Assembly: GCA_029204225.1 (NCBI GenBank)
Contig: CM055097.1
Span: 5,063,125-5,127,124 of the forward strand
Source: Diphasiastrum complanatum
Taxonomy: Eukaryota > Streptophyta > Lycopodiopsida > Lycopodiales > Lycopodiaceae
Direction of reading: 5' to 3'
DNA: 64,000 nt
Position numbers and translations under genes: made by a program
Shown here: positions 1 through 64,000 of the stretch, in pieces
Numbering within the stretch: the stretch's first letter is position 1
Layout: each line of letters starts with the position of its first letter
Notes under the pieces: model-generated
Database searches by the model: none
What the model was told of the DNA's origin: nothing
The model's input: the letters and a program-made list of their open reading frames with translations, nothing else

Positions 1-690
1 CACAATGGGCATACTCCACATGACAATCCGATATTTTATATTAAAAAAACACTATGAAAGTCATTCTCACTCATATGACATATGATTGAGGTCATGATGG
101 ACATTTATGTCATGTCCTTCATAATTATATAGTTCACAAGGAAATTATTTGATGACTAGTAGATAGACTTTATTAAAATATGTTTGATTATCAATGTACA
201 TCGCCATTGTGCTTAAGTGAGAGATGCTTATTAGAATTGTACAACCTAGCTTGTGTTTATACTTAAAAAGCATTTCTCTGGATTGAGTTGTTTAGTGGAA
301 AGCTGAATATGCTATAATATTTGTGTATAAATAAATGGCTCGTCTTGATTGTTCTTCGCATTATTATGTAGTTAAGTTATTGTCATGCTGAGTTAGATTT
401 GTTAAAATCCTGTTAGGATCTAGTGCAGTATTATGCAGATCACATCAATCAATTACCATAGACACTCCTCACAAGCTCTCAAAGATGGCACACAAAAGCT
501 TAAACTGTATTACCAAAGAAACTGTACATATAGAGTATTCACAAACTGCATGAAAAAGACGGGTGTCCTAAAATTGGCCTACCACCTGCCCAGTGTGGCC
601 AAATTCGACCAACAAACTTGAGACATGCCCTCGAGTATAGCATACTGTACATAACTCTGTACAGGCTAATTTTTCCTATGTGTGGCTACC
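1..690. other. AT-rich intergenic, no gene seen
   Basis: I see no coding similarity, RNA gene or clear repeat here. The stretch lies upstream of the Ty3 integrase relic and may be worn-down internal sequence of that element, but nothing readable supports this. Confidence 0.4.
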
Positions 691-693
691 CGG

Positions 694-1908
694 CTAACCC
701 AAGTAGCCGTCTACGGAACAAAAGACCGGTTGATATAACAAGTGTAGGTCCAAGTCCCGATTATTTGACGATGTGCTTATGAATCTGAGATACGACCGAT
801 AATATCTCAAGCTCATGAGGGCATTGGAGATGGCCACTTTTCTACTGAAGCCACAACGAAGATTATTCTTTGAGCGGGATTGTGGTGGCCATCTTTGTTT
901 AAAGACATGTTTGTTGTTATTAAAGCGTGTGATGTCTGTCAACGAGCAAAGAAAAATACCAAAGCAGACTTCACACCATTGACTCCCATTATAGAAGACG
1001 AAGCCTTCCATAAGTGGGGGATCGACTTTGTTGGACCAATCAGTCCAGCAGCAAAACATACCCAAGCTCGATACATCCTCATAGCCACAGATTACGCCAC
1101 TAAGTGGGTGGAGGCTCGAGCAACGAAGGACGCCAACGCAAAAACAGTTGCACATTTTTTTTACGAAAACATTATTACCCGTTTTGCCTATCTCATAGAG
1201 CTTGTTAGTGATCGCGGCACACATTTTTTAAATGCTGTCGTTGATAATCTCCTACGCCATTACCTTGTCGTTCACAGAAAAAGTACACCGTACTATCCTA
1301 GGTGTAATGGCCAGGCTGAATCAACTAACAAGACGATCTGTAAAATTTTAACCAAGATAGTTGAAACCAGTCGTTCCGATTGGGAAACAAAACTTTTCTC
1401 AGCTATCTGGGCTTACTGCACCACCCCGAAGAAAACCACTGGGTGGATTACACCTTTCCACTTAGTATATGGTCAAGAAGCAGTAATGCCCGTAGAATTC
1501 TTAGTACCTTTGCTAAGAGTTACGGACGCTTTTTCAACAGATCTCTGTGAAAAGGCTTCAATAGAACAAGAAGTCAAAACCAGGCTATTTACGTTAGCCC
1601 AGTTATGCGAGACAAGACTAATATCTTATCATGCACAACTAGTTAACAAACGACGCCAAAAGGCCTGGCATGACCGTCAGCTGCGCAATAAAGATCTACA
1701 CTTAGGTGACCAGGTGCTTCTTTATACATCAAAGAAGCACCCCAGCAAATTAAAGTTCAGAAGTAAGGGGCCATATGTTGTTAATAAAATTTTTCCTAAT
1801 GGTGCCGTCCAATTACAAACACTTGACGGGATACTCCTAGACATTGTCGTAAACGGTGGTCGTCTACGACGGTATTACGAAGAGTTGTTCTTTGTTGACC
1901 CAATTTAA
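694..1908 (+). pseudogene. Ty3/gypsy integrase, C-terminal pol relic
   Basis: This is the integrase end of a Ty3/gypsy polyprotein, the enzyme that joins element cDNA to host DNA. The readable frame from 880 shows the second half of the HHCC zinc finger (CDVCQRAK). The catalytic residues follow: first Asp in GIDFVGP, second in VSDRGTHF, Glu in NGQAEST. A C-terminal GPY-like segment (KGPYVV) comes next, and the frame stops at 1908. Upstream, the finger's first half (AHEG...GHFSTE) is readable in the same frame, but an in-frame TGA at about 871-873 separates it from the ORF. Reverse transcriptase, protease and gag are not present upstream, so this is a truncated, dead copy. I see no chromodomain. 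Confidence 0.9.
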
Positions 1909-2249
1909 CATCTTTTCCCTAGTACATATTCTACATTTCTCTATATTTTATTATTTTTAATTTTATTCTATTTTACTTCTAGTTTTGCATGCCTCGTTTC
2001 CTTCCTGTACATACTCATGGGTCATGAAGATCCTAGATCAACAAATGATAGGCTACACCATAGGAACTGGTTCTCACACTTTAGCCACCTCATCTCTGAG
2101 TCTAACTGGTATCTCCGGCATACAAACATCCCTGGGGATACACTATTTTCATAAGAACTTGTACTCTGGGCCGCAATCATATTTTTTCCCCCTTGAAGTT
2201 CTTCACTTGCATACAACAGATCCATTCCTTCATATTGAGGTTTTGACAA

Positions 2250-2390
2250 ATCTCAACCGACGGGATCCGCTTCAATCTCAACCGATGGGATCCGCTTCAA
2301 TCTCGACCGATGGACTTTCATAAGATCTCGACTGACGGACTTTCATAAGATTTCGACCGATGTGACTTCATTAAAATCTCGACCGATGCT
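2250..2390 (+). repeat. Imperfect ~27-33 bp tandem repeat
   Basis: About five imperfect units share the core ATCTCgACCGATG (variants ATCTCAACCGACG, ATTTCGACCGATG). They lie between the Ty3 integrase relic and the broken coiled-coil ORF. The same ATCTCA-CCGA core recurs in the array at 2960-3135, so the two arrays probably have a common origin. Confidence 0.75.
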
Positions 2391-2959
2391 ACAGACACGT
2401 CCCATCGCGCCCACGCCCACCCAAAGGCATCCATAAATGCCATCACTTTGACTACATTCGCACCTCAGCGAAGTGCAAACTCTGGAGTTCCTTGGCGACG
2501 ATCCTCTGGCGATTTTCAGACTCTCCTACATAATCCTGGTGCTCTCTCATTCGGTGTATCCGTCAGTGCTTCTACACCATTTCCACTCAGTTTCAGCCAT
2601 CCTCATGTGTTTTTCATTGAGAGCTCCATCACAAACCGTTTCCAACCTTTATATCGCTAGTGGAGAACAAAGCATTTGATACATTTTGCATGTTGAGGGG
2701 TAGTGTCAGGCAAGCATTCCAAATGCTTCCGTTACACTATTGAGCATCAACTTTTAATCTTCGACACTTTTCATCCTCTCCAAACAACCGTCTTAACCTC
2801 TTCCGCTTAGTCACAACCATATACCCACATCTTCTTTCTTGGAACTTCTACAATCCATTGTTCACACCATACTTCGATTACCACACATCCTCCATACCCT
2901 TCCATCCACAACACCTCCACTTTCACACACCCTCCTTCCCATCCTCAATTTCTCAACTT

Positions 2960-3135
2960 TCATTCCATCTCAACCCACGCATTTTCCTTCCATCTCACCC
3001 GACGCCTTTTCCACTCCATCTCAGCCGACGCATTTTTCTTCCATCTCAGCCGACGCCTTTTCCACTCCATCTCAGCCGACACATTTTCATTCCATCTCTG
3101 CCGACACCTTTTCCTTCCATCTCAACCGATGCCCT
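2960..3135 (+). repeat. Tandem repeat, core CCATCTCAGCCGACGC
   Basis: About six imperfect units of roughly 25-27 bases repeat the core CCATCTCAGCCGACGC followed by TTTTCC(A/T)TT. Because the period is close to a multiple of three, the plus-strand frame shows a repeating Ser-Gln-Pro-Thr-His-Phe pattern. This is more likely untranslated leader than protein, because a better start codon lies just downstream at 3202. Confidence 0.75.
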
Positions 3136-3201
3136 CCGCCCATCTCCACTGACACCCTTTTTCCAGATTATTTGTTTCTCTCTTCTTCCAATTTCTTCAT
3201 C

Positions 3202-6200
3202 ATGTCTACCAAACCTGCCTCCAGCTCTGATGACCCTGCAACCAATAAGCTTGACATCCACTTATCCACATTGGACATTACAGAAATGCAACACTGTTAC
3301 AAACATGCAACACCTTTCCTTCAAGCAATTGAGTTCCAAATGCATGTCCTAACGGGGTATCAAAGCCCCTATCTCGTGCACATGATCTACGCCAACTACA
3401 ATGCTACTGCAAGGTCGTGCCAGCTAATAGTCCCTCCTGTGAGGAACTATGTTTACAACCTATCATTTGCACCGGCCGACTTGCAACCTTTTGGGTTCCC
3501 AAGAGGACCCAATGCTGTCACGAGAACACTTAAGAAAATCGAGCAGACAACATATGTCAAATTTATTGATCCATCAGTGGCAAACTGGAAAAACAAAGAT
3601 GGGTATCGAGTTGACGCAATCAACGACTCCCAATTACAAGCGGCATGTGCGTACTTGACAAAGTGCACACAACGACCAAGGAAAAAGTTGCAGAGGGTAC
3701 CCATGTCCCTATTTCACATGATGGCAGATTCACGATTGCACTCCCAGAATCTCTATGACTGGGCACGAGCACATCACTGGTGGGATCAGTTTTAGATGGT
3801 TCCACCTCAGATGCAGGCAACTCATCCACGACATCACAACAACACTCGTCACCCTCACATGTCATCGATGGGGGTGATGGAGCAACTACATCTACACAAC
3901 CACATGATATGGCAGTAACTCAAGCCACAGGTCAATCAGATGAAGCCACCACCCCATCCACACTGATTACTATGCCAATGCCACCAACATCACCACTGGC
4001 ACAAATTTTGGGGGGGGGGGAGGAGTGGGGATATCCAGTCCCCAGGACACATAAGCGGCTCAGCAACCAAAGGCCCAACAAGTCCACACACTGGACACGT
4101 CGCAATATTTTGATGCTGAGGACCTGATGGAAATAAGTGACGACGAGCCAGAAAAGGGGATGCAGCCAAGAAGAAGTCAGACCCCTCCACTAACCACCAC
4201 CACCACAACAGTCACTAACATCATCCCTTCACTCCCTCCACCTCCACCTCCATCTTCAACTCTAACACTGTGTTTATATTTTGGTTTAGCCTCACCATCC
4301 CACACTCCAGATCAGTACCCAACCCTCACTAACCCTGAAAAGCTCACTGAAGCAGCCAAGATTTCGATGATTGGCCTATCTGAAATGAGCTACCACATGC
4401 ATTAGTTGGTGAGCCAACACCAAATGCTCGAGAGCAAAGTCCAGCATCAAGACCAAGAGATTGTGCAATATCAAAGGTTGGTCAAAGAGAAAGAGAAAGA
4501 AACAATGAAAACCAAATCCGTGATGGCTGGACAGAAGTCCACTCTGGAAGAGGTCCAACAACAACTGAACCACCAGATGGTCCAAATCGACCAAGTACGG
4601 GACGGATCATCAAGTGCAATGATAGTCATCGTAGCTCTAGTCAAGCCCGAAGACATTCAATTCCAGGCCCCACAGGCCTCAACCATCCGGATGGAAAAAT
4701 ACATAAGGCTAATCCAGGAACGGGAAGCCGAGAAGCAAAATTTTGGAAACATTGTGGCCAAACAAGAGAAGATCATCCTGGAGTCCCAGAAGCAGCTGGA
4801 AGACACTACGAAGGCCCTGCAGCAAGTCTTGGACAAGGTGAACCAACTATGGGACACGGCGTGCAAGGCTCAAGCAGGTGCTCAATCAACAAAGCCGCGG
4901 GATGATGATGGGAATGATGGTGCAGGAAATCAAGGCGGGCAAACCCACCCTTCAGACGGTAGCTCGAGATCGGGTGGCCAGAGAGCTGGTGCTGCTTCCA
5001 TGACTTTTCCCCGACCCCCTCCCACCTTTAACACTTCCTCCTATTCTGCATTTAATTTTTCTGAAACATTCATTCCAACTTACCCAATTCTTTCATCTCT
5101 CCTCTCTTCATCATCTCCTAGCAAAATAATGGGCCCATCAAAAGGTTCAGTTGACACTTACAAAGTCCGACAAGACGAGTTCCTCCAACAACTCCACTCC
5201 CCCGGTGCTGCGTATAACTTGTTGATCCCACCTCCTCCTAAACCCATCACCCCCGCACCCCTCTCCCTAGATCATTCCATCCCCGACCTTCCAAAAACTA
5301 ACACCGACATGGGGGGTGATGATGACTTCTTGGCAAACCAACCAGAAACGAGAAAGTTCTCGCCCAGGCCAAACACGGGTGCAGCTGAGCCGTCGACAAG
5401 TGACGAGCAAAAGAGAAAGATACGGGCACCAAGGCCTTAGATGATTATCTGGCAAGGCCATCCCAACTACGCAAGACAACTTCCCCTACTAGGCCCAGAG
5501 GCAAACTGGTCGACACAAGGGAGTCCGAGAAATTTGAGAGGAAATACCCTCCCAACATGAGGGGAGGCAAAGAAGACATTGAGCAAAGCCAATACTCCAC
5601 CAGGGCCGAGATCATTGCCGCGCTACAACCGCAGCCAGAATGGCGGACTAAAGTCCTGAAAGATAGCAGGCGGCTTCAAGAGTATTTGAAGGCACCGACA
5701 TGGAAGCGAGTGGATTCTTTCTACATGCCACTCAAACGCAGAAACACATGGCCGGTGGAAAAGCCTTGAGTGGAGTTAGTAAACTGGCCAGTCATTCCAA
5801 GAATTTCAGAGAGAACCTCCCCGGATGATCTGAGGCTGCAGTTACTCGACTTCGGACCGATCTTTGCGTGCAGGAAAGTGTCGAGTATTGCAGATCCATG
5901 GCCTTCCTGATGCAAAAAGATTGTTACTAGGATCGAGGCATGGAGCCCATCAAAATCAGCCCAAGTGTCGCCCTCCAGTCGGAAGAAGACCATGAAATGA
6001 TGGCCAGACTATACTACAGAGCGGCCTTCATGTTGTCACGCTATGTGACCATGGTGGAAGACTGGCAGGAAATGGGCTTTGTAGAAAATATAAGAGAATA
6101 TCTGGGGCTCCTCAATTTTGGAAGTAAGCTCCGCTTCCAAGTTTTTGAAGACCTGGGCTGAAAAATGAGCGAGCGAAAGCAGACGGCTCGACAACGAGGC

Positions 6201-6240
6201 GAGCAGGATTCACAAGAATTGCTCAAGAGGGCTGGTATGT
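3202..6240 (+). pseudogene. Broken long ORF with coiled coil, likely element-associated
   Basis: I do not recognise the family. Read across breaks, it would be a protein of about 1000 residues. A compact N-terminal domain runs from 3202 to 3795 (motifs HLSTLDITEMQ and KFIDPSVANWKNKDGYRVDA). A Ser/Thr/Pro/Gly-rich linker follows, then a Gln/Glu/Lys-rich coiled coil (4406-4870), a Ser/Pro-rich linker, and a C-terminal region (5150-6161, including MARLYYRAAFML). Breaks visible: a stop at 3793-3795 with a frame change, a second frame change around an 11-base G run at 4010-4020, an in-frame TAG at 4403-4405, a stop at 5438-5440, and more beyond. It sits on the same strand just after Ty3 integrase with no LTR between, so it may be an env-like or extra ORF of that element. 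A captured host gene is the alternative. Confidence 0.5.
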
Positions 6241-6826
6241 AGCGGCCAATTGGGAGACTACCAATTTTGACAAACAAATTTTGCGGATAATAAGCACTTG
6301 TAACCCATAAACCAGGAAGGAGGGAGGGGTGAAGGCCATGCCCAAGAGTATTAGTTTATCAAAGGTAAAGACCACTTCCTTGCTTTGTGCCTTTATGGGC
6401 ACGATGCCTTGCCAAGGTAGTTGTCCAAGTTGATATGGGTGGGTGTACACGTAATGCCTTGTCCACATAAACAAAGTAGGTCTTCATGACATGTAAACAA
6501 GGTGATATGAAATATCACAAGAGTCTTTTTGGTAGACAACTGAGAACTTAAAAAGCCTTCAAATAAATCAAAAAATAAGAGGGAACCCATTTCAAATCAA
6601 GCTCTCCTAAGAGCTACATCTCATATTTTTAGGTGGGTGGCAAAGCTAAAAACACACAGGTTTTGTTCTTGTGTTATACCACCTCCATGAAAATGTTGTA
6701 GGCATTCTAGATGGTTGAAGAGCGCTCAATCATAATAGACCTCCACACATGAAGCTAACGCAGCACGACTTATGTTGTTGATTGTACTCAGCTGCTCGCT
6801 GCTAAAAAATGCTTCTTGGTTTCCAA

Positions 6827-6890
6827 GGGGAGGCTCGAACCTGGGACCAAAGAAACTTTGGATGCCAAGCTAACCAGTTGAGCCAACCCC
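6827..6890 (-). repeat. tRNA-like SINE head in chitinase 3' flank
   Basis: On the minus strand this has RNA polymerase III-type internal promoter boxes: an A-box-like TGGCTCAACTGG (6874-6885) and a B-box GGTTCGAGCC (6832-6841). The segment starts GGGGTTGGC and ends CTCCCC as a tRNA would. The T-stem does not pair properly, so it is a tRNA-derived SINE or tRNA relic rather than a working tRNA. It lies 28 bases past the chitinase stop codon in the same orientation, so probably inside the 3' UTR. Confidence 0.5.
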
Positions 6891-6917
6891 ATTGAGTGCT
6901 GCTCAAAAATGGATAAA

Positions 6918-8045
6918 CTACAAGCTAGATTTGATACTTGAACTGTAGCCATTGTCACCGGAAAAGTCCCAGAACATCACTCCACCGTACTTGCTCGAGG
7001 ACCTGATATGGGGAAGTATGGAGGAGATGAGAACATCGCTTGGAATGAAGCCGTTGTCAGTTGCAGAAGGCGACACTAGCAAGCCCAAGAAGATCTTCTC
7101 CGCTGGAGTGTGTTGAACCCATTTGTTCCAGGCTGCCAGACCGCTGGACTGATCTCTGTTGGCATTCGGATTGAAATTACAAGGTGGGTTATTGTAGAAT
7201 TGCACCCATACGTAGTCGAAAAGCCCAGTCTGAAGAGCTAAGCCTTTACCTGGGCCTACGTAAGCATCTGGGAAGAGACACTGCGGTGCGGCACTGAGAT
7301 AGTAATGCTTCGATTTGCCTTTGGTAAGCTTGCGAATAGATTGGGCTAGTTGGGCATACGATTGCAATCCGTTGCCTTTCTCGATGTCAAAATCGATGCC
7401 GTCCAGCACTGCCTCACCCAAAGGCCTGTGGCTGGAAGTACCTCCCAGGAAGTTGTGCCACAGATATTGTGCCAATGAGTCTGCCTCTTTCTGTGAGCCC
7501 ATGCCATATTGTCCATCTGCCCCTCCGAGAGAAAGCAAGATCTTTACTCCTTTCTGTTGGCAGGTGTGTATGTCTGTGGATAATGTAGTACATCCTCCAC
7601 TAGGAGGATCACAATGCCCAGCAAGGTCAAGCCCCGGAGACTGTCCTCCTCCGAAATTGTTCAAAAAAGCCATAATGATGACCCCATAGTTTCCAGTGTT
7701 ACATGCATCAGCGAGAGAGCCTTCCTTATCGCCTTGCCCCCAGTAGACAGCTATGAATCCCTTTCCCTTTCTAACAGCATCGAAACTTGTTTGTGCAAAT
7801 GGTGCTGGTCCTGGGCCAGAACTAGGTGTTGATGCTGGTGCTTGGGTAGAATTAGAACACTGGATCAGGCAGCCACTTCCGCAATAGACATCTGTAGATC
7901 CACAGTATCCATGTTGGCCACAACAAAGGCCCTCACTACATAAATTGGTGGCTGAGCATCTCTGCGCAGCTGAAAAATCCAACTCATACATTAGAATCAG
8001 TGATTGGAGTAACACAATAGCGGCGGAACGCTGATTTCGTGCCAT
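6918..8045 (-). CDS. CBM18-GH18 chitinase (class III type catalytic domain)
   Basis: A predicted secreted endochitinase that hydrolyses chitin beta-1,4 links, a defence role in plants. It is intronless, 375 aa. The ATG at 8045 is used because the preceding in-frame codon read as a start is GTG. Residues 1-27 are a signal peptide with a hydrophobic core. Residues 30-63 form a hevein-like chitin-binding domain with all eight cysteines (...LCCGQHGYCGSTDVYC...). A Ser/Pro/Thr-rich linker runs to about residue 90. The GH18 domain then fills the rest, with the strand motif LLSLGG and the catalytic DGIDFDIE (acid Glu222). Most angiosperm class III chitinases lack the chitin-binding domain; fusions are known in some non-flowering plants. 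A paralogue without CBM18 lies at 60596-61525. The frame is intact and likely functional. Confidence 0.95.
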   Translation of the reverse strand: MARNQRSAAIVLLQSLILMYELDFSAAQRCSATNLCSEGLCCGQHGYCGSTDVYCGSGCLIQCSNSTQAPASTPSSGPGPAPFAQTSFDAVRKGKGFIAVYWGQGDKEGSLADACNTGNYGVIIMAFLNNFGGGQSPGLDLAGHCDPPSGGCTTLSTDIHTCQQKGVKILLSLGGADGQYGMGSQKEADSLAQYLWHNFLGGTSSHRPLGEAVLDGIDFDIEKGNGLQSYAQLAQSIRKLTKGKSKHYYLSAAPQCLFPDAYVGPGKGLALQTGLFDYVWVQFYNNPPCNFNPNANRDQSSGLAAWNKWVQHTPAEKIFLGLLVSPSATDNGFIPSDVLISSILPHIRSSSKYGGVMFWDFSGDNGYSSSIKSSL

Positions 8046-8095
8046 CTTCACGTAGTTGTGGTTAGCAGTGGGTGAGTGTATGTGTGATCTCTTGA

Positions 8096-8215
8096 TCGTT
8101 TGCGCTTCTATTTGAAATCAAGAAGACAAGGTGGGGAGAGAGAGAGTGTGTGTGTGTGTGAGAGAGTGAGTGTTTGCTCGTTTGTGCTTTATATATTTGA
8201 ATTCAGGAACACATG
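8096..8215 (-). repeat. Promoter duplication around a (GT)n/(GA)n microsatellite
   Basis: Two imperfect copies of a segment with the plus-strand core CGTTTGTGCTT...TATTTGAA (8097-8130 and 8178-8212) flank a GA/GT simple repeat at about 8138-8168. The upper copy holds the TATA box; the matching position in the lower copy is degenerate (TTCTATTTG). Confidence 0.6.
8187..8195 (-). promoter_or_regulatory. TATA box of the CBM18-GH18 chitinase
   Basis: TATATAAAG on the minus strand, about 140 bases upstream of the ATG at 8045. Transcription would start near 8160, giving a leader that contains the GT/GA microsatellite. Confidence 0.55.
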
Positions 8216-9584
8216 AAGTAGGCAGAGAGGTATAAAGTGTTCTTAATGGCAAGTATTCAATTTTTCTTTGTATTTTGGATGCATCTTTAAGGTGTCAATT
8301 TTTTTTTTGTATTTTGGATGCATCTCCTAAGGTGAATAGCCACTTGTTGTATTAGAAGGATTCTCATAGCATTTTGCCCATAATTTATGAGAGAAAAGTT
8401 TTGACTTACTTAGTGGAAGACTTGTGACTCTTAGGGCCTTCCATGCAGGTCGGGCCTGCCCTCGATCTCCCCCCCTCGGACAAGGGCCCTCCTTGCAAGG
8501 AAGGCCCTGGGACGGGGGCCTTCCACCCCGTGAAAGTATCATTTTTTGAGAATAGAACCTTGGTGCATCTTTTTGGAAGTGCACCTATTAGATTCATTCA
8601 TAGTACAATGTTAAAATTTGATGCCCTTGATGCCCTTCAAAGGCCAATTTAAGCGTATTTGACAGGCCCTTGCAATTTTGGATTGTCAACACTATAAGTG
8701 TAAAATGTGTATAAAACCGTCAAAGTGACAGGTTTAAATCTATTTAAAACGTCATATACAAATGATGTCATATATTTATAAGATAACATATTACTTGATT
8801 CTTTTCAACTTTCAAGTTTACATTAGCATTTGCAAACTTCAAAAGCTTCTTGTTGAAGATTGAAGATTGAAGTATTAGCTTGGCCATGGCCATATGCTTC
8901 AATATTCCATTTTTCAAACTTTTAGACTTTGATTGTGCGGTGTTGTTTCGATTTTCAAGTTTCCAGCTTTATCATGTAGCATTTTCAAGTTTCCAGCTTT
9001 AACATGTAGCATGGGCCATGGCCCTGGACTTCATACACCCAATTTTCATACTTTCAAAGTTTGAGACTTGCAATCCATGGCCTTGGACTTCAAAATTCCA
9101 ATTTTTTGACTTTTAGAGTTTCAAAAGTTTTGGTTCAAGCTTTGATGATGTTCTTTGAAGAGTTTATTTAGTAACCAATTTTTTGAGTCAATATTTTACT
9201 TGGAATTTGTTATGGGAAATGTAAATAGTTTCATTCTAATAAACTTTTTACTTGAAATTCAATACTGAAGAACATAAAATGAAACTTACATGAAAGTTCA
9301 CTTTTAGGAAAATGTAATTTGAAGGGCAAGTCTTATGCAATGAGGTCACTTTTGAAAAACAAATTCTATGTGAAGACGTCATATGTTTGAAGGGCAAGTT
9401 TTATGTAAGGATTTCACATGAAGGCCATGAACATTGCACAAGAGGTCATGCAAATAAAGCATGAAGGGCAACCCTGAACGTCAAATTTCAACACTGATTC
9501 ATACACACTGTTTGCCAAGAATGAAAAACCAAATGACACCGGCTTGGAACCGGTCTTCGAAACGAGATGCACGCCTAAACTTTT
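8216..9584. other. Chitinase upstream region, no gene
   Basis: No coding similarity is visible. The stretch has a low-complexity section (about 8800-9130) in which short phrases such as TTTCAAGTTTCCAGCTTTA and CATGGCC recur. A GC-richer block at 8440-8540 is unexplained. Confidence 0.4.
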
Positions 9585-9680
9585 TGCAAGATAAGTGTTT
9601 GGGAAAGCTGGCAAAGTACAGGAATGGAACTGGCATCTTCTCTTCATATTCAGCATCCCGAAAATTTTGACGGTCTTTTA
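9585..9680 (+). repeat. Dispersed repeat, copy 1
   Basis: About 90 bases resemble 60055-60145 in the same strand orientation. Shared phrases include GTGTT(T/C)GGGAAAGC, a following AGGAATGGAA-type core, and ATCTTCTC/TTTCTC...TTCAGCAT/TTCGGCAT. Each copy lies within about 1.6 kb upstream of a chitinase, but in opposite orientation relative to the two genes, so it is probably an independent repeat family. Confidence 0.5.
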
Positions 9681-12600
9681 TATAAGCAAATTAATTTTCT
9701 GCACACTAATGCAAGTCTTAACTTTCATCCTTGCACTTCTTTGGGTGAGAGGGTGAGCACCATAGATGTATAGGAGGTCAACTAGTATCAATCACATTAT
9801 TAACCCAAGCATGATGGAACCATCGAAGTGGTATTGTGCCACTAGGGTCAATACCCCCACCTAGCTTGAAATTGGCTTTGACAATACTCAACTAGTGTTT
9901 GCCCAAGGAATATGATGGACAATACTCAAAGTAGGGAGGGAAATGGGAACCTTGCACATGGTATCAACATTGCATGTGGGCTAGTTTTGAAGATAGGATA
10001 CCCAACCTAGACAAGCGAGAGAAAAAGGGGCATGCACATGGTATTAACATACTTGAGGTAGCATTAACGACAAAGGTCCCTTCCTCAAGAAATGCAAGGA
10101 TTAAGCATCATCCTAGACTTGGATATAATGGTACTATAGTACACGAGATTATTGGTTACGCCTCATTATTTCGACTAGGCTAAAAAATGTATTTAATAAC
10201 CTTGTGAGGGCCCAGTCACATATGTGGAGCTAGTGCATTGGTTAGGACAACTATTGGCATGTGTAGAGTGTCAATCATGATGAAAAACACTTTTGAAAAT
10301 CATTCTTGGCTTGCATGGGGCCATGCATAGGAAAAGCTGAGGCTATACATCCAGTTAGGAACTTACCCTACTATGATTCTTATTTGTGGTTTTCATCCCC
10401 AATTTTCAATCTCTACACCTACATTCTATCCAATGGCTATTGCTATTGGAGATTGATCGGGGGCTTCTCATTGGTTGGGTGTTGCTCCATTGTTGTTCAT
10501 TTGTGTTTGTCTTGTAAGCTAAATCTTAAGGTAATTTCCCTTTCAATGAAATTAGAGCAAGGCTTACAAAGATCGAAGGAGTGGAGCTTTCCCTTTCATT
10601 AAGCAACATCTGTTCGATTTTTGGTACATTTGTATGTGTAATTGAAGGCTTATAAAGTGGAGTCATGGTTTATTAGATTCCCATATTGCAAGAGTATTGC
10701 AATTATTCATGCTTGGCCTGCTAGTATCACCTTGCAATATGAGTACTTTGATTGATACTAGCTTGCAACTCATAAATGAAGTTTGTAGCAATATATGTGT
10801 GGTATCAAAAATTTTGAAAATATTATAATAACATGGAATCTGCTAGTTTCAATAAACAACAAACCAATCTTTTGATACCAGGGCATTGGATGGTATTGAA
10901 ATAATGATACTCTCTCAATAACGGTTTCAACAAAAAATCCAAGTTGACTTCCGAAATTTGCCATTTATTCTCTTATGTCGAAGATTGTGTGCATTGAAAT
11001 AGTAACCAGACTCTTACAAATGTACTTTATTGGAACGTACAATTTTGTTGCTCCTCATTGAGACTAATGATATTGGTATTTGCTTCTTTTGTGAATGATG
11101 ATACTAGCATTTGTTAGTTACAAACAAACAAACACTTTACATCAAGTAATAGGCCAGCCTAAACACTGAGCACAAGGTACCAAGTTGCCAATGACATCGA
11201 GGTTGGAGCCTACATCAGTGTGGCAATAAGTCTCCTCGTAACCAACTTAGTTCTTTGGGCTTGGCATAGATTTTTGTTTTCATCAAATTTTATGTTGTAG
11301 AAAATGACAATTTTCATTGGAAATGTTGAGGCATCCTAATTGTATAATGCAAAGCCCATATCTTTTGTTTTTTTGTGCAGTTTTGTTGCGACAAATCATC
11401 ATGTTCATTCTCTCAAAGCCAATGTGCCTCTTCTGGCCATAGACGAGTTTGACTTGGAAAAGAATCATTTTAAATTACATGATTTTTGTTGTTGTTGTTG
11501 TTGTCATTTTTAATGGTTGTGGAACAAATGCTTGCAATCTTCTGGAACACCTTGTTTTATCTTGTCTGTGGAACATATATTTAGAACATTAGGTAAATAC
11601 AAAAACACATTGACATGATAATTAAAAAATGTGTATAAAACAACGATATGTAAAACCTATTTATATCATTGGCTACACAGAAACAACTAGAATTGAAGGC
11701 GAACCTCTAAGATTGATATTTAAAAATATAAAAAACAACATAAGATAGGTGTTGTATATTGTCTAGATGATTCTTGTCTTTTGGTGTGCACTTTTTATGA
11801 GTGTAAGTGTAATTGAATAACACAAATTCATATATGTTATGTTGCATGTTATTTGAAAAGAAATTGCAAATTAAATTGCTCTTCCAAATTTATGATTTGG
11901 AGATTTTGTCCTTTTCTCTTGATAAATGAAATATGAAAATGGAGTTCAAAAATTTATAATTGATATAAAACTATGTTGTTATATGTAATGACATATTTTT
12001 AAGTACCAATATTCTTTCAAATTGCTTGGGTTGTTTTTTATAATGTTATAACCATTTCAACCACATGAAGCAAATAAATATGTATTGAATAATTTGAATT
12101 TAGTTGCAATCTTTTACCATGAGTAGTACAAATTGTAGATATGATACACCTCACAAAAACTTTCTCTTCCATTTTGTCAATATCTACATGAACCTTGCCG
12201 ACCCATTTCATGCTAGACAATTTTCAAGCTAGACTTTGTCCAAATTTGAAACAACTTTAGGAATCTACAAAAAGCCCTAAAATCAAGCTCTTTGGCAGTG
12301 TTGAATCTTGTTAAAATACAACTCTAAAACAAAATTTTGGCCTTGAAAAATTAGCTACATGATATAAGAAATCTAAGCAAAACAAATTCCACTAGCTAGA
12401 AATCAAAGTAGAAGTTGGTCTATTTATAACCTATAGTTTAAAAAAAATCTCAAATTTGAGATGCAGTAAAAAAATTTAGTAGATCTTTGGAAACTGTATC
12501 TTTGCTTCAAAATCATGTAAAGATGGAACAATCCAAGGATCAAATCAAAAATCCCTGAGAATCTATTAAGTAGTCAAGGTTAAAAATGTATGGTCGGGCA

Positions 12601-14224
12601 AGTTGAGAACAAGGTAAACTGTGAAATGAGACGCAATACAAATTGCAACACATGCAATTAATGCATGATAAGTTTTGCAAGTATCACAAGGTCAATAAAT
12701 ATGCTGGAGGACCAAAGAAAATGAATGTTTAAAAAGAATAATTGACTATTTCTACAAGTTTTCCTTCCAAAATGTTTTAAAGTTGTTGTAGTCCTTGACC
12801 ATTGACAACCTTTTTCTATGTCTCAACACAATATTGAAAAAATAAACTAATTGTAAAATGTACATGCCAATACTATTATTGAACGTTTGCCTCTCCAGAT
12901 GTGGAAGAAGACATTTATCATATTTTCCACCTTAAATACAAGAGTGAGAGTTTGTTCAAAATCAACTACAAGCTTTCAAAGTAATTTAACAATAACCAAT
13001 TCGATTTCAAGATGACATTATCCAAAAAGTTGAATAACTTTTGTTGGCACAAAAATGTTTCAGTGGGAACTATCTCAATCTAATATATCATTAAGGAGTT
13101 GTATATGAGCTTTTGTACGTAGCTTAGTAAAAACTACTCGTAGTTTATAAAAAAATAACAGTGTAAGATTCTTACTAGTTAAAAATAAGAAAAATCATTT
13201 TGATAAAAATCTCCATAGATAACTCTCTTTCCCATGAAATCTAATGCAATTGCATGCAAATTGTCCCTCCAACCCCAAAAATAGACTACAATTTTTCAAG
13301 TAGTAAAATTTTTGGATTTTTAGCTTCCGGTTGCACATACAATTTGTGTGCTGACAATGCCAATACAAAGACCAATGACTAGATGAGCCCTACTTTTGTC
13401 CACCAAAATCTTAGTAGAATGTTTGATTAAAACAACAGAAAAATAGATTGGATAAAGAAAACTTCATCAATCACTACTAATCAAGCAACATGATGTAATA
13501 TGAGTAGAAGCTAATAGGAATGCCAAAAGAAAATATAGGCAAGAGAATTTTTTTAAAATGATCTATCATAATTGTAACAAACAAACTACATTCATAAAAA
13601 AAACTACTACAAGCAAGCTCATTAGTGTATTTGAGCTATTTGATGTTTATATTGGAAAGACAAAACAATAGTGGAAACAACAACCATTCATTTTTGCATT
13701 AAATGATTTCATTCTAGAAGATCTAACAACACATCCATTAAAAAAAAAAATTCAAACAATTTGCTATCACAATTGGTTGCAAACTTTTCATTAGGGAAGC
13801 TTTTAGCTCCAAAAAGACCCTTTAAGAATTCGTGCAAGATGTCTTTTGTATTAACACTAATAATTTTGACTTGCCAAAACTTTTTAATCGTAGCTCGGAA
13901 GTATGTCATCTAACATATCATTGAAAAGCCCTTGTCAAGCGCTTTTCAATGCACCAAACTCCGATAAATTCGGACTTACCACTAAAACATTATGCCATTT
14001 TTAGTGTGGAATCAAAATGTGGACTCAAAAAGTTACATTATGTAGATTTCAAATTTAAGTGTTTTGATTGGTCCATGTGTAAGAAAAATTTGAGAAAAAA
14101 TATGAAAAGAATCTTCACAAAGGGTCTTTTTTGGATTTAGAACTCCTCTGATGGATTCTATAATTTGATATATTGCTAAAAAGATCAACCACTATAATGC
14201 CTTACCAAACAAAAAAAAAAAACT
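9681..14224. other. Long AT-rich gene-free stretch
   Basis: No convincing coding region, LTR or RNA gene was found in these 4.5 kb. Open frames are short and lack family motifs. A (GTT)n simple repeat lies near 11487-11505. The 10.2-10.6 kb section has a longer plus-strand frame of 98 codons that matches nothing I know. The rest is probably decayed element sequence. Confidence 0.4.
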
Positions 14225-14429
14225 AGATCAACAAATTATCAAAAATTCAGAAAGGCGTGCAAATTTATAAACGAAAGTAATATTGATGCAAGACTCAACC
14301 CATAGTAATTTTCATGATATCAGACGAAAAAAGTATATGTATTATATGGCATCATTTGACGTACAATGCACGACAAAATCGTTGTTTCTCTTTATCTTTA
14401 ATGATCAGCTTTGCTGTGTGGTAAATTTT

Positions 14430-14896
14430 TTTTCTATCATATGGACCTAGAAAATCAATGGATCTTCTTTTGCTCAAGTCTATGTATCCGAAGAAAACAG
14501 TTAAGGAGGAAGACCTTTTAGGAACTTCCTCAACTACATAGCCAAATACTTTTATGACAATGTCTCTCCTCGCAAAAATAATTTTATATGTATTCTAAGG
14601 GTATTTAGCAAATCTCTTTATTTACAAAGCACTTCAAATAATGGGACAGGGATGAATCCCTTTGTTGTGATCCCTGGCCTTCCCTCACATATCCCTATCT
14701 TGTTGCAAAGGCATCTACCTCCACAGTAGCTTGTAAAATACGAGCAAACGTCACATATCTTGAAAAAAAAATAACTATATTTGAATAGAAATCTCATTCA
14801 AATAAAACCGAATTTACTTACCAGATCACGCTCATCAGCTTGAATAATTGTAGCAGTATGTAAATCATGACCAACAATTATGGTCGTCGAAGCCAT
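14430..14896 (-). pseudogene. Cassette gene B, copy 1 relic
   Basis: The end of the family described at 53101-54483. The exon-1 remnant (14822-14896) reads TIIVGHDLHTATIIQADERD, close to the other copy's TIIAGHNLEAAGVIQADEED. It has a GTAAGT donor and a 92-base intron (14730-14821), matching the 93-base intron of the other copy at the same position. Exon 2 starts VEVDAFATR and then carries several stops and frameshifts, though the order of motifs (YLKCFVNKEIC, a GYIDL-like segment) is kept. The first ~260 codons are absent. Non-functional. Confidence 0.75.
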
Positions 14897-14970
14897 CACT
14901 CGAGCGTCTTCCTCCCCTTGCGTGACTTTGCTACTCTTTCATGTCATAGCGATACCAGCCTCAGTTTCTA

Positions 14971-15070
14971 GTATCGCCATCACGCGTGAAATCTGTCTTG
15001 GTCTTCTTCTGTGACGTTATCCTCACATCGTAGAGATATCCATCTGTACCTCCCAATATCGCCATCACAC
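14971..15070 (+). promoter_or_regulatory. Two TATCGCCATCAC motifs upstream of H copy 1
   Basis: GTATCGCCATCACGCG at 14971-14986 and AATATCGCCATCACAC at 15055-15070. The second lies about 80 bases upstream of the H start. The second cassette copy has GTATCGCCATCACGTG at the same distance from its H start (55385-55400). Conservation of motif and spacing suggests a leader or promoter element. Its function is unknown. Confidence 0.5.
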
Positions 15071-15133
15071 AAACGAGTCTGTTATTCATTGCCATAGTAA
15101 TACTCTCTTACATGGTAAAAGTATCCGACCTCA

Positions 15134-16700
15134 ATAGCTCGGATGAATCAAACTGCTAGGCTTACTAGCTTTGTTGAACCAGCCCGTCCACAGACTTCTG
15201 GACCCGTACCTCTGCAAAGATGCAGAAGACCTCACCGTCCATGGTTGAGGGACATCTGGGCATTGCAAAGGAGCACCAAGCTTCTGATCCCGAAAGCAGC
15301 CTTCTACCGGGCTCTGAGAGAGGTCACGCAAGATATGACTGCTCATCTGCCCTATGGAGTGAGGTGGAATATCACTGCATTGGAGGCACTCCATACTGCA
15401 TACGAGGACTTCCAGACAAAACTGTTTGAGGATTCGATCATGCATGCCAAGAGGGTGACATTGATGCCCAAGGACATGCTTCTTTTCATGAGGCTTCGAA
15501 ACACCTATGACAGTATTTTTAAGTTTGGCTTCACATAGAGGCCAGTTCCTCTTGAAAGGGGGCTTGTCCCACCCCAAAAAAGAGAGAAAGCAAGCACATT
15601 TGAAGCGTTCACAACCCAAGCCTAGGCCTAGGTCTCCCAGCTCTTCATCATCGCCTCCTCGCATTAGAAAAGATGTGGTAAGTACGTCGAGAATTCCATG
15701 GGTTGAGAGTCCTCCCCCAAACCCTGATCTTGAAATGCACAGTTCTCCTTCTCTACATGCAGATGATTTAAATATAGTGGTGGACATGATTGTTTCTAAT
15801 GTTGATGCAATTGATAAAGAGTTGCACATCAGACTCCCCAATGATCCAAAGGACACATTTTGATTTTGAGAGGTACATTGATTTTGACATGTATATAGCC
15901 AAAAAAATAGACGATCTCAGAGGAGAGTTTATGTTTTGTTTATATGATATTAATTTTCCAATGCATATCAAAGACCCACATTGTAGGGAGCTAAAGGAGA
16001 AGACCTCCCATATCTCAAACACAATAGTTGAATCTGGGTGTGTATACTATGTACATAAATATACATATACAATCAAGAAGGAGATTTTTGTTGTATCCCC
16101 ATTTTTTGGGCATCTATTGAATAAAGAGAGGAAAGCTAGAAGGCTCTTCAGGCACACAAGCAAGGAGGCATCAATCTTCATCATCCCATACTGTGCTAAG
16201 TAAGATAATTTCTTTTTGTAATATTTGTTTTTTGTAAGATTTTTCTTTTTGAAACTCTTTTAGATTCTAGTAATTCATTGCTTATTGTCATTTGCTAGCA
16301 GTAAACATTGGAGCATGCACGTCATATCTATGAAAGTGGATTTTACTAGAAGCTGCACACCTATGTGCATGACAATGAATTCCTTGCATGCCACCCATTC
16401 CACTGTTAAGTCCATGTACAAGAGGATGGTGGAGCTATTGCCCAGGCCAGATGGGCTGATTGTAAATACTAACATAGAGATTGTTGATGCAAAGGTGAAA
16501 AAGATCTTTTCACGTTTTTTATTTACATGATGGCATGGAGTTTAGAATTATATTGAATTATAATTTAGCATTTTTTCGCTGTGATTTCTCAGTCTTTGCA
16601 ACAAGATGATGCTTTCAGTTGCGGATGGTTTTCCATCTAGAATGTAAAATCATTCTTGGATTGGTATATGGTGCAACCTCCAAATGCTAATATTCGTGAG
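15134..16700 (+). pseudogene. Histone H3/CENH3-like fusion gene (H), copy 1
   Basis: A divergent relative of histone H3. The N-tail ARMNQTAR at 15137 matches the H3 tail ARTKQTAR, but its start codon is now ATA (15134) and the residue after the tail is Leu, not Lys9. The fold follows: WLRDIWALQRSTKLLIP, an alpha-1 helix (LREVTQDM), a loop 1 about four residues longer than in H3 and ending VRWN, then LEALHTAYEDF and LFEDS, and IMHAKRVTLMPKDM, matching H3 IHAKRVTIMPKDI. LLIP and the loop-end Arg-Trp resemble CENH3. A stop at 15536 and a frameshift follow. The coding signal continues through a Lys/Arg/Ser/Pro-rich tail and an unrecognised domain (FERYIDFDMYIAKKIDDL to IFIIPY). Exons: 15134-16198, 16302-16494, 16593-16700, with introns of 103 and 98 bases. 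Broken by start loss, stops and frameshifts. Confidence 0.85.
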
Positions 16701-17240
16701 ATAAATTTCTTAGCTTCCAGTATCCTGATGATATTATGGTAACTTTCTGTATTTTAGACATTGGCTTAACATACATACATACACTCGATATTTTAAATTG
16801 CAGTTCCAATGTCCAGAGGTATCAACAAATGCTATTCATCAGTACCGGCATGAAATGTTGAAAATCTTACTATCGTCTGCAAGGCCCTACAAGCATGAAG
16901 CCCTCAGATGAAATTGTCAGGGGTTCTGTGGATTGCGAAGTTGCAATGCTTGAGGATCTGCCTCAGACACTTATGATTGAGATGTAAATATTGAAATATA
17001 AGTTCCGACAAATACATAGAAATATATCATCACATGATGATGCATAGAACAACAGATAGGGGGCTATTATTGAAAGCCACGAATATATTATTTCGATTTT
17101 AAAAACAATGTACATTTTTCAAAATACTAAATGCTAATTGTTCGATGAAATCTTGAAGTCATTTGAGACTACTTTGTATTTTTTTTTTGAAAGGTACATT
17201 GTTGTTTCACGTCTACCATTCCACAAGTAAAGTCTAATTA

Positions 17241-17533
17241 TGTTAAAGGACCCTATCTTGACTTTTGGGGGTGCCCTATAATTAGTAGTGGGTTTGGAAG
17301 GTTCTAGAACTTAGGGTTTGGAAGACTCTAGGCCCTTGGAAGGCCTATTTATATATACTCATTATTCATTTGTAATTCATTCCCTTTCAAGCATTGCTAC
17401 TACTTTCTCTCTCCTTGAGAGCGCCTAACCCTCACCCTCTCCCTCTCCCTTTTCTTCTTCTTCTGCTTCTTGTATATGGAGATTGAATGTTAGAAGGGTC
17501 TTGGCATTTTGATTTCCTACATGGTATCAAAGC
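17241..17533 (+). mobile_element. Copia-type LTR with primer-binding site
   Basis: A TG...CA long terminal repeat of 281 bases (17241-17521). It has an internal TATA region (TATTTATATATAC, 17346-17358), pyrimidine-rich R/U5 sequence, and directly after it TGGTATCAAAGC (17522-17533), the plant copia primer-binding site complementary to initiator tRNA-Met. No element body follows, so this is a 5' LTR stub or solo LTR. It is a different family from the LTR at 22118. Confidence 0.75.
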
Positions 17534-17811
17534 CATGGATCTTCTATGCTTGATTTAAGGCGCCCTGTTTATGCAGTTTCGACATTTTCTAAGCTTCTTT
17601 TTAAATCCTTGCACTGTATGCGATTTTCTTGTCTTGGTCTTACCTGTACATCAAAAAAAACTTGTTAAACAATATCAACATTGAGATTATTTTAAATGAA
17701 ATCTTGCAATCCTAAAAACATCGAAATAAGTCTAAATAAAATCATTGAAAATCATTTCAAATGTGTATGTATTATAGAAAACATACATACATCTACCAAT
17801 CTCTCATTGAC

Positions 17812-18177
17812 TCAAAAACAGAAGTGTTCAAGAATATCATATTGCAGCAAGGTAAGCTCTGATCGAATGTGATCGAGTGTCCAATCTTTCTCCACCTCAA
17901 TTGTTGTAATAGTAGAATTATTTTGCTTCTCTTGGATTTCTATTTGATCTTGATGATTCATTGTAAAATCCTGATCCAATGCTTTCCATTCATTGCCAAC
18001 TTTGGACCATCTTCTATAATAAAATGTTAAAGAAAGCACTTGTTTTTCTATAAGATATCTAAAATTCATTGATGATCTATTAACTATGCACTCGGTATTG
18101 CCATTACTCTTTTTATCCCAATGATCATCAAGGAGGCGTGATGACATATCGTCTATTAAATCACTACAAATTAACAT
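17812..18177 (-). other. Unrecognised ORF, 121 aa, possible exon
   Basis: An open minus-strand frame with ordinary composition. It has a Gln/Asn-rich middle and ends in a regular segment (EVEKDWTLDHIRSELTLLQ) that looks like real protein rather than a chance frame. I do not recognise it, and no flanking exon could be joined. It could be an exon of the histone cassette's right side or of an unrelated dead gene. Confidence 0.3.
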
Positions 18178-18485
18178 TGTGTTGTTCTACAAATATTACA
18201 TTAAAAAAATCTACAAACATTGCAAAAGGCAAAAACCAATGCAATCTATTGTTTTTTGAGCATGTGCTACATTTCATACAGTTTGAATGTCCATAAAAAC
18301 CCTTGATCGAAAGCTCTATGCTATGGTGGAATCCGGAGGAATCAATTCTTCGCTTGAGAATGTCATTGCAATTCGACCATTATCCAACAATAATCGATTC
18401 TTTGTGAGGATTATGCCCAATTTTTGGGCTCTTTAAAAAGCAAAAAATGTCATTGGCTTTTTTAAAAAATTTCTGACAAAAAAAA

Positions 18486-18523
18486 TCACGTGCGTCAGTC
18501 CACGTCAGCTTGCCACGTGGCAG
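18486..18523. promoter_or_regulatory. Cluster of ACGT-core (G-box) sites
   Basis: Within 38 bases there are CACGTG (in ATCACGTGCG), CCACGTCAG and GCCACGTGGC. These are ACGT-core sequences of the type bound by plant bZIP/bHLH factors. The nearest downstream gene start is not obvious; the dioxygenase lies on the other strand with its 3' end facing this site. It may belong to the adjoining foldback element. Confidence 0.35.
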
Positions 18524-18606
18524 TTATTGACTGGTCCAAAAAAAAGTCGGACTGCCCATTATGCTTTATTAATGGCATGTGAAAAAGTCAAAGAATCCGT
18601 TACGCA

Positions 18607-18727
18607 ATGGAATGGGCTGGGCACAGGCCATTCTGCCCGGTAAGGCTCTCCAGAATTTTTATAGGCGAGGCCTGGAGAGCCTAAAACATTATGGAAAGCC
18701 AAACCGGGCAAAATGGCCTCATTCCAT
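18607..18727. repeat. Imperfect foldback (long hairpin)
   Basis: Three paired blocks nest around a loop at 18654-18671: ATGGAATG (18607) with CATTCCAT (18720), AGGCCATTCTGCCCGG (18625) with CCGGGCAAAATGGCCT (18704), and AGGCTCTCCAG (18643) with CTGGAGAGCCT (18672). The right arm carries a bulge of about 20 bases (18683-18703). The structure fits a small foldback transposon or a hairpin RNA locus. No target-site duplication was recognised. Confidence 0.7.
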
Positions 18728-19204
18728 AGTATGTCTCTAGGAGTTGACGAGTGTTTTTGGAGCCAAATAAGGATGCGCCATAATTTTGTGTCTGTTAAGC
18801 AGAGCATAGCCTGCCATAAGTAGGGAACTTTTGATGGTCTTTGCAATTGCTCCTGGGGAGAATGGGAACAAAATACATCTAATCACTCTGTAGAGTTCAT
18901 TGTGTTGTCTTGATTTCTCTTGCAATCATGTCTTCATACATGAAATCTTGTAGTTGATCAGTAGTTCATTACAACAATAGACACATCCCTAACCTGTCAC
19001 AGAGCTATTGGGCTTCTACATCATGCTTAGAACTTTTAGCAAACCTCCTTCTAGGTTTTGCCCAATCAAGCTCTCATCTCCTATATATGAAATACACTAC
19101 ATATCTTGTAGAAGCATCTTGAAACTACTCATGTACTTAGCTCTCTTTTCCAGAAGGTGTTTTAGGCTAAAAAAGCTTTAGGTCAGCTTATTATGATGCG
19201 TCAA
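18728..19204. other. 3' flank of the dioxygenase gene
   Basis: No gene is seen. The stretch will contain the 3' UTR and polyadenylation region of the minus-strand dioxygenase. I could not assign a definite poly(A) signal. Confidence 0.35.
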
Positions 19205-21116
19205 TTAACCACTGAGTTTCAGAGAATCCACAGCAGACTTCCTGTTCAGTCTGTTTGTGAAAAAATCTCGGAGGTAGACTCCGAATAAGCTCTCTCTGTA
19301 CATGGGTGGCTGCCCACCAAGAAGCTCTGGAATTGGAGCAATCTTTGCATCTGCTGCGGGCTGGAAAAACGTGGAGATTGAAATGCGTGCCCTCTGTGCA
19401 TTCACTGTTGCTCGATGCTCTACACTTTTATATTTCCCATTCGTCAGGATCTGCATACATGGCACACTGTGTTAAGCGGATGCAAAATCGGGCCCTGCAA
19501 AGCTGGCAACCCCAAGCATTATATGCTGTTCAGAACTAATAAGAGTTTGAACTTGGTAACGAATCAAATCATCTAGATCATGGCTTTTCAATGGTTGAAT
19601 GAGTGGGTTTTGAAAAGAATCCTCGGTAAAAGCGTTGGAGGTTGGCTGTACAGATGCATCCCCTTCCTTCACAGCCAGGTTTCCCTGCCAGAATTGCCAC
19701 TATATTAAAAAAATTGCTTACATTTTTGGCTATACCTGAGTCTGATCAGCCAAATTAACGACAAAAGCATCAGGCAAGGGTTTGACTGCAATCCACTGTC
19801 CTTCATTGAACACTTCCAATCCCCCAACGTGATCTTGCAGGAGAATTGTGATGCCACCTGCATCAGAATGGGCACTTAAGCCAATAGTGAGGTCTGGATT
19901 AGGGCAAGCCGGATAGTGATTTGGCATTAAAATTTGCTGGTGCTTGCCAATGACCTCATACAGACATTCAGACTCTAAGCCCAGACTTTCTGATAAAGCA
20001 TAACACAGTCGTTTAGCCAGCGCCGCAATCTCCTTGGAATATTCCATTGTAACTTCTCTGGCAAGGCATAGGACAATCATCAGCTTACATTAGCGGGTGA
20101 ATTGTAGAACGGCAAACACGACAAAAGTGGAATATAAAGTTGCATTCATTCAATGAAGATGTTAGTTTTCCAAAGTGCTATTCTAGATGGTTTTCTTTTA
20201 ATTCTAATTATCACAGTTTACTCTTGAAAAGTTTCATTCTTTCAAGCTCAAGCTGATATAATTCTCTGAATCTCAGAGCAAGATGATGTATGTGCAGCAA
20301 AAGCATACAGCTGTCACGATTGATTACATACCGGAACGTAGAAGGCTTGGCAGGCCACAAATGAATGAAATCTGACAGAGGCCTACAAGGGCATCTAAGA
20401 TAATCCCTCCATTCAAGAACCGTATCCTTTGAGAGACTATAGCTGGTTCCAAAACGCACAGGTTTCAGCGTATCATCCGAGTAAAGTTCCATCTTTTCTT
20501 CCGTGGGAAGGTCAAAAAATTCCTGGCAAACTTGCATCATACTATGGATCACAGATGTTGGTACTCCGTGGTTGATCACCTGTGATTAATTCTCCAAAAT
20601 TTATAATGGCAACAGTTTCTTGCTGTGACTTCTGTATCTGATCCCCCTAGCATTTAAATTTTACAGGGATACTCGAGGCTAAATGATCAGATCGTTGAAT
20701 TTGTTTAGAGATTGCAATATATCAGCCATCACCGACCCAGACATCCATTATTTCTTAAAATCGGAATGCACCAGCCCAGAACTGAATTTCTAGACTCTAG
20801 CTACTACTGATTCAAATGCAACAATTACCTGGAAAAACCCCCATTTCTCACAGGCTTCGCCTATGGTCTTCACTACCTGATCTTGACCGTCACCATCCAG
20901 ATCTGCTAGGTCTATCACTGGAATCTCAATCTTATTACCATCTGCTGCTGCTGCAGCTGATAATTTTGTTGGGCGCTCATCCAGAGGCTTGACGTAAGCA
21001 TTGGGAATCCGAGTGATGCCGCTCTCCATCAGCGCCTTTACCCCCTTCAAATTCTGCTTGAAAACATTCATCTCAGCTTCACCGAATGTCAATTCTTCTT
21101 CCTCCGAACTCCCCAT
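19205..21116 (-). CDS. 2-oxoglutarate/Fe(II)-dependent dioxygenase, SRG1-like
   Basis: A cytosolic plant 2-oxoglutarate-dependent oxygenase of the DOXC class, 367 aa. These enzymes couple decarboxylation of 2-oxoglutarate to oxidation of hormones or specialised metabolites; the substrate cannot be told here. Four exons with GT-AG borders: 20829-21116, 20332-20579, 19736-20057, 19205-19450, together an unbroken frame of 1104 bases. Introns are 249, 274 and 285 bases. The N-terminal DIOX_N region contains IPVIDLADL and EKWGFFQVINHGVP. The catalytic core has YPACPNPD, iron ligands His242 and Asp244 (LSAHSDAGG) and His298 (EHRATVN), and the 2-oxoglutarate-binding Arg308/Ser310 pair (RIS). NLADQ replaces the common NIGDQ. 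The start is the first Met before SSEEEE. All key residues are present, so it is likely active. Confidence 0.92.
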
Positions 21117-21150
21117 ATCGATCGATCGATCGATCGCTCGCTCGCTCGAG
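21117..21150 (-). repeat. (ATCG)n/(CTCG)n microsatellite in a 5' UTR
   Basis: About five ATCG units grade into CTCG units, ending directly before the dioxygenase ATG on the minus strand. As a leader sequence it is self-complementary and could fold on itself. Confidence 0.8.
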
Positions 21151-21349
21151 AGTATTTTATGGACAAATGTTATGCTACAGAACAATTCTCTTGTGACTTG
21201 AGAAGTGAAATAATAAGGTTGATCTAGGGGTGGGTGGTTTCACATACAAGTATATTTCAAATATGCACTTATTACAATTTTGTCCTATGTCAAAGTTTTA
21301 CCTCTTTACTCAAAGACAATAGTCACCTCTTTACTCCATAGTCACCTCT

Positions 21350-22117
21350 ATGGAGAGCGATGGTGATGGCGATGGCCACCTTTGCTCTTCTTCTCCTCTT
21401 CTCACTGATTGTGGGGATTTCTCTCAGGATGTGGACATGGATGTGCAGGCTTCTTCGCCCTCTTTTTCCGCTCCTCAGCATATGCCTTACGTGCCCTCTT
21501 CTCCTCTCAGTCACGTGCCTCCATCATCTCTCGCCCCTGCCTTGCTCCCTTCTTCCTGTGGAGGGGACGGCCTCCTACCGGCTCCCTCGTGTGATCTGTC
21601 AGGCTCCTCTGAGCCTCTCTCTTTTCCTCCTTTCCCTTTTCTTTTCTCTCCTCTTCCTTCTTCTTCTTCAGCTCTTCCTCCCTTATCCTCCGCTGCTCCT
21701 ACTGTTCCTTCTGGTCTCCCTTCTTCTGCTCCTCTACTGCAGGTCCCACTCCCTGCCTTGCTCTCCCCTGCCAGCTTGTATCCTTCTAACAGCTTTCCCC
21801 CTTTGAGCGCTCTTGCTCCTCGTTTTCCTCTTCCCCATGGCTCATCGATTTCCTACGCCTCTGTGGCTGCGCAGGCCCATGGCTCCAATGCCTTCATCCC
21901 CTCAGCTGTCTCCTTCAGTGACTCAGCCTGCCCCGGATTGGCCCCCTCTGTCACAGGTGGTGGACAGCTCTTCGCTCGGCAAGGATTTTCGGCCCCAGCA
22001 ACGTCTTCAGCCTCAGCGGCTGGCTCGCGGCTGACCGGTTGTCCACTTTTCACCTCCTCTTCTGCCAAAAATACTCTATTAGGCATAGAAGAATGTAATT
22101 TTATCATTGAGGGAGAG
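21350..22117 (+). pseudogene. Ser/Pro-rich retroelement ORF remnant
   Basis: A 257-codon plus-strand frame, very rich in Ser, Pro, Leu and Ala. It includes SYASVAAQAHGSN, a phrase like those before the RNA-binding part of plant LINE ORF1 or gag-like proteins. It runs straight into a purine-rich tract (TTGAGGGAGAG, 22107-22117) and then an LTR, so in position it is the 3' end of an LTR element. No enzymatic motif is present. It could be a LINE ORF1 piece trapped next to an LTR. The assignment is weak. Confidence 0.35.
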
Positions 22118-22380
22118 TGTTAGAAATCAATGATAAACTTCATTGTTACTGTTTACGAGGTACATTAATGTTGACAGCTGTGACCAGCTGTCATTAGTCG
22201 TAGGCTAGTCTATTAGTCTACTCATAGGATTTCTCTCTCTATCAGGGGTTCAGGATTTATTTGTACATTTTACATTCTGTATGAGTTAGTGTGATAGAGT
22301 GACAGTGCGTGTTCTTCTTCCGCCTTCTTGTGGTTATTGCTTATGGTGAATGCTTGATGTTGCATATCTAATTCTTGACA
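22118..22380 (+). mobile_element. LTR family A, complete 263-base copy
   Basis: It begins TGTTAGAAATC after a polypurine tract and ends ATTCTTGACA. A second copy lacking its last ~26 bases is at 36253-36489 and is closely similar throughout. The missing end is found reversed at 34503-34522, directly beside a copia primer-binding site. The family therefore belongs to the copia element at 29690-34522. This copy is a 3' or solo LTR in plus orientation. Confidence 0.8.
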
Positions 22381-23199
22381 AAATCACAATCAAAATTAAA
22401 GAATAGAAGGAAATCAATACAAAAGGAAGATGGATTTCATGTGGATTGAGCACATGAGACCTAGCAAGCTCAATTCCCAAGGCTCACATTTACAAAGAGG
22501 AAGCTTAGTTTTCTCCTTTGCACATGAGGCAAAAGATCATTCCATTGATGTCTCTTGCCTACTTATAGAAAAAGGCCCTAGCTTAACTAAACATAACTAT
22601 CATGAAGGGTAGGTAGCCTTGTTAAGCCTTATTAAGTGTACTTCGTCCTTCTTGGCCTATTATCCTTATTTGAGTACTTTGAGGGATCTAAAGAGGAAAC
22701 CACCTTACTTCTTAAAGCTAATAATTTATTTTGGGCCCAACAAAGCTTAGATTGGATATTGTAATATATTTGTGAGAGCTTATGTATTGGCAATACATGA
22801 CACTCCCCCTACTTGAACATTTTTGTCCTAAAAAATAAGGCCACTTCTTTGATAAGCTTGAATACTCTAGTTCTTTAATGGAAGTATTTAAGATGGGGGA
22901 TGTCATGTCTAGCTGCTTGTCATATTGTTGCAGATCCAAAGATGTTCAAATTGAAGCCATTTGATAGCTTACATCTGCAATTTGCTTTCTAATAAGATGA
23001 AAAAAATGATGGCCAAAGAAGAGATTGATAAAACACCATATTGCTTAATGTACAAGTATTTACAATAGGTCCACATTACCTTTGGATTTTATTAGAGATA
23101 AAAATCTAACACTTCTCCAAGTAATGTGGCTTTTGGAAAACCTTGATTCTCAAATTTAACGAATTGTGAAACCCAATATGATTTTTTTTGTAAAAATGT
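22381..23199. other. Gene-free stretch after LTR A
   Basis: No coding similarity is recognised. It is probably flank plus untranslated parts of the decayed minus-strand copia that begins near 23.2 kb. Confidence 0.35.
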
Positions 23200-24700
23200 C
23201 CCTTGCCATTAACTGAGTTCTGCAAAATGTAAGTGTAATTTCTTGAGTAAGTACCTAGTGTTTGATATAATGATACTTTATCTCAATGTGCTTGGACCTG
23301 GAATGAAACCTAGGATTAGGAAATAAAGCGATAGTACCTTGATTATCACAATTAACTGTTGTAGGTTGACGTGATGGTGCAAGATCAAGATCTAATAAAA
23401 GATGTCGTAACCAAATCACTTCTTTAGCAGCATGTGCAATGGCAATGTACCCGACTTCTATAGATGACAATGTAGTAGGTGTCTATTTTTTACTGTTCCA
23501 TGAAATAGGACCATAGTTATATAGAGATTTATAACTTGAAATTGATCTCTGAGTGTCAACATCTTTCGCCCTCGTATATCGTTCAGGTAAAACTGATTAT
23601 TAATAGTTGAGATGCATACATAATATATGCATAAATTCTTTGTTAACTACAAATACCACAAGACTTGTAAAGAGCTTTCCAATGTATAAAATGACATGTA
23701 TTGGCTCAATGTTCTAGTTGAATATGCTATGTCAAGTCTAGTGAATATCATAGCATACATCAATGCACTACTAACTGAATGATGAAGATACTTTGCCATC
23801 TGCTTCACTTTCTCTTGAAATTGTGCGTTGGAGTTTAATCTTAATCCTACTACTCACCTAAATTCATCTTCTGAGTACCCCTATACAATGTAAACATCCA
23901 CTCTCTACAACAGTATGTAGAAACGAACTGTTATTCGAGATAGTCTACAGATAATTACATGGTTATTTGAAGCAGAGCCAAGGTCTACTTGACACTCAAC
24001 ACTCGACAAAATTTGAGTTCGAGTCTCATGACTCACCATCGACAAGTCAACCGGTCAACTCGACTCGACTCGGACCTAAAAATTTGACACTACTATGATG
24101 ATAAGGAAAGATGATGCTACTACCTTGAAGTATACATTAGAGTTGATTGAACTAGGTATACAACTATGTCCCAACAAAAATGTGTGGATCTCTTGAAACC
24201 ATGTCCGTGGTGACTACTTAAGCTTGTAAAGAAATTTATGAAGTTTACACATTTGACGCTCTTTGCTTTCAAGTTCATAACCTTTTAGGTGAGACATGTA
24301 TATGTCTTCATCAATAATACCATTAAGAAATGTTGTTTGAACATCTATTTGATGTACTTCAAGACTTTTTGTAGGTAAAATATCTGATTGAAGTTATAAG
24401 CTTGTCTAGGAGACTAAAAGTTTTCGTAAACTTAATGCTAAAATATGGAAAAACCCATTGAAAACCAATAGAGCTTTCCATCAACTTTGAATCTTACTCT
24501 GAAATGTGATCTTAATCCTTAGTAAATGTCATAACTCTATCTTTCTTCCTTGGTGTTGGATGTTTTGTGTACAATTTGATTGGCAGTTGCCCCTTTAAAA
24601 TGTTTGTTAACAACTAGTGATTTCCATCATTTTTTCATTACTTCATTGAACTTCAATTCTAAATCTTTAATTTTCGCTAGTAGTAATGGAATGTGACTTC
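23200..24700 (-). mobile_element. Decayed Ty1/copia element a (RT and RNase H)
   Basis: Minus-strand copia pol debris. RNase H is readable at 23255-23470: a degraded ALSSTEAEY-type motif, CDNQGTIALFPNPRFHSRSK, and HIEIKYHYIKH. Reverse transcriptase is recognisable at about 24230-24400 as a frame with QIDVQTTFLNG and EDIYMSHLKGYE, the region before the YVDD site. Multiple stops and frameshifts are present. No LTR or primer site could be assigned. Confidence 0.7.
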
Positions 24701-25109
24701 CTTGTACTCTCTTATTGGGGATCGAATATATTAGAATTTATTAAATTTTGTGATAAGTATGTCTGCCACCTGATCATGTGTAGAATAAGTTAAATTTTGC
24801 TCCGAACATAATCGTAGATGATCATACACAATAACACACTTTGGAAGCACTCTCCCACACCAAGCTCACACACCAACTATATTTTTCAAAACAAAAAATA
24901 ATGTACATATAGCTTCTTTTTTTGGCATGGCCCAAGTTGCCTTTGGCGAGACGCATGTCCCGTCGTCTTGCCTTGTCATGAGGCCAACTGGTCCTAGTCG
25001 ATTGACCATACCCACATTATAGTAGCACAATAATTCTACTTTTATTCTAACTCTCTCACTAAAAGCAAAATCTACTTTTCACTCATTTATATACATAGCA
25101 TCAAAGCTA
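24701..25109. other. Spacer between two copia relics
   Basis: No readable domain. It probably contains worn LTR sequence of the neighbouring elements. Confidence 0.3.
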
Positions 25110-27000
25110 ATAAAATTTAAGTATAGAAAGTTTTGATCTAAACTTATCAAACTTTTCTCTAATGAGTGGCTTAGTGAAAATGTCAACTAGTTGCTCATCT
25201 GTGCTACAATGAACAACATTTATTTCTCTATCAATAGTCTCTTACGCATAAAGTGATAGTGAATCTCGATATTTTTTATTCTCTCATGGAACACCAAATT
25301 ATTTGTCAATTGAATGCCACTTTGACTGCCTCTACGTATAATTGTGAGATTTTCCTGCTTCATGTCTATCTCATCCAAGATCAAATGGCTTCTTGAGCCG
25401 CACTACACAATGCCTTATACTCTGCTTATGTCGTAGATAAAGTAATTGTGCTTTGCTTTTTATTAGGCCAAGAAAAGCAATTGCCACAAAGTTGAAATAC
25501 ATACCCACTGGTCAATCTACGATCGTCACACTATAAAATATGTTTGGCTACCTTCTCATGTGCTTCAGTAGGTGCCGCCACAAACTGACTTACAATACCA
25601 ACAAAATAGCATACATCAAGATAAATCAAGCTTCCTACCAGTAGCCTATACACTGTAGCATTAAATGGTTGTGACTCATCAAGCTTAGAAAGCTTTTTAC
25701 TTGGCTCAATAGGAGTGTTCATTGTCTTGCAATCTTGTAGCTTGTGCAACAATTCTCTGACATGCTTAACATGTGTTAGTCCCTCTTCATGTCCTTTTTG
25801 CCACACTTCCGCTCCAAGGCAATAGTGCATAAGGTTGAGATCCATCATCTCGATTTGGTTCATGAGATCATTTTTTATTATATCTATCATCTCTTGATTA
25901 TTTCCAATGGTAATGAAGTCATCAACTTAAAGAGCAACCACGACAATCATACCATCAGAAAATAAGACATAAAGTCGGAATGTGTTCTCACTATTCCCTT
26001 TGAACGGACTTAGGCACCGATCCTGCTATACCACGCATGTGGTGCTTGTTTAAGACCATACTTCAGGCAACATACTTTATGCTCTTGTCCATTTGTCACA
26101 AAGCCTTCAGGGTGATCCATGAACACTCCTTCTTCTTTCAAATCACCATTGAAAAAGAAGATTTTACATCCATCTGATGTAAAGGCCAACCAAAATGTGA
26201 AGCTAAAGCAACAAGCAAACGTAGAGTACTCCACTTACACAGTGGTGCAAAGGTCTCCTTGTAACACAAAAGGGCCATTATCAAGAGGAATTCTTACCAT
26301 ACTACTAGACCAATCTTTGTTGTTTGTCATATGTCTAGTGGCTCTCGAATCAATGTACCAAGCAAGATCTTCTTGATTTGATGACAATGCTAAAGATGCT
26401 AGAATCTTCAGTTTCATCCTCATCGTCAAGGTTGTCTGCTAGCTTTGGCTTTCCCTTGTCTGATTCCACCAAGAATTTTTGACATTTGCTTTTCCAATGG
26501 CCCTTTTGCCGCAATAGAAGCATTTGCCCTTCTTCTTGGTCTTATTGGAAAATCCCCCATCCTCTTGGGCCTTGGCATACTGTGTTTAAACTTTTTCTTA
26601 ACCTTGCCCTTGCCTTGTTTCTGGCGTGCCACAAGTGCTTTGATCGTTAATGTTTTGACATCAAGCTTTCACCATTTCTCATCGTTGTCCTCCTGCATCA
26701 AAATTCCTATGAGCTTGTCAAAGGTTGGTAGTCTTTCTCTTGATGTTATCCCACTTTCAAACATCTAATAGGGCCCTACAAGGCCACATAATGCATTTTG
26801 CACCTATTCTACATCTCTCATGCACTCGCCTATGAAATGCAATTCATCCCTCAAATGTCTTGATTCTGGTTATATATGTTTGAATATGCTCTCCTTGTTC
26901 CATTCGAGCACTATTCATCTTTGATCTTAGAAACATGATCTACGACAAATTTGATATCTTGAACTACTCCTTTAGTACATCCCATTCCTATCTTGGTGTA
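25110..27000 (-). mobile_element. Ty1/copia element b, internally deleted
   Basis: Read on the minus strand: gag with a zinc knuckle (readable as GKCFYCGK near 26510-26530), then protease at 26235-26429 with WYIDSRATRHMT in place of the active DSGA. The integrase is absent. At about 26234 the frame passes directly into reverse transcriptase (FFFNGDLKEEGVFM, KQAPHAWY). The rest of RT (25531-25890, MHYCLGAEVW, LLVGSLIYL) and the end of RNase H at about 25130-25230 (DEQLVDIFTKPL) follow. The Gly-to-Arg protease change and missing integrase make it non-autonomous. Confidence 0.8.
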
Positions 27001-27112
27001 AATGCAAGCCAATTACAAAAGTGTTTGGCATTGCATACGGTATATATACCACAGCTGACAGAATCAACTTGCTGGGAGGACTGAAGAATCCAAATTTGAA
27101 CATTATGAGATA

Positions 27113-27268
27113 TCGGATCAACGCGTAGGATGTAAGAATAAAATCTACAACGGAAACAAGCGCACGTCAAACCGATATCAAATTTTTTTGATTGAATATC
27201 GGATCAGCACGCACGTTGGGAAAATAAACCAATCAATAACTACAAGGGCACGTCGAACCGATATCAAA
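27113..27268. repeat. Two-copy ~78 bp tandem repeat with CGATAT cores
   Basis: Two units each begin ATATCGGATCA-CACG and end CACGTC(A/G)AACCGATATCAAA. They sit at the 5' end of copia element b, where the leader would be. A related array with the same GATATCGG-type core lies at 33704-33962 in the leader of the other copia element. Confidence 0.65.
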
Positions 27269-27370
27269 AAATTTATACCTCTGCATCAACCATTTTTAGC
27301 TTCGAGTATGCTTTTTCATTTGGTACTGGAAAGAGTTCCAATATTTTCTGTATATGAGTCCTGGCAATTT

Positions 27371-27390
27371 TGTGTGTGTGTGTGTGTGTG
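27371..27390 (+). repeat. (TG)10 microsatellite
   Basis: Perfect dinucleotide run with no coding context. Confidence 0.9.
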
Positions 27391-27736
27391 TAATAGAGTT
27401 CATCTTCAAACAAACTGGATTACACACACCCTCATCATTGACGTATAGGGACAACACATATAAGCTCCAATGATCACTGAAATCAGAAAACAAGAAATCT
27501 ATGAGAATCAATGTGAAATCAAAATTCATATGAAAAATTCAATAAAATAAAATCTGAAAAATAGACATTTACTTTGTTATGTATGGCAGCACAAGAATTG
27601 GAGTCCCCAGTCTGACGTATTGGAGCATATCATTGTGCAAACTTTTGAAATCAGGGAAATCAAATGCTGCCATGAATTGAAGGGGAAACAATGCAACATC
27701 TATAAACAATGGGGTCTAAAAGAACTCCATTCAATA

Positions 27737-29286
27737 CTAAATTGCCCCACTTCCTACATTGTCCCCTAGCATTTTATCCCTACTTTCTAATTCACCAGTA
27801 TCTAAACTAGAAAGGGGGAGACCAGCATTGGTCTTCGGAATCCTAAAACTGTATCGAGGACCTAAACCTTTAAGATACGTGTTTAACAATTGGTCATACT
27901 GTACATATTGAGAACTATTTACAAAGGCAAGTGCAGGGGGTGACGGAAGTAACACTGATAAACCACATAAAGAATTGTCATTCAAAATTGATTCTACCTT
28001 TACACTAACAAAATCATCTAAATTGCTTCCAACAACAGGAGGAGGGGAACTAATATTTACGAGTTTAGGAGGAGGAGGAGATTTAGGAGGTGGAGATTGG
28101 TTAGGAGAGGAAGATTTAGCAGGAGAAGTTAAAGATGGAGTGGAAGGAGAAGAAGGAGACTTAGGAGGAGAATTAGGAGGAGAATGCCTAGAAGAAAGAA
28201 TAGTATTCAGAGGAGATGGCTTGGAAAAATCCCTCGCTTTAGATGGAGGGTCGAGAGACCTCCTCTTCTTTGAAACACTCCGGCTCTGTATACGAATAAC
28301 AAGCTGGGTTGGTTGAGATTGCTTTCGTTTTCTCCTCTCTGAATCTTGTTTTGGAGGAGAGGAGGGAGCAGGTCTAAAGTATTCAATCAAAACAGTCTCT
28401 ACAATTTCAGTTTTCATTTTTTCAAACCGAGCATTTTTTATCATTTCCTTTGCTGACTTTCTTGGTAAAACATGACTTGAAGATGATCCAATGCATGAAC
28501 GATCTGTTAATTAGTTCTTTGCCACCAAACATGATCTGCAACAAACATATGAAACTCAAATTATATTTAGTAAATAAATAATCCATGTTATCAAGTGCAA
28601 ATCAAACTTAAATGACATATACAAATTAAATAAACAGTTTAGATGACAACATACTTGAATGCTTGGATTCTTTTTTTCTGATTGCCGCTATGTGTAGATA
28701 GGTCATCAATATTCTTCATCGGTACTCTCTTTCTTTTTCACTTCATCATTGCCTTATTGATAACTTTTAGATCAACAGCAGATTTTAAACTCTCGGATCG
28801 CAACTTTTCCATGGATTCTAACATTTCTTGGTTTGATCCTCTAAGAGTAGTGACAGTTGCATTCAACTTTGACATAACATTCTTGAGTACATTGGTTTCA
28901 GCACTAGTGTGTTGCACATAATGAAGCAATTGTTGATTTGCACGTTGCAATTGTTGATTAGCAAACTGTAATTGTTGATTCAGACAAGATATGCTACTAT
29001 CACGCAACCTTTGACAATATCCAAGTAATCTGCTATTTCCTTCACATACATATCTGAGAAGATGAGTTACGAACTTAAAATCTGGACACAAATTGGTAGC
29101 TGGATCATTAGGATAATTTGATCCATCCAACCACAAATCTATATTCATATAATTATTCATTCTCAATTCTCTAACTATCGCTGCAACATTCTCTACAACT
29201 TTCGTATTTTCCTTAATAATTGGAGTGCATTCCATCGGAAGAGCAACATGCAAATGGAACATTACCATTGTTAAAGCTACAATCAT
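27737..29286 (-). pseudogene. Unrecognised coiled-coil / Pro-Ser-rich gene
   Basis: Two open minus-strand blocks look like exons of one gene. The upstream block (28738-29286, 182 codons) begins with a hydrophobic segment, then VRELRMNNYMNIDLWLDG, and ends in a long coiled coil with repeated NQQLQxA heptads. The downstream block (27737-28444, 235 codons) is basic (ERRKRKQ, SKKRRS), then a Pro/Ser/Lys-rich repeat (SPPKSPSSPST), then a more ordered C-terminus (LPSPPALAFVNSSQYVQYD). A possible acceptor (TTGTTGCAG) precedes the second block, but an in-frame TAA near 28510 lies between it and the ORF start. No family is recognised. The layout of head, coiled coil and Ser/Pro linker recalls the broken ORF at 3202-6240. 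Confidence 0.4.
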
Positions 29287-29289
29287 GTA

Positions 29290-29689
29290 AATGAATCTAC
29301 CTACAGTAAATCAATATGAATAGATCTAGCATTCCTTACTTTTGTAATGTTTATGTCGCATTGAAAAATCGTCCCGCCTCATATTTCACTATAAGCATAC
29401 AGTGATTTCAAAAGTTTTGCCTCTCCCGCTTTAGTTTTTGTATTGAGCACACCAAGATTTTCAGTCTTAAAGCTCTAATCCTGAATTTTGGAACGAGCAT
29501 GAAGAGAAGTTATTACATCTCATGCTAAACTAACTATTGTCTGAAGTTAACCATACTAGTTAAATGTCGGGCAAGGCCGAAAACTCAGAAAACGATGACC
29601 AGAAGTTACCGGTTTGCATTCTCTCTCTACGTAACCTCTCTCTAAAGTGAAATTTCTTAAAGGGCCCATTTTGAGCCCATATTTCCCCT
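29290..29689. other. Spacer at truncated copia 3' end
   Basis: No gene or LTR is recognised. The copia RNase H frame stops abruptly near 29690 without its usual last motif, so this is foreign sequence joined at a truncation point. Confidence 0.35.
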
Positions 29690-30326
29690 AATGACCACAT
29701 CCAAAGCATGCTCCATCAAGAATTTTCTCTCGAACAAAATGGTAGTCTATTTCGATGTGCTTGGGTTGAGCATGTAGAACTGGATTTTTGGCAAGGTGAA
29801 TGCAACTTTGATTATCGCAAGATATAGTAGTAGCATCCACTTTTGGTTGACTTAAATCCACAAGCAATCTTTGTAACCATACCGCTTTTTGTGTAGCATT
29901 GCTGAGTGCTCGATATTCAGCTTCTGTCGATGATAAGGCTATTGTAGGTTGCTTTTTGCAGCTCCATGAAATTGCAACTATACCATAACTGAATGTATGA
30001 CCACTGGTAGATCTTCTGTCATCAATATTACCTGCCCAATCGGCATCTGTATAACCTACCAACATTGGCGCTTCAGGCTGATCATACTTCAAACCAAAAT
30101 TCAATGTCCCTCGAATGTATCTGAGAATACGTTTAATAGACTTCCAATGTGCTTGACTAGGATCTTGCATAAATTGACTAACAACACCAACAACATAAGA
30201 AATATCAGGTCGTGTGTGTGTCAAATAAATCAAACTACCCACCAGTTGTCTATACAAATAAGCATCCACTTTCTCAGATTCATCATATGCAGTAAGCTTC
30301 ATGTTGACATCCATAGGTGTACTCAA
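29690..30326 (-). pseudogene. Copia element c RNase H, 3' truncated
   Basis: Contains GSLIYLTHTRPDISYVV, YTDADWAGNIDDRRST, LSSTEAEYRALS, SCDNQSCIHLAKNP and HIEIDYHFVREK. The usual end with an ADIFTK motif is missing because the element is cut at about 29690. Confidence 0.9.
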
Positions 30327-30380
30327 AGGCTTACAATCCTACATATTGAACTTATAAAGCAAATCTCGTGCATATTTGCT

Positions 30381-31319
30381 TTATGTAAGAAAGATCATGT
30401 CTTTCTTTTTCCATACTTCAATGGAAAGACAATAGTGCATCAATCCTAGATCACTCATATCAAAAGCATTGGAAAGATCTGATTTTATTTCATCAATTAA
30501 GCTCTCATTACTTCCTGTAATAATCAAATCATCCACGTACAATGCAATGAATACTATATCTGAGTCTTGCCTTAGAATGTGAAGATTAGGATCATCATCA
30601 CTCTTTACCATTCCCCTTCGCTTGAAGTGTTCATCAATGCAAGAGTAACACGCCCGTGGTGCTTGCTTCAATCTATAAATGGCTTTGTTGAGCTTACAAA
30701 CGAGATGCTCTCTCCCTGGCTCAACAAATCCTTGAGGCTGTACTAAGTACACCTCTTCATCCAACACTCCAGTAAGAAAAGCAGATTTAACGTCCATTTG
30801 CTGGATCTTCCAACCATAGAAAACAGAAATAGCAATGACAGAACGTATAGTTACCATCTTAGCTACGGGTGCGAAGGTTTTCTCAAAATCAATACCTTGC
30901 TGCTGCTCAAATCCTCTCGCAACCAACTGTGCTTTGTACTTGTTGAGTTGCCCATCATCTCCATAATTGATCTTGTATATCCATTTGCAAGTGATAGGCG
31001 TCTTACCATCAGGTACCTCAACCAAGTTCCATGTCCTATTTTTCATTATAGCTTCCATTTCTGTTTCCATAGCTTCACGCCACTCCTTGTGCTCCTTTGC
31101 TTTATCAAAAGTTTTTGGTTCTTGAGCCTTGAGCACAAAACCCATTAGGGCTAGATTCATCTCTAATCTTGCAGGAGGTTTTCGATTTCTACTTGATTTT
31201 CTAAGCTCTCCCTGCTCACTTGATTCGGGAGTATCTCCCTTATTAGCATCACTTGTTACTGACAAGTACCACTTAGGCACTCTCCTAGGAATCTCATTAT
31301 TGACCCTGTCTTTTTCCAT
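30381..31319 (-). pseudogene. Copia element c reverse transcriptase
   Basis: RVT_2-type reverse transcriptase. WREAMETEMEAI opens the domain. It is followed by VARGFEQQQGIDFEKTFAPV, the catalytic MDVKSAFLTG, KQAPRACY and the intact YVDDLIITG box. The frame ends at 30381 with KKKDMIFLT; a frame change carries on into RNase H. This domain on its own appears undamaged. Confidence 0.9.
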
Positions 31320-31543
31320 TGGCTCTCCATATCGACACCAACTTCTTCCTTCACTTGCACTTTAGCTTTATCATCAAAGAGATCAATTGTCAATTTTATT
31401 TGGTCATTTTGACCCATCTCATCAAAAGTAGCATCTCTGGAAATCATGATCTTTTGTGCATCTGTGTCATACATCCTGTATGCCTTGACTCTTTCATCAT
31501 ATCCAAAAAAAAAACACTTAACAACTTTTGCATCCAGCTTCTT

Positions 31544-32381
31544 TCATTTTTCATCAGGTACATGAGCGTAAGCATCACAACCAAATACTCGTAAATGAGA
31601 AACATTAGGTTTCTTTCCAGTAAAAGCTTCGTAAGGTGTCCTACCCTCCACGGACTTCGTAGGACACCGATTCAAGATATGAGTAGCTGTGTTGCATGCT
31701 TCTGCCCAAAAAGTATTTGGCAAACCCTTGCTCTTAAGCATTGCCCTAACCATCTCCACAATGGATTTGTTTTTCCGTTTTGCAACTCCGTTCTGTTGTG
31801 GTGAATAGGGTGTAGTGGTTTGTCTCTTGATCCCCTGATCCTTGCAAAAGTTTATAAACTCTGTTGAAAAATACTCACCGCCACCATCTGATCTAAGGGT
31901 CTTAATATAACAACCTGTTTGTTTTTCAACTAGAGCCTTGAACTCTCTAAACTTGGCAAAAGCATCAGATTTCTTGCTTATGAAATATATCCAGATATGT
32001 CTATTATAGTCATCAATGAATGTGATGAAATAGTAACAACCACTAATGGACCTAGTTTGTATTGGTCCACACAGATAACTATGAACAAGATCAAGAATGC
32101 CATTGGCTCTTCTTGCTCCATCTTTGGGAAATCTCTCTCTCTCTATGTTGTTTTCCCAAAATGCAAACCTCACAAATTTTTCCTTCAAAAGAGATATCAG
32201 GCAATCCAACAACTAGATTACCTCTTCTAAGAATTTGCAAGCTTTGAGCACTGATATGACCAAACCTTTGATGCCAAAGATCACTTTGACTATCAATAGT
32301 GCTTACCATAGCTTGAGTAAAAGATCTCGCATTCAATTTGTAGAGTCGATTTCCGTTGACTCTAGCTCCTGTAGCAATCAC
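31544..32381 (-). pseudogene. Copia element c integrase, catalytic Glu lost
   Basis: Catalyses insertion of the element cDNA. The HHCC finger is present (LWHQRFGHIS ... CEVCILGKQHRE). In the core, the first Asp lies in the LDLVHS segment and the second in RSDGGGEYFS. The third position, normally Glu in NGVAERKN, reads NGVAKRKN, which would inactivate the DDE centre. The C-terminal VSHLRVFGCDAYAHVP is typical. A frame break lies near 32212-32091. Confidence 0.9.
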
Positions 32382-32441
32382 TTTGTAGTGATTCTTGATG
32401 CCTTTAACAAGACATTTGTCACTGTCAAACTCAATCTTGAG

Positions 32442-32783
32442 CTATTGATCAGCCATCATCCCAACAAATAGTAGATTGTTAGCTAAGCCAGGTACATATT
32501 GCACATTGCTTATCTGCTTTATCTTCCCGCTGGCTAACTTCACTGGTACCACTCCAACTCCTTTAACAAATAGCAATTTGCCATCAGCTTGTCGAACTTC
32601 ATCACCATTGTCAGTTTCCTTGAGTTTTGAAAACCACTCTTTCCTTGAAGTCATGTGCTTGGATGCACCACTATCATCATTGTATTGATGTCGATCAGGA
32701 TAGTTGTCTTTATAATTATAGTCATCAAATTGATGTTGATAAGCATAATTTCCCGCTTGCCATTTGTCTTTTCTTTGTTCCAT
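32442..32783 (-). pseudogene. Copia element c protease region
   Basis: An aspartic protease that processes the polyprotein. The active-site triad region reads DDSGASKHMTS, with the DSG intact. It is followed by the usual GxGxV segments (VKGVGVVPVKL) and NVQYVPGLANNLL. The frame stops at 32442, separating it from integrase. Confidence 0.85.
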
Positions 32784-32879
32784 CTCCTTCTGTTTCTTGA
32801 AGCATTCATGCTCCCAGTGGCCAGGTTTGTTGCAGTACCTATAATTTCCAGGTTTATTTTGTCTTGAATAGCCGTGTCC

Positions 32880-33638
32880 TTAACCTCGGCCTTGATTCCA
32901 ATTGACTCGATTCAGAATATCATTGACTTGCTCATGAAATTGTTGAAATGATCCCCGGGTTGAGTTTCCTCTTCTCGATTGATACCTTCCACGGCTAAAT
33001 CTTCCACCTCGTCCTCTAACTGCAAGAGCTTGATCATAGCTCCTGTTACGATGGTTCAAGTTCTCTTGACATTGCTCTTCTTGCAAAAGCAATCCACCTA
33101 GTTCTTCATAGGTTGGAAGATTTTCTCTTGTGGCTATACTCATCACAAACATCTGATGTGACTCACTCAGACTATTCAATGTCAATTGCATGATCTCACA
33201 ATCTTGTACTCGCTCTCCAACTGCTGCTAATTGGTCACAGATCTCTTTGATCTTCAGTATGTGATCGGCAATAGTTGCATCATCATCCATACGCAATGTA
33301 TGCAACTTCGTCTTTAGAAACAATATTCGAGATGTATTTGTCGTTTCAAACAATGCCTTCAATGTATCCCACGCTTATTTTGGTCCTTATGAATCTGAAA
33401 TATAGGGAAGAATTGCATTTCTAACTGATAAGTTGATGACATTCTAGACTTTCCGTTTTCTCCTATCAAATGCCCGCTGATCTTCTTCAATCACTGACCT
33501 TGTCTCTTCACCTGTCACGATCTCCCACAGTTCATTTTCCATCAAAATGTTCTTCAGTTTGAATTTCCAAATTGCATAGTTGCCGACACCTTCCAATTTG
33601 CTTGACTCATTAAGGACACTCTCGCTTAGAGTTGCCAT
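32880..33638 (-). pseudogene. Copia element c gag (UBN2-type) region
   Basis: The capsid-like gag packages element RNA. It begins MATLSESVLNESSKLEGVGN with the typical YAIWKFKLKNIL, breaks at about 33440-33370, and resumes with ILFLKTKLHTLRM, the helical DHILKIKEICDQL and a Gly/Arg-rich tail. A TAA at 32880 then interrupts the path to the zinc knuckle. In the knuckle (YCNKPGHWEHEC, about 32810-32845) the first Cys is replaced by Tyr, so metal binding would be impaired. Confidence 0.85.
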
Positions 33639-33703
33639 TACTGGATAGATGATTCTGGCTCACAAAATTTATCACACCATAGAACTGTAAATTTTTGGTT
33701 GGA

Positions 33704-33962
33704 CACCTAATATCGGTACGATGCGCGGGTGCACGACTACTCGAGATTCTCTTTAGCTCGTGCGCATGGATCCGATATTGGTACAAATATGCGATATCGG
33801 TATGACGTGCAGATGGATGACTGCTGATCTAGATTTTCTTTACCTCTGGCGCGCCGCTCCAATATTGGTACTGATATGTGATATCTGTATGATGCGCGGA
33901 TGTACGATTGCTCTTGGTTTTCTTTACCTCTGGCATGTCGATCCGATATTGGTACGGACAAG
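33704..33962. repeat. ~85 bp tandem repeat, about three units, in copia leader
   Basis: Each unit contains TTCTTTACCTC(T/G)GGC, ATCCGATATTGGTAC, then GATATC(G/T)GTATGA and GCG(C/G)GGATG, with unit-to-unit differences. The palindromic CGATAT/ATATCG cores recur. It lies in the leader region between the copia primer site and gag. Confidence 0.7.
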
Positions 33963-34490
33963 ATGAAAAGTAGAGAGAATATAAGAACTTTTAGAGAGAA
34001 TATTCTAGATTCCCACTTCAGCGAGGCGGCTACGCTGTCTCCTCTTTGCAAAGATTTCGAAATGTGTGATCGTTGAAAAGGCAGAGATCAGTGATGTGAA
34101 AAGTATGAAGCTTTCTAACTCTGAATGACAGTACTAGACACTATCTAGTGTGATTTGTGGTAGTCCAAACAGACAAATGAGAGATTTCTTGGCAAACCTC
34201 TCACACAAATAGCACTTTCCACAACAACTAGGAAGTATTGCAAGAATCTTCCAACTCAACAGATTTTCAACTTGTTTGATGTTGCCCTGGCCTTTCTGAT
34301 GCCTCTAGGACTGTGTCTTCGTTCCCCACTGATGATTTTAAGCTCCAAACCTGCAAAATACACCAAAGAAGGATTTCTTCCAGCCTTTTTTTATCTCTCC
34401 AAGCTTTCACCTCCTGTGAAGGGCTTTCTCACTTCGTTGCGGAACATGTGACAAGCTGTATCCATTGATCAGGCACGCGAGACTATTGCT

Positions 34491-34502
34491 GCTCTGATAC
34501 CA
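34491..34502 (-). other. Copia primer-binding site
   Basis: TGGTATCAGAGC on the minus strand, complementary to the 3' part of initiator tRNA-Met as in most plant copia elements. It sits directly after the LTR end ...TTGACA. Confidence 0.9.
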
Positions 34503-34522
34503 TGTCAAGAATTAGATATGCA

Positions 34523-36252
34523 AAAAATCTCAGACTTATCTCAAGTATCCTATCTACCGGATTTCTACTGGACCAATCGTTCGAGATCTAGCCACATGTT
34601 TTCTAACTTTCCATTATGTTTCGACACCTTTGCAAGGTGTATTGACTTTATAAAAGCAAAACCATTATGAACTTTTGATATTATGATACTAGTATCTTCA
34701 AAATGTAGAAAGTTTTTGGATGTATACCTTCTCTCATTTTTCTAAAAAGTTGTTGATTGTTGAGTGCTTATATATGAAAAAGTCTAGAAACAACTTCCTG
34801 TTGATTACATTTGCACAATGCAGGCTATAAGCTAAGTCAATTTTGAACTCTTCATCTTTGTTCATGCCGTTGGTGGTTACCCTTTCTATGCCAATGCAAG
34901 ATGAGTGTCCAATAATCTTTGTATATCAGAAAGTAACAAGGACATTTGCCCCAATCGATTAAGTAGTGCCATATATATACCTTTATAGTAACAATTCTTT
35001 TCAAAAATATCAAATAAAAAACCGTTGTTTGAAAGAATACTGAGTGAGCTTTGTATACTATTTGAGATGTTTCATGGCAATTTGCAAATCACAATTTCGA
35101 ATTTCATTTTTCGTATTGCATTATCATTCGAGAGAAAGGCAAATCTCCCAATTCATAATTTTGAGAGGAAAATCACCACCTCTTCTTTTGCCATCTAGTT
35201 ACATTTGATAAAAAAGATGGCTATAACGACTGACTTTTTTTAACAAACACTAACATTGTGGAAAGATCTCAAATACTCTACAAAGCTTGCTTAGTGTTCT
35301 TTCAAATGATAATTTTTTATTCTATGTTTATGAAAAGAACAATTTGCTATTCTGGTTTCAAATTTAGTAGGGCAATTTTCAAAATAATAAATAATCCTTT
35401 TCAACAGAGCAAGTACAACTATTTCAAGGAATTCTTTTGTTGTGTCATTTGAACCATCGAGCTAGCTTCCAAAAAAGCTTTGTTTATTTCAGAATCAGTC
35501 CTTGCCAATTTTAAATAGTTACCATGTGTAAGGATAAAGGAATAGGGTTAGCATTTGACACCAACATTACTTTTAGGTATATCTTTTTGGTGAAATTGAA
35601 ATAGACCTTAATTTACAAATTCCATTTCAGATTTCGTTTATATCATTAGATAATGCCTAGAAAAATAATAAGAGTCTCTTGTTAATATTAAATCTACCTA
35701 TTTTATTTTCATAAATAGTTTCAGGCATTTGAAGCATTTTTCTAAACAATCATTTATTTTTGAAGCATTGCTTAAATCACCTCAATCTTTGGTAATAGCA
35801 AGTGTCATCAAATTTGTGAACCGTTTACAAAAGAGTCATTTTGGAATTGTTATGAAATATCATAGAACATGCAATATCCTAGTTTAGAGCAAAGCATATT
35901 TTCTTGCTTGTTTTGAAATACAAAACTTTAAACCAAATGAAACTATGTACAAATATTTGAGAAGCAACAATGGAAAGCAACGTTTCAAAATTGGTAGCCA
36001 AAAACCTTCATTTTACACAGACTCATTCGTAGGCAAAATAATTTTAGCTCCATGCTAACTACCGTACATGGCATGACATGAAAACAAAGCATGTAACTCG
36101 GGCTATTTGGAAATAATATTGGGTATTGATTGTTTTTCAAGTCTTATATTGAAAGGTTGGGACATTTCACTTAAAAAGCTCAACTTTTGATGACATTGAG
36201 TTATCCGCCCTGTTTGATAGTTCTCTCTAGAGTGTGGATTGATATTCCAACA
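34523..36252. other. Gene-free segment inside a probable inversion
   Basis: No coding or repeat features are recognised. It lies between the two halves of the broken family A LTR and is best explained as former flanking DNA of copia element c, now inverted. Confidence 0.5.
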
Positions 36253-36489
36253 TGTTAGAAATCAATGATAAACTTCATTGTTGCTGTTTACGAGGTACAT
36301 TAATGTTGACAGCTGTGACCAACTGTCATTAGCCGTAGGCTAGTCTATTAGTCTACTAGTAGGTTTTCTCTCTCTATCAGGGGTTCATGGTTTATTTGTA
36401 CATTTTACATTATGTATGAGTTAGTTTGATAGAGTGACAGTGCGTGTTCTTCTTCCGCCTTCTTGTGGTTATTGCATATAGTCAATGCT
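36253..36489 (+). mobile_element. LTR family A, copy lacking its 3' 26 bases
   Basis: Starts TGTTAGAAATC and is closely similar to 22118-22354, stopping after ...CAATGCT. The missing end occurs reversed at 34503-34522. It therefore looks like the main part of copia element c's 5' LTR, displaced by an inversion rather than inserted independently. Confidence 0.8.
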
Positions 36490-37429
36490 TTTCAATCTAC
36501 ATAGGACCAAATATGGATGATGTCTGGGTAAAAGATCACTAAACCAAGTACAACTAATAAATAAGTTAAGTTCAAAGACATTTGCAAAAAGCAATACTTA
36601 AGAGCTCATAATTAATTAGCTAAAATATACAAAGGGAAGGCATATACAATGACAAACCATGCAACTCACAACCAGCTAGAAGGTAGAAGTTCCACCCTCT
36701 GAAGGGACATCAACCGAAAAACCTCCTGCCCAATCTGAAATCTACATATAAATCTCGATTAAACAAGAGATGGAAAAATTCGTCAAAAATTGCATTAAAC
36801 CAATCCTTTAACTAGTCACTTTCCAAGTTATGATTGAAACCATAACTTCAAAATTTGCTTTATCTTAAAATGAACCTTATTTGCAAGTGGCACACTGTTG
36901 CATGGTGCAAAAGAAGATGACTAGAGTTTTCTTGATCTTCTGGCATGCCATCTTTGTGACAAACTTCTAACAAGTAGAAAGATTTCTAGACATTGTAGAA
37001 ATGGAAGTTAATATCTTGTTCACACATGTTTCCACTACATTGTTAGGGGCCTTTGCATAAAACTTGATCATTCTCTCCATGACTCCTACCATCACTTCTA
37101 TTATCTCTGAAGTCAGGGTCGCTCGCATCACTTTCTTTGCCTTTTTTTCTACATCCCCCAACAGCTTTGCTTTGCAGAACAATTTATATGTACATTCCAC
37201 ATTGAGATTTGTCATCAAAAAGTAGTTACAGAAAGAGCATTGAACATGAAACAGAAAGATCGTTCAACTATCTTCTCGAACATGCTTAAGAATTAAAATG
37301 CACAAAAATTGCTCCTATAGAAATACATTGACAGCCACACTATTGACCTTTTACTAAAAGATAGCCTAATGCTTGATCTATATTGTAAGGCTAACAAATA
37401 ATCCTCATTGAATTATATCCCTTGAGAAA
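36490..37429. other. Gene-free AT-rich stretch
   Basis: Nothing recognisable. An 83-codon minus-strand frame at 36967-37218 (KAKKVMRATLTSEIIEV) has ordinary protein-like composition but no identifiable family. Confidence 0.3.
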
Positions 37430-37820
37430 CTCTATCAATTTCCATGGTTCATATTTTCATAATCGAGCCATAATCCTCTTGCATAGCAATCGTCCACACA
37501 TCATCTTGGCTTCTAGATAACATAAGGCTCAACGACATCCACAATCAGGTCACGATGGCATAATTCCCCTCATACCTCTCGAGGTGCTATGTTGTGTCAA
37601 TCTCCCTACTCCTTGCTCACTTTATTCTCTTTTTTCCAAGACATGGCCTTTTATCATCTGATAATGCAACTAGGTAGTTTCTTTGATGGTGATGTCGATG
37701 GTGAATGGTAGTACAAGATGTGGGCATAATAAGCTATGCACCCAAAGACTCTCACAAGTGCGCAACCTTAGGTTTCATAACACTGTAGGCCTCTTTAGAA
37801 GTAATCAAATGAAAGCATAT
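37430..37820 (-). mobile_element. Copia integrase/linker fragment d
   Basis: On the minus strand MKPKVAHL and, one frame over, VRVFGCIAYYAHI reproduce the end of a copia integrase (consensus HLRVFGCxAY). Weak linker similarity continues to about 37430. There are several stops and a frameshift. No other domain is preserved. Confidence 0.6.
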
Positions 37821-38409
37821 TTCTTTGATAATTACTTTGATTTTACTTAGAGTCATGTACATACAATAGATACGTGCTCACTTAAATGCAAGCAAGCAAT
37901 GGGGTACTTACGTTCTATAACAAAATAGACATTAATTCCATCAACTACCAATGAAAAAGTTACATTGCTACTGAAAAATGAGTCAATCTTTTGCTGAGGA
38001 TTTGTTGCCTTATAGAAAAATCAATCACTTCCCAACACTAGAGAAGTCCAAGCGTCAAGCATGTAAGTGAGATGTAAGTGATTTCAATCCTTGCAAGTGA
38101 TTGTCCTAGTAGCACTTCAAAGCTCCAAAAAATTTCATTTCTTTGGTTTTTTAACCTAATCAGATCGTCTTTCAATAAAATTCAATGTGTCAAAACTTTT
38201 CATATTTTCACAACTTCTCCCTCTCCTTATGCAATTTTTTAATTTTTTAAAAAAGAAATAGGATTTTTCTAAGTGATTTGACAAAGGCTTGATTCGAATA
38301 TCTAACAAGGTGATCAGATGCGATTACAAAAGGCCCTACATGATGTTATGATTTTGTAATACAGTGCACCCTGGATAAATGTTAGGGTTGGGGAGTAATA
38401 AAGAGCTAA

Positions 38410-40785
38410 CTAATATAGAGGGTTAACAATATAATAGATAAACAGAGTGGGAAAGAGAAATGAGCATATTTGAAGGGAACATATATGATTGTAATATCTT
38501 GCACAAGTTACAGGATCATGTCGAATAAGGTTTTGTATATTGCTTTCTTCTAAATGCAAGTGTGTATCGGAGTTATGAATATTTGCTAAGCTATGCAAAC
38601 ATGTTACAATTTCTGGCCAATGTGACTCAGCACTTGTGAACATTACAAATAATGTTGTGGATCCTAGTTGTCTGATCATGGCAAATATGTCCTTTTTTGT
38701 TTTGTCAAGATAATCGGGTGATGTGCGTAGCATTCCTAGATCTCTATATCCAATATCAGATTTCATTATTGTGGCAATTTTCGAAGTGTCAAGCATGTCT
38801 TTTACTTTAAGAGTACGTCCATAAGTTTTTCCTTTTCGTATATGAAATTGTGCAGTTGATAAAATGAACTTAATTTGACATTTAATAGTTTTTTAAAATA
38901 GATTTGGAATGTGAGTTGCGAAACGCCTATCATGGTGCATGATTTTCCATTGTGCAATTTGTTGATATGTATTGTTTTTTGAAGAGCATTTTCTGTTGTC
39001 GACATCTATAAAACAAAGTTGGGAAATTTGAAATAATCCAAATGGTTGATAACCTTCGGCTGGTGCTATTGAGATGATTTTGTCTTCAAAATTTTGTATT
39101 TTTGTGATGTTAAAAAATTATGTAAATAATATTGCTATCAGTATTCTGTAATATTCATTGGCTTGTAATTGTTCTTTCCAATTAGGAAGAATTTGTATGC
39201 CCAATTTAGTATACAAAGTTTTGCAAAGGTCTTAAAATGTTGTCATTACGATATCAGGTCTAATTAAGGCTGAAGCAAAAACTTATTTATATTCAAGCTT
39301 TCGCTTTATTTGTATAGCTATAGTGGAATTCTCATCAGGGAATTGAGGCAGTGTAGTTTGAATCTTATCCAAGTTACTAGGTACATTAACAATGCTTCCG
39401 TGCAAACTAAATTGCATTTGCCGAATTTGTGCAAATGCATGTCTAGGTGATACTAAGCGTTCTTCCAATTAGTTCAATTTTTCAACAGTTGGTATTTTTT
39501 TGTTCATTGATACATTTATTGGGAATAGAAATGGCGGCATTCTTTTAGCCTTCAAATATTTATAACAATTCCTGCAAGTTCGCATTGTATGTTCATTTGC
39601 ATAATCGACATTGTTTTGTTTTAATTGTTTTAAATATAGGCTTATTTCTACTGGTAATTGCTTTGTTTGACGTTTGAAATTGAGTTTTCCACAACTACGA
39701 CATACATGTATAGGTGTGTCTTTTATTTGTCGAAGGTACCTTTGTTGTTCTTTATTTTGAGCAACATTATGATTTGTATCTTGAGAAATATGGTAATGTG
39801 CAGATTGATTATTTGGGAGTTCATTATTTTGTCTTTTTAAGTATCGTATATATCGGGCAATTGCAGTTATTTGAATATGTGCATGTAAATCAATAATTGA
39901 GCAAAATTGTTTTGATTTCAATACTAGAGAGATATTTGTTATCATGAATTAGTTGTAAAATTTGTTCACGGTATAAAGTTGCCCATTCAAAACAAGTTCT
40001 ATTTTCAACATTTTGTTGAACATATGTTCTTGGCATTATGCCATGACAATGTTCTGTGTTTTGTTTTTTCAAGTATTTGATGTGTCTTGTGACTTGTTTT
40101 GTAGTCAAACATTCGGTTGGGATTTTCATAGTTTCTAAAAAAGAATTCGCAATTTGCTCGATTTTCAAAGTTTTGTCAGCCATTATTTTGAGTAATTCAC
40201 GATTCATATGAGCATGCCAATAGAACTTTGTATGTCGTTTTCTTTTCCGGTTTATTGTTTTAGTAATTGGCATGATTTCCGTATTGTATTCAAAAGTTGC
40301 CTTTTCAGTAGCAACATTGACACTTGCTTGTTGAGTATTGCAAATAATTGTTTGAGAACTTGGTATTGAAGGCAAATATTGTTTGTTTTGTGCATCATAC
40401 AATAATGTTACTGTTTTTGAACTACTAACAGGACATGTTTTTATACTATGCCATATTTCTTTGAAATTGGTTGACAAAACAATGATTATATTGATGTTTA
40501 AAGCCAAAGAAGTCCAAGTGAGCAGAAATTCGTCAAGATATACAACAGTAGTGTACTTTACTTGTGTTTGATCTTTGATAAGATATTCTGTCATAAACAA
40601 TGTATTTTGTGCATATTTTGATCTGTATCAAAATATTTTTGTTGCCAATGAATCACAATTGGATCTCTTTCATCTAAACATGTTTCAAAATATTGTATAA
40701 TTGCTTGGAAGTTGATTTCTTGTGGCCTACTTTTGTGTTCTAGCGACATTGCCAAACTCTCAAAAAAGTTGCTTGCAGTAGCCAT
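38410..40785 (-). mobile_element. Truncated Helitron protein region (DUF6570-like and Helitron_like_N)
   Basis: Helitrons are rolling-circle transposons. From the N-terminus on the minus strand there is an N-terminal block (39900-40785) whose part VYLDEFLLTWTSLALNINI through VTLLYDAQNKQYLPSI tentatively recalls an OTU cysteine-protease fold. Two similar helical repeats ending in YIKYLKKQN / YIRYLKRQN follow. Next is a cysteine region (CRSCGK ... TCRNCYKYLKAKRMPPF) with LVSPRHAFAQIRQM, HGSIVNVPSNLDK and IKRKLEYKS, matching DUF6570-type Helitron proteins. Last is a Helitron_like_N region (DRRFATHIPN, FAMIRQLGSTTLFVMFTSAESHWPE, HDPVTCARYYNH). The sequence loses similarity at about 38470, before the HUH Rep and helicase domains. 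Frame breaks lie near 40600, 39900, 39469 (single TAG) and 39100. A dead fragment. Confidence 0.8.
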
Positions 40786-40869
40786 TTTTGTATCTGTTTA
40801 ACAAACATATATTGGGAAATGGAAAATTTTTGGCTTTTCAAGAAGAGGTTAATGTACTACAAAGTTACA

Positions 40870-41720
40870 CTTTATATAGTTGAAGAGATTTGCTTAAAAT
40901 TTAAATTTCCAAACCATGTAGGCTAAACTGTCAAAACATAGATCATATAATTTACTTGAAAAAAATTGCATTCCCAAAGCAATAATATAGCCACGAACCA
41001 ACTATGCAGAAATTGAAATGACTTTCTAACGTAATTGTTGAAAGATGAACAAGAATTTGCCAAATCAAGATATGTAAGGAAAGTAGTTGTCGTAATTGGT
41101 AAGAATTTTATCGGAAGAACTTGGAACTTTCATGCAATCAGATTTTGTCACTCGATAAGTTAAGGATATCAAATGAAGAAGCTATTAGGGTAAACCAAAG
41201 TTTCCAAAAACTTTGCATTTACTATATCTTTGTAACAAACCTGTATTCTAAAACGGAATTTTTCGGGTTTTCAAATAGAAGTTTCAAATATTCAATTGTA
41301 GAAAAATATATACATTGGAAAAAAAGTAATACAGACAATGTAGAAATTGATTTTAGAAAAACAAATATTATTTTCAATCGAAGATTATTACTTTGAACAT
41401 ACTATAGTAAAATCAAAGATATGATACAAGATTAGATTCGACTTACGTTTGTAATTTGTAAACTACAAATTTAGAGTTACATAGTTTAAAAGATTTGCTT
41501 TAAACGTACATTTTCAAAGCATATAAGGCGAATTGTCAAAACATATAACATATACACACACATTCGCACAAATTGAAGCAGTTTTGAACAAATTTTTTGA
41601 AAGATGAACAATACAGTAAATCAAGATCTATAAGCAAATCAGTTGTCGTAGTTGGCTATCAGTGTAAACAAAAGTTTCAAAAAATCATGCATTTACTGTA
41701 ATAGTTTATAAAACAAGAAA
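40870..41720. repeat. Degenerate ~610 bp-spaced direct repeat beside the Helitron
   Basis: The segment 40870-41245 resembles 41478-41715 in order and orientation. Shared phrases include AGATTTGCTT(A/T)AA, a following TTTTCAAAGCAT/TTTCCAAACCAT core, TGTCAAAACATA, GAAAGATGAACAA and AGTTGTCGTA. No coding content is recognised. It could be a duplicated 5' non-coding region of the Helitron. Confidence 0.55.
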
Positions 41721-41827
41721 CATGTATTGTCGGTATTAACAAAGTCAAACACGACCAAAACTAAAAGCATTTGTCAGTTATTAAACATATATAGATACAG
41801 AACTATACCTACGGTGTCATGTTCATG

Positions 41828-42336
41828 TTAAAAGTTGGTTTCTTCATATAACATTGCAGCGGCATTATCAGCAGAGGTAGAGCATTCCACCATTGGCAAG
41901 TCAGCTTGTTGAAAGGGTTTCATACAAAGTTGTGAGGTACTTACATCAGTTCTGGCGATCTGAGTAAAAATAGGCATGTGAGCAGGTATAGAACTGCAAC
42001 ATACAATCTGAACAAAGGATTTAGAAAACCATATATGGAAAAAAGCGAAATAATTGAAGTGAATAAGAAATTGCATTCTATCAAAAATACGTATATGTAC
42101 CTTGTGCAAGGCATCTCCACTCCAATAAGATTGTTTTAACCATCAAGTTGATATTTTGCTTTTGTTTCAACAGCCACCATTTTTGCACGAATGGAGATTG
42201 GGTCTTTTTCATATGCTGCTGGCAATGATTCAGTTAGCTCCTTTATTGTTTGGGCCCATTCATCATAAATACTCACCGCCACAATTTTACCATTGTCATC
42301 TTCAATTTCTGTCGTAAGCACACCCACCTTTTTCAA
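41828..42336 (-). pseudogene. Unrecognised two-exon gene tail
   Basis: The minus-strand block 42136-42336 reads like genuine protein (VGVLTTEIEDDNGKIVAVSI, DEWAQTIKELTESLPAAYEK). It ends at a possible GTTAAA donor near 42138. A good acceptor (TTTTTACTCAG) at about 41966 starts a second block ending in SADNAAAMLYEETNF at 41828. I do not know the family. It abuts the 3' side of the Ty3 integrase at 42350 and lies upstream of the Helitron on the same strand, so it might be a gene fragment captured by the Helitron. Confidence 0.35.
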
Positions 42337-42349
42337 TAATGTGGTATTA

Positions 42350-43405
42350 TCACATGTACGACAAAAACATGTCGCCTACATGAAAGACTGGAAAAACCTT
42401 ACTGCTGTGTGGGAGTTCTAGTTCATAGGTGACCTCGCCTAGTCTCCTACTGATGGTAAAGGGACCACAATACCTTGGAGACAACTTAGCACACACTCCT
42501 GATTTGAGGGTTTTAGAGTCGACTGGGACCCTCAAGTAGACTTTCTCACCAGTGGAGAACTGCACAGCCCGTCTGTGTGGATCTGCATAATGTCTGGCTC
42601 GATCCTGGGACTGCCTAATGCTACGCTTAGCATGTTCTATCATCTGATTTAGGTCCTCTAAAAAGTTTCTGGCTGCTTCAACTTTTTCTTGTTTAAACCC
42701 TACAGCTGTGGGTGAGCGTGGCTGAAAATCGTACATCAACATAAATGGGCTGTATCCCGTAGCTAAATGTTTGGTATTGTTGTAAGCAAACTCTAATATC
42801 GAGAGATACTCCTCCCAATTAGTCTGCTTCTTGCTGACGTATGCACGAAGCATATCCTCCAGCACCTGATTTACCCTCTCTGTTTGACCGTCCGTCTGTG
42901 GATGGTCGGTGGTATTCATATTAAGTTTAGTATGGAGATGATGGAATACTGCCCTCCAAAAATTTCCAGTAAACTTACTGTCCCGGTCGCTGACTATGCC
43001 GGAAGGTAGACCGTACAATTTAAATATCCCATCTACAAACAACCTCGCTAACTTTGGAGCTCTAACGGTTGTTTTGGTCGGAATGAAATGAGCCATTTTG
43101 GTCAGACGGTCAACTGTGACCCATATAGCGTCATTACTCTTTTGGGTTTTAGGCAGGCCTACTATGAAATCCATGGAGATACTCTCCCATTTACCAGCTA
43201 GTATTTCTAAGGGATGCAACAACCCTCCTGCCTTTAAACGCTCTACTTTGTTTACTTGACATTTCTGGCAACTGGTTACATACTGGTGGACGTCCTTTTT
43301 CATACTGGGCCAGAAAAATTGCCTACGAAGAAGCTCATAGGTCTTCTGTATGCCTGGGTGTCCCGCACTAGGATTGTCATGACATTCATATAGGACCTCA
43401 ACCAC
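42350..43405 (-). pseudogene. Ty3/gypsy integrase (long intact frame)
   Basis: 351 codons open. Zinc finger H-H-C-C: HDNPSAGHPGIQKTYELL with SCQKCQVNK. The catalytic triad is complete: Asp in ISMDFIVGLP, Asp in VSDRDSKF, Glu in DGQTERVN. The C-terminal GPF module (PRYCGPFTISRRLG) and VFPVFHVGDM follow. The domain itself could fold, but the element lacks its upstream genes. Confidence 0.92.
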
Positions 43406-43772
43406 TTGGGTTTGCTTGGATTGGGGACACGTACTCTATCTCTATAGAGCAAGTACTCATCCTGAATGGAATATTGTTTCCATTTGAATCCTTGAGTTAA
43501 TTGACCCTCAACCACTTGGGTTTGCTTGGATAATACAAGCTCAGAATCCTCAAGGTCATCTGACGACGTATACTCGGACTTATTATCATCCTCAACGGAA
43601 GCTGCCGTATTCTTGGATGAACTGGCACCAACCCCGGGAACTGGTTCTGGAGTCTGTAACTGTCTGCTCTGGACCGAGTTCCAGATAGTAGAGAAGAATG
43701 CATCATGCTGGCATTTCCCTCTCAAGGACTCGAGTAACTCATTACGAATCATAATAAAACTCAGCTCATTTA

Positions 43773-43955
43773 TCATAGGCATTCTGCTAGGGCATCTGCT
43801 ACTGTATTGAATTTTCCACGTCTATATCTGATAGACATGTCAAACTCTTGCATCAACTCTGCCCAACGAGCTTTCCGACCTCTAAGCTCAGGTTGATTGC
43901 AAAGGTATCTGAGACTCTCATGGTCTGTCAGGACTTCAAAGTTGGCACCATACAA
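43773..43955 (-). pseudogene. Ty3/gypsy RNase H fragment
   Basis: Contains FEVLTDHESLRYLCNQPELRG partly readable, RRKARWAELMQEF-like sequence, DMSIRYRRGKFNTVADAL, typical of Ty3 RNase H and the start of the connector. Further RNase H sequence with frame breaks extends to about 44180. Confidence 0.88.
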
Positions 43956-44182
43956 ATAATGCCTCCAAGTCTTAAGGGCATGGACTATAGAAAAGAGTTC
44001 CTTTTCATAGGCACTGTACCTAGTTTGAGCTGGCTCGAGTTTTTTACTCTCGAACGCAACTGGTACCCTGAGTTAGCACAACACCTACTGCAAAGTCGCT
44101 AGCATCTGTTTCGACCACAAATGGCTGATTGGGGTCGACGACTTTTTCAACTGGTGCTGTAGCTAAGGCTGTTTTGAGAGCA

Positions 44183-44512
44183 TCAAAGCTCTCCTGCTGT
44201 GCGGACTCCCAAATGAACTCCTTTCCCTTCCCATTTAAGAAGATTTGTCATAGGAACTGCTAGCTGAGCATATTCCTTGAAAAATTGTCTGTAATATCCC
44301 GTCAAACCAAGAAAGATCTGAAGTTCCAAAATATTCTGAGGTTTCAGCCAACTGAGTATGGCTTTAACCTTATTTGGGTCCATCTTAATCCCATCTGAAG
44401 AGATAATGTGACCCAAATATGCTACTTTTTCAATGAAGAATTCACACTTGGATTGTTTAGCATAAAGCTTATGCTTTCTGAGTAGTCGAAACACCTTTTT
44501 GAGGTGTTTTAA
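44183..44512 (-). pseudogene. Ty3/gypsy reverse transcriptase C-terminus
   Basis: LKHLKKVFRLLRKHKLYAK, KCEFFIEKVAYLGHIIS, a short VKAILSW segment and FLGLTGYYRQFFKEYA are hallmark thumb-region motifs of Ty3 RT. The catalytic fingers and palm are missing because the element is cut at about 44512. Confidence 0.9.
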
Positions 44513-45302
44513 ACCGGTTGGAAGTAAGAGAAATTACTTGGACACTTCCTGGGACACATACTCTCCACAAAGTGTATCACCTGAGTCTAAGATTTCCATC
44601 ACCCCTTGCAAAGCTGGTAAGAAATTATCTCATGTTGATGATAATGCACATGTTGACGCTACTTTATTTCGTCAGCTAGTTGGGAGTTTGATCTATCTTA
44701 CAACTACACGTCCTGATATCTGCTATGTTGTAAGTCTGATTAGCCAATTCATGTCATCATCCACCATGGATCATTGGAAAGTTGTACACCTAACCTTGGC
44801 CTGGTCTACAAAAGACAAAGTGCTTTATAAGTTGCAATGTTATGTTGACGCTGATTGGGCAGGAAATGTAGATGATAGAAAGTCAACAACAGGTTATGCC
44901 TTCAATTTTGGTGGCGGTTGTTTTTCATGGTCGAGCAAGAAGCAAGACACCATTTCTCTTTCTTCTACATAAGCTAAATATAAAGCGTTAAGTTCTGCCA
45001 CTCAGGAAGCTATTTGACTGCGTAAGTTGTTACATGAGATTGGCATGAAGCAGGTACATCCTACTGTTATTTTCTGTTATAGCCAAAGTGGAATACAATT
45101 GGCTAAGAATCATGTCTTTCACGCGAGAACAAAACATATTGAGGTAAAATATCACTTTGTGCATGAAAAGCTACAATCTGAAGATATAAGTATTGCACAC
45201 TGTTCTACGTTGTTGCAAGTTGCTGATATATTTACGAAAGCTTTAAGTAAAGAGAAGTTTGAAACTTTTAGAGCCAAACTTGGCTTAGATCTGGTTATGT
45301 AA
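44513..45302 (+). mobile_element. Copia RT end and RNase H fragment, plus strand
   Basis: LFRQLVGSLIYLTTTRPDIC, YVDADWAGNVDDRKST, WSSKKQDTISLSST, then stops near 44970 and 45017, then HARTKHIEVKYHFVHEKL and LLQVADIFTKALSKEKF to the natural end at about 45300. This is the 3' third of a copia pol, meeting the Ty3 fragment head-on at about 44512. Confidence 0.88.
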
Positions 45303-45393
45303 AAGGCCTTTACTTATGATACTATCATGGAGGTATGTTCCACGAATCGAGTAAACTTTCAAATAAAGAGAGACATTGATCATTGAGGGAGAG

Positions 45394-45655
45394 AGTTAAA
45401 ATAGCAATGATCGACTTATACAGTGCTTTCTAATTGCGACGGCACCACGTGTGCTCAGTCCTAGAATTATCGGGCCGTCTTTCTTTTACGAGCCCTTTGA
45501 GTGCTCTTAAGTAATTTTATCTTTGTACTTGTTCATTAGTGTGAATATACAGTTTGTGGGAGAGCAATTTTGTTGTCTTGTCTTATTGCACTTGACGTTG
45601 TGCTGTGGTGATTGATTCAGTCGGGGTTTTAAACTGTATTTCAACTATAGATTAT
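45394..45655 (+). mobile_element. Probable copia 3' LTR after polypurine tract
   Basis: A purine-rich tract (TTGAGGGAGAG, near 45383-45393) follows the copia pol end, as before the LTR at 22118. The next bases AGTTAAAATAGCAATGATC resemble LTR A's start with TG changed to AG. The right end is not fixed, and no matching second copy was seen in the window. Confidence 0.5.
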
Positions 45656-46127
45656 TAATCGACTCACCAAATGAAAATCCGGATGTTGCAATGAACATGG
45701 ATCAATAGGATACAATGTTTTTTGATGACCATAAATCTACATGCTTTAGCTTTTCCTCCCTGTATCAGATCATATCAGAAGTTGACAATTTGGGTTGCTT
45801 TGAATTTCTTGTCCTAAGCAGAGCATATTCTGGTGATAGATCCACATGAAGATGATAAAGCTTTGTCATTAGTACAGTAGTATAGTAACAAATAGCACAA
45901 TAACAATAACAAAGCTGGAGATGGCGCTAATGACACTCTGGAAATAGAGATGGCGGAGATAGAGATGGCGTAGGCTTTGTTTTGCTGGTTAGTATAATGA
46001 AATTTGCTAACCATACTAGTAACAGTTATAGAAATACAGTATGTATAGTTACTTAAAACATGGTATACACAGTAACTGTGACTATGGTGATTCACATTAG
46101 ATTAAATGTGATACAAAAAATTGAAAT

Positions 46128-46760
46128 TAAGGATCATATCAGAGAGCTTTTTGGCACCCAAGCTTTCAAAATAGCAATGGCAAGGAGACCCAGATCTACA
46201 GTCGAGTCTGTGATTCTTTACATTGAGAAAGATCAAGCTGATAACTGGAAGCCAACAAAATATACGAAGAATTCATGGGTGTTGCTGCATCCATCATCAA
46301 AGGGCAACTTCTGACAAAAGAAAAGAGCAAAAATGACATACAAATCTTATTGGAAAGCAAAAATTCTGGAGTTTAATACTACCCCGAGAGGTCAATCAAT
46401 ATCAAAAATTTTAGTACATCATGTATATATGCATTTAGAAATCAAAGTACATGATATCAATCCTCATGATCATTGACAATGTAATTATAAGTATATCAAA
46501 ACATACGCACTCTACAACAATCATAGGTGATTTTCTTTATTGATGTTCTTCAGATTATGATTTGAATGCTTCAACATTGTTTTTTTCTTTCAAATTTATA
46601 TCCATCATGCATAAGTGAATGGGAGCCAGCACAATCACTTGCAGGAATATTGGACGTGATTCACTCTGATGTTGGAAAGCTGCAATACAGAGGAAGAAGT
46701 CCAAAGGAACTTGACTTTTGGCGTGCTCCGAACACTTTCTCCGCGATATTTCAAAATTGA
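46128..46760 (+). pseudogene. Cassette gene D, isolated relic
   Basis: A paralogue of the minus-strand D gene at 57380-57850. The first block shows SWVLLHPSSKGNF, YKSYWKAKILEF, TPRGQSISKILVHHVYMH and INPHDH, aligning to the other copy over about 75 residues. After a gap of about 110 bases the second block shows LYPSCISEWEPAQSLAGILDVI, matching the other copy's next block. An in-frame TGA interrupts after NF. Both copies have a TGA directly after INPHD(H/F). I do not know the family. A, B and H are not seen nearby. Confidence 0.6.
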
Positions 46761-47018
46761 ATTCAATTATCAATATCGCATATAGTTCCTTGCCTTAAAA
46801 GTTTCTATTCAGTTCGAATCAGGACAAAATTGCATAGCTAATTACAATGTTGTCCTATGTCAAAGTTTTACTGCTTTGCTCAAATAGGATAGCCATGTAT
46901 GTGGCATATTGTGAACCGTACATGTGCATTAAAATCGAGGGCTAAGATTATATAAACCAACTGGTAAAGAGGAAAGATATGTGTATGGCTTTCTATCTAG
47001 AAAATCTCTGGCTTTCTA

Positions 47019-47021
<3 letters not shown>

Positions 47022-47060
<39 letters not shown>
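47022..47060 (+). repeat. (CT)n microsatellite
   Basis: About 19 perfect CT units. The sequence just before resembles a short leader, but no gene follows that I can support. Confidence 0.9.
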
Positions 47061-47062
<2 letters not shown>

Positions 47063-47973
47063 TTTGACTTTCTAGTTTTTCTACAACATCCCATCTTCAT
47101 CTTTTGCTCTCTTGCCTTTTTCCTTTTGCAATCGAGCTTGGTTTTAGCTGCTTTCGCACACCGATCAGGAGGTGTAGCATTGGGTAATATAAATCCATTT
47201 CTGATATAATTTGTTGTGCAGCAGATTGTGATGCCCTTTTGTGTTTGCATTGATCTGAGAAGAGGTTAGACTTGGTCTCTGTATGGTTATGGTTATGTTG
47301 GCTGAAACGCTTTTTGGTTGCATTTGTTGGAGTTGAAATGCTTAGTTTCTATTACCTCATGTTAATATCTGCATACTCACAGCTTTTTTTGATCTCATCC
47401 AATTGTCCTTGGTTTTAAAAGTGTTTTGGTAGGCGGCATATCCTGTTCAATTTGCGTCAACAATACTATTTGGAGAGCTTGTTTTTGTATTGTTCTTTAG
47501 GAGGGTGTAAACTGAATCTTATAGCTCTAACTTAGATTGGGAATACAATGTGGGATGCCTTTGTCTGGAAAATCCCCACAGAAGCCCGAATTTTGAATGT
47601 AATTAGTTCGAGAGAGCTAGAGATGTCGTCTCGACACCCAGAGACTTTCTGCAGTAAACACGACAGCTTCAATGTCACACCAGAACATGTGATGTAACAA
47701 AGAGAAACACCCTAGTGCATTTATTCATAGGAAAAAGTAGTAGGTACATTGATGAAAAAGATATATACACCCCGAAGGGGAAGTTTAAACAAAAGTAAGC
47801 TCAAACAAGAGCGAAGCTTGCAGTAAAGTTAAGATTAAGCCAGATCCTGGCATTAAAAATAAAAGTGCATAAACTATGATGATGTCAATGGGAGTCTGCC
47901 AACTGACTGCAGTAGATTAGAAAAGTGAAGAGGTGGTGAGTCGGCTAATGAAGGGGGATGAGATGTAGCAGAC
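47061..47973. other. Gene-free stretch, possibly 3' UTR of the RT element
   Basis: No coding similarity. The part next to 47974 may be the 3' untranslated tail of the minus-strand reverse-transcriptase element. No poly(A) tail or target-site duplication was recognised. Confidence 0.35.
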
Positions 47974-50554
47974 CTAGCCACCGTCGCCCGTTGCAGAATG
48001 GATAGGGCCTAAGCACGTTGCAGGGCAATGGAAATACGTTGTTTTCCACAAGAATAGAACCAGGAATACCTTGACGCTCGGTGCTGCCATGTCTGCCGCT
48101 TGTCCTGGTGTGAAGGCAGAGTGAGGCAATAGGTCACCACGCGTGGGATCAGCAGCAACAACATCTGCCAAAGTACGAAGCCCATCCCGAGAGAGGACAG
48201 TGTCAACATGCCTGCGGGAAGAGTGGGATGCGGAAGAAGGAAGGACATGAGATTGCTCTCTGAGGACATAGAATCCTCCATCTCTGGCTATAGCGGCCGC
48301 TGCATCTCTGACAACATCATGCGTAGCTGTGCGCTCACTCCCAGGAGGGCAGCGGAGGAGGTGGATAGCAAGAGCATCAATAGGGTGACCACGAAAACAC
48401 CTAGAGAGACCCAAGACTGAAGGATGAGTAGCTCCAAGCAAAGACGAAGAGCAGTGGTGAAGATGGCCGAAGACAACCGAAAGGAAGGAATAACAGGCCG
48501 AGCTGACAACCAAGCCCCTACACCACGACCGGCACAAGAAAGAAGTCGAGTTTGATGCAATGCCGAAGGAGTCTCAGAGAGCATGCTGAAAAGGGTTTGC
48601 TTGTGCACGCACTCCAAGATGGTCTCTTGCCGGTGATCTGAACTGAAAGTGAGGAGTTGCTCAAAAGGAGGAAGACAAGCTCGGGCAGAGAGGGGGAGGA
48701 GCTCTTGCACAACGATGAGGAGGTGTTGGAAAGGTAGAGAACTGGTATCCACATGAGCAATGCAATCTGCCAAGAGGAGGCGAAAGCCAGAGAGGAACTG
48801 AGAAGACAAAGCAGGGGCGACAAGAGCCCAGCTCCCAAGAAAAGCTATAAATGCAAAAGAAACCGTAGAGAGAAGACCCACACCTCTAGAAGAAATGGAT
48901 AGCCGAGCCTGGTTCCGAGCTGAAAGGGTCTCCACACTATCCAAAGAACTTGGGCCCAAAAGACGACCAAAAACATCCATAATAGAGCTGTCAAAGGAAG
49001 AGAGAAGATGCAAAAAGTCCTGAGTAGGGGGGAAAGTCCGCGACATATAAGAAGGACGCTGGATAAAGCAAGACGTCAAGATGCCAAACGCGACCTGAGT
49101 GTCGCCCAACCGGGGAAGTCGATATGAATGAGCAACATCCTCCTGGAGAGCCTCACCAAGAAAAGCATAGCTGAAGGAAGCAGACCCAAAAGGAACACCT
49201 AGAATGTGAATGCCATCCGAAGGAGCAAGAAAACCTTGAGGAGGAACAAAGTCCGGGGGAAGACCTGCAGGAGACCACACTGAATACTTGGAAGGTTGAA
49301 TAGACAAACCAAGAGAAGCCAACTGCTCAGAGAAATGATGAAATGCGAGGAGCACCGTAGGAGCAGGACCAACAATATGAGTGTCATCAACAACCGAAAG
49401 AAATAAGCAGGAGGGAAAGGCCTTTGCAGAAGCTCGAAGTGCACAAAAATGAGGTAGAGCAAAAAGAGGACCACCCAAAGGATCACCTTGACAAGTACCT
49501 GCTGCAGATTGGATAGTAGAAAGATCTCCAGAGTGCACATGGTGATTGTAAAAGAGAGGAGTCTCATAAGCATAGAACAACCGCACAAACGGAATAAGCT
49601 GAGCCAACTCACCACCATCCGCGTGCAGCTCCCGAAAGATCGCAGCTCTAGAAACAGAATTAAAAGCATTGAAAACATCCACTTGGAGAACAACCCAGTC
49701 AGGATGGAGGTTAAGGGTGGCACACAAACCATGAATGACAGCTTCATAGCCGCCAGGAGTAGAGATGCCAAACTGATGAGGGGAGAGAAAAGAGACGAAA
49801 ATATGTTGAAACTGAAAACAGATAGAGCGACTAACAAGACAGAAGAGGACTTCACCAATAGCAATGGAACGGACGCCACTCGAGGCTTTAGTCATGGCGA
49901 TTAAACGAGACGCAGACAGAAGACGTGCAACAGAAGAAGAAATGTGACCAGAGGTGATAAAAGAGCAGACCTGAAAGAGTTGAACAAAGCCACTAGCAGA
50001 GTCCTCAGGTGGAAAGCAATCACAAAGGTGTTCATAGACCAAACCGGAGGGACCACCAACAACAAGACGAGGACTACGATGGAAGGCATGAGAGAAAGAA
50101 TCACGATCAAGCACCAAGTCAACATCGGACACAAAGTCCTCCACAAACAAGGGAATAATGCCTTCAAAAGCAGTATGAAGAGCTTGGAGAGCAACAACAG
50201 TATCAACAGAAGAGGAAGTGGGTGTGAGAGGAGCTAAAGCTCGAGTTGCATGAGAATACTCACCAACTTGCCCAAGATGTAGGGTGCGACGAAGGCGACG
50301 GTGGAGAGGTGGGTCACCTTGAGGTTGAGAGTCCTTTGAGTTGCAAGTAGCAGTGCCTGACAACGTGCAAAGTGTTCATCCTGAAGCGTTTCCCAGTCTC
50401 TCGAGAGAAAGCGACGAAGGCGAGCATGAGTTTCTCTATGACCAGCATCCCCACCCCTCAGAGGGAGGACTAGACACCAAAGGGGAAAAAGAAGAAAGAG
50501 ATTCCAAGCCGCAATGTCAAAGGGGTAGCCAAGCGATAACAACTGGAGTTTCAC
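47974..50554 (-). mobile_element. Non-LTR-like reverse transcriptase with possible RLE-type C-terminus
   Basis: Minus strand. The N-terminal part (50234-50554) shows LPLRGGDAGHRETHARLRRF. One frame over is a 691-codon frame (48288-50363) with a reverse transcriptase: RSIAIGEVLFCLVSR, the Asp-containing palm motif LQVDVFNAFNSV, AGTCQGDPLGG, and the catalytic SVVDDTHIVG in which Val replaces the usual Tyr/Phe of the YxDD box. A further frame (47974-48537) holds IDALAIHLLRCPPGSERTATH, a Cys/His-type segment, and VDTVLSRDGLRTLADVVAADPTR, which looks like a restriction-enzyme-like nuclease core. This is not a standard plant L1 or RTE LINE; no APE endonuclease is seen. Two frameshifts make the copy inactive. 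Similar proteins exist in some non-flowering plants, from memory. Confidence 0.7.
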
Positions 50555-50599
50555 AACGGAGAGCGAGGGGAATATGAAAGTAGAGCCTTGGACGAGGGA

Positions 50600-52039
50600 A
50601 GCTATTACGAGCTCATAACCAGTGCCGAACCCTAGGGAAAACAGATAGGTCAGATACCACAGTCCGGGTCGTGTCCAGCGTACATGACCAACAGGGCAAG
50701 ACAGTGTGAGTAGTGTGCCCCAGCACGGTCCATAGCCATGGCGGGCCTAACACAGTCTAGGGACCCTGTCAGCAGGATAGGGCCACAGTTGGGTCCCGAC
50801 GTGCAGTCGGCCACGTCAGTGCCACATGGCCGACACTTTGCAGTTGCATGCTACCAGTCCTCAAACTGGACTAGGAGGGGCTTACTCTATATCAGGGAGT
50901 AGGCAAAATTGGGTGGATCAGTTAGTGTTTGCCCTACTATGGTGTTAGGATCTATTACACTAGTATAAGAGCCATCTCCATCCTAGGGAGTTCAGGAGCA
51001 GCAGTAGAGTAAGCTATCAGAAGATAGGAAAGATCTCTGAGTTTCTCAACTGCTCCTTGGTAACCAGTTCGTCGAGTTCTTCAACGAACTGTTCATGTTC
51101 TTCCAATTCCATTGGTTCCTTCCCTTTTCTGTAAGCCACGGCTTCTGTTTCAAGTTCGTCGAAGCCTCTCTCCGGGGTTGATCAGGTCCCTGAGGAGTGG
51201 TCATCTTGGAAACTGAAAGAGAGCTACCTTAACTTCTGAAGTAAAAAAAATCTAAAAGACTAATTTACAACTGTACAAGGGAAAGGAAAGATGACTTAGT
51301 TGTTTCTGAGGATTGTACTTCCAAATAAATTACAAAGAGGAACCCTTTCAGCCCTTTTTCCCAAGATTTCAGACCTGCTATCCCGAAAAATGCCAGTTTG
51401 AAGCTTCAAAACGATGCCAAATTTCCCGGTTCTTGAGTTGAGTAGCTGACTAATCTGATTTCAGGTGTGGGGCTCCAACAAACTGAGTAAAAACCATAAT
51501 TTTACAACAAGAAATCCAAAATTTTTTGTATCTCTGCCCTCATTGACTGGACAGCCACCTGTCTGGCCCAATTTTCTAAAATTTAAGGCCCAATCTTTGC
51601 TTGAATCTCTGATCTGAACTCAGACAGTAGGTCGCTGGTCTGTGGCAATATGGTTTGATGTTCAAACTACTGAAAAATCCTCAAAAACAGTGATGAAAAA
51701 CCAATTTTTCACCTCCTTGTCCAACGCTGGCCCTGTTGGGAATTTTCAGATTAAACTCCACTCAGATTTACTGAAATCCCTTTTTGAAATCAGAGATAAA
51801 TCCCTGTATGTACAGCGATGGATCTACTGACTAAATCCTATTCTATTTCCGCTGGGAAATCCGTAGAGAACCCTCTGAAATCTGGAAAAAACAGTTGTCT
51901 ATCCAGCGAGTTACCTCTACAAAGAGTCTGATTCCTTTCTATTGTGATTTCTTAGTGAAAATTAGAAGCTTGAAGGCTGCTCCTACAACGATTCTCCTCC
52001 TCTAATCGAGCAAATTTAAAACATCCATGTCTATATTGT
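50600..52039. other. Gene-free stretch left of the cassette
   Basis: No recognisable coding or RNA gene. The 50.64-50.97 kb part is GC-richer and could be the 5' untranslated region of the minus-strand RT element. The 51.2-51.95 kb part has no readable structure. Cassette gene A similarity may start slightly upstream of 52040, at about 52005. Confidence 0.35.
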
Positions 52040-53019
52040 ATGAAATCATCAAATGACATTTCAAGGAACACAAGAGTTTCAAGGGATATTGAAGATCCAA
52101 ACTGGAAACCAGTACTACCAATTCCTTTACAAAATGTGCATATTTGCACACTTCATGGAGAGGTGAGGATCATAGAGAAATTAATATATCTTCATATCTT
52201 GTTTGCATGGAATACTAAGCCAAAGTCAGCATCAAAACAAGCAATCGCTCTATTAGAGGAAGTGTTGTCAAAAGCAGGCCTTCATAAAGGCCATGTTAAA
52301 ATACAAAAACATGAAAAGCTTTTGAGAAAAATAGGAAATGTACCCAATAAACCTAGCATAGGAGGAGTCAAAGCTAGTCGATTTTTATCAAATCATTCTA
52401 AAGAGTTGTCTAAGATCCAATACTTGGTATGGAAAGATGTTATTTCTGCAACAGAAGACTTTGAAGATAAAGAAACAACAAGGGTAAAGAAGGTTGAAGT
52501 TTAAAAAAAGCTCGATAATATGGTTGAAGTGCTTAGAAAAGACACAATTTCATATGCAGATGCACTCCTATAGAAAACAACAATAGAGTTTGTAGATGCA
52601 GTTCGGGTGGCTTGGGGCTCAGATCACATCACCCACTACATGGTAAGATACATTTGAACAGTGTCTTACAATTTTATAATTTTAGTATAACTTGCTTGAT
52701 AGATTCTAACCAATGCATATTTTTCTAACCAATGCATAAATCTTTGATATTGCAGCACATACTAAGGCATCATGCATCATTTTTTGCAAAAAAGTATGGC
52801 AGTTTGAGTATATGGTCCTCACAAGGAATGAAGAAATCACATTGGTAGGCAAGAGCAACATTTCATCGAAATACACAACATGGCGGAACATCCTCAAAAA
52901 ATAGTTACATCATTCAGCTATTCCAATGGTTTTATAGATGAGCTCAAGTGCGATACACAACAAGATCAACTGAATATCAAAGATTCAAAAAAGCATCTAA
53001 ATTTATAAGCCAAATTTAG
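52040..53019 (+). pseudogene. Cassette gene A, unrecognised, four in-frame stops
   Basis: Two exons (52040-52642, 52756-53019) joined by a 113-base GT-AG intron keep one frame of 288 codons with no frameshift. In-frame stops lie at 52502, 52571, 52846 and 52939. The first half has DPNWKPVLPIPLQNVHICTL, VRIIEKLIYLHILFAW and IGNVPNKPSIGGVKASRFL. The second has YGSLSIWSSQGMKKSHW and a terminal IQLFQWFYR. A CxxC (PCLYC) lies just upstream in the same frame, so the gene probably starts earlier. I have the impression of similar uncharacterised proteins in transposon-rich genomes but cannot name the family. Its tail is also present at 14225-14300. Confidence 0.6.
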
Positions 53020-53100
53020 ATTGATGCCATTCAATATAGATCAAATGCGTGTGATCAAAAATTCTCAAATTTTACATACATTAAATGGAAAAGAGTACAA

Positions 53101-54483
53101 TCATTTTTTTTCATTGTCTCTAAGGACAATTTTTGTTGTGTGGTCATGAAGGAACTTTTTCCTATCATAAGGATCCAAAAATCGAGTGGATTGCTTTTTG
53201 TTCAGATCTATATATCCTGATAGAATTGCCAGAGCAGATGATCTCATAGGAACATTTTCTGGCACGTAATTGAACACTTTAAGAGCAACATCTCTTTTGA
53301 CAAAAATGATTCTATATGTATTTTTTGGATATTTATGCCCTTGGGAAAAATAAGATAGGGCCTTGATGGCCATGATTAAGATTCTCGCATTCACAAAAAA
53401 CCTTTCATGAAGAATACAAATTTTGTTATTTACAAAATGTTTCAAATAATGAGCCAATGAGGCATCCTTCTGTCTCCCGCCTTCTCTCTCTCTCAATCCT
53501 CCATGCCTGCTAGCAAAGGCATCAACTTCAACGATTTCCTACAACACATAATCAAGTTTTGGTCAAACTAGCAGATCAATCATCAGTTACACGTTAAATA
53601 GTAAATTATTTTTGTGAGAAGGTGTACTTACCAAATCCTCCTCGTCAGCTTGGATCACACCAGCAGCTTCTAAATTGTGACCAGCAATAATGGTCAATTG
53701 CTGGTAAGCTGGAATAGTATATATGAGAGGTGGCAAATACTTTTTCTGAAAAGCCAAAAACTCCTCCTCACTCGGCATATTAGCTTCATATGCCATGCTC
53801 TCAGATAGCATCCTTTGAAAGGCATCTGTGCCACTTGCCCATTCTAGCTGGTCCTCATAGTCGATGCCATCTATGAGGTCGTCATCATCAAAGTCAATAA
53901 AATCATTAAATTCAGAAATTATCCTTGACATAAGAGATAATATCTCATCTTCTCTGAGATCCATTATGTCTCCGATGTCACTAATGGACAAGAATGCAAT
54001 ATCGTCCATATGGTACATAGGGAGGTCCATCAAAGTTCTGCTCTGGTCAATCTCGCTCACGGTAGATAAAGGAGAGATAGACAGAGAATGAGCCTTGGCA
54101 GGATCATATTGTTGTGCTTGCCTAGCCTCCTCTACATCTCCTAAAACCTCATCAGTAATGGAAACCTTTGAAGCCACACGGGTAGTAGGGGCAGGTAAAC
54201 CAATCATGGACGACCCAAAAGATTCTGTCTCGTCAGGGATAAGAGTAGATAAGAAAAACACGAAGCCCATACCCTCTTGAATGAAGCGACATACTCGATT
54301 GTGTTCCTCACAGGGTATGACACATTTAAATAGATCGATAAACTTATGATCATGCCTTTGCTTGGCACTAGGCTGAGCATGAGTCAAATCTATGAAATGC
54401 ACAAATCTCAGGCCGTCCATTAGAAGGGTACCATGTTGCAAGCACTCATAAAAATCCTTGTACAGTTTGGGAAAAGCTTCCAT
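53101..54483 (-). CDS. Cassette gene B, intact 429-aa protein of unknown function
   Basis: Two exons, 53632-54483 and 53101-53538, joined by a 93-base intron with GTAAGT donor and TTGTAG acceptor, give an unbroken 429-codon frame ending at 53101. The first part has YKDFYECLQHGTLLMDGLRF and VCRFIQEGMGFVFFL. A strongly acidic centre (FIDFDDDDLIDGIDYED) and TIIAGHNLEAAGVIQADEED follow, and the exon-2 part is basic (YPKNTYRIIFVKRD, FLDPYDRKKFLHD). No signal peptide, membrane span or known motif is seen. The frame is open upstream of the Met at 54483 to an acceptor-like TTTTCAG at 54517, so a short first exon (perhaps the ATG at 54623, MASSSTS) is possible. It is the only undamaged gene of the cassette. 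The relic at 14430-14896 is its paralogue. Confidence 0.6.
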
Positions 54484-54672
54484 GTGCTCAATAACAAATC
54501 TCTCTATGTCAAACTGAAAATCAAATAAGACAAAAAATGGTCCTGTCTGTCGCTAACCCCAGCATCAACAAGAAAAGAACTAAGAGCTCTATCATAGATC
54601 GAACTAGTAGAAGAGGAGGCCATATCGATATGAGGCGCCGATTAGCAAGGGGACATAAACGGTGTAATCCTG

Positions 54673-55402
54673 GGCGCGTGATGGCGATATACACTACTGT
54701 ACACGATTCTGCATATCGGAACTACACGCCAGGGGAGCAGTGCGACATTTAACCGTTTGTTGGGTGCGTGGTAGCGATATTGTATGTACTGATTTTGAAG
54801 CAGGTCGGTTTCTTGGACTCAATATGCGAAACTGAATTCCGAAAATGACACTCATATATATAGTCTAATTCAGAGCATTTGCACCGTACATGTATTTCGA
54901 AAACATGCGGTCAAAATTGCCACACATGTGGAAACGACAGCCACATAGTTTTTATGACATGTGTACACTTCGGATCCTGACATGTGTCCTTGCAAGTGCA
55001 TGCCAATTGTACGATCGTCCGAGCCAGTCGTCCCGTGACACGTGTGTGGCCCAGATCGTGACACGTGTCCTCGCACATGCATGCCAATCGTATGATCGTA
55101 CGGATCGGTGATGTCTTGACACGTGACAGGCCGGTGTGATGACACGTGTGACCACACGTGCGGGGATTGGAGGTGTCACATCACACGTGTGATATTGATG
55201 GGACGTTCTGCAGGTATAAAAGGACATTTTGGACTCATATTTCCGTTTCGAATTTCTTTGTTCCCTAGCACTCCTCAGATTTCTTCGTTCACTTGTGCCC
55301 CTCGCTATCTGCATATCGCTACCACACGCCCAGAGAGTCAGTACAGCTTCCCCCTCCATGCGTCGTAGCGATACGCCACCTCTTGTATCGCCATCACGTG
55401 CC
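54673..55402. promoter_or_regulatory. Symmetric inverted motif pairs in the B-H divergent leader
   Basis: The outer pair is GCGTGATGGCGATAT (54676-54690) and, inverted, GTATCGCCATCACGTG (55385-55400). The inner pair is GCGTGGTAGCGATAT (54766-54780) and, inverted, ATATCGCTACCACACGC (55313-55329). Each gene of the divergent pair thus carries the same two motifs in the same order and orientation relative to itself. Copy 1 keeps the outer motif upstream of H. Confidence 0.6.
54976..55221. promoter_or_regulatory. CACGTG palindrome array and TATA box between B and H
   Basis: Six CACGTG hexamers lie at 55039, 55062, 55120, 55143, 55155 and 55184, mostly as (T)GACACGTGT, with CATGTG variants further left. 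A tandem duplication of about 82 bases (54976-55057, 55058-55138) built part of the array. TATAAAA at 55215-55221 points towards H, whose ATG is at 55465. CACGTG is a G-box recognised by plant bZIP and bHLH proteins, so strong regulated, possibly bidirectional transcription is plausible. Confidence 0.65.
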
Positions 55403-55464
55403 TCCCCTATCCGACATGCACTATTCTTTCTCATTGGCAGGTCATAACGATACCTTAGCTTGAA

Positions 55465-56984
55465 ATGGCCCATACCAAGCAAATAGCACGTCTTACCACA
55501 TTTGTCCCACCTCCTCGTCCTCCTGTACAAAGGGCAGTGGGCACTGGTAGGAGAGTAGATCGGCCTAGAAGACCATGGTGAAGGGATATCAGGAGACTAC
55601 AGAGGTTTGTGAGATTAGTGACAAGGTCAGTCCGACATGATGTTCGTTGGAACATAATAGCCCTAGAAGCCCTCCATATTTCCTATGAGGACTTTCAAGT
55701 TAAATTCTATGAGGACTCTACGCTTTGCACAGTGCACGCCAAGAGAGTTACCCTCATGCCTCAAGACATGCATCTTGTCATGAGGCTGAGGAGTACACAC
55801 GATCATGTCTTTAAGAGTGGCTTCACCTCTAGGCCACCACCTACAGAGAGAGGGCCTGTTTCTCAATGAAATAAGAGAAAGCAGACCAAGCTCACCAGGC
55901 CTACCAGGCAAAGGGTAGTACTCAGCGAATCACCATCCCGCCCTCATATCTCTCGTCCTTTGGTTGGACCATCACACCAGTCTGCAATGCATTCTTCTCC
56001 TCCCACCACCCCTAACTATTCAAGTAGTTCCTCTTCCATTCCCTCCATTCCATTCCACAATAACAAGGATATGACCTCTACGTAGATAAAATAATATCGG
56101 ATCTAGATATAAGTTTAATAGGTGATTTTTATAAGGATCTTTGTGTAAGATTTTTTGTTGATCTGAAAGATTCATTTTTGGATTCTGAGAGGTATATAGT
56201 TTTTGATGAGTATGTTGCCAAAGAGATTGATAAGCTAGGAGGTCAATTTTCTTTTTTTCTAAGTTCAATTAACTAGGTAAATCACATAATTAAAGACTTT
56301 TGTGATCCCCTGAAGGAGAAGACAACAGATATATCAGATCCAGTTGTGGAGGCTGGTTTGATGTATTTTGTAAATAGATGTAAATGCAATGATACTAAGG
56401 ACATTGGAGTTGTGCTGTCCTTTTTTGCACACAGCCTTCATAATCCAACTCAGGCAATGAAGTATCTTCTCCATACAACCTCGGATACCAAAGTCTTTAT
56501 TATTCCATACTAAATTACATAGAATATATTCAAGTAATATTTTTAATAGATATTGTAATTCCTTCAATTTAACTAATTATCTCTTGTTTGCAATAAGCAT
56601 TAGAGTATGCATATAATCTCCCTTAGGGAAGATTCAGATGGGATCATTAATCCCATCTGTTTAAAGATGAATTGCTTGAACTCTACCCATGTCAAAATGG
56701 ACGTGATGTACAACAGAATGTTGCAATCTTTGCCAAGGCCGGATGGGGCCACTGTAAATAGCCACCTGGAGATTGTTCATGCAGAAGTAAGTATTTCTCA
56801 TCAAGTATCTGATAGGTAATATGATTTGTTTTTTTTAGAGTGCACAACTAACCTATTATACGTTTTGTGATTGAAGTCAGCTCAGCAAGATGATGGACAT
56901 AGCTATGAATGGTTATCCATCCGCAATATACAGGACTTCTTAGAGTGGTACATCATACAATCCGGGGCTCCAGATATACGAAAG
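55465..56984 (+). pseudogene. Histone H3/CENH3-like fusion gene (H), copy 2
   Basis: The ATG at 55465 opens MAHTKQIARLTTF, close to the H3 tail MARTKQTARKST, with Leu at the Lys9 position. A Pro/Arg-rich stretch and RPRRPW follow, then a stop (TGA 55579), then RDIRRLQRFVRLV. About 17 residues of the alpha-N/alpha-1 region are deleted relative to copy 1. The fold resumes at VRWNIIALEALHISYEDF, FYEDSTLCTVHAKRV and TLMPQDMHLVMRLR, unmistakably the H3 alpha-2/alpha-3 region. After a stop at 55867 a Lys/Arg/Ser/Pro tail continues, then the same unrecognised domain as copy 1 (SERYIVFDEYVAKEIDKLGG ... VFIIPY). Exons: 55465-~56511, 56598-56786 (LPRPDGATVN), 56877-56984 (EWLSIRNIQDFLEWYII). Introns are about 86 and 90 bases. 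Broken, but better preserved at the N-terminus than copy 1. Confidence 0.87.
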
Positions 56985-57379
56985 GTAAATAGACTAGTGA
57001 ATGGCCTAACTAGGTTATTTTAGTGTACAAATGGTGTTTTTTTTATAAAATGGGGAAGGCCCTTGCCCCTCAATCCTATTGGCTAATATTCACAATGATC
57101 CTATCCATTCATCTTGGACCCAACTTGATCCAAGGGTCCACAAAAAGTACATTGGTAATCACAAGATTCATGTGAGTCCCAATTTAGGCGCAACTCTAAA
57201 AAGTAATCTCTAAGTTCAAAAATGACTTTGGGCCTCTAATTTTATTTTAACTCCAAGGCTCACGTCAAGTTTATTTTATTTACAACTTTACTTGCGTGCT
57301 CATTGGGCCATGGAGTTACGCGCGCAGGATGCCATGCCCTCACAACACATTTTACTGGATGATTTTATTTATTTACACT
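56985..57379. other. Spacer between convergent H and D
   Basis: No coding block could be aligned here. Later exons of H or of D may be hidden, but none is supported. Confidence 0.35.
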
Positions 57380-57850
57380 TTGTTGGGAATACTCCCAACA
57401 ATGACATCTATAATACCCGAAAGAGACGCCACAGGTTCCCATTCATGTATATTTGAAGGATATAGATCTGCAATACAAAACCAAAATAAGCTCTGATTCA
57501 TAAATACAATTACGTTTTAAAAATGACAAGCAACCCAAAAAATTAAGGTACTTACAATTACACTCTCAAAAATCATGTGGATTTATTGCCTCCACATTAA
57601 GTTCTGGATGCATATAAACATGTTGAATAAGCACCTCTGAAATGGTTTGTCCTCTTGGAGAAACTTTGAAATCAATAATCCACCCTTTCCAATAAGATAT
57701 ATATGTATACATGGCCTTTTTTTTTTTTGGCAAAAAGCCCCTCTCGCCGATGGATGCATCAGTACCCAAGAAGCCTTATGATATTCACGAGCAATCCATG
57801 AACCTACAAGTACGGTACTTGGACTATAGCTACAAGTACAGTATCCCAAA
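57380..57850 (-). pseudogene. Cassette gene D, partial
   Basis: The minus-strand block 57566-57850 contains SWVLMHPSARGAF, YISYWKGWIIDFKVSPRGQ, SEVLIQHVYMHPELNVE and INPHDF. A frame slip lies in an A-rich run at 57718-57729. After a possible ~90-base intron with acceptor TATTGCAG, the block at about 57380-57470 shows DLYPSNIHEWEPVASLSGII. Both blocks match the lone relic at 46128-46760. The N-terminus and anything beyond DVI are not readable. Function unknown. Confidence 0.6.
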
Positions 57851-58222
57851 ATAGAGTGATTGCCATGGAAAAAGTGCTCGGTGGATGCAAACGTGATTTG
57901 CCCCTTTCAAGGAGTGTGAAAAATGTTAAAATCTAGCAACTAGATTCATGCCGCGTGGCACCATGATGGATTGACATGCATCATCCACATGTGTACATAA
58001 GTAGAATAGGATTCGATTGAATCAAGTCACCTTTGATTTCCTTGAATTATGTCTAATCAAGGCCAAGTCACATGGTCCTAATTTGTAGGAATTTTCCTTG
58101 AGGTTGGCCACCTCCAAAAAGAGGCACCTTGATCTAAGGGCTAATCTTCCTAACCTAAGGCCTTGATTAGGGTCTACCCTAAGTACATTATTTTTCATTA
58201 GTCTCAGTATTACTCTCATAGT
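57851..58222. other. Cassette right flank
   Basis: No gene or terminal repeat is seen that would define the cassette edge. Confidence 0.3.
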
Positions 58223-58350
58223 GATTTGAAATGTCTTTGGCATCCTTATAACCCTCGTTATAAATCTCGAAAAGTAGAGCGATTTTGGGGATTTTTGAAA
58301 TGTCTCTGGCCTCCTTATAACCCCTGTTATAAGCCTCTTAAAAGTACGTT
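58223..58350. repeat. ~70 bp tandem duplication
   Basis: Two units, each TTTGAAATGTCT(T/C)TGGC followed by TCCTTATAACCC and GTTATAA...AAAAGTA. No coding role. Confidence 0.7.
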
Positions 58351-59509
58351 CAAAATTACGAGGCTTATTTTGAGGGCCGATGAGGACTCGAGCCATCGTG
58401 CCCCCTTATCGATTCTACCTTTAAAAGAACGCTGAAAATCGCGCGTCTTGTTGTAGTGCCTACTTATGAATTCTAGTAGAAAGCTCAATCAGACTATAAT
58501 TATGAACTCCTTCCCCCCTTCTTGTCTAGAATCACCTCCAAAAAGTCTCTTGGTCAAAGAAAGCATAAACTTTTCAAAGGAAAATCAACTAATCTATATG
58601 TTCTATGAATACGTTGAGCAAGAAGCATATAAAACATTAGAAGAACAAATGAAAAATTACCAAGATAACAAGAATACAAGATTTATTTTGAGAAGTATCG
58701 TATGCCATGAGAGTTCTCTTGAAATTCCAAGACCTGAGCCTTCTCTTTTTTGATGATTTGGTGTTTGTTATCTCTTTTTTCTATATTTTTTTCAAGGGAA
58801 ACGCATCTTCGACAAAATGCATGCAACATTTTACAATTTTTTTCAACATGCACCATTTATGCACTAAAAGGTGGACGTAGATTTGTTTACCTTTTTATGC
58901 ACACACCTTTCACCCCAGGAGTGTATGCAAAAGACAAAATTGCAACAAAAAAACATGTTGGGGAATGTCTGCCTCAGGCTATTGCCCTCTACGAAGGCCC
59001 TTCCCCAACAGAAGGACCTCGGAGAGAAACATCCCCCCCCCCCCTTTTATTTTTCATGTCATGCTTGTTGGAGGCCTATTGTATCATTCATTAACTAATG
59101 AGATAGTGTGTTCTATCTTCATGTCAAAATGTATGGAGTCAATGCTCTAACTTTTTTGTTTTCATGCTATGGATTGGATTGGACACTTGCAAGAGGAAAG
59201 CCTAGTCTCAACCAACAAGGGGAGTACTAGATCTCACTTAGAGCACAAGGGTTTCACATTAGTTTTTCCAATTTATTTGAAACATTGTTTAGCAAGATTT
59301 TGAACCAAAAGTCTAGTATTACATAGTGTTCTATTAGTCATAGTCTTTGTACCAATTGTAGAAGGAGAAAACCCAGGGAGTCACAAAAAAAAAAAAAAAT
59401 TAATGTAAGTCGTCCATTATTGCTACGTTACGTATACTTCATTTCCAACTGCCATGTTAGGTATACTTCATCTCACAGCTAGCTATAGCCTTGTAGCAAA
59501 GTTTTACCA
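58351..59509. other. Gene-free stretch
   Basis: No recognisable gene. It contains a C run at 59033-59044 and an A run near 59387-59399, possibly the tail of a short retroposon, but no body could be identified. Confidence 0.35.
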
Positions 59510-59830
59510 CTCATGGGACGATGCGGCTTCAAGGCACGCACACACACGTGTGGTGCCTTTGAGCCCGATGCAATTGGGAGGTGCCAATGTGGCGCCCGAC
59601 GCCGAGCCTGCCAGAACGAACCAGTGCTCTGGAAATTGGCTCATGGGCGCACCCGCGCTGTCCCGAGCAGACGCTCGTGGGGTGGGTCTCGGGCAATGCC
59701 CACGGCCCCTCGGGTAGTGCTTTGCGGCTCCTGAGCTATGTCCATGGCGTCGGCGGGCAGCGGTGTTGTGGCTCCCGAGCAGGTCCATCATCGAGTCCCA
59801 AGCGGCAGCATTGGAGCCGCTCTCACGAGC
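59510..59830. other. GC-rich island in AT-rich DNA
   Basis: About 320 bases rich in GC, with recurring GGCTC/GAGCC and GCTCGTGG-type words, sharply different from the flanks. All three plus-strand frames are open for parts of it, as expected from composition, and none resembles a protein family. It might be an inserted repeat or a foreign fragment. Confidence 0.4.
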
Positions 59831-60054
59831 ACTTGCTCACGTGAGAGCATGAGCAGGTTTTCATATATATGGCCCCAGCAAGCTCCCATAAATGATTATG
59901 AGATAACCTTCTGGTTGCCTGATGACGTGACGCTCATGGCAACAATTAAAAAAAGCAATGTGTGGCTCAGAGTGCATTGTGGCCAGAGACGCCTATGTGA
60001 CTCTTAGATATGAGGGCTCATGGGGCACTTGGGGCACTTAGAGAGTGATAGTAC

Positions 60055-60145
60055 CAGTGTTCGGGAAAGCCGCCATAGTTCAAGAATGGAATCGACATCT
60101 TTTCTCAAAATTCGGCATGGCAAAAATTGTATAGGATTTTTTTAT
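60055..60145 (+). repeat. Dispersed repeat, copy 2
   Basis: Resembles 9585-9680 (see that entry) from GTGTTCGGGAAAGC through the GGCATGGCAAAAATT-type end. It lies about 450 bases upstream of the GH18 chitinase ATG. Confidence 0.5.
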
Positions 60146-60533
60146 GTCATAAATCTTTGGTTTTATAAGGGAAAACCAGCAAGCAAGCAAGAGCTTGTCA
60201 CTCAATAGAGACAGAAGAACTTTTCACATATCGATTTTTGGAGGGAAACCTCAAAAAGGTTCCAAGAACACTGAGTGATACAGTGGATAGACATTACCTA
60301 CTTATAGTAAGAGCATTCAATATCATAGTGCCCTATTAGTTCACGGTTGATTGCCGTTGTGACACGCCTAAATTCTAGTCTTGTCGCCTTTTTTCTTCCC
60401 GTTTTCTCTTTCCTTTTTGACTAGACTAGAGGCTATGACGTCTGCGTCTCTCCTTCCCAGCCGCCCAGGTTTCCTCTTCCAACCCTGTTTCTTATAAGAG
60501 ACAAGAGACAGCAGCAAAAGCCATGAAATCAGT

Positions 60534-60540
60534 TATAAAG
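60534..60540 (+). promoter_or_regulatory. TATA box of the GH18 chitinase
   Basis: TATAAAG 62 bases before the ATG at 60596, giving a short leader of about 30 bases. A near-duplicate segment with TTATAAGAGACA lies 42 bases upstream (60492), so the core promoter appears locally duplicated. Confidence 0.6.
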
Positions 60541-60565
60541 ACAGCAAGCTGCAGCAAAATATTGA

Positions 60566-61525
<960 letters not shown>

Positions 61526-61526
61526 A

Positions 61527-61770
61527 TATATTTCTACACGTATTCCGGAACTGATCACGATCAGTCAAATAATGTTGAAAAATGCATGTCTCTTTGTGTA
61601 GGCGCTAGGGGATATATTTCCACACGTACTCTGCAGCTGATCACAATAAGTAATACTGAATAGCACGTAACCAGCAACATATGCCAGAATTAGCAGCAGC
61701 TGGATTAATTCTAAATTAGAGATGTGGAGTCAAATGTTGAAAAGTGCAGGTCTCTTTCCGTACTATATAC
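61527..61770. repeat. Repeated 3' flank of the chitinase
   Basis: ATATATTTC(T/C)ACACGTA with a following CTGATCAC(G/A)AT occurs at 61527 and again at about 61610. ATGTTGAAAA(A/G)TGCA(T/G)GTCTCTTT occurs at about 61573 and 61732. This is an imperfect tandem duplication over the 3' UTR and downstream region. Confidence 0.6.
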
Positions 61771-64000
61771 TTGTAATAAAGATTGCAGCAAAACTGCCAA
61801 TGCTGCACGCAGACTGCAGGATACTTTGCAACAAAGAATCGATGAACATATACACTGATTATGATGCCCGCCCTGGGTTGCTTTTGCTAAACATAAAAGT
61901 TAAAACTAGGTTAAAAGCCATGAATGATGAACATATACATAATTTTAGCAGTCCTCTTAAATACTCTAACGTGCAGCTTAATGAAACTAATTGCAATGAT
62001 TGTATGCTGCATATTACTGGGAGGAAAATAAATGTGCTATTCTCCCTCTTAAAACAGACGAAGGGTAGTGAAGTTCTGTGAAATGTATAATATCTAATGA
62101 ACATCCCATTTCTTGGTTGATGTATTGTGTGATAAGTTATCTTATGCAATTATATGCCTTAGCTTAATTTTGTTTTGTTGAAATGTAAACATTCCAATTG
62201 TATATTGAATTGTTGGTTTTGCTTCATTATATAAGAAAATTATCAAAGTTATTGAGATGATGAAGGACCTATTTTGGACCTGTAATAATGTCAAAAAACA
62301 TAGAACATAACATTCATAAAGATGCATGGGAAATAGGTCTTAATCATCATTCACATAAGCAACATAAATGAAAAAATTCTACACAATGTAAAGATCAATC
62401 TCCCTCTTGCAATATGATCACCAAAATGAGGCATGTACATCAGTTACCAAAATGGAAGGTTCTAGAAGTAGGTTTAGGCCCTAAATCTTCACCATCCATC
62501 AAATCAATGGTGAACCGTCTAGATTGGCTAGCTTGACAATGACTACATAGTCTTATGAAATATGAACATAAACATTAAAAGAATGTCATTTGGACCAACT
62601 TGTCCCCCTCCACATAATTTCCACACATGTGGCCTCCACTTTGACCCTTGCTCAAACTATTTGAAGTTTTCATATTTAGGCTCACGTTGATATTTGCCAA
62701 TTTGGACTATTTTTTCCATTCTCCCTCAAATTCAACTTGGCCAAACAAACACCATAATCACCACAATCGACATGTTTTTATCAAGGGCCAAAGTTTGACT
62801 AAGCTACACTTCATTATTATGGCTTATTATACAAGTGAGATCATCATTCCTTGCCTTTGCTCATTTACCATTCATCCTTCCAGTCTTCACTCCTCCCACT
62901 CGCTCTTGAGCTCTCCTTCATTCCACGGTGGTAGGGGCACCACTCATATTTGTTAAAATTGGTTGGAGGAGGTCAATTTCCCTGCCTATGCTCTCATTTT
63001 TCAAACGAAAGTGAAAGATGGACAAGTGGCATCTTGGCAGAATGGTTATGATCAAGAGATGCACGACTGTTGTTTCCAGCTATCAAAAAAGCATGGAGTA
63101 GCAGGCTAGGTGTGGCCACAATTGTCTTGGAGGTTGTTGTGCACTTGGCTAGTATCACATTCACCTTGCCTTTTTTTTTTATTGCCTTGCTTTTAGAGAC
63201 CGACCTCACTTTTTGCATCACTTGATCAATGTAATGTAATTTTAAATGGAAAATGCTTGTCTTTGCACATGCTTGATGTAACTGTTTGTTAGCTTTGATG
63301 CTTGATGTTTAGAGAGTGCTCACTAGAATTTGGAGCATTCTATATGTTCACAACTTTTGAGGAGCTTGGTTGATTTGTGTGATCTCAGCTTGGTTTTAAA
63401 CAAGTCAATCCATGTTTTGAGAGCATTGAATTTTGTTTGTTTCATTTTGATCAATAATGTTATAGATCTTCATGGCAAGACTTACTTTGTCATAGTTGGC
63501 AATGGATTAGCATCCTCTACGAAAAAAAATAGTCTGCATTCAACATCCATGAACTATCCTCTACGAAAAAGCATAGCTTGTCTCCGCATATCTTCAATAA
63601 CATATACAAAAAAAAACTCCAGAAACATGACTCTTTGCCTCTCCACGAGGGAAATGGCAATATTGTTCTTCTCTGTAGAAAAGAAACATGTACTCCACAA
63701 GATCGATGCATGTAAGGTGAGCACAAAGTAATTATCACCATCGAGAGAGATTTGATATGCAGAATGCAGGTATGTGGGGCTGACTAGGTTTGTGTTGTGT
63801 CGCATTCTCATAATTAGCTCAATCATGTTTTGGGAAAGGCTCTAGATTAATCTGTATTATTGTAGTTTGTAAAAGGTAGTAAAGTAGGAGTTGCACCTCA
63901 CTTGTACTAGGCTGGCGAATGGAGCCGAGAGAGTAGTACTTTAGGAGGAGAATAAACAAATTTGAGTGATACCCCTTGCCAAGCATCCTCTTTTGCTTTC
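61771..64000. other. Gene-free right end
   Basis: No coding similarity, LTR or RNA gene is supported. Frames of 90-133 codons exist (for example 63330-63731) but have no recognisable motifs and AT-driven composition. Confidence 0.35.

Follow-up and report, generated by a model that had tools for sequence, protein, structure and literature searches.

Decayed copies of a gene joining an H3-type histone to an Ulp1-type protease-like domain in Diphasiastrum complanatum

The 64,000-nucleotide stretch of Diphasiastrum complanatum DNA analysed here (contig CM055097.1 of assembly GCA_029204225.1; hereafter the window) contains two dead copies of a gene in which an H3-like tail and histone fold are followed by a linker and a Peptidase_C48-like domain. 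We interpret these as the remains of a gene for a chromatin-anchored Ulp1-like protease (H3-C48), which probably derives from a multicopy two-gene unit, and we assign this interpretation a probability of about one half. The order of the parts is most simply read as a histone anchor carrying an Ulp1-type enzyme. In the two copies these parts are as follows.

15134 to 15535, plus strand: copy 1, H3-like tail and histone fold, with ATA replacing ATG (Pfam Histone, E 3.9e-17; PDB Cnp1, E 6.7e-18)
15536 to 15864, plus strand: copy 1, linker rich in Ser, Pro and Arg, interrupted by TAG at 15536 and by two frame breaks (48% identical to copy 2 in nucleotides, 41 gap columns)
15865 to 16199, plus strand: copy 1, first half of C48 and the preceding segment, with no gap columns against copy 2
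16200 to 16301, plus strand: copy 1, intron 1, 102 bases, phase 2, directly before the His; copy 3 has it at the same position, and copy 2 has lost the donor
16302 to 16494, plus strand: copy 1, C48 exon carrying the His in NKHW and, at the expected Asp, the Asn of MNSL
16495 to 16592, plus strand: copy 1, intron 2, 98 bases, phase 0; position common to copies 2 and 3
16593 to 16700, plus strand: copy 1, C48 exon carrying the Gln and Cys in QQDDAFSCG and interrupted by one stop; the donor at 16701 is AT, not GT
16804 to 16908, plus strand: copy 1, last exon, with TGA at 16909; no convincing second match within the window
55465 to 55827, plus strand: copy 2, H3-like tail and fold, with ATG start, about 17 helix 1 residues missing and TGA at 55579 (Pfam Histone, E 2.3e-12, read-through)
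55828 to 56984, plus strand: copy 2, linker and C48-like exons, with an intron at 56787 to 56876, Tyr for Cys and several stops; no Pfam C48 match of its own

Neither copy is alive. Copy 1 has ATA at the position of the start codon. A TAG interrupts it at 15536, its frame is broken near 15587 and again near 15861, exon 3 contains a stop, and the donor at 16701 has been lost. This agrees with the initial annotation of this DNA, which had described a dead copy with an ATA start, stops and frameshifts. The same annotation placed at least two further exons behind the fold; C48 exons lie at 16302–16494 and 16593–16700, and the last exon at 16804–16908. Its introns of 103 and 98 bases need a small correction, since the second is indeed 98 bases but the first is 102, and its end point at 16700 is too early because the fourth exon carries the copy 1 gene to approximately 16911.

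The histone part and its affiliation

The copy 1 frame at 15134–15535 (plus strand) reads IARMNQTARL...LLIPKAAF...HLPYGVRWN...HAKRVTLMPKD, and the features first noticed by eye are all present in it: an H3-like tail (ARMNQTAR), LLIP, a loop 1 four residues longer than that of H3 and ending in VRW (as counted on a 13-row alignment that includes H3), and HAKRVTLMPKD. Against the Pfam Histone profile this region scores 63.1 bits (frame 15119–15538, E 3.9e-17), and copy 2 scores 47.7 bits, both above the cut-off of 26.4. A PDB search with the copy 1 histone part returned 177 distinct sequences at E <=1. The best 60 of these 177 are all of H3, H3-like, CENP-A or Cnp1 types, not H2A, H2B or H4. Among the same best 60, the closest entry is Cnp1 of Schizosaccharomyces pombe (fission yeast; 6.7e-18), followed by a CENP-A/H3.1 chimera (3.2e-17) and by H3s at 3.6e-16 and weaker, mostly near 1e-14. 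The deletions in the fold are complementary: approximately 17 residues of helix 1 are deleted from copy 2 and three residues before HAKR from copy 1, each copy being whole where the other is cut. An AF2 single-sequence model of the H3 part has four helices in the expected order but is of low confidence (pLDDT 54.8), and a fold search with this low-confidence model found no histones among 36 matches. The ARKS motif, which is the sequence context of both K9 and K27 in H3, is absent from the tails of both copies, and this would fit a nucleosome unable to carry the usual silencing marks.

The copies share with plant CENH3 and with fission yeast Cnp1 a longer loop 1, a Trp near the end of that loop, LLIP and RVTL, the last two as in Arabidopsis CENH3. 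They differ from these proteins in their H3-type HAKR and MPKD, in the large protease domain downstream and, as regards plant CENH3, in their position in a tree. This tree has 13 rows, seven of them reference sequences and two of them plant CENH3 (none from the host). In it, copies 1 and 2 are joined at 100/99 with a branch length of 0.78, and adjoin the sequence P0001 (85/77) outside both the H3 clade and the plant CENH3 pair, on a backbone of weak support. By pairwise score, P0001 and Cnp1 are nearest to copy 1, and P0001 followed by human H3.1 to copy 2. The CENH3-like character originally proposed stands for the loop 1 and Trp marks, but in the 13-row tree, with its weak backbone, the copies form a long-branch clade of their own apart from H3 and plant CENH3. 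From their sequences, we would describe the copies as a divergent histone of the H3 type whose loop features are CENH3-like, and as no more than that.

These features bear on an alternative in which a CENH3-derived protein would bring a deSUMOylating enzyme to centromeres, as a kinetochore or centromere factor that aids either transmission of the chromosome or element carrying it or insertion there. The four additional residues in loop 1 compared with H3, the Trp near its end, LLIP, RVTL and the position of Cnp1 as top PDB match among the best 60 of 177 all speak for such a factor; the H3-like HAKR and MPKD and the failure of the copies to join plant CENH3 (in 13 rows with a weak backbone) speak against it. 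On balance we consider this reading unlikely, although it survives best among the rivals of the chromatin-anchored protease.

The C-terminal domain and a third, histone-less copy

The initial annotation left the large C-terminal region as an unknown, and this no longer applies: with its exons joined, copy 1 scores 28.5 bits (E 1.7e-6) against the Pfam profile Peptidase_C48 (Ulp1), for which the cut-off is 20.7, and Histone and Peptidase_C48 are both above their Pfam cut-offs in a single read-through of this copy. The C48 part alone scores 31.2 bits on an initial joining of its exons and 26.5 bits (E 6.8e-6) when these are joined exactly at the splice sites. The motifs of copy 1 follow in the order NKHW (His), MNSL (Asn) and QQDDAFSCG (Gln and Cys), such that HW, MNS and Gln-x5-Cys are in place; the Gln-x5-Cys spacing is typical of the C48 family. 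Copy 2 gave no Pfam C48 match at E <=10 and has Tyr in the position of the Cys. A third, histone-less copy was found on the opposite strand.

26943 to 29268, minus strand: copy 3, coiled-coil-like N-terminal ORF (29268–28741), Pro-rich linker and C48-like relic without histone; Pfam C48 16.7 bits, below the cut-off of 20.7

The catalytic His, Gln and Cys are present in copies 1 and 3, and all three copies have Asn at the position where Asp is expected, this position being deduced from the motif order. The copies thus resemble SENP/Ulp1 (Peptidase_C48) proteases in their His, their Gln-x5-Cys and the Pfam match of copy 1, and differ from them in the Asn at the expected-Asp site and in the fusion to a histone fold. 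The C48 part as a single sequence found no C48 entry in the PDB; a profile of the three copies placed SENP8 first, aligned at the DCG cysteine, with an E value of 0.39 that is not significant, and an unrelated zinc-finger protein ranked just behind. At the level of sequence, we conclude that the C-terminal region is a recognisable Ulp1/SENP-type, Peptidase_C48-like domain.

The C48-like relic of copy 3 lies at 27.7–26.9 kb on the minus strand, and both of its introns are at the codon positions and phases of those in copy 1. Upstream, the place of the histone is taken by the coiled-coil-like ORF and the Pro-rich linker. Given the common introns and the histone-less N-terminus, the C48 module has probably been combined with different N-termini. 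A weak relative of the copy 3 N-terminus near 45.8 kb (E 0.007 and 0.028) was set aside, no C48 motif being apparent in the frames inspected. By reading of frames, a Copia-type polymerase frame lies just upstream of copy 3 (about 29691–31361, minus strand).

Gene B, upstream motifs and other contents of the window

In both copies a further gene, which we call gene B, lies upstream of H3-C48 and is divergent to it. Together with the motifs found between the two genes, it is arranged as follows.

14382 to 14884, minus strand: copy 1, remains of divergent gene B (57% and 45% identity to copy 2 in two pieces, by tblastx and tblastn)
14972 to 15069, plus strand: upstream of copy 1, an exact TATCGCCATCACG together with TATCGCCATCACA
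53101 to 54623, minus strand: copy 2, divergent gene B, family unknown, exons 54623–53632 and 53538–53101 with one frame break
54677 to 54779, minus strand: TATCGCCATCACG and TATCGCTACCACG in the leader of copy 2 gene B
54955 to 55192, no strand assigned: ACACGTGTCA-like array of copy 2, between gene B and H3-C48, with all 11 window matches at <=1 mismatch; none near copy 1
55313 to 55398, plus strand: same or near-same motifs as in the gene B leader, inverted, in the leader of copy 2 H3-C48 (inverted pairs I2, I3 and I4)

The gene B protein has an acidic middle and no match in Pfam, and a single-sequence model of part of it was useless (pLDDT 31.9). It is conserved in both units, and its differences between the copies show the same excess at third codon positions as those of H3-C48: 37/148 at the first two positions against 40/74 at the third in one piece, and 20/84 against 26/42 in the other. 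The upstream motifs are nearly confined to the units of copies 1 and 2, with the larger ACACGTG array limited to copy 2. The 11 window matches to ACACGTGTCA (<=1 mismatch) compare with 2.4 expected, and none of 100 shuffles reaches 11; for TATCGCCATCACG (<=2 mismatches), five of the six window matches are upstream of the two copies, with 0.49 expected and the sixth at 21362, and this count is likewise above all 100 shuffles. Since both motifs were chosen after being seen there, these counts describe the arrangement and do not test it. The intergenic region of copy 2 also contains TATAAA at 55215 (plus strand) and TATATA at 54855 (either strand), and the 254 bases that precede copy 1 showed no TATA box.

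No transposase profile matched any of the 105 ORFs (>=55 aa) that overlap 11.0–19.5 and 50.7–60.5 kb. Searches for ungapped inverted repeats of at least 20 bases yielded five pairs around copy 2, none of them spanning the unit, and 14 around copy 1, six of which do span it. These six pairs are not credible as element ends, because they are 21–26 bases long and 72–86% complementary, several are A/T runs, and they are unmatched at copy 2. With neither a transposase profile nor credible inverted ends, mobility of the unit is something that we infer. The same two negative results favour an ordinary host family, in which an old divergent gene pair was duplicated locally and both pairs died, the histone fold serving merely as a protein-binding module; so does the fact that the copies are 40 kb apart and old, with saturated silent sites. 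However, two old copies and a related C48 relic within 64 kb would suggest a repeated family, and we regard an ordinary host family as less likely again than a centromere factor.

The Pfam survey of the window covered 39 of its 63 stop-to-stop ORFs of at least 110 aa, plus one shorter ORF, and RVT_2 matched two of these 40. Two GH18 chitinase ORFs, at 6921–8117 (minus strand) and 60566–61522 (plus strand), are in opposite orientation with 82% DNA similarity over 848 columns; the former has a chitin-binding match just below cut-off, and hevamine is its nearest solved structure. An ORF of 695 residues at 48291–50375 (minus strand) has a reverse transcriptase match (RVT_1, 8.6e-9), and one of 361 residues at 42353–43435 (minus strand) has integrase zinc-binding and Tf2-1-like SH3 matches. 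A Helitron relic may also lie in the window, as judged from a Helitron_like_N match (1.6e-8) in the ORF at 38413–38892 (minus strand).

Conservation of the fusion, proposed mechanism and known systems

Copy 2, at 55465–56984 on the plus strand, has the same order of parts as copy 1, with 47% identity across the read-through. At the nucleotide level, 15354–16706 aligns with 55637–56990 over 1406 columns (E 6.6e-60), and this alignment passes uninterrupted through the second half of the fold, the linker, the protease exons and both introns, with nearly equal spacing in the two copies (1353 and 1354 bases). The stop codons are private, with none common to copies 1 and 2, and the comparison shows one continuous ancestral frame. 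The true fusion claimed by the initial annotation is upheld by this single alignment, and its caveat that the H3 and C-terminal parts might be separate neighbouring genes is not borne out by these two copies.

Differences between the copies are concentrated at third codon positions in both domains: 71/230 at positions 1 and 2 against 74/115 at position 3 in the H3 part (p 5e-9), and 130/410 against 115/205 in the C48 part (p 1e-8). In view of this excess and of the private stops, the histone and protease look to have been conserved together, in a single gene, until each copy died. In a global alignment, gap columns are absent from the 528 bases of C48 exons 1 and 2; they number six in exon 3, 63 in the H3 part (deletions in either copy), 41 in the linker, and 27 and 8 in introns 1 and 2. 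Nucleotide identity is 60% in the H3 part, 48% in the linker, 57, 63 and 60% in the three C48 exons, and 57 and 47% in the introns. Because intron 1 (43/75, 57%) is not below C48 exon 1 (190/335, 57%), the case for selection rests on the codon positions and the gaps. The linker has 26% amino acid identity over 62 codons and displays no codon-position conservation like that of the domains. By NG86, dS is 2.9 for C48 exon 2, and saturation leaves no value for the linker, the H3 part, either of the other two C48 exons (1 and 3) or the C48 exons when joined. On this sequence comparison, the two domains, and not the linker sequence, look to have been maintained as protein long after the copies separated.

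Two further alternatives have to be weighed against this pattern. Pieces of host genes captured within a transposon might have formed a chimera that was never a working protein, and this would fit with the different N-terminus borne by the C48-like module of copy 3 and with gene capture and domain shuffling by plant elements, as described for such elements (PMC13317346). The codon-position pattern in both domains at saturated silent sites and the freedom of C48 exons 1 and 2 from gap columns are contrary to it, and we consider it improbable. Least probable of all is that a histone-like gene and a C48 gene are neighbours that happen to be co-copied, for which the poorly conserved linker and an ATG followed by His-Ser-Ser-Pro codons in both linkers (a possible start, but in different alignment columns) can be adduced, against the single continuous alignment, its spacing of 1353 versus 1354 bases and the lack of a common stop after the fold.

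For the preferred reading, a chromatin-anchored protease, we propose the following mechanism. In the ancestral protein, an H3-like tail and histone fold would have been connected through a basic Ser/Pro linker to a cysteine protease of the Ulp1 type, a family whose enzymes take small tags off proteins. Its H3 part may pair with H4 or another histone-fold partner and so anchor the protein in chromatin, where the linker would give the protease reach to nearby proteins, and the protease, using a Cys-His-Asn mechanism, may free these of SUMO or of a similar tag. H3-C48 was probably co-expressed with the divergent gene B from the intergenic region rich in repeated motifs. By analogy with plant elements bearing an anti-silencing factor of their own, the likely benefit would be loosened silencing at the unit's own copies. 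A bolder version is conceivable but doubtful: a selfish chromatin protein of a new class, in which a nucleosomal H3 variant whose K9 and K27 positions lack the lysines for silencing marks brings along its own Ulp1-type protease. Its source would be a mobile unit of two genes, self-marked by motif arrays, and it would strip SUMO-dependent silencing from the copies of that unit.

In macroH2A, a core histone fold (H2A) is joined by a linker to a large C-terminal ligand-binding macro domain. The copies described here are alike in having a core histone fold with a large linker-borne C-terminal domain, and unlike in combining H3 with a protease instead of H2A with a macro domain. To our knowledge no H3 variant with a protease has been described, and none appeared among the papers found, as judged by their titles and the openings of their abstracts. 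A profile of the two copies searched against 5.8 billion proteins gave four matches among 5308 candidates, all four with a histone domain and none with a C48 domain, and a scan of IMG/VR confirmed none of 92 candidate stretches. Two of the four profile matches, P0003 and P0004 from Haematococcus lacustris (799 and 847 residues), have a long unrelated region followed by an H3/CENH3-like fold, and their internal MARTK suggests joined gene models. In overall plan, the Ulp1-type gene, second gene and motif arrays found here recall the VANC system of Arabidopsis VANDAL elements; VANC proteins bind short motifs arrayed across non-coding portions of the elements that encode them and lift silencing (PMC5735166). 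Some VANDAL-related elements carry Ulp1 domains, and Ulp1-carrying Mutator-like elements of this kind (KIU / Kaonashi) are alike in having a plant Ulp1-type gene in a repeated unit (PMC13317346). The units in the window differ from KIU and VANDAL elements in their H3 fold N-terminus and their motifs, and the searches around them yielded neither a transposase profile nor credible terminal repeats. We would therefore speak of a likeness to VANC/KIU elements, not of membership.

If live copies exist, they would represent a natural means of bringing a tag-removing protease to nucleosomes, and an example of a histone fold put to use as an anchor by a plant element or gene family. They would also make it testable whether such units escape silencing by editing the tags on their own chromatin.
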